A DNA stretch of 64,000 nucleotides. It comes from Patiria pectinifera (taxonomy: Eukaryota; Echinodermata; Asteroidea; Valvatida; Asterinidae). Position 1 is the first letter of the stretch. Each line of letters opens with the position of its first letter. This document shows positions 1 through 64,000 of the stretch, piece after piece. The notes beneath the pieces were generated by a model. The model did no database searches, was not told the origin of the DNA, and saw only the letters and a list, made by a program, of their open reading frames with translations. The stretch covers positions 24,740,392 through 24,804,391 of the forward strand of contig CM057142.1 in NCBI GenBank assembly GCA_029964075.1, in the 5' to 3' direction. Position numbers and translations under genes: made by a program.

Positions 1-340
1 GCAATAGGGTGATCAGGCCTAATAAAGTTCTGTAGATATTGGCCTTAAAAATATGCACATTTAATATGCCGTCACATGTCATTGATGATGTCATCTTGAT
101 AGCACTTCAATTTTCATCATCTATAACACATCCCGGTTTACATGTAGTTACACATCCCGGTTTAGGTACATACCAAGTTTCAACCCAATCTGACCTGTTG
201 TTCTGTAGACAATGGCCTTCAAAATGTGCTCATTTAATATTATGATATCACATGTCACGTGATGAGGTCATAGTGTTGTAACTTAAATTTTCATTTATAG
301 CACATCCCACTTAAGGGTATATACCAAGTTGCGAAAGCTT
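1..340. repeat. Diverged dispersed/tandem repeat
   Basis: Two related blocks (about 25-130 and 185-300) each contain TTCTGTAGA, GGCCTT.AAAATATGC and CATTTAATAT followed by CACATGTCA. The same block recurs around 8030-8090 and 8803-8870, where a hAT element interrupts it. Confidence 0.6.
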
Positions 341-512
341 GGTGGTTTAGATAAAAAATCATTCCTGCTTTCTATGTGGAAATACTTACATGTAGCTCCA
401 GGCCTACAGCTTGAATACATTTCATCAGCATAGAAAAAAATTTGCCAAAATAAAACAATTTCATGACGTACGGTACAATACCTACCCTAATTTGAATTGA
501 AACAGCATGTAA

Positions 513-855
513 GGCCGAAAAAAATAATAAGTCGGTCTCTGGTCAGCGCGCGCGTCGATTTTAATCATGCTCGTCAATCTTTTTTTTTCCAAAATGTTCC
601 GCAGTAGCTCCAACAGCGCCCTTTATTTCCGCACCTCCTCAATTTTTTTTTACCAAAGAGCACCAAGGAATGGGAAATTGCACCAAAGCAAATTATGGAG
701 GACACCAATGTACATGAGGACACCAAAAAAGCAAAATAGTACCCTACCTTGTCTGTACAATTCAAGCTTGAAGAAAAAAAAAAAAAAAAGCCGCGTGGCC
801 GCGTCAATTTCAGAACTTTGGTCTGACCAGAGACCGAATATTTTTTTTTTTGGCC
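513..855. mobile_element. GGCC-TIR MITE, TSD TAA (copy 1)
   Basis: The left end GGCCGAAAAAAATAATAAG then TCGGTCTCTGGTCAG is mirrored at the right end (CTGACCAGAGACCGA then T-run GGCC). TAA flanks both sides (510-512, 856-858). Homopolymer runs in the arms produce meaningless Lys/Phe-rich reading frames. Confidence 0.7.
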
Positions 856-858
856 TAA

Positions 859-1560
859 CTGGCCTTATCTTAATGCCGTTAATTTCGTGCAGTGATGCAA
901 TAAAGGGTGAACGATAGGAACTCAATAATACACCGGTATTTTCCAGCAGGTCATAATCATGAAGTTTTTGATACTGGTAATAACACTTCCAAAATACATA
1001 CTATAACAATCGAGACTGGAGTTTACCGTTTTTGAATTTAGCAGCCGGTTTAGCAAGTGGACTATTGTTCTGCATTGCACCATATAAACTTAACATGGCA
1101 CCATAAGCCATCTTGAAATATGCATGGTATCCATCTTTGAAATGAATCAATTTGAAAATGATCAATGATAAAGGCCTATTCTGGATGAGAAACATGTTTT
1201 TTTTTAATTGGCCTTAATACTTATAAAGTGGCTTACAACATTTGACAGCTACAATGTACATAGCATGTCAATGTACTGGTATGTAAAACAGTCTGACATT
1301 ATTCATCAAAATTGTATTTGCAAATTATTGAACGTTGTCATGTGCTTTATTGAACTCAAAAATGTATGTGTGACAGGCACTTACGAATAGAGCAGATTTA
1401 TTTGTTTTCTTTCCTTTATTACGATGCTCAAGTAAAGACTAAACATGATGTTCAAAATTCTTTGTGTAAACAAGAAAAAAAGGTGTGTAACATATGAAAA
1501 AAGCAAACTTAACTTCTCAAATTCCTTTACAGTCATTTGAAATTTCCATTTTAATTTCAG
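859..1560. other. No gene seen (upstream of first visible MOCS3 exon)
   Basis: AT-rich sequence in which I recognise no conserved reading frame or repeat. The missing MOCS3 first exon is not identifiable here. Confidence 0.4.
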
Positions 1561-1702
1561 GAAGAGGGGCTTCCGGATGAATGTCCTATGAAGGAAGAGT
1601 GCTGTGAAAACACAGCTCTTTCAAGAAAGAAAACAAAATTGGACAATGCAAGTATTGAACGTTATTGCCGACAACTCATTCTACCAGAAATTGGTGTCAA
1701 AG
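1561..1702 (+). CDS. MOCS3: MOCS3 exon a (first visible)
   Basis: Acceptor TTAATTTCAG precedes the exon and donor GTGAAT follows it. It is entered in phase 0 and left after one base of a codon. A Glu/Lys-rich linker leads into [14 protein letters not shown], the conserved start of the E1-like fold. The exon starts at an acceptor with no initiating Met, so at least one upstream exon exists. None is recognisable in 1-1560. Confidence 0.9.
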
Positions 1703-4700
1703 GTGAATACTTTTCATGAAATAATAAGACAGTCTTTTGAAAGAGGGACATAATAACCTTGGAAACAATCTTGATCCAAACTATTGTTTTGCTTTAACAC
1801 AATGCTGGAAAATTGCACATTGACTACTGAATTACTTTTGCTCAAATCATTTAGATGTAATTAAAACAGTGAATGATTAACTGCAGGCCATTTTTCATTT
1901 GGTTTGTTGCACCTGCCGTTTCAAGCTGATTACAGTGTTGTAGTAGAATCCATCACAGGTCCATCACAAGTCTGGTGAAAAGTACAATGTACATCACAAG
2001 TTTTTCAGAAGTCCAGTCACAAGTAAGAGATGGAGAACAATGACAACAGAATGTTTTTTGCCTCAGTTCCAGCCATATGGTTGCAAAGGCCGATTTCTAA
2101 AGATTACCTTATTTTGAATGAAACAACAGGCACACAGACATGTTCACGTTTGCGGGTTAAATGTTTGACAATCGATTTCTCCCATTTTAAGAGACGGTAT
2201 CTTCATGCATATTTCAGGGTTTGTTTCACTTATAATGATCTGACTACAGCTTTGCTGAAAGAATGCACACCTTTATTGTGATCCGTGGACAGAACTTTAA
2301 AACGGTGATTGTGTTTAAAATTCCATAACTTGAAAAGTACATTGAGTGATTTGAATGATTCTTGTAAAAAGAAAGCTTTTGAATGGGGCTTTCATGTCCT
2401 AGATTTTGAAAGTGCTACATGCAGAACTTCAATAAAACAATAGTCCTAACATTTGGGTTTTTGTTTTTTTTACTCACCCTGCATGTGCTAAAAATTGTTT
2501 TAATATGTTCAGTACTTTTCGTTGAAATTTGTAAAATAGGCCTGGCTACGTGCATTTTTGGTGAGCTGCGAAGCAGATGCGAGCCTATGTAATACCAAAT
2601 TTCTGTCCGTCCGTCCGGACGTCCGCATTCAGATTAAAATGTTGAAGTTTTTGGTTCTAGCTAACTTACGGAAAAAAATTAAATTGCAGTAAATTTTATG
2701 ATTTAATTGAGGAATTTAAATTCAAGGAAATGTTTTTAATTGTTACATACATGTACATGTATACCGGTATAACATGTACATACATGTACACTATGCATTT
2801 TGGGGATGTGCATGAGCTTCTGGTTTGATCTTTTAGTTTTATGGGTTTGGAGTAGGGATAGGGTAGGGAGGATGGGGGTGGGGTGGGTTAAGGTGGGGTG
2901 GGAACAGGTAGGGGGAGGATGGGGTAGGTGGGTGTAGGAGTTGGGTTAGGTGGGGGAGGGGGGAAGGATATAGGGATTTGAGTAGGGTTTGGGGTGGGGA
3001 CGGGTAGGTAGGTGTGGGGGTTGGGTAAGGGGAGAGTGGGGGAGGGGGCAGGATATAGGGATTGGAGTAGGGGTTGGGGTCGGATGGGGATAAATGGGTA
3101 GGGGAAATGGGGTCGGCGGGATATACACTGTAGGGATTGGAGTAGGGGTTAGGGTGAAGTGTGTAGGGGTGGGTGGGGACGGGTAGGGGAGGATAGGGTA
3201 GGGTAGGTGGGTGTAGGGGGTTGGGGTAGGGGAGGGGAGGGGGAAGGAGATAGGGATTAGAGTTAGGGTGGAGTTGGGATGTGTAGGTGATGGGGTAGGG
3301 ATGGGTAGGGGAGGATGGGATGGATGTGGGTAGGGGGTTGGGGGGGGCGGATCGGTTATGGGGTAAGGTTGGGGCATGTGGTGATGGTGCTGTGTCAACA
3401 TGTACATGTATACCCATTCTTGTTCTGCATTTGTGGCGACTACACAAGAGTTCTCTCATGGTAATACATGTATGGGGACCTGAAGACACTGTGGGGCTGC
3501 AACTAGGCTCCACAACTGGGTCCGAATTACCCTAACAATGGAAAACTTCCCAATAACACAGTGACGGCTAACCTATACACATGTATTTATTAGGTCATCT
3601 GTTGACTTTTTATGTTGGCATTTAAAACCTGACCCCTACACCTTGGCACATCAACGAGAATCCTTATCCCCATCATGCCCATCCCCAACCCTACCTTCAG
3701 CCTCCTTCCTGCCTTCGACAGTGAGCCACGGCGGCTTCACCGTTCTAGTTAAAAGATGTAACACTGGTGTTTGCAATATCTGGCAATCTTTTCAAGCCTC
3801 ATGTATATAAATAAGGTTCCTATCCATTATTGTGTGCAGTAAAATTTGCAGAATAGTCTCGTTCATGAGTTATGAATTAATTTACCGAGGCCCATGGGAA
3901 GTCACGCTAATGAATGCTAATATGCTCTTCGTCATTGTTGCCCCAAAATAGTGGCCAACCTGATAACCATGCACGTGAGTTTGGTCTGCAAAAATTCTCA
4001 TTGAAATTTATCTTTGAGATAGTTTAAGGTGTAACACAAGTATTTGCAACAACAAATAGAGCTGAAATTCGGTATATACTTAGATGATATGTGTTTAACT
4101 ACTTGTGAAATGACATCTTGAGGGAATTCCTAGAAATTGAGATAAATACATAGATTTGGGGATGTTTTTGAACAATTTTTTCCGGCTTTAAGGTCAACTT
4201 TACCAAAAACCAGATGATGGCAATTTTTTTCACTGGCATGAAGTTTAGAATTTCTTCTTCCATTATAATTTATCATTTCAATCATACTGAACATATTTTC
4301 TGAGAAACACAACGTTCAAAAAGCCATGTTTTAATGTATGTAATTGGATAAACTAAATAACAGCGACACTTGGGCCTTCAAAACTCCATGGCTGGTTCAT
4401 TCAATAGCTTGTGACTTGACTTGAGACTGGAGTACTTGTGATGGACTTGACAACAATACTGACCAAGAATTTGCTCACCGTTCATGACTTGATACAATGC
4501 ATTCATGAAATCTCAATACAGGGGATTTTACTATGTTTACATAGTGATTTTCCACTTGACACCTTGATTGTTATCAGCTTCAATGGGAGCATATTCAAAC
4601 TCTGAGCTAATCTTTCATTACTCCATGACCTTGTCTTAAAGCAAGATTTTTTGGGTCTTTTTTTCAGGTCAGCTCAGTCTGTGCAATAGCTCTATTTTGA

Positions 4701-7700
4701 TTGTTGGTGCTGGTGGCCTGGGATGCCCTGCTGCTATTTATCTAGCTGCTGCGGGAATAGGTACATTTTAAATTAAAGTGAAGTATTCTTAGGGAATTAG
4801 TGTTTTGTGCCTTAACCTTCTGACATCTACTTTGAAATGTCAGAGAATTTTGGAGTTGAGGAAGTTTGCCTGAACTCTCGCTAAATTGTACTGAGCACAG
4901 GGTGTTTGATGATGATGGAAAGTTAAATATAATTACAAAGAACACAGCCAATTGGTTTTGTGTGTTACTTGGAGGATTGTCTTCCACTGTGCATAATAAA
5001 AATGCCAGTGTTGTAGTCGAGTACTTTTTGCCGAGTACCTACCGGTAGGTTGCCAAGTACAAATACGAGTACTTGTGCTCTAGAGTACAAAAACAGGTCT
5101 CCGAGTAAGAGTAATTGAACGTCGGAGTACGAGTAAGAGTAGGAGTACGAATACTTGAAATTTCCGAATACGGCACTGGGTACACTTGTGCTTGAAGTCT
5201 AAAATTTTGTGTACTGTTAATCACTTGTGTTGCAAACTAGGGTTCGTCTTTGTAAGCTTTTTCTATTATTTGAAATTAATTTGTTTTTTAAATCGGCAAC
5301 AGCAGTCTGAAATCAATTTGTAACTGTATTTTCCAAGGAAATGCTACACAGCTGAGTGAGATACAGACATGAAAGGTTAGGTCAACTGTCATTTAATAAA
5401 ATTAATCTGCAGTGCTATGCATTTAATTTTTATTATTACTATTCATCTTTATCATTCATCATAATTATTATTCTTTGCACAAACAAAGCATACAATTTGG
5501 GTACAGAAAAGTGAAAAGTGCCACACAGGCAATACGCAAGCGTAAGCGAACGTTGACGGTACATGTACACATTACAACGTACACATGCAACGTGCATGCA
5601 AAAAAACCGGCAAATTGGGTTTCTTGGTGTCTACGCATTTAGTCTGCTTCCCATTCCTAGGCCTCTGTTAAGGCTAGGCCGCTGTGGACCTGCTGCCATT
5701 ACCAGACTAGGGGCTGTTTTTTCAAACCTCGGCTTTGGCTGTGTCTCTTTCTCCAGTCATGCAGATTGGCAATGGGACTGGACCCGTATTATAGGACTGA
5801 AACCGGGGTTCAGATAACGGCTTTGCTCCAATCACCCAAGTTCTTCATACGACCATTTTGAGGAACACCTCGGCGTACAAGAGTGTGCAATGATTGGCAA
5901 TTGCGCCCACATACAGCAAATGGGTCATTGTGTGTAATTGGCCCAGGCCCAGTCAGACCCATAATACAGACCCAGTCATGGCTAGCTGTTAATTGTGTTT
6001 GTCCGGACGTGCATAGAGTAGAGACAATTTCAATTTCTACGCAACCAACCATTTGAAACTGAAAGTATCGATAAAATAAGGCCGTGGTAACGTAAGTGAT
6101 ATACCTTTTTTTTTATCGAGTACGGCTATTCGAGTAAGAGTACTTTGTTTTATCGAGTACTGTTATTAGAGTACTTTGATGATGAGTACAATTTAAACGT
6201 GTGTGCGAGTACAAGTACTTTGCTGCTTCAGTACGAGTAACGTCATATCGAGTACGAGTACTTTGACATTCGAGTATGAGTACGTGTATGAGTACTCAAA
6301 AAAAGTACTCGAGTACCGTGTACAAGTACTACAACACTGTAAAGTGCCTCAGCAATCCAAGTATGACAAATCCCTTTTGTTGGGGTCTTTTCTCCATTCA
6401 CATCAGGTCACCTTGGTATTGTTGACTATGATGCAGTAGAGCTAGGTAATCTACATCGCCAGGTGCTACACTCTGAGGCTGGAATAGGACACTCCAAGTC
6501 TACCTCCATCTCATCAAGTGTCTCAAGGTTGGTCTAATAAAGGGCTCATGTAAAGTAATTTTGTTACATTTAACCTTAGGCCAAAAAAAATCTTCGGTTT
6601 CTGGTATGGAGCTTGCCCAAAAGCTTTTTTTTTTCCCCTACTTTATTTTTCTTCAAATGTTGGCTGATGTTGCAGATGATTATGCTTCAATCCCCTTAAA
6701 ACTCTCAAAAAATATCCTTCAGGTTGGAGCTTGAGGTGACCTTAATAAGCCCATAATGCTTGAGAATTCTGCACCCACTTACAATCTCAACCAACATGAA
6801 CATTCTTCGGGAAATTTGGATAGTCAAGACAAAAATCAGAGAAAACAGTAACGTCATACCATACAGCGACATCCGACATCCGACATCGTGCCTGTGCTGC
6901 CAGGCAACATACTTTTGCCAGGCTGGTCATTAGTCTGCTCCCTTACATATTGCGCTGATTAAAAAGTGTAGGCTCCAGATACACGACCATCGCTTCCACA
7001 CACGTCTGGCTTCCACACACAAAATCACAAAAATACAACACCGTCTGCAAATGGTGCCCGACTATTCTGTGCAAAATATATGGGAGCCCAGAAAGGCCAC
7101 ATAAAGCTTATACTCGATTGTAACCCCATCTAAAAACACGCTATTCAATCATCTTACATTGAAAAAAACTTTTTAATTTTGCGCACCGCTACGGCGACGT
7201 GGGCGCATACCAGAAACCAGAGCCTTTTGGGGGGGGGGCCGGCCTTTATTTTCAATGTTCAATTTGCCCATTTTGAGGGAATTTTGGTGCCTTTTTGGTT
7301 TTATGCTAATGACAATTTCCATATTCATGAGCAAATGGGTGATGTCATTTTAGGCAGAAATATCAATGTTTCAGCTATTTCAGCAACAAACTTTGCAAAA
7401 ATTCTGGTTATTTTTTAAATGTTCTTTTATTTGGCGATTCATTGTTGTTTCAGTACATGACAGTAAGCCAGTGAGCAGACCTTTCTCATAGATGTTTTCA
7501 ATCAGCAAATTTAGGGTTGAAAATTTGAACAGAAAATCCCTGAAGTGAGCAGCAGTCTTCTTGAAATGACATCACAGCAAAAACCCTTATTGGTCAGGAA
7601 AAGCATGGACAATTTTGAAATTTAAAAAAGTGCACTTTTCAATAAAATTAACCGAAAATGAATGTCAAATAGTTTTTATACATTTTCAGGAGTAGAAAGT

Positions 7701-10700
7701 TGCACAAAATATTTTCCCAAGTAAGATTGATGTTTGCGTCCCTTTAAGGCTCTTACTTTTGATGACCGGCTTTATCATTATGTCACATTTCATTGCATTC
7801 AATTACCATATGCTCTTAATCCTTGGGAAGTTTGAAGTTGATCTTATCAAAGAAGATATAAAACTTTGTGAGTAGAATAAAATCTTGAAAATTAAAAAAA
7901 TCTTTAAAAATCAGTCGATGAGCATCTTTTTAGATGGATTTTGGCCCTATATATCCATTATAATTTATATTATCATGATGACACTTCAGATTTTGGATAT
8001 TTGTGACATTGTCTGTTTGCCCACCAAGGTTCATGACGATTGGAGCCACATACCAAGTTTCAACCAATCAACCTCGTAGTTCCTTAGATACAGGCAGTGA
8101 CGTAGCCACCGGGGGGGCGTGGGGGGCGACCGCCCCCCCATGAAACCTTGTCGCCCCCCAGTCGCCCCCCCACTGAGATTTTGAGTTTCTAAAAAAATTA
8201 TCATTGATCTACATGACGCCATGGGCGTCAATCCTGGGGGGGGGGGGAGACAGGGGGACATGTCCCCCCACACCTTTTGAAGGGTGGGGGACACAATATC
8301 AAATGTCCCCCCCCCCCCCATTTTTGAACTCGTGTCTCATTTACAGGGCCCTATTATGAACTACAATGTATCTTTTGCTTAGAAAATATTGGTTAAAGTG
8401 GTCAGAAATTGCCTCAGATCGCACCACAGAGCATCGAAAATCCAATTTTTTTCGGGGCCCTTAAGCGGGTCCCGAACCCCACGCCAATAGCTTAGAATAC
8501 CGATAGCTGATTCAATGTCTCCAACCTCGAAAACGATGTTCAAATAATTATATTTTGCCAAGAAAATATTATTAAAGCATGGAGGAAAGTCGTAAGAAAT
8601 TGCTTCAAATCACACCACAGAACATCACACCACAGAACCCCACGCCGTAAGGGCTTCGCGCTTGCATCAGTTATGATCAAGGTATGGTGTCCCCCCTCCC
8701 ACTTTTGAGAAGCGATTGATGCCCCTGCTTGACGCCCCCCCATGAAATGTTCCAGCCCCCCCAGCGCCCCCCACTGAAAATTCCTGGCTACGCCACTGGA
8801 TACAGGCCATTAAAAAATGCACCTTTAATATGTTGTCACATGACACGTGAAGATGTCATCACAACATCACTCTTCGGGACACAATTTTGCTATAGGGACT
8901 ATACCTGTGTTAACTTTGAATGATGTATGACAAAGATGAATGCCAAAAGTGACGCACAGAAAAATTGTTTACAAAGTCTGAGATTTTGGGATAGAAGAAG
9001 AAGAGGAAGAAAGAAAAAAAACAAAGCCTTTTTTTGCAGAAAATCCAACTAGCAAATGCTCTGTGGCTTGGACGAACACATCACCCATTTGCATACATTG
9101 TCTACCTACCTACCAAGTTTCATGACGATTTGACAAATTTAAAAATCGCAATAATAATTTCGTTAAACTGAAGTAAGTGCAATAGCTTTGACAATTGCAA
9201 TTATTGTTGATGTGATGAGGACTCACACTTTTAGCTTTTGTAAATGTTTATTGACAACATTACAGTAAGTGTCATTTGTAAATTCATTTCAAAATGGTTG
9301 TTTCTATAACAGGTTGAATTCCTCAGTGACTTGTGTTCCTTACCAAATGCAACTGGACAGTAGCAATGCCATGGATCTTGTTCACAAATATCCTTTTTAA
9401 GTATTGAAATATTCATTCAGGGATTTAAACATAATGGCAAACTTTACAGTTCAGTTTCATAAACCCTCCCTCCCTTGCTGGCAATTTCAAAAAGGCCAGC
9501 CCAGCAGTCGAAATACATCCAGTGACTGTTTTTAACAGTTGAGTGCTCCCTGCCTTCATTTTACAGGATTGACTGGCTGTGATTGTTATGGAACCTGATA
9601 CACCAGTAGCTATGCTTTGATTGTAGGAGATTGATAAGCCAGCTGTTCCTATCAATTACCTGCTTTTGTCTGTGATTGAATTTTACTGTCAAAGTACGGT
9701 ACAATGTGCCTACAAGAAATATGATCTGACTGTAGGTGACTAGCCTGTGTAAAAGGCATGGCAGGGAAACACGATTGTGGGGTACTCATACAAAGGGAAT
9801 TTTAAGGAACAATGCTAACCCACTACTCAACCTTAGAAAGACGGAACCCCAGAAGGGAAATTCTATTAAAGAAAAGGGATAAAAGTACCGACCCGTATGT
9901 TAAAGTTTTGAAGAAAATGTATAACTTCCACATGCTGTCTTGGATTTGGACTAAACTTGGATGCAGTGAGCATTAGGTGGGAAGAGCATTTTTTGTAAAC
10001 TTCTCAACAAACAAATTGTGAGCCCCCCCCCCCCAAGCCAAATCCTGCGTGTGCCACGGATAACATTTAATTAAAAACCTGCTGCTTTCAATGTTAAAAT
10101 ACCATAACATGCTTTATAATGTCTGATATAACGCTGATCGTCCGATCAGCGTTGGAAATTGATACAAAAATACCACTTTTCTTGAAAATGACAGTATACC
10201 AGGTGCCATGATTTTACAGGATGCTTTACACTGTCATTCACTAACAGTCCAGCAAGGTATTTCAAAATGATTTGGTAGTTTTATTTTTTGATGTTTGCAA
10301 ATGTTGTATTTTCCCTTTAAATGTGATGCATGAACAAGGTTAAAAAAGTAGTTTGTGTTCAAAATTCCATAGCTGGAAAAGTACATGAGCGATTTGAATG
10401 ATTCTTTCACTAAATATTTTCAGACTCGCTCGCTACTAGCGGGTTGCAGACAGCTTTTTCCCGCCTCGCTCATTGCGAGTTTATCTGTTATCCGTTCCGA
10501 ATACTGACAAATCTTTGCGTGTATACACGTCATCCGACATGAACTGATTAATTTGGCTTTCATAACCTAGATCTGGAAAGCGCTACATGAACAACTTCTA
10601 TAAAAAAAAATAGGGGGCTCAATTTGTGTGTCCTTTTAATACTCACCCTGTCTAGTAGAGTGCAAGCAAGGTAGACTATTGCACAGGTCACTCTTGCGAT

Positions 10701-13700
10701 AGTTGACTGCACCAGCAAAACTAGCCTTGGATTACGTAATGGTGCACGGCACTCAATCATGAATATTTTTGAGGAATAGTAATATTTTATTTCTTGCATT
10801 ATTAGTGGTCTGAATGGGAGATCACCCCAAGAAAGGTCATTGGTGAAATGTTGGACCCCTTTGTGTATTTGTTGGTTGATAAGCTTGTTGGTTGGCTGCA
10901 TTTTGTTTATTGCATGATTGGGTCATTGGTTGGGTGTTTGGAGTAAAGAAAGGTTGGTGTTATTTGTTGGTTATAAGTAGGTTTGGTCTGTGTAATTGGT
11001 CAGTAACTTGGGCCTTTTTTTTTCTAAGAGGAAACTTTTCGATGGAAAGTCGTAGATTGTTTGGCATTTTTGTAGATTTTATAGTTATTATGTATTGTTC
11101 AGTCATTTTCGTCCTTAATACACTGTGCTTATATATGACATAGTGCTGGACTGCACTGATAATGTAGCAACGCGATACCTGCTAAATGATGCCTGTGTTT
11201 TGGCAAGGAAACCACTGGTCTCTGGCAGTGCACTAAGGTTTGAAGGTCAGGTAAGGAAGGCGTGATTCCAGACTGGTTAATTTCATAGGGAGTTCGGTGG
11301 TTTATAATGCCTTGGTAATAGTTTGATAATTCCCAGCTTTTTATTGACATGGGACAGATAAATGATTAGCTCTTAAAATAATTTGTCTATCAAGATGAAG
11401 TTGCTTGCCTTGATTTTATGACCATTGAGTGGTCGGGCACAACCTGACCACTGTTTAGATTTGTTCTCATTAATCTTCTTTCTTTCTTTCCTTTTTTTTT
11501 CCGGACAATAATTCTTCGTGGGTTTCTCCTAAATGGTATATGGTATGAACTTGTAACTTTCAACATATATCGACCCTGATCCCGAGTGGTGCATAATACT
11601 CTGACGTCATGATGACGTCATCGGGTGTCAAATTACAAGCGATTTTTGTGGAAAAGGTGACGATCTGCTCTCACCTGGAACGCTTGAACAAAAAGATCAA
11701 TTATAGTCCAACCTTGTAATCAGTAATTGTAACCTTGTAATTTTGTCATGTACGTGAACTCGCTTGACCATTACTTTCGGGTCTACCAGAAGGTCAAAGT
11801 TGGGTGAATTCAAAATGAAGGCATCAGCCTGAAATCAAAACAAAACACGATTTCTTCCAAACGGTTTACTGTATGATCATAAAACCTAGTGTGAACTTGA
11901 ACCATGTTACGAAGATGTTATAAATTCTGTTAAGTCATCATGATGTCATCAGGTATCAAATTAAGAGCGATTTAAGGGTAACTTTTTACAAAATAGTTTG
12001 CGCTGTATCTTTTGACCTAAATAGAGTATTATGTTTGCTTTTTTTTCCTTAGGTTGTAGACTACGCAATGAAAAATATTTCTTGTCCCCGGACACAAAAC
12101 CACTGGACCTTCACTTCCGGTGTTACAGGAAGTGCAATAAGACCGAATATAACTCAAAAGTGGAAGCATTTTACCACTCCCTTATAGATTATGAAAGTGT
12201 TAAGTAAGGAATGCCAGACACAAAAAAATAACAGTACAATGACGACATCATTCGAAAGGGTGGCCCCTCCCTAGTGGCTCATAAAATAGTGTTTTCTTTC
12301 ATTAATTTGAAAATCATCCGTTCAACTTTTACCAAATCGCCCCTTGATATTTTTTGATTAACCACAGATAAGTTAGCAAGGTTTCAAATTCTTGACATCA
12401 GACTGGAAGATATTTCAAGGAGAATTTGAAAACGATCATATTTAAAATTTAATTCTATCATTTGATCCATGTCGTATATCTTTGTAGCCCAAATAAAGAT
12501 ATCCATTTCAATGTCCACCTTTTGCTTCCAAATACTGTGACGTCATCAAACCAGAAGTTAGGTGTTACGAAAACATACACTTATATTTTCCATATTTTCA
12601 TATGCTATTTAGCTTCACAATGAACATTTATCCACTCTCAAACATAGGAGAAAACCAAATTTTAAAGATGGGACCTAGGTTTTGCACAATTTTCCTTGCA
12701 GTTTATTATATTTTAAAGAGTTAAGGATGCCAATAAACTTATTTAATTTACAAAACATGTTTGAACGATTGGCAGCTAACTATCCAGTCAACCAGAGTAC
12801 CAGACAGGGTTGGCTGATTTCAATCACTTTGATTTAAATCACTGATTTAAATCGCGATTTAAATCAAATGATTTTTTAAATAAAAATCACTGATTTAAAT
12901 CTTTTTTTTTGTAAAAATCTTATTTTTGGCAAAATCAATTGATTGAGGGTCATTTTAATCATTTAAATCAACTGATTCCACTTAATTACAAAGTGTAAGA
13001 TATTGTTAACACATTCAAACACCCCTACTTCATCACCATCGACTCAATTTAGGTTTTGCATAATTACACAAAATCGTTGTTTTGATTAAGTCAAGAAATG
13101 AGTTTAAAAGCTTTTCTTCAAAATTTTTATTTTTAAAGAGAGCACACTCATGTTTGCTTTAATCATTCCTTGATCTGTGTACAGTAATATTGTGAATCAA
13201 CTGTGCTCGTTTAGGCAGGCTTACATGAACCATCAAAAGGTGTAATAAAAGTCCATATTGATAGTCTTATTCCTAACGTTTCTCCCTACAAATTTAGATT
13301 GAGATTTATTTAAAACCTTTTAAAGATGTAAGGCCTGATTTCTGTTCTCCACCTTCAAACACTGCAAGTTACACAAGGATCAGTGCTGCCGGTTTTGAAA
13401 TTAGAAGCATTTTAATGAAATCAACATGCCCATGGAGAACTGTTGTATTTTTTGTATACTACAGGTACCATAAATCAAGTTTTCATTCATATCCACACAC
13501 AACGTATCTCAGCTGTATCAATCAGGCACTGTACCTTTAAAGTGTCTTCAGTATCAATGTACCATTGAACCAATGATGTAGACTACATGTAGAAGAAGTC
13601 AAGTGATTTTTTAAATCACTGATTCAATACAATTTTTGTCAAAAGCATCAATTTATTGAGTTTTGTGGATGATGGGTATTATAGGAACCTGTAAACTCCT

Positions 13701-16700
13701 TTGTGGTGGGTATGAGGGTGCATGGGGAGATTTAGACACATGTTTAGACATATCAATATTTTGAAAGTTAATTTTTTTTTTTTAATCTGATTTAAATAAA
13801 AAAAGACTGACTTTTTTTTATTTATTTTTTTAGATCAAAAAATCGCCAACCCTGCAACCAGATACATTCTATATTGCCGCTTAGCCAAGATCATTCAGTC
13901 ATGTGAATCAACACTAGCAAATGCTAGGAAGTTTAAGCAAAAAGTAAAAGCATTGACTTTTGAGTATATGCTTTAAGGAAAAGCAAATGCTTGAATCCAT
14001 ACAAATAAATGTTTTCTTTTACTGTTCAGCATTCACTAGACAGCATTAACATTTTAATTGTTAGCTTTTGCTCTTGACTAGAAGTGTTTACTTCATTTGG
14101 TATGAATAAAAAGCAGTAAATGCTTCAGATTTCAAGTATTTACTGGTGATTTTTCAAGGCTGGGTTGGGCAACCTTGAAAATATAAAGCAAATACTTCTG
14201 CGAAAAACTGCTGTATTTATTAATATTAATTGCTTAAAAATTGGTAGTACATGTAAAAGCAAATGCTAGTTTTAATTCATACAACCATTGTTCCATGCAA
14301 CATATATTGGGGCAGACGCCAGTTTTTTTTAAGTGTTTGTGTAACCTGGGAAAGTGACACATGTTGAAAATTTGCAGTAAAGGATTGCATGTAGCCAAAC
14401 TAAAATAATCTCAGGATCTTTGAAGGGAAAGGTCACAAGAAACTGGATTAACCCAAACGATCCCCAACCAGCCAAACTCGCAACATCAGGGTTTGTTGGA
14501 ATCTGTTAGGATGAGTACTGCACTAGTAAACTGACTATGCTTTACGTGGGATTAGGCATACCACAAATACACGGAATCCAACTGTTTATGTGTACAGTTT
14601 ACCATGGTGTTGGGATTTGCTTGGATGAGGAAGGTTCCTAGGGAGTGGTGAATGAAGACACTATACATAAATCCTTAGATTCAAACAAAAAAAGACCCCA
14701 AAACTTTTTTTTAAATATTTTTATTTTATTTTTACGAAATTTCAAGACTCATAAGAAAGATTTTAAAACAACCGAAGCAAGAACTGAAACCAGGATTGAA
14801 ATTAAAACTTAAGACCAAATCCAAAATGCAAACTAAAAGACACCCAACGCAGTGGATCTTGAAGTTAAAGCACAAATAAACTCGAAATCAACTTGCTCCA
14901 GCAGACAGCACCCAAGCAGTGCAGATACTCCTAACTAGAACTATTTCATACAAAAATCGAAGTGAAAATGCCATGTCAATATGATACCAAAACAATTTTT
15001 CCAGCAAAGCATTTTTTTAAAAGTCTTCAAGGTCCCAAATTGGTAAAATGTCTACTGTAATGTAGCCTGAACAAATGTTATAACAATTTGGAGCGTACTT
15101 TATTATTTCCCTGAAATTCATCAAGAAATGAGACAAAATGTATATGACTGAAGCAGATTTTGAAACAAGCAATGTGAGTGAGACATTCCTCTTTCTGCAG
15201 CTGACTGTGTACAGCTATGAGGGTGGCCCATGCTACCGATGTCTTTATCCTAAACCTCCCCCTCCTGAGACAGTCACAAACTGCTCCTCTGGAGGCGTTC
15301 TTGGTGTAGGTAAGTAAAAACTTTTGCACTAGAAATGCAGTTCCATGAAGAAGTGGACAAAGTCCAATTTTTCTTTTAGAAATTTGTTATATCTTCAGAA
15401 CTACAAGTATTACAACAATAAGTGTGGTATCAAATTAAAGGGGTCAATAAGATCGTTTGTTTGATTGGTGTTACAGTGAGATGGAATGTAGTAAAGTGTG
15501 ATTTTTTGAATTTTATTTCTCCGAGCTTCGGTTAGGTTCGGCTTCGGAAGTGCATATATAATGTACATGTCCATGGTACAATGTTTAGGGCTATTCGGCT
15601 ATTTTCAGTTCGGTTTGGCGGTTCGGCTGCAGCACTAGTTTAAGACCGGTTGGAGTCTGGATGGGTGATAATTACCCAGGGTAATTATCACCCATTCTGG
15701 AGTGCTGATATCACCCAGTCTGGAGTGCTGATAATTACCCAGGGTAATTATCAGCACTCCAGACTCTGGATGGGTGATAATTACCCAGGGTAATTATCAG
15801 CACTCCAGACTCCAAACAGTCTTAAACAGAGTGTTTAATACCGACCAAGCACATATTTATTCCCATTCATAAATACCTTTTCGGTAAAAAAATCTTATCC
15901 TGTATAACTTTCCAGTCTATATTTGAACAACAAGTAGCAATGTCACATGTTTAGTTTTCTTAGAAATCTACTCTAACCTCTGGGTTTTCATCACAATAAC
16001 GTGAAATAAAGGACCTTATTCTGACTTAAATTTTTTTTTTTAAGAGGTCGTCTAGTAGTTTATTGGTTGTTGAATTATCTTGTTTAGCCCTTGATTGTGT
16101 AGCTCAGTCATATATCCTTTTTCAGTGTCTGGTCTCACATCAATGTCCCTGTGAAATTTAAGGTAAGTACTGTGTCAGAGTTCCAAGGTTAATTTTACTG
16201 AATTTTTACTTCTGATTGGTCTTTATTTTGTCCTTCATGCAGTTCCTGGGATCATTGGATGCTTTCAGGCACTGGAGGCATTGAAAATTGCTCTGGGTAT
16301 AAGTGGTAGGTTTTCCCTTATTACTCAGAGGTACAGACAACAGTCATTAACTGTTGCAGATCTCATGAGAGATACAAAGTTCAAAAAATAATATTTGGTA
16401 AAGAATATTACGAGATACAAATCATAAAAGCAGTGTTGTAGTCGAGGCCACAACCTCTGAAGCCGAGGCCGAGGCCACAACCTCCGAGGCCAAGGCCGAG
16501 GCCACAACCGCTAAGGCCAGCTATTAAAACATGTAATAAAATATAAATCACTCAAACAAGGCTAATATTTTGTTGGATTTTTAAAACCTTTTTATTTGAA
16601 TTCACGCCATGATCTTCACATTATTCATGGCCATTGCGTCCAAATCAGATGATCTGAGAATTTTGATGAACTGAGCGATATCATGCATGCACGTTGAAAG

Positions 16701-19700
16701 TTAAAGTGCAGGATTATCAGGCTTTGCGTTGCGCATGCATGCGAATAACGGGTTGGTTCCCTGCCATTATCGCTTTGGCTAATGCTCACTCATTGTGACG
16801 TTCACTCGTTCAGGGAATTTCCAGCGTTACTGGCTAATGACGTCATTGGCATGACCGGGGAGATTCGCCAGGAGCACTGAAACGAAGCCCCTGACTTAGA
16901 CGGCAGTTTTCGGGGGTTTTTGCCGATATTTTCAATTTCCGTTCAAATTACAAAGAAAAAGACACCTATGACTGTAGATTTATCCGCAATACAGCAGAGG
17001 ATCCATGCAAAATGAGAAAAGAATCAAGTCGAACAAGATAAAAAGATATATTTTTGGTGCAACTCCGTGTGTGTACAAAAAAAATTACCCGGTTCATTGA
17101 CATACACACACGTGCCGTGCCTGCACTATGGCCGTATCATAAATTATGTGTGGACAAAATCGCATCCGAGGATCATTCTGAACAGCTGAACAGAGCGTCT
17201 CGATTATTAATGCCGAGTAGAACATCCGACAGCCCTTGGTCTACGGACTGTACTGTGTACATGCAGAATGTAATACTGACCCGGCGGCAGTTATGTCCTA
17301 CTCAGCATAAATAATCGAGGCGGCCTGTGATTGGCTGTTCTTATCTTTGGATGCGATGTTGTCCCTGCATATGATACGTGAGTACGTTCAATGTAATGCA
17401 TTACCAGTTTGTTCATTCGTGCGTATCTGATTTGTTTCACGGAACCCACTGTGGCAGATTTTTGAAGGTTTGATATGGTAAAAACTTTAAATTAATTGAA
17501 ATAGAAAATACATCAAAGTGGGCGGCCTCAAGCCGGTCTTGACCTATTCGTCAAGTCCGGAACACTCCAAGGCCAAGGCCGAGGCCTTGCACTCTGAGGT
17601 CAAGGCCGAGGCCATGAAAATCGGCCTCGAGGCCGGCCTCGAGACCTCCAACACTGGCTAAAAGACCAACAAAATAGACCGCTTGGACTATAAGTGTTCT
17701 CATCGAGGAAAGGTTTTGTTCTTTAAAAGTTGAATTTCATGAAAATGAAGTACAAAATGTCCACTGCAGAGGAGCAAAGACCTGTCTTGAGAAGGGCACT
17801 GTATGCAGGGAGTCACAGAACAGTGTTCCAAGAATGACAATAATTGTTGACATACACATCACTGACCATTTTTTTTAATGATTCCTTCAGTTTCCTTCAG
17901 TCAGAAGCTTCTCCTTGTTGATGGATTAGATGGCAGTCTTCGCACCATCAAACTGAGACCAAAACAGCCCGGCTGTGCTGTCTGTGGCACCCAACCCTCG
18001 GTCAAAAATCTCATCGATTATGAACAATTTTGCGGAGCAAGTGCCACAGACAAGGTAAACAAATTTTTTTTGGGGGGGGGGTCATCATGTTGGTGCTAAG
18101 GTGAGGATTCTTTTCTTGACCAAGATGCAATCACTGCCGTGGCATATGCATAAACAGTATAGGGTGCTTCCTCACCACTCACAAAGTATGGATGACTTAT
18201 TTTATTCGGAATGCACAAATCTGCACATGCAGTATTTTCCCATGAACGTCAGGTGCCATGGACAATGTGTTCAAGAGTCCCTCCCAGTCATGCCTCCACA
18301 TTTTCTCTTTGTAGCAGGGTGAGGTGATACATGTAAACAAAGTCTATAAGCCCCTAAGTCCCAGTACTCTGTACTCGTACTCGGGCAGCAGAGTACTGGT
18401 ACTCGACCTGTCAAAATTGTACTCGATCATCCAAGTACTAGTACTCAAATAGCAGTACTAAAAAAAAATGGTATGGTTTGACTTACCACGGCCTTATTTT
18501 ATTATCGATACTTTCAATTGGAAATGGCTGATTGGCTTGCAGAGAAGTCAAAGTTTCCTGATTTTTTTCTCTGCATGTTCCGACAAACACATTTAACAGC
18601 TAGCCGTAAGTGGGTCTGTTTATCCGTCTGAGTAGGCCTGGGCCAAATACGCACAATGAACCATCTGCCGTATGGCCATTTTCGGAAAAAGGAGTACATT
18701 GTACTCGGAGACCTGTTCTTGTACTCAGAAGTACAAGTACTCTGTACTAAGTTAGTAAGTTGTGGAATAATTAAGTTTTGATTTATTTGCAGGATGACGA
18801 GAATTATCAAAGGGCAGACTGGTACCTGCCCTTATCAGTTTTGATAACATAAGGACCGCAGCCTGTCTAGTTGCAGGTGGATCCTTTTGTACCCTAAATA
18901 AAGGGCTTTTTTTTTTAGTGTTGCAGGTGTATGAATTAGAAAACATTCATTCCTTTTGTTAAAAATTAATTACTCAAGGATCAAATTGGTTGGGGAAAAA
19001 TTGAAGTTGAAGTGCAAGGACCTTACATCTTTGAACATTGATTGACTTGTTTCCCATGGTCTTTTGTATACCTCTATTTGGTTGATTCTCCCAATCTCCT
19101 TGTTGACAGTGTGTGAGCCTTCATCTTCTCTCTCCTGAAGACAGAATCAGTGTTGACAACTTGTCATCGATACTTCAAGAGGAAAATGTGGTCACGTCAT
19201 TAGTCTTACTGGATGTCAGACCAGCAGTGGAATTTGAAATCTGCAGACTGCCTCATTTCATCAGTATCCTTTTTTTCATGCAGAGGTCAATGGAGCCGCG
19301 TTGTTGAATCAGACTGTTTGGATTTGACAGTTGTTTTTTGAGATGACCATTATTACTTGAGCCCGAGCCAATTAAAGTAGCTTAACATTCAAATATTGAG
19401 CTTCTTTAAATGACATATTGATGTTAGTTGAATTAGGAAGCCAAATTCATTCCATAGAGCCTCTGAGTGAAAATACCGTGTAGTAATTGTATGTATTGAT
19501 CAGTTGCGTAAATCCGTGTTGGCAACTGGAGGAGGGGGGTGGGGAATGCCAAAAAATCTTAAAACTGCCCACCTGTGGAAATTTGAAAAGTGGGGGGGGG
19601 GGGGGAGGACAGACCACATGACACTAGGGGGCGCTGTATATTTCCCATATCCTTGTATCAAAACAGTACATTCAAAGCTTCTTTACTGTATGTTCTCCAT

Positions 19701-22175
19701 TTTTTCATAACTTTAATACATTTGACTGTTGGAGATTATGCCCTTGGTATTTAGGGTGGTATAGGTGAGGAAGGAATCACATGCTATTGTCATAAGCAAC
19801 TACACTTAATTTTCTGTGCTTAGCAAATGTATGCAACTTCTTGAAATTTGCTTGTAAGCCCAGGCTAACAGAACACTAATGAATGTTGTCAAAGTCTGTC
19901 CCTTATCTTTGTCTTATGTGACTGTACATTCCAATCCCCATTTTTAGGTGATGAAGGTTTTGCATTTTGATTTCTTCTAGTTTCTTGTACTTCTTAACAA
20001 TCCTTACAGATATTCCAATCAATGATTTAGGGAAATCAGATTGTGTGGATCTCATCAGAAGAGAGGCTGTCAATAGAGCTGACACTGGGGAGAAAGCACA
20101 AGGTACAAGCTCATATGTTGGGAGCTTTGTTTAACCCACTCACAGGACATAGATCCTTATAGGTGAGGGTGGACAGCTAGGAGCGCTCTACTTACATCAC
20201 CTTGTCTAGTTCCCAGACTTATTTACTTCAAACACAATGTTTCTCGAGTCTGGAGAGTTGAATAGACCTTATAAACTAAGGCAGAGTTAGAATGCAACTT
20301 TTTTTGTATTGCATGGATAGGCATGAGTGAACCTTTCTTTACATTCATTATTGATACATGTAACTTTACAATAACAAAGACTACCCTCTGAGACACCGCA
20401 ATGCATAAGGTCCATAGTTAAAGAGGTTGTGGAATGCTCGAAGACATTTCTGTCATTTTTCGGGTATATGTAGCCTAAGGTGTGATGAAATAAAAATGAC
20501 TATTGTGTCTGTCATGAAATGAGTACAAAAGGTACTTTTGAGAGCTGTTTTTCAGGTCCTGTTTCGACCTGAACGTGCAATTCGTGTAAAAGTCGTCGTT
20601 GGGGGCAGCAAACAAAACATAGTAAATCGTGACGTAATAAACAGGACTCCCGATGCAGCGTAGTATAAACGAGTCCTGTTTATTACGTCACGATTTACTA
20701 TGTTTTGTTTGCAGCCCCCAACGACGACTTTTACACGAATTGCACGTTCGGGTCGAAACAGGACCTGAAAAACAGCTCTCAAAAGTACCTTTTGTACTCA
20801 TTTCATGACAGACACAATAGCCATTTTATTTCATCACACCTTAGGCTACATATACCCGAAAAATGACGGAAATGTCTTCAAGCATTCCACTACCTCTTTA
20901 AACCCATCGCAACCGTTGAAAACTGGTGTTCAAATGAATTGATGTTTCACTGGCTGACATAAACCCGCCCACACAATTGCCCTGTAACTAATGCTGCAGC
21001 TGAAATTAGCCGACCATGGGACTGCCAAACCTAACTGAACTGAATTGAACTGAATTGTTCAGTTCAGCAGCTTGGAAATGTGATTGAGCGACCACATAAA
21101 AGCACTGGCAGCAATTTGAAAAAAATCATGCTCAGATGTTATGAATCCAACTATGAATTATTGAAATAAACAAATGAAAACTGAAAAATATGTGCACAGA
21201 AAAAAACATTCCACTTTCGTCCACGACATATTTCACGCCGCATTGTGGTTCACAAGTAGGACAGCTGGTTCCCAGCCCTTTTATCATTCCAGCATCTGTA
21301 TTTGGCGGGAACCAGTTTACACAGTTGCTATAGGACAACTTGGAGGTCAAAACCTTACGGGTCACATCGTGAAATAATTGTTTACCTAATTTGAAATCTG
21401 GTTGGCAATGCTTCATGCTCTCTCAATCATCAATGTAAAAAAAGAAATTCAGAGTGGTAATTTTTTGAGCATTTTTGACATCCAAAGGTTGTTGAGAAGC
21501 ATTCGGGGTAAGATAAACTATGTAAACAGCTCAATTTTCCTTTTGAATGTCACGCTCGAAAGCAGTGGCAGTCTGTTGTGGCTAGGTTAATTCTGGCACG
21601 TGACTCAGTCCTGGAAGGTGCCTTAAAAGTGAAGTTTTTGCAAACGATTAACGTATGTAAATCTGCAGCAATGCCTTTTATATTGCACTTTGCTGCCTAT
21701 TGGTATTACCCGATTGGTATTTTAAAATGTCTGGATTGAACCTGAACCGAGCCAGGGCAAAACGCAATACATTGTATTGGATTACTTGTAGTTAAATATT
21801 ACTACTTGTTACTCGCAGTACCACCCTAAACCACCCCTGCACTGTATGGTCCCTTGGATTCATCACGGAATAAATCCACTGTAATACAATGTACTAGTAC
21901 AAGTGCTAATGGATCACTTGGTTACTTCAAGTTGACAGTCGATTACGACGATTAGAGACCTCTAGTTTTTGAATCCATGTTTTCCTAAGGGTAATTTGAC
22001 TCTATTTTTGTTCGTTTTGATAGTGTTGGTGATTTGCAGACGAGGCAATGACTCGCAGATTGCTGTGAAGTTGTTACAAGAGAAGCTAGACTCTTTTCCA
22101 GCAGTGATTAAGGACATCAAAGGGGGATTAGCAGCATGGACTAACCACATTGATCCCAACTTCCCCAGATACTAA
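1561..22175 (+). CDS. MOCS3: MOCS3/UBA4: adenylyltransferase and sulfurtransferase, 11 exons visible, N-terminus off window
   Basis: Exons: 1561-1702, 4668-4760, 6407-6527, 9313-9387, 11133-11250, 15201-15309, 16243-16305, 17891-18054, 19110-19263, 20010-20102, 22024-22175. All phases join without a break (1284 nt, 427 residues plus stop). Visible in order: [12 protein letters not shown] (E1 N-terminal signature), nucleotide loop GAGGLGCP (about residues 61-68), [16 protein letters not shown], zinc pairs CYRC (194/197) and CAVC (269/272), TVTNC with the E1-type cysteine (211), and a rhodanese domain with LLDVRP, CRLPH and active-site Cys382 in [10 protein letters not shown]. Human MOCS3 is 460 residues, so about 30 residues are missing, presumably on an exon left of the window. 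By family knowledge it adenylates the C-terminal Gly of MOCS2A and URM1 and then thiolates it, for molybdopterin synthesis and tRNA wobble-uridine 2-thiolation in the cytosol. Every key residue is intact, so the gene looks functional. Two introns carry U12-type signals. Confidence 0.95.
1933..4461. mobile_element. Candidate old hAT-like element with CAGTGTTGTAGT ends (copy 1)
   Basis: Left end CAGTGTTGTAGTAGAATCC and right end (reverse complement) CAGTATTGTTGTCAAGTCC both lead into short repeats of TCACAAGT / ACTTGTGA. No convincing 8-bp duplication remains. The span includes the G-rich array at 2838-3400 and may be composite. Confidence 0.4.
2838..3400 (+). repeat. G-rich minisatellite (GGGGTAGGG-type), G-quadruplex prone
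   Basis: Dozens of imperfect copies of GGGTAGGG, GGGGTTGGGG and GGAGGATGGGG, with longer blocks repeated (GATATAGGGATTGGAGTAGGG occurs in variants near 2970, 3055 and 3120). The complementary strand is C-rich and reads as a spurious Pro/Thr/His protein. Confidence 0.85.
4668..4760 (+). CDS. MOCS3: MOCS3 exon b (nucleotide-binding loop)
   Basis: Acceptor TTTTTTCAG, donor GTACAT. Encodes [19 protein letters not shown] and then [12 protein letters not shown], which contains the Rossmann GxGGxG ATP-binding loop. It is entered and left after codon position 1, matching its neighbours. Confidence 0.93.
5006..6339. mobile_element. hAT-like nonautonomous element, GAGTAC subterminal array (copy 2)
   Basis: Begins CAGTGTTGTAGTCGAGTAC and ends GTACTACAACACTG. 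Flanks AAAAATGC and TAAAGTGC agree at 6 of 8 bases. Both ends carry dense GAGTAC / GAGTACGAGTA repeats. It sits in the MOCS3 intron between exons b and c. No transposase frame was seen. Confidence 0.75.
6407..6527 (+). CDS. MOCS3: MOCS3 exon c
   Basis: Acceptor CACATCAG; donor AG|GTTGGT, which is weak at +3 to +5. Encodes [20 protein letters not shown] followed by a Ser-rich stretch. DYD and NLHRQ are the adenylate-binding strand and helix of the E1 superfamily. The split Arg codon (AG|G) is completed by the next exon. Confidence 0.92.
6579..7244. mobile_element. GGCC-TIR MITE (copy 2)
   Basis: TTA|GGCCAAAAAAAATCTTCGGTT at the left, then TTCTGGTATGGAGCTTGCCC. The right end has ATACCAGAAACCAGAGCC followed by a G-run and GGCC|TTTA. 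It is larger than its relatives, with unrelated DNA inside. The right boundary is approximate because of the G-run. Confidence 0.6.
8095..8798. mobile_element. hAT-like element with perfect TSD GATACAGG
   Basis: CAGTGACGTAGCCACC at the left mirrors GGCTACGCCACTG at the right. Identical GATACAGG lies at 8087-8094 and 8799-8806. A 120-bp relative lies at 52769-52888. Removing the relative-matching parts leaves a second element nested at 8220-8727. Confidence 0.85.
8220..8727. mobile_element. Second hAT-like element nested in the first
   Basis: Left end CATGGGCGTCAATC and right end (reverse complement) CAGGGGCATCAATC form the TIR. Flanks CATGACGC and CTTGACGC match at 7 of 8. The host element continues uninterrupted across the junction when compared with the short copy at 52769-52888. 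Confidence 0.75.
9313..9387 (+). CDS. MOCS3: MOCS3 exon d, followed by an ATATCCTTT donor
   Basis: Acceptor TATAACAG. Encodes [20 protein letters not shown] and then DLVH plus two bases of a Lys codon, matching the human region LNSAVECVPY...ALDLVRRYD. There is no usable GT donor. The exon runs straight into ATATCCTTTTT, the minor-spliceosome 5' splice consensus. Confidence 0.88.
9388..11132 (+). other. MOCS3 intron with minor-spliceosome signals and AT...AT ends
   Basis: Starts ATATCCTTTTT. A TCCTTAAT branch-like motif (11112-11119) puts the candidate branch A at 11118, 14 nt before the intron end. Last bases are CTTAT. Only this join restores HKYDIVLD in frame. Also inside: hairpin CGCTGATCG/CGATCAGCG near 10132, and 10355-10640, which resembles 2300-2440 with an extra segment at about 10425-10550. 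Confidence 0.75.
11133..11250 (+). CDS. MOCS3: MOCS3 exon e
   Basis: Encodes [20 protein letters not shown] and then [19 protein letters not shown]. The DCTDN and [10 protein letters not shown] motifs are diagnostic of this family. The start is fixed by joining to the previous exon to read HKYDIVLD. No AG lies at this boundary; the intron ends in AT. The donor GTAAGG is a normal major-class site. Confidence 0.88.
11425..12700 (+). mobile_element. Dispersed element with GAGTGGTCGGGCA end (forward copy)
   Basis: Starts near GAGTGGTCGGGCACAACC. Shares long stretches with 33600-35165 (TTTCTCCTAAA, CAACATATATCGACCC, CTTCACTTCCGGTGTTAC) and, inverted, with 36130-37450 plus 40776-41140. Repeated GATGACGTCATCA words occur. 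No protein is discernible and boundaries are approximate. Confidence 0.55.
12805..13854. mobile_element. hAT-like element, CAGGGTTGGC TIR, GATTTAAATC array
   Basis: Left CAGGGTTGGCTGATTT, right AAATCGCCAACCCTG. Flanks GTACCAGA and CAACCAGA agree at 6 of 8. Both ends carry repeated GATTTAAATC palindromes. No transposase frame. It lies in the MOCS3 intron between exons e and f. Confidence 0.75.
14459..14642 (+). repeat. Dispersed repeat, copy 1 (second copy 41336-41521)
   Basis: Contains GTTAGGATGAGTACTGCACT, TTTACGTGGGATTAGGCATA and GAGGAAGGTTCCTAG. The second copy in the same orientation is similar across the whole stretch. No coding frame and no clear ends. Confidence 0.7.
15201..15309 (+). 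CDS. MOCS3: MOCS3 exon f (first zinc pair and catalytic-type Cys)
   Basis: Acceptor CTTTCTGCAG, donor GTAAGT. Encodes [20 protein letters not shown], then [16 protein letters not shown]. CxxC is the first half of the structural zinc site, and TVTNC carries the cysteine proposed to form the acyl-disulfide or thioester intermediate. Confidence 0.94.
15638..15827. repeat. Compound hairpin (multi-palindrome)
   Basis: Outer ends GTTTAAGACCGGTTGGAGTC / GACTCCAAACAGTCTTAAAC. Inside, the palindrome ATAATTACCCAGGGTAATTA recurs three times, alternating with TGGAGTGCTGATA / TATCAGCACTCCA, so several alternative cruciforms are possible. Confidence 0.8.
16243..16305 (+). CDS. MOCS3: MOCS3 exon g
   Basis: A short exon with acceptor CATGCAG and donor GTAGGT. 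Encodes [20 protein letters not shown], the conserved helix after the catalytic loop. Phases match both neighbours. Confidence 0.92.
16431..17656. mobile_element. hAT-like element, GAGGCC subterminal array (copy 3)
   Basis: Begins CAGTGTTGTAGTCGAGGCC and ends CTCCAACACTG. Flanks CATAAAAG and GCTAAAAG match at 6 of 8. Both ends carry GAGGCC / GGCCGAGGCC repeats. It lies in the MOCS3 intron between exons g and h. A spurious 86-codon frame inside has no recognisable domain. Confidence 0.75.
17891..18054 (+). CDS. MOCS3: MOCS3 exon h (second zinc pair)
   Basis: Of two nearby CAG acceptors (ending 17890 and 17900) only the first keeps frame. Encodes [20 protein letters not shown], the CAVCG zinc pair, and [13 protein letters not shown], which leads to the rhodanese linker. 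Donor GTAAAC. Confidence 0.93.
18358..18755. mobile_element. Decayed GAGTAC-array element fragment
   Basis: Repeated GTACTCG / GAGTAC words at both sides (18362-18460 and 18690-18750) around a core. The core words CTATCGATACTTTC and GGCCATTTTC also resemble 6055-6070 in the 5006-6339 element. Termini are not intact. Confidence 0.55.
19110..19263 (+). CDS. MOCS3: MOCS3 exon i (rhodanese N-half), followed by a U12-type donor
   Basis: Acceptor TTGACAG. Encodes [15 protein letters not shown] and later [20 protein letters not shown], the rhodanese N-half with LLDVRP. The next bases are GTATCCTTTTTTT, an exact U12-type GT donor. Joining to 20010 gives the family-typical INIPI. Confidence 0.92.
19264..20009 (+). 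other. MOCS3 intron, U12-type GT-AG
   Basis: The donor GTATCCTTTTT matches the minor-class consensus, and TTCTTAAC at 19991-19998 is the branch-site candidate (A at 19997, 12 nt to the AG). No long polypyrimidine tract adjoins the AG. The rest is unique-looking sequence with a G-run near 19590. Confidence 0.75.
20010..20102 (+). CDS. MOCS3: MOCS3 exon j
   Basis: Begins after TCCTTACAG and encodes [20 protein letters not shown] followed by [10 protein letters not shown]. Donor GTACAA. A TTCTTAAC branch-site match lies 12 nt upstream of the acceptor, fitting a minor-class 3' end. Confidence 0.9.
20422..20897. mobile_element. Palindromic MITE with TTAA target sites (Kolobok/piggyBac-like)
   Basis: TTAA (20418-20421 and 20898-20901) flanks a near-perfect inverted repeat with arms over 200 bp. 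Left AGAGGTTGTGGAATGC mirrors GCATTCCACTACCTCT. The loop is about 30 bp (near CCCGATGCAGCG). A 76-codon minus-strand frame is a palindrome artefact. Confidence 0.85.
22024..22175 (+). CDS. MOCS3: MOCS3 terminal exon (rhodanese active site, stop)
   Basis: Acceptor TTTTGATAG. Encodes [20 protein letters not shown] through [18 protein letters not shown] and stop TAA. Cys382 (visible numbering) is the persulfide-carrying rhodanese cysteine. The C-terminal aromatic after FPR matches the human FPQY end, so the coding region is complete at this side. Confidence 0.95.
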
Positions 22176-22486
22176 GGAGTAGAGACTAAGATTTGTAAAT
22201 GGCCAAAACCACAATATACATCTTCCTTGTAGTATAGACTGCTGTCAAATTCACACCAACAAATACAGATGTTTGTGTTTGTGACTTGGGTTACTTGCGT
22301 GAGCAGAGGGTCGGGGTTCAAAAGCAGTATCCTTGAGTTGGCAGGATTCCCCCAATCAAAAAGCTAGAAAGTCCTGGAATTTAGAGCAATCAGGGAAAGT
22401 CATGGAATGATGCGTAATATTTGGCTAAGGCAGTCCTCCAGTTTGCATCCCAATTTCTATATTTCCTCTTACGAATGTATACTCAT
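22176..22486. other. MOCS3 downstream/3' UTR candidate region
   Basis: Non-repetitive sequence after the MOCS3 stop. No clear AATAAA signal was identified close to the stop, so transcript end is not assigned. Confidence 0.4.
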
Positions 22487-23352
22487 CGGTGTTGTCGGAC
22501 TCGAGTCACATTTTTCATGACTCGAACTCGACTCGAGTCACATTGGAAAATGATTTGGACTTGGACTCGACCATGATGACTCGGACTCAAGCTTGGTGAC
22601 TCGTGACTCATCAAAGAAAAAAACAATGTTATGTATTTGTGCGACGAACGTAGCATTCTCTTTTACTCCATACACAAAACACGGCACCGTAAAAAACCAA
22701 TTCCAGGGGCCGCGCACGCATGCCTAGCGCCTGCATGACGAGTACCAGGGCCCGGTGTCATGCCAAAAAGTGTCCGGTACCAAAGAGTGTCTGCTTACGT
22801 TTATTAAAATGCAGCCCTAAGGCTGAATTAAAATGACAGTACATGAAAAAAACATTAAAAAGTGATTAAAATTCAATCTAACAAGCACTTTACAAGAGAC
22901 AATCTAAAAAAAAAATTACTTTAAAATTCAAAACTTATATTTGAATTTACAATAAATAATATAAAACAAAAAATAAAATTCAGATTAGGATATGCACAGT
23001 GTCACAGACTACAAAACAATTGAATAAGTGGAACAAAGTGGGACGTCAAGGGAAGGGGTAGGGATGGGAAAGGATCATTGACGAATAATGTTTTGATGAT
23101 AAAATATGGAGGGAAGGGATGGAGGAGGGTTTTTTTTAGGGATGGGAATTAAAAGGAAAACACATTTTGGGCCTAAACAACATGTACACACACACAAGGT
23201 AAACTGGGATTTACTTAAAAGACAGAATGGATGTTTGAAAAATAATTTAAAAAAATTGATTACGTGTAGTTTGATGAACAACTAAGAACAAGTGACTCGT
23301 GACTCGTGACTCGAGACTCGGACTCAACGTTGGTGACTTGACTACAACACTG
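22487..23352. mobile_element. hAT-like element, GACTCG subterminal array (copy 4)
   Basis: Begins CGGTGTTGTCGGACTCGAGTC and ends TTGACTACAACACTG. Flanks ATACTCAT and ATACTGAA match at 6 of 8. Both ends carry GACTCGAGTC / GACTCGTGACTCG repeats. The core is AT-rich with no coding frame. Confidence 0.72.
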
Positions 23353-23737
23353 ATACTGAATACTTGTTGCTCAATAGTCTTGTCAAACTGGAAGACTTGC
23401 CTCAGTGTAATTACTGGCCAGTGTATTGTAAAGAAGATGCAAAATGTAGAAATTGGTGATGGATCATGGAAAGTCCTAATTTTGTCCTGGAATTTCATGG
23501 AATATATTCTAAGATTTGTGTGGGAACCCTGAGTAAGCCTCTCTCCACCCAGGCGTAAGGGGTGCTAGTCAGAAGTGCACAGGGACTACAGCCAAAATCA
23601 CAACATAACCAAATGCTGCTCAGTAAGAAGTTTTCCTGTGCGGTTAAGAGTGAAAGTTCTTTTTTATTAAATAGGCATAGCAGTGTTAACATTGCAGGGG
23701 TCAATTTCAGGAAACGCAACTCACAACTTGTCCCAGG

Positions 23738-24817
23738 ATCGATTTCACCAAACTTAAGATGCATACAACACATCCTAACTTCCTTAGCAACACTACTGAA
23801 CTTGTCTTAACTTAAGATTGGTCTAAGGGTCATCTAATGTCATGATTATGTGCATTAGTTTGTATCTCAAAATCAGTGCACTGTCTTTTCATTAAAGGCG
23901 AGTTTCGGCCTAAGGATGTATTTTCGCGACAGTTTCAAAGCTAATTCAACACAAGAGGAGGAAAACCACTGTAGAAACAGTTATGAAAGGAGTTTTGACA
24001 TGCGAGTAGTTTTAATAATAATTTATTTCTAACTTAATTATAACCCTAGACCTAAATAACAACATTACCGGTTCTCGATATAGAGGGATGAAACCGGGGA
24101 GCGATTTGGGCAATCATAATTAAGGGTATTAATTCAGTGGTTAACTGTGATTATGTAATGCTATATAAGGCCAAAAAAGTTTCCGGTTTCTGGTATGGAG
24201 CTTGCCCAAAAAGTGGTGCGGCGACGCGGCTTTTTTTTTTTTTTACCTGTTTTTTGCTTCAAATCCGGCTGATGACTGCAAATGGTGCCCGACTAAACTT
24301 AGATATAGGAGACCAGAGAGGCCACATAAAGCTTATTCTCGATCATAACCCCATCTAAAAACACATTAAAATTGTGCAGCAGCAGGATTCCAGTCAAACC
24401 AGTGAGTTTGGCGGGTTTGAGACTTCATCTTTCATTGAAAAAAAACCTTTTTTATTTTGCCGACGCGCATGGCTACGGCGACGTGCGCGCATACCAGAAA
24501 CCGGAGACTTTTTTTTTTGGCCTAAGCACACAATAATTTTTTTCCAGGTGAAACTTCATGTTCTATGAATATGCAGGAAAATTGATTTTGTGCATTTCTT
24601 ATCAACAACCATTTCCTCGAGCAGTAAAAACAAACATGAAACGGCAGTCAAATTGGCAATTGGGTCTTCGTTCAATAACAATTCCCTTAACCTGTATTTC
24701 CGTCACGTCTTGCTCAAGATGCCTTTAGTGAAATCGGTCTTAGAACGTATCTTAGCTAGGATCGATCTTTCAGCAGGGACTCGTCTTAAGTCCTGAGATG
24801 AGTTTTGTGAAATCGGC
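23738..24817. mobile_element. TIR element with ATCGATTTCAC ends, CCAGG target site (copy 1)
   Basis: CCAGG at 23733-23737 and 24818-24822 flanks an element starting ATCGATTTCACCAAACT and ending GTGAAATCGGC. CTTAAGA / TCTTAAG words are frequent near both ends. A GGCC MITE is nested at 24169-24522. Related copy at 41975-42619. Confidence 0.6.
24169..24522. mobile_element. GGCC-TIR MITE, TSD TAA (copy 3)
   Basis: TAA|GGCCAAAAAAGTTTCCGG and TCTGGTATGGAGC at the left. The right end is GCATACCAGAAACCGGAGAC then a T-run GGCC|TAA. It is nested in the 23738-24817 element. Confidence 0.85.
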
Positions 24818-25046
24818 CCAGGACAAATTGCATTTATATCAGATGTTTACACGGTCTCTGCCAATTGCAAACTGCTATAATTTTTGTTACATCTTGTTTT
24901 GGATATTGTCATTTCATTGGTCTAAAACTGCCACGTGTCCAGTCTAAAATGACTGGTTATTCATATGAACTGAGTTGCATATAATCATCTCATATACATC
25001 ACGTTGCATATATTCGCGTACATGAAGGGTGCATGTGTAGGGCTAG

Positions 25047-25523
25047 TCTTGGGCCAAGTGATCGATTTTAGTGATTTTAGTTAATGTTGCTCACGCACAA
25101 CTGTTTTTTACTTTCTCTCACTAACGTCTTGGGAATTTTGCAGGAATTTTGCAGGAATGGAGGCGTGGCCGTTATATGTAAATTAGACCGTTGATGTAAA
25201 TATTAATATCGTCAAACAAAACGGCAGCTTCCTATTTATACCTGTAGTCGCGCGTGGGTATCACCGAGTTGCATTAGCGAAGCTTGATCACCACACTTCA
25301 CAGTTGAATTTCCGCACATAGCACGTATATTTACAACCGCGCGACTGAACATAAACCATTTCGCGATCGCTGATTGATTCCCTAGAAAAGCTTAGGGAAA
25401 AGTTAAACCGCTACTATGAAATTCCAAAGACATTAGTACATGACGTGATGGTCTTATTATTGTGTCATTAAGAGGGCACACTATGCACGATCCGGTGTTG
25501 ATCACTAGCGTCTTGGGCCAAGA
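25047..25523. mobile_element. CTTGGGCCAAG-TIR element, CTAG flanks (copy 1)
   Basis: CTAG|TCTTGGGCCAAG at the left, CTTGGGCCAAGA|CTAG at the right. The internal sequence (TTTTTTACTTTCTC, GAAAAGTTAAACCGCT, GACATTAGT) recurs in 38358-38880. No coding frame. Confidence 0.65.
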
Positions 25524-26807
25524 CTAGTGTAGGACCCACGCACCTCAGAACTCCACCGTTCCAATCTCATGTCTGGCAGGACAGCTCACAGTAATCAAAA
25601 CTACTTACTCTGCAGTGATTTCATTTATTTTTTGATTAGAGATTTTAAATCTGTATCTTTGTAACTTATTGGCAAGATATAACAAAACAATTGTTGACTG
25701 CTGTGATGTGGCATATGTTGTTTTTAACCCCCTCAGGCGCATAGCATCCTCGGCGTCACTTTGTGTGTTGTGCACCCCTTGGGTATTAAATCCGCCATAT
25801 CTCACATCACAATAATAGAGGCTTAGACTACAGATCTCCAAGTAATCTCCAAGGTAATTTGTAGTAAATAAAATATGTTTTAAAAACTATTATAGTAATT
25901 TATCACAGAAGTAAGTACACATGTACTTTGTATGTTGTCATAATGACCAAATGGAACAGCGCCTTTTTGCTACAACACACCATGGAACAGGCTTCATGCT
26001 GTAGTGGGATGAGACCTGTGTGATTGCAGTGCATGTATTTCCTGTCACATAATATGGCAGTTGTGTCAACATCGGACTATTTGTAACATGTCTGCATTTT
26101 AGCCCATTTTGATGGACAGTTTAAATATACATGTACTGCGGCAGAAATATCGTTTTATGACTTTCATAAATTAAAAATTAAAAATGATTTTACTTTCAAC
26201 ATACCCATAAGTGTCCCTGTACTGTTTCTGCATTATAAAATTACCAATTAGTTTGTGTGACATTATTCATAGTTGTTCAATTTCAGTAAAATTTCTGTTG
26301 GACTTGAGTTTTCTTGTAACATTGGTATTGCTTTTTCCTGTACATGTACATGTACATAAGATTCACAGCACTGAACACTGCAACATCAAACTCTTAGCTA
26401 TTAAGACATCCCTTTGGCTACCATATTTAAATATAGTAAGCATTGGTGGCCAAGCTTCACTATAACAGATGATCGCTATTCCGATCAATTGTTTGTGGAC
26501 CCCACTGTGTTTGGCATAGCAAACATTTTGTCTTTGGTTTGATCATCCAACAAAGCTGTCTGAATCAACCACACAAATCAAGTGGTTTTTCTGTACATGA
26601 TATAAATTTAGCAAGGGTGATCCCTTGTTTGAACTTTTACTTTTAGTGATTGCACTGAACTAAATGAAACCTATAAAGTGGGGGGGGGGACCATAATGTT
26701 CCCTCATGAAACTTATTGTAATAGCTCCAGTGCACATTAGCTGATCAGCATGAAATCAGGTGCATTTTCCTAACTTTTATTGGGGTTCAATTAGTCTAGT
26801 AGGAAGA
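25524..26807. other. Intergenic, nothing recognised
   Basis: AT-rich, with scattered TACATGTA words and short G-runs. I see no exon, RNA gene or element ends. Confidence 0.4.
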
Positions 26808-27149
26808 TAGGGTTCCCATGCACCCCCTGGATATATTTTTTTAACCTACTTTTTTGTAATCCTCAAGGTGTCTCGTGAACGAATTTTGATGTTCTCAAGA
26901 TCAAATATTGTCCCATGGGGTTCATTTGGCGGCCATCTTGGATTTTGACGAAAATCGGTTATTTGACATAACTTTTGAACCAGGCATTATACCGTTAAGA
27001 TGAGTGAGCACGTACGTCTTAGGGGTAATTTGGGCATGGCGAATCGATATAACGTAATTATTTAATGATAGAAACAAGTTAAATACCTTAAAACTTATAA
27101 TTTGCACTCGGACTCTTGCAAAACAATAGACTACATGTATTCTAAACTC

Positions 27150-28003
27150 TTATCTCTCATGACAAACTACCGTCAGTGGGTATCAAATGTCATCATTCCC
27201 TTGCCTAAGAAAGGTGACTTATCTCTCATGACAAACTACCGGGGTATCTCACTCATGTCCATAGCTGCAAAAGTTTACAACAAAATTCTCTTGAACAGAA
27301 TACGTTCTTATACAGAGCCACTTCTGAAGAGCAACCAAGCCGGCTTCAGATCAGGACGTAGTTGTGCTCAGCAAATACATATCCTGAGGAGGATTATGGA
27401 AGGTTTCAAGGAATACCAACTCCCACTGACAGTCACATTCATTGACTTCAAGAAGGCCTTCGACTCCATTAACAGGACTGTTATGTTTGCCCTATTGCGA
27501 CATTACGGCATCCCTGAGCCCTTGGTTAACGCCATATCCAAGTTCTGTACAACAACTCAAGCAGTGCAGTCATGGTAGATGGAAGTATATCAGATCCATT
27601 CCAAGTAACAACTGGAGTTCTTCAGGGCGATGTTCTCGCTCCCTTCCTACATGTATTTATCATAATTGTTGACTACCTGTGGAAGGCGGCTTCGTCACAG
27701 CTCTCTAGGACTGCTACAGCAGCTGTAGATCTTGGTCTTACGATCAGTGTCACCAAGACAGAATAAATGACCCTAAATTGCAACCATCAGCCAACACTTG
27801 AAGTTTATGGCAGTCCCATCAGCCATGTGACTGACTTCAGATACCTGGGATCCATGATGGGATCCAGTGCTAGTGATCTGAAGAGGCAAAAAGCTCTGGC
27901 CTGGTCAGCATTTTGGAAATTGGAACACCTTTGGAGGAGCTGCTCCTTCCCCATTGAAGTATCCCATTGTATAGCACAGTGTCTCACCATTAGCCTCTCT
28001 TAA
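27150..28003 (+). pseudogene. LINE reverse transcriptase fragment, catalytic motif deleted
   Basis: Translates to IIPLPKKGDLSLMTNYRGIS, a GFRSGRSCAQQIHILRR block, FIDFKKAFDSI (palm motif A with its first Asp) and GVLQGDVLAP (motif B). It then jumps to GLTISVTKTE and the FRYLGSMM block. The stretch that should hold the YADD box (motif C) is missing, one in-frame stop ends the first block near 27576, and a 24-bp segment is duplicated (27149-27172, 27219-27242). This is a dead non-LTR retrotransposon; the motif set resembles RTE/CR1-type LINEs, but the clade is uncertain. Confidence 0.75.
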
Positions 28004-28479
28004 CCAAATACTACTGTCTGACTTCACGTGCCAACCCTATTTGTGCTGAATGGCAGAGGGTGTTGGGAGAGTCCCTCGTACTATAACAAGGTTGCTCCGG
28101 GTCGGTGGAGCTCGTTAGAATTGGTTGTAAGTCCACCTAGCATGCCTAGGAAACTCTGATCACAAACCCTACAAAGTTAAGGTTATAAAAGGAACGAACC
28201 TGTGTTCACTGGAACACAGGCTCGTCCTCTTTACCTTTTACTTTTTAGGGATTTTATCAAACCCTAGCAGGTAGAACTCTTAAGCCAGGGTAGGCATTCT
28301 GCCTAGGAGAAGGAAAACTGATCACAAACCCAGGTTGGTCGAGCTCGTTAAAGTCATGGTTGACAGTCTACCTCAATTTTTAGCCACTGCCCTGCGGACA
28401 GCCCTAGGAATGGTAAAGGGTAATACAAACCATTCCCTCGTAGCCAGTTACCAGTAAAGTGAAGCTCGTACCAAAAAAA

Positions 28480-30540
28480 GCCCCACCTCACCAAGATTAG
28501 TGTCACTGCAAATCACCACCTGCTGTATCAACAACCCAGAGAGGAATAAGCAGTTTGTTGACAGTCTTGGAGAGACTCTGGCAGAACTTACAGGCTGTGA
28601 TGTGAAATTCAAGTGGTTCCACCTGCGTGATGATTCACGACCTCGCCACTTCTTCCTACGGGAAAGGAGAACGTAGGAACGCTTACGAGCCAAATCCTTG
28701 CCAACAGAAGGCTCTCCTTGCCCAGCACAAAAGATGCTCTCAGGGCCGCAAGAGACCAGTGAGGAGACCATACGAGAAGGCTGTATTAAGGCATCATCAA
28801 GAAGGCAATAGGACCGAATATCTCAAAAATGGCAATGCCGAAGTCCAAGGCAGAAGAAGTTATCACTGATCAAAGAAAACAGCTGGAACATGGGTGGAAC
28901 ACTACCTTGAGCTGTATGCAACACAGAATGTGGTGAGAGATGCCGCCCTGGAAGCCAACCCAGGTATCCCACTATTCAGGTATCCCACCTGAAGTCCTAA
29001 AGAGCGGGGAACCAGCGTTGCTGTGACGACTTCATAAACTCCTCAGCCCCTGCTGGGAAATGGGTAACGTTCCGACATACGTGATGCAAATATCATCACC
29101 TTGTAGACAAACAAGGGCAACAGGTGCAATTGTAATACCTATCGCGGAATCTCTCTGCTCAGCTTTGTCGGTAAGGTCTATTCCGAGTCACAGTGTGGCT
29201 TCAGTGAAGGCAGATCCAGGAAAAGTGTCAGGAGCAGAAAATGCCACTCTATACTGACTTCATATAGACCTGACAAAGATTTTCGACCTGGTCAGCAGAA
29301 GTAGGCTCTTTAAACTGCTGCAGAAGATCAGCTGTCCCGCCCCTCCCAGGCTGCTGGGCATGGTAACATCCTTCCACTAGGGCATGCACAGCACAGTGTA
29401 CTTCAAATGTTCAACATCAGATGCCTTCCCAGTGAGAATTGGAGTAAAACAGGGCTGCATGTTGGCTCGCACTCTCTTCTGTATGTTCTACTCCATGCTC
29501 CTACAGTACGCTTTTGGAGACTGCACCAAGGGTGTCTATACATGCATACACAAGCTGATTTAACACTTCTTGCCTTCACTCCTACATTCGCAATCCTCAT
29601 CCGCGAACTGCTGTTTGCTGATGACACAGCGTTGGCTCCCACAATGAAGCCCAGCTCCAGCGGCTCATCGGTTGCCTGTCCCATGCCCGCAATCAGTTTG
29701 GGCCGACCATCAGCCTGAAAAAGACCAATGTCATGTCTCAGAACATATACAAAATGTACATTGTAGACCGCCCTCCTTCCATCACCATCAACGCACCTGC
29801 TCTTGAGGTGGTGGATACCTACATCGCTTCAGCCATCTCCACCACACAGTCTCTTGACACAGAGCTTAACAGCAGAATAGCCAAGGCCGCAGCTGTCATA
29901 TTAAACTAGACTGAGCAAGAGAGTCTGGAACAACCATCACGATGACTGTGCACACCAAGATTCAAGTGTGCCGGGCCGGTGTCCTCAGTTCACTCCTCCA
30001 TGGTTGTGAAGCCTCGACAACCTATGCCGGTCAGGAGAAGAGATCACTAAAACAGCTTCCACCTCCGATAGGACGCACCCTCTGTATAAGCTGGCATGAT
30101 CGAGTGACCAACACGGAGGTCGTAGGGCGTGCTGGTATCCCGAGCAAGTTTGCTCTCCTCAGCATTAGACGTCTTAGATGGCATCGGCCATGTCAAGAGG
30201 ATGGACTCAGGTCTGCTCCTAAAGGATCTCCTTTATGGAGACCCTATCTCCGCTATAAGGAAATCTGCAAGAGAGACCGGACGTCATCTGGAATAGGTTC
30301 CAACAGCTGGGAATGCATGGCAGACGACAGAGAATGCAGGAAGGTGTGAGATGGGCTGAAAATGCTAGCAATTATTTCCTGACTGACAAGGGAGCCAGAC
30401 GAAAGGAGCGGGCAGGTGCATTTCAGGCACCCTGATCCTTGACCTGAACTCGCCGTGGTACTGCCACTCAAGAGTGGGTCTTTACTGTCACACTATAGAA
30501 AGAGCGAAAGACATTGATCAATCTACTGACGTGATAGCTT
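28480..30540 (+). pseudogene. Second, heavily decayed LINE
   Basis: Short islands in shifting frames align in order with a LINE ORF: FTDSL-like linker text near 28550, ELLFADDTALAP (motif C, 29608-29643), FGPTISLKKTNVMSQNIY (about 29697-29750), VVDTYIASAISTTQSLDTEL (29806-29865), and the terminal zinc-knuckle-like CHSRVGLYCH (about 30464-30493). Numerous stops and frameshifts. It lies in the same orientation as the preceding fragment. Confidence 0.6.
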
Positions 30541-31004
30541 AGATGTGGTGTGCTACACCAGCGTCAGCCATGACGTAGTGACGCCGTAGTAGAAGTCCTA
30601 TTCCTGTGGAAAATTGGAAAAGACTAAAATGTCAGTAATTGTAATGGGCACAAATTATGAGGCATGAGTACACAAAGCAATAGTGAAGAGGAAATTGTTC
30701 TAAAAACAATTTTCATCTTGAGCGAGAAGTGGTAATCAATGACATTTCATCGCCACACTGAACGTCTAGACATCATAACTCATTATAATCAATTTCCTGA
30801 TGCTCTTCCACTATTGATCCTCCGCTTCCTCAACAGTTTTCTGCAGCAAGTCAATGAGTGAAGGGGATGGATAGGGCCGCATCACCATGCATACTGGCAT
30901 GATTAGACCGCAGTATATTTATGCTATGATTGTTGGTTCACTATCACCATTTCCAGCTAATACTACAAGATTAAGCCCACAGCTTAATTTGTCTTCCTAT
31001 GATC

Positions 31005-31372
31005 CCTAGTACAAAAGTTATGTCAAATAACCAATTTTCTTCGAAATCCAAGATGGCCGCCAAGATGGCCGCCAAATCATGCAAATAATGATTTCAATCG
31101 ATTCCTCTCGCCCAAATTACCCGGGAAAATGTGTTCATTTGTCTTACTATGATGCCTAGTTAAAAAGTTAAGCCAATTAACTGATTTTCGTTGAAATCCA
31201 AGATGGCCTCCAAGATGGCCGTCAAATTATAAAAATAACACTTCCAATCGATTCCTCACAACCAAATTACCCCGTAAAACATGTTAATTTGTCTTTCTAT
31301 GATGCCTGGTTCAAAAGTTATGTCAAATAACTGATTTTCGTCAAAATCCAAGATGGCCGCCAAATGAACCCC
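31005..31372 (+). repeat. 150-bp tandem repeat, about 2.5 units
   Basis: CCAAGATGGCC recurs at 31048, 31198 and 31348, with TATGATGCCTAG/TGGTTCAAAAGTTA and CAATCGATTCCTC in the same relative positions. A single related unit lies in the left arm (26915-27060), inverted. Confidence 0.75.
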
Positions 31373-31482
31373 ATGGGACAATATTTGATCTTGGGAACAT
31401 CAAAATTTGTTCACTAGACACATTGAGGATTACAAAAAAGTAGGTTAAAAAAAATATATCCAGGGGGTGCATGGGAACCCTA

Positions 31483-32986
31483 TATTCCTCCCCAACTAAA
31501 TATGGTACCAAAACAAAATCCTGTTTTTGACCGCAAATGGGCAATATAGAGTAGTCTTATTGTAGTCACTGCAGCTCAACCCAATGATGTCATATTGTAG
31601 AATACCAGCCAAACAACATTCCTGTCAAATTATAGGAAAATTGGCCTTCGAATACGGAAATTAGGATGAGACCCTAAATACCACGTCCAATGTACTGACA
31701 AGATTATGATTCTAAATAAAGCATGTATAATATTTAAGCGATGTAAATACCGGTATACTGGTGGGTCAAATTGTTTTGACTCACCCATCCACCCCAAATT
31801 TCGTTGTTTTTTTTTAATGCTGAATGACTCTTTAATATATAAATACACTGAAGAACAAAGTAATTTATGCTTCAAATTGAAGTAGATATTTTAGGTCAAT
31901 GGCTTTTCCAGGCTTCCAGCATGCAACTTTGCAGTTGAAACAGACAGAAATTGCCAAGCACACAAAACTTTGTACAATGTTTTCTAAGACACTATATTAC
32001 AAAAATTTAAAAAGAGTCATTGTTAGGATTAGCTTTTGCTGTGTCCAATGACAGACGATCTTGAAGAGGCCGCTGGGTATTTTAACTTGTTCCCCTTCTT
32101 CTTGTATTATTTTTTTCTATAACTTAAATTGAAAACTGAAAAGATTTTAAAAAAATTAACATTGACTATTTTGAATGGCCCCTAATGTTTTATTTTTGAT
32201 GGGTTCAAATCCTGGCTAATCCAGTGAAGACTAGGTTAGAATGGTCCAATATCTGATATCAACTTCTGGGTGAGAGAACTGCAGAGAAACACTTCATATA
32301 GTTACCACATACACTCAAAACCACATCAAATATAAAGAACTCGTGCTAGTTACCTTCTTCAATCCTGAAGAAAATCCAAAAACTGTAACATATCAAGGGC
32401 ACATGCTTTACTACATTGGCCATCAATCCACACGTATATTTCAGTGTAATAGTTGGCGACTGCTCTATGTTAGGGTTAGGGATAGGAATATGAGCAGTCG
32501 GAACATAGGGGTGTTGGAACATCCATGGGTGTGTGGGAACATACATGTAGGTGTGTCGGAAACATAGGTGTGTAACCTAATAGTCCAGCAGGCTGTAGCT
32601 TCCTAAGGCCTGCAGAATCCCCAAACCTGGTGGATTTTTAAAGATTTCGGAGGTTAAGGGAGAACATAAACCAAACGTGGCTGCTTGGACCCTCTCTGTT
32701 CAGTCTGATAAACAATAGCATGATGTGCCAATTGACTTCGCATGTTTTCTTAAGTAAATGTACAGCACACATACTTCATGGTACAATCCCTCCTCAGTAG
32801 GCCTACTGTAACATACCACCATCTACATGTTTGGATTCCTCCATCCAAATGCGCAAGAGTTGAAACTGGGGTAAAAAAAGAAAGAAAAAAAGGACACCGC
32901 ACTCTTTGGAAAATGGCCTAAATTGCACTGCATTGATAATAACAAATATCAATTTTGTCATGCATATGATGTCATGAACTCCATGG
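31483..32986. other. Intergenic; downstream of the PH-domain gene
   Basis: Unique-looking, AT-rich sequence with a (GGAACATA..GTGTG) short repeat near 32495-32570. No exon or RNA gene recognised. Confidence 0.4.
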
Positions 32987-33205
32987 TCATTGCAAAGAGC
33001 ATGTTTGTGATGTTCCACCTTGATGACTAGCAGCCTTGGCAAAGCAGATGGCCTGCATCCATTCCTTTAGCTCCTCCTGACCACCAGCCTGCAGGTAATA
33101 AGTCCTCCTGCTCTCGTTGGGCTTCAAACAAAACACAAATTGCTTTCGGTCGATATCTGCTTCGGCTATTTCCGTGCCACTCAGTGGAATTCTCTTGTCC
33201 AGATT
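32987..33205 (-). CDS. PH-domain gene, terminal exon
   Basis: Acceptor CTTCTTACAG, then NLDKRIPLSGTEIAEADIDR, later SRRTYYLQAGGQEELKEWMQ and a short tail to TGA (32989-32987). Contains the back half of the PH fold including the conserved Trp of the C-terminal helix. Confidence 0.85.
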   Translation of the reverse strand, partial: NLDKRIPLSGTEIAEADIDRKQFVFCLKPNESRRTYYLQAGGQEELKEWMQAICFAKAASHQGGTSQTCSLQ

Positions 33206-36200
33206 CTGTAAGAAGATGGTAGAGGTTTTGTTATTAAAATATACAGCTGTACATTCAGACAAGGACAGCAGCTAACGTGTTCCTGCATTTCTAATTGGTA
33301 GCCAAGCCAAGGCTCTGGGTGCTATTAAAGCCACCTAACAACTTTTCCTTCATTACAAAATATATCGCTGTTACAAATTAGGCTTGGGTGACTCGAACCT
33401 TTTTGGAATCAATTCCAATATTGTCCAGAAATCTCACTTTCATTTGGAATCGATTCCAAAGTTTACCTGGCAAAAATAACATTGGAAAAAATTCTATATA
33501 ATTACAATGTATAAAGAATGAGTCTATGTGAATACATATAGTGGTCATTGCTAATCAGGCCATTGAGATACATAATCTCTCTATAACCTTGACTATCTCC
33601 CTTGACTATCTCCCTTGACTTATATACTTATATTTTCCATATTTTCATACGTTATTTTTACTTCAAAATGAACATGTATCCTCTTCGAACTATATCAGTA
33701 TTCACTTTCCCCTTTTTTGACTGATGACGTCATTAAACTCGAAATAACTTGTACGTGTACATAAAATGTATACTTTTTTTTAAACAAAATAATTGGTTGT
33801 CATTGGAAAGGTTGAATTTTGTGATCCTTTGTTCTGACATAAAAATATTCATAGTTTAACTGGGCAGTGTTCAATGAAATAGTTGTCTGCCCGACCACCC
33901 TGCATTTGTAACACAAACGCAAACCTTTAGTTTCTTTATTTTTTCTCTTTTTCCGGACAATAAATCTCGGCAGGTTTTCTCCTAAACGGTTTACGGTATG
34001 AATTTGTAACTTTCAACATATATCGACCCATATCCCAAGTGGTGCATGACATCATAGGGTGAAAAATTAGAAGCGATTTCTGTTGGGAAAAAAACCCGAC
34101 CAACTTCTTTCACTTTTAACTCTTGAACATTTTGAACTTTTAACTCTTGAATTTGTGATCTGATGGACCATATCTTGATAAACATTTTTGATCGGAAGTC
34201 AAAGTTGTCTGACCATCCGTCCAAATTTTACTAAATCGCCCCATCATTTGATCCCTGTCTTATGACTGTTCGTAGCCCAAATAATTATATCCTTTACAAC
34301 TAAATAGAGTATGGTGTTCGTTTCTGTGAGGTTGCAGACGGTGTCTTGAGCAGCATTTCTCATTCCCTGGCACAAAACCGCTTGACCTTCACTTCCGGTG
34401 TTACCAGAAGTGCAATAAAACTATAGCCCTAACAGTCCTGAATCCTCCAATTTCAATACGATTTTGCATACCCCCTAGAGAGTTAGGGTTAATATAACTT
34501 GACAGTGGAAGCATTTTACTATAGACAAATAAATTATGGAAGTGTATGGCGAGGAATGCCAGACACAATTAAAAAATAGCATAATGACATCATCATCCGA
34601 GAGTGCCCTGTAGCGGCACATCAAAAAAAAAAAAATTATTTTTTAACTATGCGTCCAAATTTTACCAAATCACCCTGTTATATTCTTTGATTAACCACAG
34701 ATTACTTTGCAAGGTTTCAAATCATGACATAATCAGACCGGAAGTTACTTTAGGGAGAATTTGAAAATGATCATTTTTCTGTTTAATTGTATCATTTGAT
34801 CCCTGTCTTATGACTATGTTTGTAGCCCAAATAATGATAACTGTTACAATGTTGACCTTTAGACCCCTAATGCTGTGAGGTCATCAAACTGGAAGTTAGG
34901 TGTTATTAATACATACTTATATTTTCCATGTATCCTCTCAGAACTCAATCAGTTTTTGACTTCCCCTTTTAGTGATGACGTCATCAAACTAGAAATAACT
35001 TGTACGTGTACTCGTATCATAAAAGATGCATTTTTTGGTACAAAATAATTGGTTATACTGCATTCGTGATCCTTTGTTCTGACATAAATATATTCATAAC
35101 TTAACTGGGCAGTGTTTAATGACATACATGTAGTTGTCTGCCCGACCACTCTGCATTTGTAACTCAACAAACGCGAACCTCTCGTTCAAAACTGCATTTG
35201 ACCGAATATTCAAATATATGCTCCGATCAAGTTTACACGAGCCAGCTGCAACTGCGTGCCGCGCCAGTCAAAAGTTGCACACAAAATGCGTCACTTAAAA
35301 TGTGCATACAGCCACTGATGTTATTGGCCTCTGTAGTGTTTTGCGGTATTTTACTGTCAAAGGCTTTAACCGGCTAAAAGGATGAGAACAATGAACCTCT
35401 TTCATCAAAAAGTAACTGTCAACAAAAAGTGGCATCTGGCAATAATAGCTGCAACTTTATGATTATACGTGTAAATACATTCTGGCATGCACCTCGGAGG
35501 AAGCTGAAATTTCGTTTACACATTCCTTGTGTCCAGAATTACAAAGATGCTTGGTTTAGGAAAGGTAAATATGTCGATGGGCGAAGTATTTACAGAAAAT
35601 AAATCGTAGATCTACGCTTTCATCGAAACATCCTCAGTATAGTGCACTGCCGCTGTATGATGTCGTTTCAAAACTTCCTTACGCGCGCGCACCCATAGCA
35701 ACTGTGAGGCGTACGCGCGTCAGTCTCACGCGAAGGTGGTTGAGCGCATGTGCAGTGCTGTATTGTTACAAGCTGCCGTATGACTGTTGTAAATTTGGCC
35801 AATCATTGCCTCCCATGGGGCTGGATCAATGCTGGTTCAGGGACCATTTATTCGCTTGTTCTTTGTAGCCGGTCATTATCACTGTCAATGCCCGGCCACG
35901 TGATCGAGTCTCGACCAATCAGAAACCATCAACTCTCCAAGGTATTTATTAATTATAGTTAATGTTTAAGTGAATGTATTAATAATAACTCCTAACTTTC
36001 GGTTTTATGGCATCACAGCATTTTGAAGCCCAAGGTCAACATTGTATGGGTATCATTATTTTGTGATACAAACATAGTCATTAGACACGGATAAAATCAC
36101 GCATTTGAATTTTAAATAAAAATAAAACTGATCATTTTCAAAATCTCCCTACAATAACTTCCGGTGTGATGACATCATGATTCTGAAATCATGCAAAGTC

Positions 36201-39200
36201 ATTTGCGGTTGTTCAAAGAATACCTTTAGACTGTTTCCTGGCCCCCTAAATATATGGGGACCGGTAGCTAGCTCCCATTGCTTGGATCACCTCTGTGCGC
36301 GCATCATGATTGTTTATTTTCAAATCGCTGTTTGGCTCTTAGCTCTTTGTGGGCACGTGTGGTGTACCCTTGAGTAAGGTGCTTTACCTCAATTACTCCT
36401 CTCAACCCAGGTGTTGAATGGGTACCGGCATTATTCAATGCGGGGAAGGTAACAGACTCGCTGTGGAGGAGGGGTGGCGATCCCCACACAGCAGTACACA
36501 AATGTATGAGTCTGGCCCAATCGCTTATTGAAAGAGAGATGGGCACTCTGTTCCTGTGAACACAGGTTCGTCCCTTTACATACAAATGTACCTTTTTTCT
36601 GTGCGTGGACGGTCGGTGATTGAACACACAATTATAAAAACCTCACTCTTGTCTTACCACAAAAAGTACGCAAAATCATCAGTGTCTCCATAACTTTCAA
36701 GCATTCCAACTGCATAGGTTTTAAATACTGAACACTAATTTCTCTTTCTTTTTTAATATAATTGCCAGAGACACTTTCGAATTCAGCAAAAATCGAAGCT
36801 CAAACTTCCGAAATTGTACATTTGTGGCGCGGCTATTGTCATTTTTGTAATAGGCTGGTTCAGGCAAACGTTACCATTGTGATTTGCAATTCAGGAAGCG
36901 GGATTGGAAGTGGAAGTTGAACTGTCTTGGATGTGCTGCTAGAGGGTGCCCTTTCAGGTGATGACATCATCATGCTCTTTTTTTCTGTTTGACATTCCTC
37001 ACTATTAGTCAAATGCTTCGGTTTACAAGTTATATTCAATTGTCATTGCATTTCCGGTAACACCAGAAGTAAAGGTCAAATGGCTTTGTACCCTGGAATC
37101 CAAAATATTGCCCGAGGAAAATGTCTAACTGATTACAAACAATGAGAAATGTACTCGATCAATTTGCAAGTTATAGTTCAATTCAACCAATTTTGACCAA
37201 TAAATCACTTGTGATTTGATACCTGATGATGTCATGATGGCATCACAATTTTTGTGACGTCTTCGGATGGTGGTCAAATTCATACCAGGTTTTATCATAA
37301 TCCTGCAAACCGTTTGGAAGAAAGTTGGTTCATTTTGATTTTTGGGCTTCTGTCTGTATTTTAAATTCACCAACTTTGACCTTCAGGTAGACTCGTAAGT
37401 AAAGGCAAGCGAGTTCACGCTCATGTACACGACAATGAAAACTGATTACAAATACAGGGTGAGTCAAAAAAAGCGGAACCCAAACTCCCAAAAATATGTT
37501 TCATATTTAAAAAAAAATTGTAGCACCAAACATAATAATGACTGGAAAGCCAATTTCATAAGCTACTTTTAGATGAAAAAAATTGCTCAATCTGTTCAAA
37601 GAATATTCACCATTTAAACGCAATGACCGTAAAACCTGTTTCGTCCAAAATGAGCAGTTTAGTGTGTATTCTGACTTTGGAACAACAAAGACAATGACAC
37701 ACAATACTTGTTTCAACAACTGTCAACACCTGTAGTACACAATATCTTTATTAGGGTCATACCTTGTCAATTCAACACGATTTTGGACCCGACCCTCACA
37801 GATTGAAACGATATTTGGTGTGATGATTGGCCTATATGAGAAGCCCCCAGAACTGTAATTTGGCTCGTTAGTTTTTGAGATACCGGTCAACAAACTTTTG
37901 ACTAATTAGTATGACCTCCAAACTTTAAATACTTGTATATCTCCAAAACTATAGCGCCTACAAAGCCAAGTTGTACATCATATTAAAGCTCTTTGAATGG
38001 CCTCCATTTCATAGAATAAAACCAAAGTCGCAGCATGAAGCGCAGAGAAAATGCGTAAAGAAATGACCTTTGACCTTGAATTACGAAAATACATATGCTT
38101 CAAATTTCGCAATTTTTTTTCCAGATGTTAGCTTATGATGTAAGCAACAATCTTGGAAAATTTTGGGATGGGTGCTCTTAAAGTTTTCAAGTTATGATTT
38201 TTTAAAGATAGCATGTCCAGGGAAAAAAAACACTTTGCACGTATTTACACATACAGACTTGCCCTTGACAGCCCTAATGTGTTGTGTCAAAATGTTTATA
38301 TACAGTATCTTGCTTGGGGGGGGGGGTGTCATTGGTGGGGGCACGTTTCCCCCAGTTTCTTGGCCCAAGACGTCAGGGATCAAGAGCAATAGTTGCATTG
38401 TTGTGTAACGCACTTGCATAATTGGTTTTTTACTTTCTCGCAATGACCAATGGGGGCGGGGTCATTTTATGTCAATTAGACTGTCCGTGCAGTATCTCGA
38501 CCGTTGATTGGTTCCCGGAAAGCGCTGATATGATGCCCAATAACGTACTGCGGGACGTGTATGTTTACAACCGTCAGGCGAGCCATTGAACTGTCAAGTC
38601 TCGATCACTGATTGGTTAGCGCTGATGCTGGTGATCACGTACTGCGTGACGTGTACCGGTATTTTTACAACTGTGGGGCGAGCCATCGAACTATTTCTCG
38701 ATCGCTGATTGGTCCGTAGAAAAGCCTACGGAGAAAAAGAAAAAGTTAAACCGCTGATATGAAATGGCCAAGACGTTAGTGTGAGTGGGCCTGCTGGTCT
38801 AATTGTGGTGCCATTAGAGGGCGCACTATTCACCGTCCACTATCGTCCACCATCGGTCACAAGCGTCTTGGGCCAAGACTTGTCCCCAAGTGGATGTCCA
38901 TACTCCCGATGCCCCCCCCCCCCCAACAGTGTGAACAGTTTGAGCTGGGTGTCACCATGCTATATACCTGTGGCTGTTCATTAAATGTGATTGGAACTTG
39001 CCCATCTTATTTTGAATGAGTAAAGCATGCAATATTTGAGCCAGTGGGGTTAAACTTCTGGTTTGGGGGGGGGGAGGCACCTAGGTTGGATAATTTTTCA
39101 AGGGAGGCACTTCAAAATAATATATGGGCCAAATGCTATAGGTTTTGTTTTTTATTCAAGATTTTAGGGGGGGAGGGGCAAACTGTTAGACAAACTGTTA

Positions 39201-42200
39201 GACAACCCCCCCCCCCTTGCTACCCCCGTAGTTACCCCATTATAGAGCTACATTGTAGCAAGATGCTGCATTAACAATGGACACAACACATTAGGGCTGT
39301 CAAGGGCAAGTATGTGTACAGGTAAACGTGCACATGCGGTATGTACATTTGTATGTAAATATATGCAAATTAGGTTTTTCCCTGGACATGCTATCTTTAA
39401 AAAAAAATCATAACTAAATTATTTCATTTACCGGACGTACTTAAGAAATTAAAACCCAGCCCTTCATGGGTGATTATGGCATTAGTGTTGCCAGACGTTG
39501 ATCACAGATCGAGAAAGTGCATCACCGATTCGATGATGTCATAAAGTGCCTCTTTCGCGTTCCATAGGACCCGAAGAGTATCGCTATTCGTCGTGCCCCA
39601 TGCTCGCTGATGCGAAATAGTAAGTCGCCGCGGGGAGATAGTAAGTCACCGCGGGGAGATAGTAAGTTGGATTGTTTTTTATTTCTCATGTCCCTTCTAC
39701 GCTTCCGTACATCATAAATTAACATCTAAAAAAAATTACGAAATTTGCAGCATATTTATTTTTGTAATTCGAGGTCAAAGGTCATTTTGTTACTTTTTTC
39801 TCTGCGCTTCATGCTCCATTTTGGTTTTATTTTATGAAATGCAGGCCATTCAAAGAGCTTTAATATGATGAGTAACTTGGCTTTGTATGTGCTATAGTTT
39901 TGGAGATACAACTATTTAAAGTTCAGAGTTCATACTAGTCAAAAGTTCGTTGACCCATATCTCAAAAACTTACGAGCCAAGTTAGGAAAAACTTCAGTTC
40001 TGGGGGTTTCTCATATAGGCCAATCATCACACCAAATATTGTTTCAATCTGTGAGGGTTGGGTCCAAAATCGTGTTGAATTGACTCGGAATGACCCATTA
40101 ACAACCCTGGTTTGGTAAACAAAAAAAAGTCCGGTTTCTGGTATGCTTGCCTGGTATGGTCTGACGTTACCGTTTTCTCCGATTTTTGTCTTGACTATCC
40201 AAAGTTCGTGTCGGTCGAGATCGTAAGTGGGTGCAGAATTCTCAAGCCTTATGGCCTTACTGAGGTCACCTCAAGCTCCACCCTGAAGGATATTTTTGAG
40301 AGTTTTAAGGGGATCGAAGCATCATCTGCAACATCAGCTGACATTTGAAGAAGAAAAAAGTAGGGGGAAAAAAAATCCGCGTCACCGCACCACTTTGGGG
40401 GCAAGCTCCATACCAGAAACCAAAGACCTTTGGGGGGGGGGCTTAAGCAAACAATATGATGTGTTAAATCCAATTTTTGAAAAGAAGGGCCATCAAAAGG
40501 ACTTTGTTGAATATTTTTAACATTTAAACTAGTGATGTTTGAAGACAATTGTGACGACGATTCTTTAAATCGCATTTTTGGAGGAAAGAGGCTTCAGGGT
40601 TATTGTGTTTAAATGGTGATTTTCTTTGAACGAATGGAGCAATTTCAGAATTTTTTTCACCTGAACGTAATATGAAATTGGCTTTCTAGTCATTATTATG
40701 TTTGGTGCTACATATTTTTTTAAATATAAAATATAATTTTGGGGGTTTGGGTTCTGCTTTTTTGGACTCACCCTGTACATGTATGAACATGATCATTTTG
40801 TTAAAGAGTTAGGCCTATAAGTACAAGAAATTGATCACTTTTTCAACTAAAATCGCCTGCAATTTGATACATGTACCGGTACCTGATGACATCATCATGA
40901 TGTCACAGCAATATGCACATCTTCAGATCAAGGTTGATGTTAGTCCCTCATGTTTCATGTTTATACATTGTTGCATTTGGAAGAAATCTCGTAGAGAATT
41001 ATTGTCAAGAAAAAAAAAACAGCACCACCACCAAAGAAAGAAGATTAATTGTTACATCATCAATAGGTGTTTGGGTTGACCCGGATCACCTAATTAATAT
41101 TGACCATTTCAAAACAGTGATTGGGTTGTGCCCGACTACTCAATAAGGCAGTGGCTACAGAACCGGTACTGGTCCCTAATTTCGTGAGGATACGGAACCG
41201 GTAGTTATGCCATATGACGTCAAATCTTGATTGAATGTGGAGTAACGTAATAAGGTATTAATTTTTGGTAGCTACCGAAGCTCCTCGGTGGTCTAGTTAT
41301 AGTACAAGATAGTGGCAGTAGCTTAATAACCCTAACAATCCCCAACTAGCCAAACTCCGACACCAGGGGGTTGTTGGGATCCGTTAGGATGAGTACTGCA
41401 CTAGTAAACTGACTGTGCTTTACGTGGGATTAGGCATACCAGAAATACACAGAGTCCAACTGTTTATGTGCACAGTTTACAACATGGTATTGGGATTTGC
41501 AAGGAAGAGGAAGGTTCCTAGTGAACCACCCTAAAAGGGGCACATCCTCCTGATATCACCAAAATGTGTATGTTTACTATTGTTTACTTATTTCAAAGCT
41601 CTGGTTGAAAGGAAACTATACAAAATGTCACACTGTTCTTGAGAAAAGGATGTTGTGTTCCTGTAAGATCACCGGGGAGGGGCCAATTTCACGAAACGTC
41701 TTGTAGTACGACAGATGGTGATGGGGTGATGGGATTGTGCCTTTGATGATACAAGCATGGCATTTGGCACACAGTCAGAGTACCAGTATGTCATGAGAAA
41801 GATATTTGGCTATAGGGCCATCACAGATTTGTCCAAATATCTTTCTCATGACATACTTTGACTGTGTGCCAAATGCCATGCTTGTATCATTAAAGGCACA
41901 ATTCCCCTAAATAATTCCCCTATCTGCCCCACTATTAGGAAGGGTAATTCGTCTTTTCTCTCGGCTCGTCCTAGGATTGATTTTATCAAACTGAAGACGC
42001 ACTCAACATGTCCTAACTTCCTTAGCAATGCGGTTGAACTCGTCTTAACTTAAGATCGGTCTTAAGGTCGTCTTATCTCACGAATAGTGTGTTAATTTGT
42101 ATATTGTCTGGACATCTTTGCAACGTCTTCTCGTTTAAGACGAGTGTCGGCCTAGAGCCATAATTTTAAGGGGAAAAAAAATTGTGACAATACATAAAAA

Positions 42201-45200
42201 AATAAAAATAAAAATAACTTATTTATAAAATGTAATTACATAGTTTTTTGCTAACACCTTGTCGACCTTTAAAATAAAATACCTTGGGTTCTCCAAATAG
42301 AGTGATGGTAAGTCATATTGGTATCTTGTGCAGACCTACTTTGCGTGTGAAATTTAACGATTAGAGAAATTTTTCAGGCGAAAGTTTGTGTTCTATGCAC
42401 ACCCGCAGGTAATTGGTTTTGCGGCTGTCTTTTCAACGACTGTTTCGACAAGCAATAAACACAAACATGAAACAGCCATCAAATTGGTAATTTTGATGCG
42501 TCTTGCTGAAAGATGCGTTCAGTGAATTCTGTCTTTCTTGTCTTACATTGTAGCTAGGATCGATCTTAGATTGGGACTCGTTTTAAGTCCTAAGAGTTGT
42601 AAGATAATGTAAATCGGCCCCTAGTCATAAGTCTATTTGAGATATGGCAGACACAATAGGAAGCCTCTCTCTGATTTGGGTCAATCCTTTTGTATTAGGG
42701 TTGTCAGTTCCATGTCGCGTAAATGAAGACACCCACGGAGCTGGTGCGCTGGTGCGTTCGCGTGCAATCACATACGTTGCCGGCCAACCCGGCCGTGTGC
42801 AGTCGGCCATATTTTATTCTCGTTCCAGGGCCACAACTGCCACTAATAATATGTAAGCTGATGTCTTCACTGCATGGCATATAATTTAACACAAAATAAA
42901 TATCTTGTAAACTACTGATCCAATATTGATAATTCAACAAGGAGTTTGTTCTTTTAAGAAACTCCAGCTCCAATGCTCATCAGGAAATTTGACATTTAAC
43001 AACATTGGTGCTGGAGTTTCTCAAGCTAGTTTGTTCCATTTTCCAAGAGTTTTCATTCGATGCTAAGGTTTTGGCATTTCGTGTTAAAAGGAATTTCTCC
43101 TTGACAACCCAATTACCCAAACTATTTCTAGAATTAGAAGGCAGCCCGTGTGCACACGGGCTGCCTTCTAATTCTAGAAGTATACCCAAACCAAATAGCG
43201 CCCTCCTATTGTGTTTGCCAAATCTTGAATGGGCTCATTCCGTCGCGAGGACAACTTCTTTTTTTCCCCCAAAAATGTCAAGTCCTACTCCGATCCTAGA
43301 TTGAGTATTAACTCAGCCTACAGAATGACTGTGGCATTTGGTGTGAGGCACATATCATTACACGAAACAGTCGCTGATTCAGCACGAGGCCGACTTGTTT
43401 TTCTGTGATAATAATGTGACACACGCACTCGACGGATCAGCCAAGAAATGTATTGGCAGACACATTTAATTGTGAGCAGTAAGTTTATCAGAATATTTTG
43501 GGTTTTTTTCAAAATTACCGCTTGTTGGGAACAATTTAAGGGGTCTTATGGAATGTCATGAATGTGTGGATCTATCCAGGGTAACTGTCTTTCTCATTGT
43601 ATTCTCTTTACCAGGTTTTTTGGGCCTTTTGTCCTCCAGGGTATGCAAAAAAATGCATACCGTGTGTCAGTAAATATAAATGTGTAGTCAGTACATGTAT
43701 GCCTATGCGATGGAGCGCTAGTACTACTGTTACGCCCCAACTATGGTCAGGAGTGTGAGTGACCACTGATAAAAATAGCTGAAAACAGCTGAAAAAGGTG
43801 CAAAAAAGCTGAACTTCGGAAATCTCCTATACTTTTGTACACAGCAAGTGAGGGAAAAAGCTGAAAAAAAGGTGAAATCCAACACACAAAAAAGCTGAAA
43901 TCAGCTTTAAAGCTGAGATTTCACACCCCTGTATGGTATCGGTCCCAACTATAGTTAGGACGGTCCCAACTGTGGTTTCACAGTTGGGCTGGCCCAACTG
44001 TAGTTGGGAGTAATCAAGGGGGCCCATCTATAGTTGGGCCACTCCAATCTTTTTATTTTGCGGTGTCCCAACTATAGTTTACATTGATGTACAACTATAA
44101 AACATTCCCTACAGCTCTGATACATGTCCGACTTTACTTGGGACCATTGACATTAGCTATGGGTGGGGCCCATCTATAGTTGGGCCACGCCAATCTTTGA
44201 ATTTTGCGGTCCTAACTATAGTTCACTTGTTGTACAGCTACCGTAACATTTCTACAGCTCTGTATATATACACGTCTGACTTTACTTGGAACCATTGAAA
44301 TTAGCTATGGGTGGGGCCCATCTATTGCTGGGCCACGCCAATCTTTGAATTTTGCATAAAAAATGTTGCTGGACTATAAAACCCAGGTGGACAACTCATC
44401 CAACTAGGCAGGACCATGTGGCCGGCCAGACAGGGCTCTGGAGTGCTCTGAAACGTGCAAAACTAAATCAGGCCCACTTTACTCACAGTTTAGCCAGCAA
44501 ATTTCTCAAAAAAATCCACTGGGGCAAAGAAAATGTCCTCAGTATTTCACAAACCAAGTTTGCAGACTCAATTCAATTTTTAAAGGAGACTTTTCTTCAA
44601 TAGTTTGCACATGAGAGGGAAGTCAAGTGATTTCAAAATGGGGCTAAATACTAGACTGGTACATGTCCAACCATGCTCCAACTATTTGAAAAGACTGACT
44701 TCTTTTCAGTGTCAATAGTCTGGTGGCTTGACTATGGAGAAATGTGTAGTAAATTGAGACTAGTTCCCACTTCATGCCACATGTTTCTTAAATTCTTTTG
44801 GCATGGTTGATTAATGCAGTACTGAAGCTGTGTTGGACTGGTTGTTTTAGGTGCCAGTCTATTTTCTTGTTTTGCATGTTTTCAATACTTAAGTTTTGGG
44901 ACTCTCATACACAGTATTGAGAGTCCCAAATTTTTGGACTAGTGGCCGGCCAGCCCTGCGGCATACACATGCACGACGAATACCGGTACATTAGCTCTAC
45001 TGAGTGGAGCGCTGAATTACGGGTACCCCTCCATACTAGCGCTCCACCGATTCACCATACTTTGGTAGCACCATCACAGTAGCATAGTCAAAAACCCACG
45101 CGAGGACAAAAAGACCCCAAAAAAAACGGTAAAGAGATTACAAATGAGAGAGACAGTTATCCTGGATTGATCTATACATTCTTGACATCCCATGAGACCC

Positions 45201-47740
45201 CTTATATTGTTCCCAAACAGCAAACATTTTGGAAAAAAACAGAAAAATAGTCTGAAAACTTACAGTTCAATGTGTTTGCATGGAGGCTCAGTTCTTGAAT
45301 TAGTTTGTCGCTGAGGGCGTCTGACGTGACGTCACCGTCGTTGCTCGATCGCGAAGAAAAACAAGTCGCGCTTTATCAGCGCCTGTTTTGTGTAATAATA
45401 TGTGCTCCTTGGGTGTGTTCAAAGCCCATACTGCGCGGATCGGAGCACGTATTATTACACGAAACAGTCGCTGATAAAGCGCGACTTGTTTTTCTTCGCG
45501 ATCGATCGAGCAACGACGGTGACGTCACGTCAGACGCCCTCAGCGACAAGCTAATTCAAGAACTGAACCTCCATGCAAACACATTGAACTGTAAGTTTTC
45601 AGACTATTTTGCTGTTTTTTTCTAAAATGTTCGCTGTTTGGGAACAATATAAGGGGTCTCATGGGATGTCAAGAATGTATAGATCAATCCAGGATAACTG
45701 TCTCTCTCATTTGTAATCTCTTTACCATTTTTTGGGGGTCTTTTTGTCCTCGCGTGGGTTTGTGACTATGCTACTGTGATGGTGCTACCAAAGTATGGTG
45801 AATCAGTGGAGCGCTAGTATGGAGGGGTACCCGTTATTCAGCGCTCCACTCAGTAGAGCTACCGGTCCATGGTGCTTGCGCCGCGGAACATTGACACCCT
45901 GTTTCGAGCGTCCCGCGCAACTCCAGTCCTAACTATAGTTGGGCCGACCCAACTGCTGCACTATAGTTGGGACCGATGCCATAGTTGGGGCGTAACACTA
46001 CTGAGGGTACCATAGTTCCAGCGCTCCACTCAGCATGCTCAGTAGAGCTACTGAGAACTAATTCCCAACGACTTACGTCATGTACGTATGTAGCTCTACT
46101 GAATGGAGCGTTGAACTACGGTCATGACGGTTCCCTCCGTACAAAAGCTCCAACGATTTGGCATACTTTGGTGACAGGTACACGGTCGTCATGGCGGTAT
46201 GCATTTTGTGCATGCCCTCGCCAGGACAAAAGGCCCCCCCCAAAAAAATGATAAAGAGATTTAGAGAATACAAATGAGAAAGACAGTAACCCTGGACACA
46301 CATGCTGGATAGATCCACACATTCATGACATTCCATAAGACCCCTTAAATTGTTCCAAACAACCGGTAATTTTGAAAAAAAAAAAAAAATAGTCTGAACT
46401 TACCGCTCACAATTAAATGTGTCTGCCGAGTTGTACAGTCCATTTCACTGACATGACTGATGCATAATTCATCGCGCGCGTGTGTGACGTCGCTATTGAA
46501 GAAAAACAAGTCACGCTTAAGGCCAAAAAAAAAAAGTCTCCGGTTTCTGGTATGCGCGCGCGTCGCCGTAGCCATGCGCGTCGGCAAAACGAAAAAGGTT
46601 TTTTTCAATACAAGATGATGTTTCAAAACCGCCAAACTCACTGGTTTGACTGGAATTCTGCTGCTGCACAATTTTAACGTGTTTTTAGATGGGGTTATGA
46701 TCGAGAATAAGATTTATGTGGCCTCTCTGGACTCCCATATATTTGCACTTAGTTTAGTCGGGCACCATTTGCAGTCATCAGCCGACATTTGAAGCAAAAA
46801 AAAAAAAAAAACAGGTAAAAAAAAAAAAAAGCCGCATCGCCGCACCACTTTTGGGGCAAGCTCCATACCAGAAACTGGAGACTTTTTTTTTTTTGGCCTA
46901 ATCAATGACTGTTTTATAAATTCATGTACTTACTTACTTACTTAGTAATGTACTGATATGTGTCCCGCGCCAAAAACCCACACTGTCAGACGGCGCGGGG
47001 CACATATGACTACATGAAACAGTCGTTGAGTAAGCGCAACTTGTTTTTCTTCAATAGTGACGTCACACGTACGCACGATGAATTATGCATCAGTCATGTC
47101 AGTGAAATGGACTGTACAACTCGGCAGACACATTTAATTGTGAGCGGTAAGTTCAGACTATTTTGTTCTTTTTTCAAAATTACCAGTTGTTTGGAACAAT
47201 TTAAGGGGTCTTATGGAACGTCATGAATGTGTGGATCTATCCAGTGTTAGTCCTTTTTATAGCTCCATGGGCCTACTGTCTTTCTCATTTGTATTCTCTT
47301 TATCAGTTTTTTGGGGCCTTTTGTCCTCCCGAGGGCATGCACAAAATGCATACCGTCATGACGACCGTGTACCTGTCACCAAAGTATGCCAAATCGGTGG
47401 AGCGTTTGTACGGAGGGTACCGTAGTTCAACGCTCCACTCAGTAGAGCTAAGTGAATGATACTTTCAATGATAGGGACCTACTTCGACAGTTGCATCAAT
47501 CCCGTAATACAACATGTTGCTCTTGAGGAGAAACCAACGCTTTTCCCATTTATGCGACAGCTTTGTTCTCTTGCGCAACCAGCCACACTTTAAGTTCTCC
47601 GTCTGCCCTCCATCTGGTCCGTTTGACGTTGTCCTGCTTTTCAAAGAATTCGTAGTTGAATCATGGGTTCCTTCCTCCATGGTTGAACACATGTTGTTGA
47701 CGTTATCATTAGCAGACCAAGCATTACTAGTCGCCATCAT
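32987..47740 (-). CDS. Small pleckstrin-homology (PH) domain protein, two exons split by 14.3 kb
   Basis: Minus-strand exons 47740-47483 and 33205-32987 join in phase 0 (donor GAA|GTAGGT, acceptor CTTCTTACAG) to give about 158 residues from Met 47740. A Ser/Thr/Asn-rich N-terminus precedes a PH domain: CGWLRKRTKLSHKWEKRWFL, SNMLYYG, then IPLSGTEIAEA, FVFCLKPNESRRTYYLQAGG and the closing helix EELKEWMQAICFAKA with the invariant Trp. PH domains bind phosphoinositides or proteins at membranes. Basic residues in the first strand-loop (K-R-T-K...K-W-E-K-R) fit lipid binding, but specificity is inference. Subfamily not recognised. The reading frame stays open upstream of Met 47740 to an acceptor-like TTTTGACAG (exon would start 47771), so this may instead be an internal exon of a longer protein. 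Confidence 0.82.
33600..35165. mobile_element. Dispersed element (second copy of the 11.4-kb family)
   Basis: Shares CTCCTAAACGGT, CAACATATATCGACCC, CTTCACTTCCGGTGTTACC and ATGACGTCATCAAACT with 11425-12700. Two internal blocks (about 33620-33910 and 34910-35160) are near-duplicates, each ending GTTGTCTGCCCGACCAC. This suggests tandem or nested copies inside the PH intron. Confidence 0.55.
35170..36130. other. PH-gene intron sequence, nothing recognised
   Basis: Includes a CpG-rich patch (ACGCGCGCGCACCCA, 35680-35730) but no exon signals that I can support. Confidence 0.35.
36130..37454 (-). mobile_element. Inverted copy of the 11.4-kb family, left part
   Basis: Reverse-complement matches to 11425-12700 in collinear order: GTTCACGCTCATGTACACGA near 37410, TACCTGATGATGTCATGATG near 37222, and the Ser/Thr-free CCGGTAACACCAGAAG near 37053. 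The copy resumes at 40776 after a 3.3-kb insertion. A segment at 36340-36620 (AAGGTGCTTTACCTCAATTA...AACCCAGGTG) looks like a separate SINE-like repeat inside it. Confidence 0.5.
36340..36620 (+). repeat. Possible SINE-like repeat
   Basis: Contains GAGTAAGGTGCTTTACCTCA, CAACCCAGGTG and AATGGGTACCGGCA, and a TCCTGTGAACACAGGTTCGT block that recurs near 28195. I recognise the style of a common invertebrate repeat but cannot assign a family, and no RNA polymerase III box is certain. Confidence 0.4.
38358..38880. mobile_element. CTTGGGCCAAG-TIR element (copy 2)
   Basis: TCTTGGCCCAAGA at the left and TCTTGGGCCAAGA at the right. The interior matches 25047-25523 (TTGGTTTTTTACTTTCTC, AAAAAGTTAAACCGCTGATA, AAGACGTTAGTG). 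It forms the loop of the mariner-type inverted repeat. Confidence 0.6.
40115..40443. mobile_element. GGCC-TIR MITE (copy 4, worn ends)
   Basis: AAAAAAAAGTCCGGTTTCTG and GTATG at the left, CATACCAGAAACCAAAGACC then a G-run at the right. The terminal GGCC is lost on both sides. It interrupts the right arm of the mariner-type element. Confidence 0.6.
40776..41145 (-). mobile_element. Inverted copy of the 11.4-kb family, right part
   Basis: Continues the 36130-37454 copy: TACCTGATGACATCATCATG near 40882, and the end GGTTGTGCCCGACTACTC near 41125, reverse complement of the 11429 terminus. Confidence 0.5.
41336..41521 (+). repeat. Dispersed repeat, copy 2 (of 14459-14642)
   Basis: Same ordered words as copy 1 (TTAGGATGAGTACTGCACTA, TTTACGTGGGATTAGGCATA, AGGAAGGTTCCTAG) in the same orientation. 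Confidence 0.7.
41731..41906. repeat. Hairpin with about 75-bp arms
   Basis: GGGATTGTGCCTTTGATGAT... is mirrored by ATCATTAAAGGCACAATTCC, and ATGTCATGAGAAAGATATTT by AAATATCTTTCTCATGACAT. The loop is short. It lies just outside the 41975-42619 element. Confidence 0.75.
41975..42619. mobile_element. TIR element, CCTAG target site (copy 2 of the 23738 family)
   Basis: CCTAG at 41970-41974 and 42620-42624. Starts GATTGATTTTATCAAACT and ends GTAAATCGGCC. Shares CCTAACTTCCTTAGCAA, CGTCTTAACTTAAGATCGG and GCTAGGATCGATCTT with 23738-24817. Confidence 0.6.
43126..43179. repeat. Perfect 54-bp palindrome
   Basis: TTCTAGAATTAGAAGGCAGC CCGTGTG is followed immediately by its exact reverse complement, with no spacer. 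An imperfect hairpin, GAAACTCCAGCTCCAATG / CATTGGTGCTGGAGTTTC, lies just before it (42957-43022). Confidence 0.9.
44017..44360 (+). repeat. Approx. 147-bp tandem repeat, 2.3 units
   Basis: GGGGCCCATCTATAGTTGGG recurs near 44018, 44166 and 44312. Each is followed by CCACGCCAATCTTTGAATTT, a TATAGTT block and ACTTTACTTGG.ACCATTGA. It is internal to the GTTACGCCCC element. Confidence 0.8.
44992..45861. mobile_element. Foldback element copy 2: complete 870-bp palindrome
   Basis: TAGCTCTACTGAGTGGAGCG at the left mirrors CGCTCCACTCAGTAGAGCTA at the right. Arms of about 418 bp are nearly identical (e.g. GACGTGACGTCACCGTCGTT / AACGACGGTGACGTCACGTC) around a loop of about 34 nt (45411-45444). Its arm-derived reading frames are mirror images of each other, not genes. 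Confidence 0.9.
46091..47450. mobile_element. Foldback element copy 3, carrying a nested MITE
   Basis: TAGCTCTACTGAATGGAGCG at the left mirrors CAACGCTCCACTCAGTAGAG CTA at the right. Inner arm words are shared with copy 2 (TGAAGAAAAACAAGT, GACGTCA). A GGCC MITE sits in the left arm at 46521-46898. The right arm is uninterrupted. The element ends 33 bp from the PH-gene exon. Confidence 0.88.
46521..46898. mobile_element. GGCC-TIR MITE, TSD TAA (copy 5)
   Basis: TAA|GGCCAAAAAAAAAAAGTCTC at the left, CCAGAAACTGGAGAC then T-run GGCC|TAA at the right. Removing it restores ...CACGCTTAATCAATGACTG, which pairs with the opposite foldback arm, so the TAA duplication is proven internally. Confidence 0.92.
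47483..47740 (-). CDS. PH-domain gene, 5' visible exon
   Basis: Starts at tandem Met codons (47740-47735) and ends GTCGAA|GTAGGT. It carries an acidic, Ser/Thr-rich leader and the first three PH strands (GWLRKR..., KWEKRWFLLK, MLYYG). The exon touches a palindromic transposon that ends at 47450. Confidence 0.8.
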
Positions 47741-47771
47741 CACTGTCTTGTTCACACAATTATTCGTTGAC

Positions 47772-50140
47772 CTGTCAAAAGAGGGCGGTATCCAAACGAA
47801 CAGCCGCAGCCGGCCGGCGAGCTATGGGCGTGTATGGTACTGCAACCATAGAGCTATATTAAATTACAGGGGTGAGGTTTCATTTAATTTACAGTGGTGC
47901 AAATAACAAAAGCGGTATGAGTATCGTGTACTATTCAGACAGAAATGTTTGATTTTTGAATTTTGTTTCAGGTGATTACTGAGGTACACTTATACCTTAG
48001 TAAAATATGGAATGAAAAACTAAACAAAACTAGCCTCACTCTTGTCACATCTTGCTGAATAATAGAATTAGCTGTTGCAAACTGCTTACCAACCAAAAGG
48101 ACCTATGGTATAAATGCAAACAAATAGTTAGTGGCCTGACGTTTCGACCCTAGCAGAGTCTTTCTCGAAGGCTGAAAGCAGAGTCTTTCTCTTGCTGGAT
48201 AGTTAGTTGTTAAGCAGGTGCAAGCATTTACAACTTCTTTCAATTTTGCTTCAAAAAGCTGATCTCTTGCGCTTATCTTGCAGATCTTGCACTATATCTT
48301 GCAGATGTTTCAATGTTAAGGTCATGGCAAACTCTTTAACATTTTTAGGCTGAGACTGTGTAGTTACCCTGATCTGCAGTAAGTCTAGATTTTTCGCAGT
48401 AAAAAATGCTGCTTATTCAGTAAGAGTAATTCATAGGCCTACAACTCACTCTTATCATTTGAAAAAGATGCCAGATACATAAAACTTTTCTTTTGTTGTG
48501 TATTATTATTTCAAACTTAAGGAAAACTCGTGAAGGAGTCGATACTGCAATTTTTACCGCACACCATAATGGATATGAACCTTATCGATATTCGTCGTCA
48601 GGCTTGAAAAGATTGACAGATGTTGCAAACACCAGTGTTACAACTTTTAAAAATGCACGTAACCAGGCATCTTTTTTTCAATTTCAACGAAAAGTACCGA
48701 ACATATCAAAACGACTTTTAGCACATAGTTGAATCGTTATAAGGGAAACAAACCCTGAAAGTTGCATGAAGATACGGTCTTCCAAACGGGAGAAATTGCT
48801 TTTCAAAGATTTCGCCCGCGAACATCAACATGTCTGTGTGCATTAAATTGCTAGGGACACATACGAAATATTTACGTGGACAGAGATAATAGGTGGCGGC
48901 CGCCGGATAATAAGTGGCGGCCGCTGTACCAAAAAGAAGAAGAAATTTTCACGCAAACAAAAAATATATTCAGACTTATTGAGTGGCACGATCCGTCTTC
49001 CGTACATGGACCTATTTCGAATTCCTTTGCTTACTTTTCACATAATGCTTATACTGGTGAATTGTAATGACCAAACTTACACAGCTGGAAGCTCCGGCGA
49101 ATTTGGATGTCCGTTTGTGCAATTTTAATTTGAAAGCCCTATTGTTAAAATTGCATGATTAAAATGTGAAATCGCATGCTTCTAATGTGAAATTGATTGG
49201 TGTTTTTAGGTAATTGAATGTTGATCTCAACGTGCATTCAAATTCGTGCGAAGATGTGTGATTGGTCGCCAATTTCGGGCCGCCAAATCTGCTTACTTGG
49301 CCGGGAAAACCTATAGTTGACATCCTTTTTTGTTTGGTTATTACAAAGTGCACTTCTTTAAACATTTTTAAAGTTTCCATGCTTTTCCGGACTACTGAGT
49401 ACATGTGCTTTTGCTATGATGTCATTTCAGGAAGACAATGTTCAGTTTAGGGGTTTTCTGTTTAAATTGTGAACCCCAAATTAGGCTCATTGAAAACATT
49501 TGGGAGAAAGAGTTTCACTGGCTTACTGCCATGTACTTATACAAAAATGAATCACCAAAGAAAGAAATTTAGGACAGCAAAATGTTCATAATTCTAGCAA
49601 TAGCCGTATAACTTTGAGTTTTTTTGCCCGGGATAACATCACAGTTTTGCTCATGAATTTGGAACTTTGCATTAGCATAAAAGCCGAGAAGGCACCAAAA
49701 ATACCCTTCAAAACGATAAAATAAAACTAAAAACTAAGGTTTAATGGGACACAAAGATAAATTTTCAACGATTGCAATAAAAACAATTACTGTGCAGGGC
49801 CCTAAATAAGTGTTCAGACAGACAAAAGCGGGAATGAACCTAAAGGTTTGCAGTTGTTCGTCTGATGGAAGTTTCCCAAGAAAACATTTGAGAAATTTAC
49901 CCAAGTGATGGTACAACCATAACCAAACATATGCCCCGGTGTCTTGCACGTCAAGGGCTCGCTGGGTGAATCAGCGATGAATTAATAAAAAAAATTACAA
50001 AAACAGAACGAAAATAACAGTCAACAAAGTTAAAAGATTAATTAACATATCGACATAAAGATGGCTCATACATTTTGAAACATTCAAGCAAGTAGAAAAG
50101 ATCAACAGTAAAAAAATCCTTTCTCTTTTCATTTCATTAT
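47772..50140. other. Intergenic or 5' region of the PH gene; no gene recognised
   Basis: Contains GACGTTTCGACCCTAGCAGA with a nearby repeated AGAGTCTTTCTC (48130-48200), a style seen in dispersed repeats, and a duplicated GTGGCGGCCGC (48892-48928). No supported exon. An upstream PH-gene exon or promoter may be here. Confidence 0.35.
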
Positions 50141-50145
50141 TTCAT

Positions 50146-50400
50146 CACATAAGAGCAGGAGATCATTTGTCATCCATGGCTGCTTCTTATATCTTGCCTT
50201 TCCAAGGACCTTCTCTGCAGTACAGATGAAGTGGTCGTTCATCTGGTTGTTGAAGCTCTCTATGTCCAATTCTGCAGTGAGAAGTGGACCAAACTTGCCG
50301 CCAATCTGCGCTTGGAACTCTGCAGCAACTTCTGGGTCTTTCAGCTTGTCCAAGTCAAATTTGATCCTAGCTTGTTTTTTTTCCTTCTTCAACCTTTAAA
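50146..50400 (-). pseudogene. Inverted fragment of the RTE-like LINE
   Basis: On the minus strand it reads RIKFDLDKLKDPEVAAEFQA ... NNQMNDHFICTAEKVLGKAR ... WMTNDLLLLCDE, essentially identical to 52365-52595 on the plus strand. It ends TGAAATAATGAAATGAAA. An isolated piece of the linker between endonuclease and reverse transcriptase, about 2 kb from its twin. Confidence 0.85.
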
Positions 50401-51110
50401 AACAAAGCGGAAAATGATTCCCCCCCCGACACAGTATTTAAAAAAAAATTGACCAAGATTTATTTTTTATTGTGATTAAACATGTCCTAATGTTAATTGC
50501 CACATTTAAAAACAAACGAAAGTGAGGCAACAATGCACAAATAGTCTGGCACACCCAATGTTGTACAATGTACATACAGTGTGATCTGGTACACGGTACC
50601 CTCTGGAGACATGTGCACAATAGGGAACAAGAGATTGTATACGTCTCCACAGAGCAATTTCTATAGGTGAATACAAGGTTATTGTCTCCACAAGGTTATC
50701 ACGAAATAGATACATGGATTTTACTCAAAAACTAGGAATTTTGATCATTGCAAATTGAAGTATTTAATGCAAGGGATATTAACCCCGAATTTCAGCCCAG
50801 GTAATTAATTCTGGTTCAAATAGGAACATTTTGAAAGTACACTCGAAAACTTTAGTATACGAGAACAAAGGATACAAATTCCAGAATGGGTGCGTGTGGG
50901 GGTGTGTGTGTGCGTGTGTGTGGTGCAAACGTTAGCAATTCATTTGAAAACAACGTGTAATGTACGTTTTTAACTGATGGTCCGGAAGTTCGACGCACGA
51001 GGGCGTGCGTTATAAACACATAGACCGCCGGGTCCATATTCAAAACTACACGCGCATTTCGTGATCTGTGCGGCGCCTGACTAAATTCAACTTGAACTAT
51101 ACCTCTCAGT
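50401..51110. other. Intergenic, nothing recognised
   Basis: Low-complexity GTGTGTGTG tract near 50893-50925; no gene or element ends seen. Confidence 0.35.
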
Positions 51111-51840
51111 CCAACCTCGTGCCCCGTGGGTACGATCTTGCAGCGCCATGTTGTTTCCCATCATGCCTTGCGCGATCGTAACCACTGATCTCTATATAGA
51201 GATCAGTGATCGTTACCCCTGGAATTGTGTAATTTAAATATACCAAAATACGGTACATTATAATTAGGGCTGCAGTTTATCCGTTTTACGTGCCGACGCC
51301 ATCTTTAAAATGTTAAAAATTGTGATTTTGAAGAATCAATCCTTTCAAACACAACGTTTGGACGTTGTGTTAATGAGCAAAGATTTGTATTAAATGTACG
51401 TACCCCCTTCGTGCCTTTACAACCACAGATACAGGTTTTTTTTTTGCGAAAAACGCGGCTGACATAATCCATATCGTACAGGCTTCGCGACTTTTGAATC
51501 ATAATTTTTTTTCGTACGTGACGTTACGTGCAATGCTAAGCCATAGATATAGAACTTAAAATTTTTAAGTTCTATATCTATGTGCTAAGCACGCGGGCGC
51601 GCCCGGCGTGCAATCTTCGAAATGCCCGCGCAGTACTCTGTGAATAGCCATTCAGTGTCATTTACGTCATCATCACAGCCAGGGGTTAGTGTAAGGAACG
51701 AGCACGCGCCCTTGGAGTCGAGGCTGCTCTCGGTCAGCCTCGACTCCATGGGCACGTGCGCATTCCTTCACTTAAGATCGCGCAAGGCATGATGGGAAAC
51801 AACATGGCGCGGCAAGATTGTACCTATGGAAACGAGGTTG
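51111..51840. repeat. Cluster of nested hairpins with about 65-bp inverted ends
   Basis: 51115-51176 is an inverted copy of 51775-51838 (CATGTTGTTTCCCATCATGC / GCATGATGGGAAACAACATG). Between them: a perfect 26-bp palindrome CACTGATCTCTATATAGAGA... (51183-51208), a 41-bp hairpin (51542-51582), and a hairpin of about 40-bp arms GTCGAGGCTG/CAGCCTCGAC (51692-51775). Confidence 0.8.
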
Positions 51841-52768
51841 TCTCTCGGTATGGGCTCCGTGCGCAGGAAAGAGGGCGCGTTTTTACCACTTTGTATGCGC
51901 CAACAAGTGACGCATCTGATAGCATCATCAATTACTTCTACCATGATCTTCATGCAACCATGGCAACAATCCCAAAGAGGGACATTAGTGTCGTACTAGG
52001 GGACTGGAATGCGAAAGTAGGTCCGGAGTCATACCCAACCTGGAGTGGCACTATTGGCAAGTTTGGATGGGGGACAACCAATGACAGAGGGCTCATGCTG
52101 CTTGAATTTGCTAAATTCCACGACCTGGTGGCAGTAAACACCCTCCACCCACATAAGCAGTCAAGGAAAACAACGTGGCATGCACCAAATGGGAAGACAC
52201 ACAACATGATTGATCACTATCCTTGTAAGCGAGAGATTTCAGTCTTGTGTGAACCTAGCAAAGACAAGAACTTTCCCCAGTGCAGATGTTGGAAGTGATC
52301 ACGATCTTGTAACGACCAGCCTGAAACTCAAGCTTAAGAGGTTGAAGAAGGGAAAAAAAACAAGCTAGGATCAAATTTGACTTGGACAAGCTGAAAGACC
52401 CAGAAGTTGCTGCAGAGTTCCAAGCGCAGATTGGCGGCAAGTTTGGTCCACTTCTCACTGCAGAATTGGACATAGAGAGCTTCAACAACCAGATGAACGA
52501 CCACTTCATCTGTACTGCAGAGAAGGTCCTTGGAAAGGCAAGATATAAGAAGCAGCCATGGATGACAAATGATCTCCTGCTCTTATGTGATGAAAGGAGA
52601 GGAATGAAGCCAAAAAGGTTCAGCAGCGAAGCAGATAGTGAGAAGTACCAAGGAGATCGATAACAGCTTGGAACGGAACAAGACAGCAAAGGCATTCAAA
52701 GCAATCAAAGACCTCACAAAACAAAAATCATCACGAGCCACAGCAATCGAAGACAATCGATTTTTTTT

Positions 52769-52888
52769 CAGTGGGGGGCGTTGGGGGGAGGTGGCTGGAA
52801 CATTTCATGGGGGGCGTCATGTAGATCAATGATAATTTTTGTAGAAACTCAAAATCTCAGTGTGGGGGGGGGGGGGACTACGCCACTG
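52769..52888 (-). mobile_element. 120-bp hAT-like MITE (relative of 8095-8798)
   Basis: CAGTGGGGGGCG at the left and ACTACGCCACTG at the right. Read inverted, it matches both arms of the 8095-8798 element (ACTGAGATTTTGAGTTTCTA, ATTATCATTGATCTACATGA, CATGAAATGTTCCAGCC). It interrupts the LINE linker. No clean 8-bp duplication is visible. Confidence 0.75.
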
Positions 52889-52908
52889 CAAGAAGGGCAA
52901 TCTCCTAA

Positions 52909-54662
52909 GGGTGCAGACCAGTAAATCGGTCCGAAATTGCCTGCGCCGGCCAAATCACGATTTGCATGCCCTCAAAATCTTCGGTATTTGAGCATGCTGT
53001 GGGCCATGAACTTGAGGGTTTGTTAAAAATATGGATGGAAACCGTGCACAGGACTTGGAGCTTGCAGTTCTGTGTAATTTTGATGTAATTTGGACCCTAA
53101 AAGCGCTCTACTTTGCAATGGAGTGTAGGCATCGTTTTTCAAAATGGCGATGGGCTTCAGGACTATTTTCAGGGGTGATCGTCTTCAGATGGAAATTTCT
53201 CCTAAAAGTCATCAGTTGACCCCCCGTAAATTGAACAGAAATTGAAAGATGATGAAATAAGCTTTAATTTGATGTGTGTCTCGAACACCTTGGAGAGTTG
53301 TGAGTATTTTTCCCGAATTTTTGAAGTGGGAGCATTTACCATTGGGGTCTATGGAAGTTTATTTACTGGTCTGCTACCTGTAGTTTCAAAATGGCGTCTT
53401 CCACCGTTTGTTGTCAAAATGTTTGCGGAGTGTTTTTTCAGGGGCGGAACCTGGGGGCAGCGTTTCAAAAGGGGTCACCAATGGCGGTTCCGCAACAAAT
53501 GCGCCCAAAATCTGAATAGGGCCGATGGACCGTCCTCCGATCACAGGAATTTCGAGCGAACAAGTGGGTAATTTGGGGTCGGAAGGAGCAAAACTCAATT
53601 CACGCCCGTTGGGGGTGCCCTACAGTAAGGTAGCCGCAAACAGAGGGCTTGTTTTCAGGCAAGAAATCGCAGTCAGAGATTTTTTCTCGCAATATTTTGA
53701 TGAAATATGAGTCATCCATCCTTCCTCGTGCCGTACAAGTGGTTTGGAGAAATTTTTCAAAACCTCGCTTCTCTGTAGTTTCAAAATGGCGTCTTCCACC
53801 GTTTGTTGTCAAAATGTTTGCGGAGTGGTTTTTTTCAGGGGGGCGGAACCTGGGGGGGGGGGCAGCGTTTCAAAAGGGGTCACCAATGGCGGTTCCGCAA
53901 CAAATGCGCCCAAAATCTGAATAGGGCCGATGGACCGTCCTCCGATCACAGGAATTTCGAGCGAACAAGGGGGGGGGGGTAATTTGGGGTCGGAAGGAGC
54001 AAAAACTCAATTCACGCCCGTTGGGGGCGCCCTACAGTAAGGTAGCCGCAAACAGAGGGCTTGTTTTCAGGCCAGAAATCGCAGTCAGAGATTTTTTTTC
54101 TCGCAATTTTTTGATGAAATATGAGTCATCCATCCTTCCTCGTGCCGTACAAGTGGTTTGGAGAAATTTTTCAAAACCTCGCTTCTCTATAGGGTGCAGA
54201 CCAGTAAATCGGTCCGAAATTGCCTGCGCCGGCCAAATCACGATTTGCATGCCCTCAAAATCTTCGGTATTTGAGCATGCTGTGGGCCATGAACTTGAGG
54301 GTTTGTTAAAAATATGGATGGAAACCGTGCACAGGACTTGGAGCTTGCAGTTCTGTGTAATTTTGATGTAATTTGGACCCTAAAAGCGCTCTACTTTGCA
54401 ATGGAGTGTAGGCATCGTTTTTCAAAATGGCGATGGGCTTCAGGACTATTTTCAGGGGTGATCGTCTTCAGATGGAAATTTCTCCTAAAAGTCATCAGTT
54501 GACCCCCCGTAAATTGAACAGAAATTGAAAGATGATGAAATAAGCTTTAATTTGATGTGTGTCTCGAACACCTTGGAGAGTTGTGAGTATTTTTCCCGAA
54601 TTTTTGAAGTGGGAGCATTTACCATTGGGGTCTATGGAAGTTTATTTACTGGTCTGCTACCC
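52909..54662. mobile_element. Composite Harbinger-like element A-B-B'-A', TSD TAA
   Basis: TAA flanks (52906-52908, 54663-54665). Outer TIR GGGTGCAGACCAGTAAAT / ATTTACTGGTCTGCTACCC. Two 470-bp A units (52909-53378, 54192-54662) are direct repeats, nearly identical and each with both TIRs. Between them B (53379-53773) and B' (53774-54190) are tandem copies beginning TGTAGTTTCAAAATGGCG. Excision restores the LINE frame (KKGNLLTEKKAV). Identical 62-codon frames in both A units have no recognisable domain. Confidence 0.85.
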
Positions 54663-56340
54663 TAACTGAGAAAAAGGCAGTCACAAGTCGCTGGAAAGAG
54701 TACTGTGAAGATTTATACAACTACCAAATATCAGCAGATCAATCCATGCTTGACAACTTGCGTGACGTAAACTCTTCACAAGAGGAGGATCCGCCAATTT
54801 TGAAATCAGAAGTCGAGGCAGCAATTGAAAGTTTGAAGTGTGACAAGTCCCCAGGTGTTGACAACATTTCTGGAGAGATGCTAAAAAGCGGAGGAGAAGC
54901 AACAATCTAAGCTTACACCAAACTTTGTAATGAAGTGTGGAGTACAGGCACATGGCCATCTGCATGGACTAAATCCCTGGTAATGCCTCTTCCGAAGAAA
55001 GGAAATCCGAAGCAGTGCAATAATTACCGCATAATAAGCTTGATCAGCCACCCAAGCAAAATCCTGTTGCGCATCATTCTTAACAGACTCCGCCCTCAGG
55101 CTGAAGAGATCATAGCAGAGGAGCAGGATGGGTTTCGGAGAGGACGCAGCACAGTCGAGCAAATATTCAACCCCAGGGTACTGAGTGAGAAGTACCGCAG
55201 TAACCAGAAAGCGCTCCCACATAACTTCATTGATTTTAAGAAAGCATTTGACCGTGTTTGGCAAGAGGGTCTGTGTGCAATCCTGACAAAATTTAACGTC
55301 AGCAAGGGAATTGTCAATGCCATTGAAGCCCTGTACAAAGCATCTCAAAGTGCAGTCCTATATGGAGATCAGATCAGTGAATGGTTCAACACACGAGTAG
55401 AAGTTAAGCAAGGCTGCTTTTTGTCTCCAACAATCTTCAACAGATCCTTGAGCACATCATGACAGAAGCTCTAGAAGATTTTCAGGGCTTGGTCAAGAAA
55501 GGAGGCAGAGAAATTTCCAACTTGAGATTTGCTGACGACATTGACCTTGTGGCAGGAGTAGCAGAAGAACTGAGCGAGTTAACAACAAGGTTGGAGCGAA
55601 GTGCAAGGAATTATGGGATGGAGATTAGCGCAGCCCAGAGCAAAGTTATGAAGATGGGGTCAGAAGAAGAAGTCGAAGTCTCAGTAGATGGAGAGAAGCT
55701 GGATTGTGTCACCCAGTTTAAATACCTTGGCTCAACAATCACGGAGGATGCAAGATCTGTAGCTGAAATCAAAATAAAGATTGCAACTGCCACCTCAGCC
55801 TTAGCCAAACTGAAACCGATCTGGCGTGATAAGAACATCTCCATGGCATCAAGAATGCAGCTGCTGCGGGCCCTGAAAACATCTATCTTCTTGTATGGTT
55901 GTGAGACCTGGACGGTAACAGCATAGATGGAGAAGAGAATCAACGCCTTTGAGATGAATTGTACACGGAGACTGCTCCAAGTTCATTACTCAGGCCACAC
56001 CACTAACCAAGCTGTGCGTGAGCTAATGGAGAGCTACATTGGTAAACAAGACAGATTATTCACAATCGTCAAAAAGAGAAAACTGAAATGGATTGGACAC
56101 AAGGAGGGGAGTCTCGCAAACACAATCCTGGAGGGTAGGACATGGTAGCCGCAAAAGGGGAAGACAGCAGAAAATGTGGGTAGACAACATTAAAGAGTGG
56201 AATGGTCTTAATTGGGCAGAACTTCTCAGAACAGCAGAAGACCGAAACAAATACAGGAACTGTGTGACAAATGCCATCATAACGTCGCCCCTCAGCCGTA
56301 ACGCTATGGGACAGAAGGAAGGAAGGAAGGAAGACTTAGT

Positions 56341-56740
56341 CGTCACTCTTTTATTCCCATTCATAAATGCTTTTTTTCGTTGAAAAGCGTAATAATATAG
56401 GAAAACCTGTAAAACTTATGTGTCTTTTTTTACATTTTTAATTCCCGTCACTTGCTCAGGCTCCGTTTCGAATTCACCCTGGGTCAAATTGCATATTATG
56501 CGACGCTCAAAATTTGTCCACACGGTCCGCAATGAAATAGAAATCACATTCGGTATGGAATGTGTGCATTTGCGCGCATTGGCTAACTGCAGTTTTAAAC
56601 AGCTGCAGCCAGCTGCAGATGTCTTTATACATAGGTCATGACAAATTACCCAGAATACTACCCCCACTTCCTTCACAAGATTCTGTGAAGCTCATGCGTG
56701 TCACAGCGGGGGTAGGGCGGGGGTGCGAGCGGACTTGGAC
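56341..56740. other. Spacer between LINE remnants, nothing recognised
   Basis: Contains a CAGCTGCAGCCAGCTGCAG short repeat (56600-56620) only. Confidence 0.35.
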
Positions 56741-56744
56741 CATG

Positions 56745-57640
56745 GAGCAACCCCTTCACCAAGATAGAAGTTAAAAAGGCGATTCAATCACTTAAAAATT
56801 GCAAAAGTGCTGGAAAAGACAATCTCAGTGCCGAATTGCTGAAGTATGGACCCGAGATGATTGCTCAAGAAATTGCCAGGACTCTGAATGAAACCGCTAG
56901 CACTGGCATCTACCCTGACGACATCAAGAAAGGTATTCTTGTGCCTCTTCCTAAGCCAGGCAAACCAAAAGGGCCTCCAGTAAACATACGACCATTCGTT
57001 CTTCTGACAATTATCCAGAAAATAATGGACATTATTTTGTTTGACGAAGAGAGTCGCCGACAGATTAGACGACCACATACCAGCTTCCCAAGCAGCCTAT
57101 CGACACGACAGAGGCATCACCAAAGCAGGTCTTTGCCTTAAAGGTCTTAGCAGAGAAGGCCATCATAGCCGATAGCTGTGAACTTCACCTGTTACTGCTC
57201 GACATGTCAAAGGCTTTTGATTCGGTGAGGAGAGTAGTTCACTTTGAGGATCTCAAAGAGATACTAGAGCAAGACGAACTCCACTTACTGGCAATCTTGC
57301 TTATATACATGTAGAGACGTTCGATTACAAGTCCGAGTGGGAACTGCAAAACCAACTTCGGCGTGCCTCAAGGAGATTGCTTCAATCCCATTCTCTTGAC
57401 TCTATACCTTGCAAAAGCACTGAGACAACGTGACCCGGAAACACCCAAAACCCCATTCACTCTTCAGGATCCTAGTTACTACACACAAACACAGTCCCGA
57501 TCCCTTCCTGTGGAACTTGAGAACCACAGGTACGCCATTTGCCCGCCAGTATACTTTGAGATGGGATTATAGTATGCTGATGACATCACTTGGGCAAGTA
57601 ACAATATCCACCCGATAGCAGCTGTGGAGAGGAAGGCACC
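56745..57640 (+). pseudogene. Reverse transcriptase remnant of a different LINE clade
   Basis: SAGKDNLSAELLKYGPEMIA, ILVPLPKPGKPKGPPVNIRP, LLLLDMSKAFDSV (motif A, near 57185-57225), PQGDCFNPILLTLYLAKALR (motif B) and YADDITWASNN (motif C, near 57573-57605) occur in order but in different frames, with stops. Motif A and C Asp residues are visible. PKPGKPKGPP distinguishes it from the neighbouring RTE-like copy. Confidence 0.78.
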
Positions 57641-59115
57641 TGTTGGAAGAAATGCAAATATTTAGGATCTTTACTCGACACTGATAGGCTATTAGCTCCG
57701 GTCCAAAAATTGGGCCACCGGTATCAAATTATCAAAAAGAGCAATGTTCATAGTGTTTTTTTTTGGCAAGGTTTAAACAATCTTGTTGTACGGCGCGACG
57801 AATTGATGTTTTTTTTTTTTACACCAGACACCGTATACAAAAACAAACGCTACTGTAACGCACAGGCAGGCACCAGACTATTCCTCATTTGCATACGTGT
57901 ATTCAAAAATGTTGCACATGCAAATAATCCAATACCAGGGTGAGAGAGCAGGTAGTGGTGGGCGCGATGGCGCGATGGGCGCCAAGATGGCTAAATATGT
58001 GAAAAGTTGAAATCGTGTGCTTTATTTTGATACCAAAAATAACTGCTTTTGACAAATATAAAGTGTTGTTACGGCCTGTCAAACAAAATCATATTTTTTA
58101 TCAACAAAAGCGAGGGCCGATAGTTTTTAGGTGTACATTCGATTATTAAAAAGGCCGAAAGACACGAAAGATTCATTAGATAGAGAAAAGTATACGCTTC
58201 ATTTTCATTTGAAACACGTGCAGGAGACTTCTAATGTTTGGTCCAAATCGCCGGTTGAAAAATGAAGACTTTTGCGAGATTTCATGATTTGCAATCACAT
58301 GTACGCGTGTAAACGAACGTAAGTACGCCGACGTACGTTGGCCTGAATTGTGAATAGCACACGTGCGAACGTGCAATGAATGACTTAGGCCATACTCGAG
58401 CTCGACCAATCAGTGGGCGTATGGGGTCAAAAGGTCACATCGTGTTTGGGTTCCTCGCTCTATGCTTTACAATGTCGACGATCTTTTCGCGTTGTGAAAA
58501 ATGGAAGTTGTCGGAAACATTAGGTGTACATCGAATTCTTAAAATATTAACGACATCAACGTTCACGAGATTTTTTTTGTAGATGAAGGTTCATTCTTTC
58601 CTTTGATAACCTCAACATTAGGGAGACTTTCGTCGTCGTCGAAAAAAACCCGGAAATTTCATAACCTAATTTTTAGTCGATTTGTCCGTGAAATAATATC
58701 GTCAAAATGCATCAAAATCCTTTTTTTTTGAGAGAGAGAAAAAAATAACTTGATGGATGTATGAAGTAGGTCTTTAACTACCAAAAACAACTTTCTTTGT
58801 TTGGATCGGTTGTGGTTTGCCATGGAAATTGCGAATTTTCTGAAGCCCTTATTACGGCCATCTTTCGCTGGCCTCGCGTTGCTATCAGTTGTGTGGACGA
58901 GAAAATAGAGCAGCTACGCGGACACGGCAACTGACTGTGTTTTTGGCTATGCGCGCACACTGTATGTACATTGTACAACACGCGGCGTATTATACGTAGA
59001 GCGATTGTGCATGTACAGAGCATGTGCATACATGTGGTGCAAAAGTTCGCAACCCAGACTTGGGCCAAGTTTACCGAGGACTCAGCTCAGGTCCTCGATA
59101 ATTGTTATCGCACAC
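57641..59115. other. Intergenic, nothing recognised
   Basis: Homopolymer T-runs and CpG-rich patches (57955-57985, 58300-58370); no exon or element ends supported. Confidence 0.35.
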
Positions 59116-59668
59116 ACCCATTGATCTCCATATATGGAGATCAATGCACACATCCACTGATCTCTATATAAAGACTGGATAGCGGATATGCATACAACAT
59201 TCACACAGAAGACTTTGCATATTGACCAATTCGCCCCCGGTCTCACGAAGATGGCCGCGTATAATACTAACGTTCAGCGCGTAAATACGCGCGCGTTGTA
59301 TCAACAGTTGACGCGCATTTTGGTCACGTACACATATTATGATGTTCTAAAAGGGACACATTTTCGTAGTGATTATCATTGCAAAACGCCGAAAAAATGA
59401 TATTTGCGGTATTTTAGTAACCACGACGTAAAAAAAAATTGTAGTTATAAACCTTGGTCAGTGCATGGAGGAAGGAATGGTCAAACTTATCATTTATAAG
59501 TCAAATGAACCGCGACTTTACAAAAGAAATCATGCTGTCTATAAAAACGGCAACTTGTCCTTTGTAGATCACCAGCCGGTCTCACCAATATGGAGTCAAA
59601 TTCGTACATTGTGCGGCTCTTTATTAGCTATCCAGTCTTTATATAGAGATCAGTGCACACATCCCATT
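59116..59668. mobile_element. Candidate MITE with inverted ends containing GATCTCTATATA
   Basis: CCACTGATCTCTATATAAAG then ACTGGATAGC (59154-59183) is mirrored by GCTATCCAGTCTTTATATAG then AGATCAGTG (59625-59658). CACACATCC adjoins both. A second mini-palindrome (TTGATCTCCATATATGGAGATCAA) flanks the left end. The same GATCTCTATATAGAGATC core occurs at 51183-51208. Confidence 0.55.
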
Positions 59669-62600
59669 GTCCAGTCGTATTAGCCTTTAGTCAAGTCCGA
59701 CGCGCTTACCTGGACACGTGACGCAACCCGGATGCTGGCACGTAAAAAGACTAGCACGAGCGGCGAAGGGATTCGCCTCGTGTGCTATGCGCCCCGAGGG
59801 TGTTCAAAACGTCATATAATTATGCCACATCACACCAGTCAACAATTGTTAAATGTTTTACATACAGACATGATTGTAGAAGAAAGAACATTAAACGTAC
59901 AGTGCGTGCACATGATTAAACAAAGTTTAATTGTTTTAAAGATGGTATGTAAAAACCTACTTGGGACAGTTTGAGTTTGGGGTAAAACATTAAGAGCACA
60001 TCTACACATAATAGGTTCAAAGGCTACATTTAACTATGAAAATGAACACAACACAATTACTGTCAATATTGATCATCTTAACCATTCAGGATAAACACCT
60101 TATACATGTCCACCTGTCCATCTATCCACCTGTCCTTTCACAATCTCGCCATTGCAGGTTGATCCATCTCGTTGTCCACCTCGTGCCAATTGCAAGCCTG
60201 GAAATCCTGTAGGTTTGGAAGTGGACTGCTAAAAACATTGTTCTTTAAATACCTTCCCTTCCCTCTCAATAAAAAGGGGGAAATGAAAGAAGGGGGGGGG
60301 GAGACGGACGGACTGACCGACCGACAGACACACAGACACACACCCGGGGGACACGGACATCCACTACCCAGTGGTGCTCCTATAGCCCATAATTATTATC
60401 ATTTATAAAGCCAGAAGGGGTAGAGGCAAGTAAAATAGTGTGGTCCGCGGACCTGTTGCCCTGGACAACAGTTTTACATTAAAATCCATGAGAAATTAAA
60501 AAGGAAAACATGGGGGCGCTTGCCCCCATAAAAAATCGTGGCCCCCCCCAGTTGCCCCATTGGATATTTGGCAACTAGAGAAAATCACAGTCCTATATAA
60601 GGTATACCATGCTTAGCGTGTTTAACATAAAGTTACTTTTTTGCACGTTTTCTGTTAATTTTTCACGAAAACTCTGGGTTTTTTTTGCGATAGGCTGTTC
60701 ATTGTAACGTCCTTTGGAAATCGGATAGCATCACCTTTTGTGTGAGATTGACCATGACGACGGTTTTTAACAGCGTCTCCAGTGAAATCTGGTGTCCAGC
60801 CCTCCCCCCACTTTTTTGATTTTACGGAGGCCGGGTATCCGGTGTAAGAAACCACCTGTTTTACCTTTCACCGCTCAGTGTACAGTACGGATGAAATTGG
60901 GCGCCCCCCCCCCACTGTAGCATCCAGCCCCCACTCTCCCCCTAGGATGAGAACCCTGGCTACGCTGCTGGACAAAAAAGTATAGTCCATTCTGAAATGC
61001 TTTTTGTCTTCTACTGATCTTCATGTTTACCCGTTCTTCGTAACGTGCGTCGCCAAATAGGTTCCCTGCCTGTCTGGCCAGTTCACGATGCATTTTGATT
61101 TGATTTGATTTGATTTATTCGCAATTTCCACATAATAATGATACAGATTAACTAAGATTTAACATGAAACAAAATTATTTTGAACTTTAAATTAAAAATT
61201 AAACATAGAGAGTCCTCCATGGAGTGGAAAAATCAGGGATAACGCAAAAAAAGTTATAAAAACGATGAAGTTAAAGCACCTGCCCGGTGGATTCGGGTGG
61301 ATGACCGGTGGATTAGGGTGGCGTTAGGTGGAGACTATACACTTCTAATCTGCAACAATAAGACATTAAAGCAGACACAAGAGATCGGTTTGACTTCTTT
61401 GGTCCCACCTCCAGAAGACAAAGCGAAGAAGTGGAGTTTATTCTCACTCGTTCTGCATTTTCTAGGCCAACATGATCCCTATACCACAATAATGCACATC
61501 ATTATACCCACACTACAGAAGATGCATTGACCAATCAGAATGCATGCATTCTGATTGTCGCTCAGTAGATGACTTAAGACACGCCCACTAACAGTGCTGG
61601 CCAATTGGATTCTGATATTCGTGGCACTAAATAATGTCACTATACAGTTTATGTTAATGTAAAACGTATAGTTGATGACTCAGCACATAAATCAATAATC
61701 AAAATAATGATGTAATAAAATTTACCCTTATGATATTGTAAGACCGAAGTTTAGACTGTCCCTGAGCACACATACTGCCACTCTCACAACAGGTGTTCCA
61801 CATTACACCCCAAGGTCTTCACGTCACTCTTTTCCAAGCAATACACCCACAGCATACCAAGACTGTGATTTAACCCTTGTACGGGGGAAAATGACCTCAT
61901 AAGGGTACTCCCCCAGACTGACCATTACGTCAGTCTATGGTCAGTCTACCTTTACTCAGAAATGATGTCATATAAGTTATGTTTTCCTTATATGACATCA
62001 TCTCCTATTTTTACTCAAAGTTGCCCCTCAGAAATCGTATAAAGGTCCACGTTTTTCCACTTCAGTCAACTCTTCAGAACCTCTGTCTTCTGTCTCCAAC
62101 TTCTGTATTCTGGTACCCAGCCATACCCATAAGCTGATTCAGCCGTATGGTCTGAGGTTATAGTTCTGTACATACACAATACCGGTAGAATATTGAGTTC
62201 TTGAAAATAAACCAGTTTTCCATATAGCTGAACTCCTAGCCATTACCAGTGTGTCTTTGTATAGTCTTCGTAGTCATTGTTCATCCTGCTCTTAGCCACA
62301 GCTACCCTATCCTAACATATAGAGTATAGTCAAACATCACAAAGACTATAGCACCAAAACCTATATGTTACAATATAAGTATGATATAATTATGTATCAT
62401 AATACTTTGCTATTTGGCTTTCTTAGTTGTAGTTGCATTTAGTTAATTGTGCAGTTTCTATAGTCGAAGTGGTATTCAGAGCTGGGAAGACAGTGACAGG
62501 AGGCCTTGTAAGTGTTTGGTGATATGTACATTTAACATGAAAAAAGAGGGAAGATCGATCGAATGACTCAATGCCAGAGGTGGAGGAAACTTTGTTGTTG

Positions 62601-62823
62601 GTTATGCACACTGTGTAGGCTTTTGTTTTCAGTGAGATGATCAGGAAGCATGTAAATAAGCTATGACAAAACAGCTTAGGAAAAGTAGTAAACGAAGTCA
62701 GAGAATTTCATTTTAAAATTGTGTGTGACGAGAACCTTGTTTTATGAGGATACTAAACATATTTCTCTGCAGTCAGTCCTCTATACAGAGAGAGCATCCA
62801 CACGAAGCACCCTCGTACTATCA
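59669..62823. other. Intergenic / sialyltransferase 3' region; short repeats only
   Basis: Holds a purine-rich and GACGGACGGACTGACCGACC simple repeat (60290-60350), GATTT repeats (61096-61118), a perfect 26-bp palindrome (61532-61557) and small hairpins at 61915-62005. No further exon recognised. Confidence 0.4.
61532..61557. repeat. Perfect 26-bp palindrome
   Basis: CAATCAGAATGCA joined directly to its reverse complement TGCATTCTGATTG. No spacer. Confidence 0.9.
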
Positions 62824-63038
62824 TTAACACGAACCAATGTGCAACTTGATGATTCCCTGCTCGTGTAAATACACTAAACCTCTGAACTCCTTGCCAAAAT
62901 TGTGTGATGTGGTGCCGTTGATATCATTGTGGTAGTGATAGGACACAGCACGGCCATCCAGTGTCGTTGGAAAGGGCCAGAAACCGTAGACGTCTATTTG
63001 CTCACAGAAGTCCAATATTGATGAGAGTACGTGAAGGC
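62824..63038 (-). CDS. Alpha-2,8-sialyltransferase (ST8Sia-type), terminal exon
   Basis: Minus strand, from acceptor GTGCTGAG|GCC (exon start 63038) to TAA (62826-62824), about 71 residues. It reads LHVLSSILDFCEQIDVYGFW, PFP, then YHYHNDI, SHNFGKEF and a LHEQGIIKLHIGSC end. YGFWPF, the His/Tyr-rich YHY (sialylmotif III), the His-x4-Glu of motif VS (HNFGKE) and the C-terminal Cys are hallmarks of ST8SIA polysialyl/oligosialyl-transferases, Golgi type II membrane enzymes moving sialic acid from CMP-Neu5Ac onto sialylated glycans. Sialylmotifs L and S must lie on upstream exons beyond the right edge; none is seen in 63039-64000. The exact family member is not assignable. Confidence 0.88.
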
Positions 63039-63167
63039 CTCAGCACATGTAAATAAAAAATAAATGGTATAATCTGAAAATAGTCTAATCTTCGTTTCTT
63101 ATTTGGTGGCGGATCCAGGATTTTTTTTAATAGATGACTGAGGTTTTATTATTAATTTTTGTCCAAG

Positions 63168-63297
63168 GGAGATGTCGGCTGGAAGTGAGAGGCAAGCGTA
63201 TCTTCTTTGAGAACGTCTCTCAGAGAACCCGTGTCACCCGATGCTTGACGTGCCCCCGTCGCGCGCTGCGCCTCCCGAAATTCTGTGAGACTGAAAG
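63168..63297 (+). CDS. Possible internal exon of an unknown gene
   Basis: Acceptor-like TTTTTGTCCAAG and donor AG|GTACAT bracket an open frame with a CpG-rich, coding-like composition: RCRLEVRGKRIFFENVSQRT and later CLTCPRRALRLPKFCETER. The block RGKRIFFENVSQRTRVTR faintly resembles a WW-domain strand pair but lacks the tryptophans. Strand opposes the sialyltransferase. Unrecognised; could be chance. Confidence 0.25.
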
Positions 63298-64000
63298 GTA
63301 CATTACATCATTTGCAGCTATCCAAAAAGTAAATGAAGAAGTTATTGCTGAAAAGCTTACTTGGTGTAAGGATTTCATTGATTCACCCCTATATTGAAGT
63401 GGTGCAGTCCTAAAAGTTCAGCCCAATAGCATAAGGTGCATCATCCTAGACCCAGTCTTTTGTAAACTTAGCGCGTTATATAAACAACTAGCAGCAGCCA
63501 GCTCTTGGGGTAGCAGTGTGTTACATAATCGCTCTTTCTTCAGCAAGCAGTTAACAATTTTGGTGGTAGTTGTGGTTGCATTTGCAGCAGCAGCAAAAAG
63601 CCATGGTTGTGCAATTTTGCCCAATTTGGAGTTAACGACAGTCATAGGTCAGGTGTTTAAACAAGGGTAACCAGGGAGTTGTTTTGCCAACAGTGAAAGG
63701 TAGCTGTGTGATTTTGGGTGTGTGTAGTTTGAACTGGAATGGGAGAGTGATGATCAAGGTGATCAGATCAGATCAGATACTTCTACTTCTACGTCGATAA
63801 TTAACAGTGCGTCCAATTGTATATCTCGTCAATTTGCTTGGCGTAGCGATAGAGAGTAAATGTAATTTTGAAGTATAGTGTGATCTCCTGTATGGTGTGT
63901 GTCATCGCTTGAACCTAAGCCAACAGGCATAGTTACAGCTATAGCAGGCAATAGTCAGCAATTCCTAAAAGCCTATTTGAGGCATTTGAAATTTGGGCTT
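63298..64000. other. Right-edge sequence, nothing recognised
   Basis: Intron of the sialyltransferase gene on the minus strand by position. Short GATCA repeat near 63757-63778. No sialylmotif L or S found on either strand. Confidence 0.4.

Follow-up and report, generated by a model that had tools for sequence, protein, structure and literature searches.

The nearest described relatives of the intron analysed here are the AT-AN (A-type) minor introns, whose ends were surveyed in 2023 in a study by Larue and Roy. In that survey (PMC10639083), non-canonical ends account for ~3.8% of conserved animal minor introns, and AT-AT is the second commonest of them in animals, behind AT-AA, and is almost absent from plants. 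A first-pass annotation of the present locus had called such introns rare, which is right in absolute terms for AT-AT minor introns but passes over their high rank among the non-canonical ones. Human A-type introns also include AT-AT members; 92% of the A-type introns are affected by depletion of CENATAC, and the class has higher basal retention (PMC8280824). Such natural AT-AN introns indicate that the last base may vary in U12 splicing (PMC8280824), and every pairing of first and last base, sixteen in total, has been assayed in the NU-AN context, as related in PMC2831892. Non-canonical ends often bring reduced splicing efficiency, according to PMC3584512. Among open-licence main texts we found no paper on MOCS3 with minor or U12-type introns, or as an intronless gene, and the name UBA4, looked for in PMC10639083 only, has no occurrence there.

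Our window, a 64,000-nt stretch of the Patiria pectinifera genome, contains a gene for the sulfur-transfer enzyme MOCS3/UBA4 with an intron, ending in AT rather than in the AC or AG customary for the minor class, that we compare to these systems. Its relevant features are:

1561-22175, + strand: MOCS3/UBA4 gene, 11 coding exons located, the start-codon exon not among them
9313-9387, + strand: upstream coding exon, ending in phase 2 after CAC AA
9388-11132, + strand: candidate AT-AT minor-class (U12-type) intron, 1745 nt
9388-9396, + strand: U12-type 5' splice site ATATCCTTT, an exact match to RTATCCTTT
11112-11119, + strand: U12-type branch-site motif TCCTTAAT, near the 3' end
11131-11132, + strand: AT that closes the intron, its last base 14 nt from branch A 11118
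11133-11250, + strand: downstream coding exon
9387/11133, + strand: predicted mRNA junction, CACAA joined to ATATGACATAG
11138-11139, + strand: canonical AC that competes as 3' end, ending 21 nt from branch A 11118 and 7 nt downstream of the AT end

The joined coding exons give a 427-aa open translation with no inner stop and with a stop codon ending at 22175. In a Pfam search with this translation, the ThiF adenylation domain (PF00899) covers residues 35-270 (1.4e-80) and is followed C-terminally by a rhodanese domain (PF00581) at residues 311-418 (3.4e-10), both above their cut-offs. ThiF followed by rhodanese is the arrangement by which we recognised MOCS3/UBA4, and the gene identity proposed in the first-pass annotation therefore stands. 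A 100-residue stretch spanning the AT-AT junction and the next exon matches the ThiF family on its own (7.7e-31), with uba4 (6yub) as its nearest solved structure. The C-terminal part of the translation is closer to human MOCS3 (3i2v, 9.9e-21) than to uba4 (6yub, 2.8e-14).

The exons were located with a profile of prokaryote homologues (the best 80 of at least 567 confirmed), run on 2,877 stop-to-stop pieces from both strands. This search returned ten + strand exons, from 1555 to 22172; weak matches at 31670, 5427 and 17391 (minus strand) were set aside (E 0.19 to 3.2). The eleventh exon, at 20010-20102, was recognised by eye from its likeness to human MOCS3 and fits the human rhodanese-domain structure 3i2v. 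Upstream of 1561, inspection by eye found no start-codon exon. A search of the 613.5-Mb assembly gave 13 first-look candidates, of which 11 matched, every one of them within this gene. MOCS3/UBA4 has one locus in the assembly, and we rejected a paralogue or retrocopy on these grounds.

Eight of the ten introns in the gene are GT-AG without a U12 donor. The intron at 9388-11132 has, as the first-pass annotation had described, an exact U12 donor at its start, a branch-like site 14 nt from its end and, in the genome sequence, a terminal AT in place of AC. Measured from the other candidate branch A, at 11117, the distance is 15 nt. These values are slightly beyond the 11-13 nt reported as the branch-to-end optimum of U12 introns (PMC3584512). 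By eye, the last 22 nt of the intron, GTCCTTAATACACTGTGCTTAT, contain no polypyrimidine tract. The U12 branch consensus is approximately TCCTTRAY, with C the more frequent last base; the motif here ends in T instead of the commoner C.

To judge these motifs against chance, we used 100 dinucleotide shuffles of the window. RTATCCTTT is expected 1.31 times per 128,000 both-strand positions (1.0e-5 per position) and was observed five times, four on the + strand and one on the minus strand. Exact copies stand at two of ten exon ends of MOCS3/UBA4; by arithmetic from the shuffle rate, two or more would occur by chance with a probability of ~5e-9. The shorter RTATCCTT at + strand positions 6712, 16112, 19647, 22327 and 34287 was discounted, as none of these lies at any located exon end; the one at 16112-16120 is an exact ATATCCTTT inside the intron at 15310-16242 and is probably there by chance. 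TCCTTAAY showed no enrichment across the window (3 observed versus 5.59 expected from the shuffles), so the evidential value of the branch motif lies only in its placement 14 nt from the intron end.

The choice of junction 9387/11133 was examined by enumerating all in-frame joins that pair an exon end at 9330-9439 with an exon start lying at least 60 nt beyond it and no farther than 11239. These 65,872 joins encode 1,641 distinct stop-free peptides, all of which were scored against the 80-homologue profile. The highest score, 153.6 bits, belongs to HKYDIVLD, the very peptide that the join had been said to restore. Two runner-up peptides reach 151.2 and 150.6 bits without known splice signals; because the nearer is within 2.4 bits of the best, the profile alone does not separate close neighbours, but profile and donor together do. 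The same HKYDIVLD can be produced by five equivalent placements of the intron (AT-AT, TA-TA, AT-AT, TC-TA and CC-AT), which give identical mRNA, so that reads alone cannot fix the dinucleotides and the donor motif has to. Only the placement at 9388-11132 has the U12 donor; the one at 9390-11134 is also AT-AT but lacks it.

Other pairs of dinucleotides did less well, their best joins scoring 144.5 bits for AT-AC, 143.1 for GT-AC, 141.0 for AT-AA, 133.0 for AT-AG, 111.7 for GC-AG and 110.4 for GT-AG. The last is 43 bits below HKYDIVLD, and a nearby GT-AG or GC-AG join was rejected on these scores. Read-through past 9396 was also rejected, as it meets an in-frame TAA immediately. Among the 80 homologues (the best of at least 567), the junction columns show Y 60 times and F 14 times, then a D that 77 of them share, without any gap; uba4 keeps this D, preceded there by W.

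The first-pass annotation had called 9387/11133 the only in-frame junction, which proved too strong. An AC at 11122-11123 maintains the frame and would add three residues, as had been pointed out, and an AT at 11140-11141 maintains it with three residues fewer; both have worse branch distances, ending 5-6 nt and 23-24 nt from the branch As, respectively. Going downstream from branch A 11118, the A-N dinucleotides are an AT ending at 1 nt, two ACs ending at 3 and 5 nt, and then an AT ending at 14 nt; those ending at 16, 18, 21 (AC) and 25 nt (AG) lead to early stops. The AT at 11131-11132 is thus the first A-N dinucleotide farther than 5-6 nt from the branch As. The AC at 11138-11139 was rejected as acceptor because it gives an immediate stop (HK*), and the AG at 11142-11143, joined to the U12 donor, because a stop follows after five more residues.

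The gene also contains another U12-type intron, absent from the first-pass annotation:

19264-20009, + strand: second U12-type intron, GT-AG subtype, phase 1, with donor GTATCCTTT and a CAG end
19991-19998, + strand: branch motif TTCTTAAC of this intron

It ends TTCTTAACAATCCTTACAG, its branch As lie 12 and 13 nt before that end, and its branch motif is one base different from TCCTTAAC. The join across it reads RLPHFINIPINDL, which aligns to RLPHALHIPLKHL in the human MOCS3 rhodanese domain (3i2v). The U12 donor core TATCCTTT is common to both introns, as is a branch motif close to the 3' end, but the second has GT-AG ends and interrupts the frame in phase 1 rather than phase 2. One MOCS3 gene therefore holds two U12-type introns. 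U12 introns cluster within genes in 21 of the 21 genomes tested in PMC7367187.

Like the sequence anatomy, the reading frame and the homology, genes for the minor-spliceosome machinery were observed directly in this genome. Searches at the Rfam cut-offs gave at least one match each for U12 (132.6 bits), U11 (108.1 bits), U6atac (139.2 bits) and U4atac (83.0 bits) snRNA; these counts are lower bounds, as 40-49 candidates were scored per search. The U12 snRNA of this genome has GTAAGGA, whose AAGGA complements TCCTT in TCCTTAAT. Pfam CCDC84, which corresponds to CENATAC, the factor that serves AT-AN minor introns, gave 13 matches, spread over three places of a single contig. Control genomes gave 0/14 matches in each of the U12, U11, U6atac, U4atac and CCDC84/CENATAC searches.

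The three CENATAC places (contig C22, L098-L103) are at 11399514-11413292, 11348732-11362405 and 12179933-12191804. The first two are 95.8% identical across one aligned stretch of 14.6 kb, and one match in the second has two internal stops; the third lies in inverted orientation and shares 85.7-97.5% identity with the other two in pieces of at least 700 bases. Segmental duplication could account for them, and so could haplotypes left unmerged. It is a highly speculative thought that having three CENATAC-like places might let this genome carry an unusually large number of AT-AN introns.

Taken together, we consider the stretch from 9388 to 11132 to be a real U12-dependent intron of the AT-AN subtype, ending in AT and yielding an intact MOCS3 product, with a probability of about 0.88 on the sequence evidence. 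The splicing event, the roles of the factors and the way in which the end is selected are carried over from work on other species. U11 and U6atac would read the donor ATATCCTTT, U12 would pair with TCCTTAAT, and the 3' end would be fixed by distance from the branch site together with an A in the next-to-last position. If, as we propose, the rule is to take the first A-N past a steric minimum, the AT at 11131-11132 would be the end used, and junction 9387/11133 would then give the intact MOCS3 protein. That the AT end descended from AT-AC by one C-to-T change is plausible and a fair guess.

The alternative that deserves most attention, though we think it unlikely, is an error of assembly or base calling at 11131-11132, or a minor allele there, in which case the true or common end would be AC and the intron an ordinary AT-AC one. 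Base 11132 alone distinguishes the two cases; it sits in a short TA run, TTATATATG, and the assembly has no second copy of the gene for comparison. The rest of the gene, however, bears no signs of error, with all 11 exons open. Use of a different 3' end, either AC 11122-11123 or AT 11140-11141, seems to us quite improbable. Frame is maintained at both, but the AC is only 5-6 nt from the branch As and its join with the U12 donor scores 144.5 versus 153.6 bits, while the AT, besides its distance of 23-24 nt, would remove the Y-D pair, whose D is kept in 77 of the 80 best homologues among at least 567.

We give still less credence to an intron of the major class (U2) whose ends are unusual, or to a GT-AG pair nearby. 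The major spliceosome does remove some AT-AC introns, but the U2-type AT-AC introns of sodium channels all have G at +5 (both from PMC2831892), where this intron has C, and the best GT-AG join is the one 43 bits worse. Hardly credible at all is a decayed gene copy in which the odd acceptor is mere damage: we found no point in its support, and the single genome locus, the open exons and the two domains above their cut-offs all speak against it. A further reading, which we regard as highly speculative, sees the acceptor region as a switch. The AT end at 11132 would make MOCS3, whereas slippage to the canonical AC 7 nt on would bring an immediate stop, and slippage to the AG 11 nt on a stop after five residues; the output of MOCS3 would then report the 3'-end fidelity of the minor spliceosome.

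No RNA genes were found in the window (0 Rfam matches at gathering, 0 tRNAs). Beyond 22200 there are 42 reading frames of at least 95 residues, 10 of which were scanned with Pfam. Reverse transcriptase matches, together with weak endonuclease-reverse transcriptase ones, mark LINE-like pieces at 27072-27578, 51690-52298 and 54911-55926. At 47465-47821 on the minus strand, the start of a PH domain scores at the Pfam cut-off (25.1 bits) and perhaps belongs to another minus-strand host gene. Tandem arrays occupy 30984-31363 (~150-nt units, 2.5 copies) and 44019-44355 (~148-nt units, 2.3 copies).

The observation made in the first-pass annotation is confirmed, and its reading of the intron class, gene, junction and AT-AT ends is supported by the sequence. 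The value of the locus is as a clean candidate AT-AT case in which a canonical AC just downstream would break the protein, offering a natural test of 3'-end choice. We would expect a gene finder limited to GT-AG and AT-AC to misjoin MOCS3 here. Compared to canonical AT-AC U12 introns, the putative AT-AT intron has the same donor, branch motif and anatomy, but ends in T, not C. With AT-AN (A-type) minor introns of the AT-AT subtype it shares the U12 donor, the branch motif, a branch-to-end distance that is short, if slightly over the optimum, and N = T, and it presents no difference in kind from the AT-AT introns in PMC10639083 and PMC8280824. As this kind has already been described, the intron of MOCS3 would be one more member of it.
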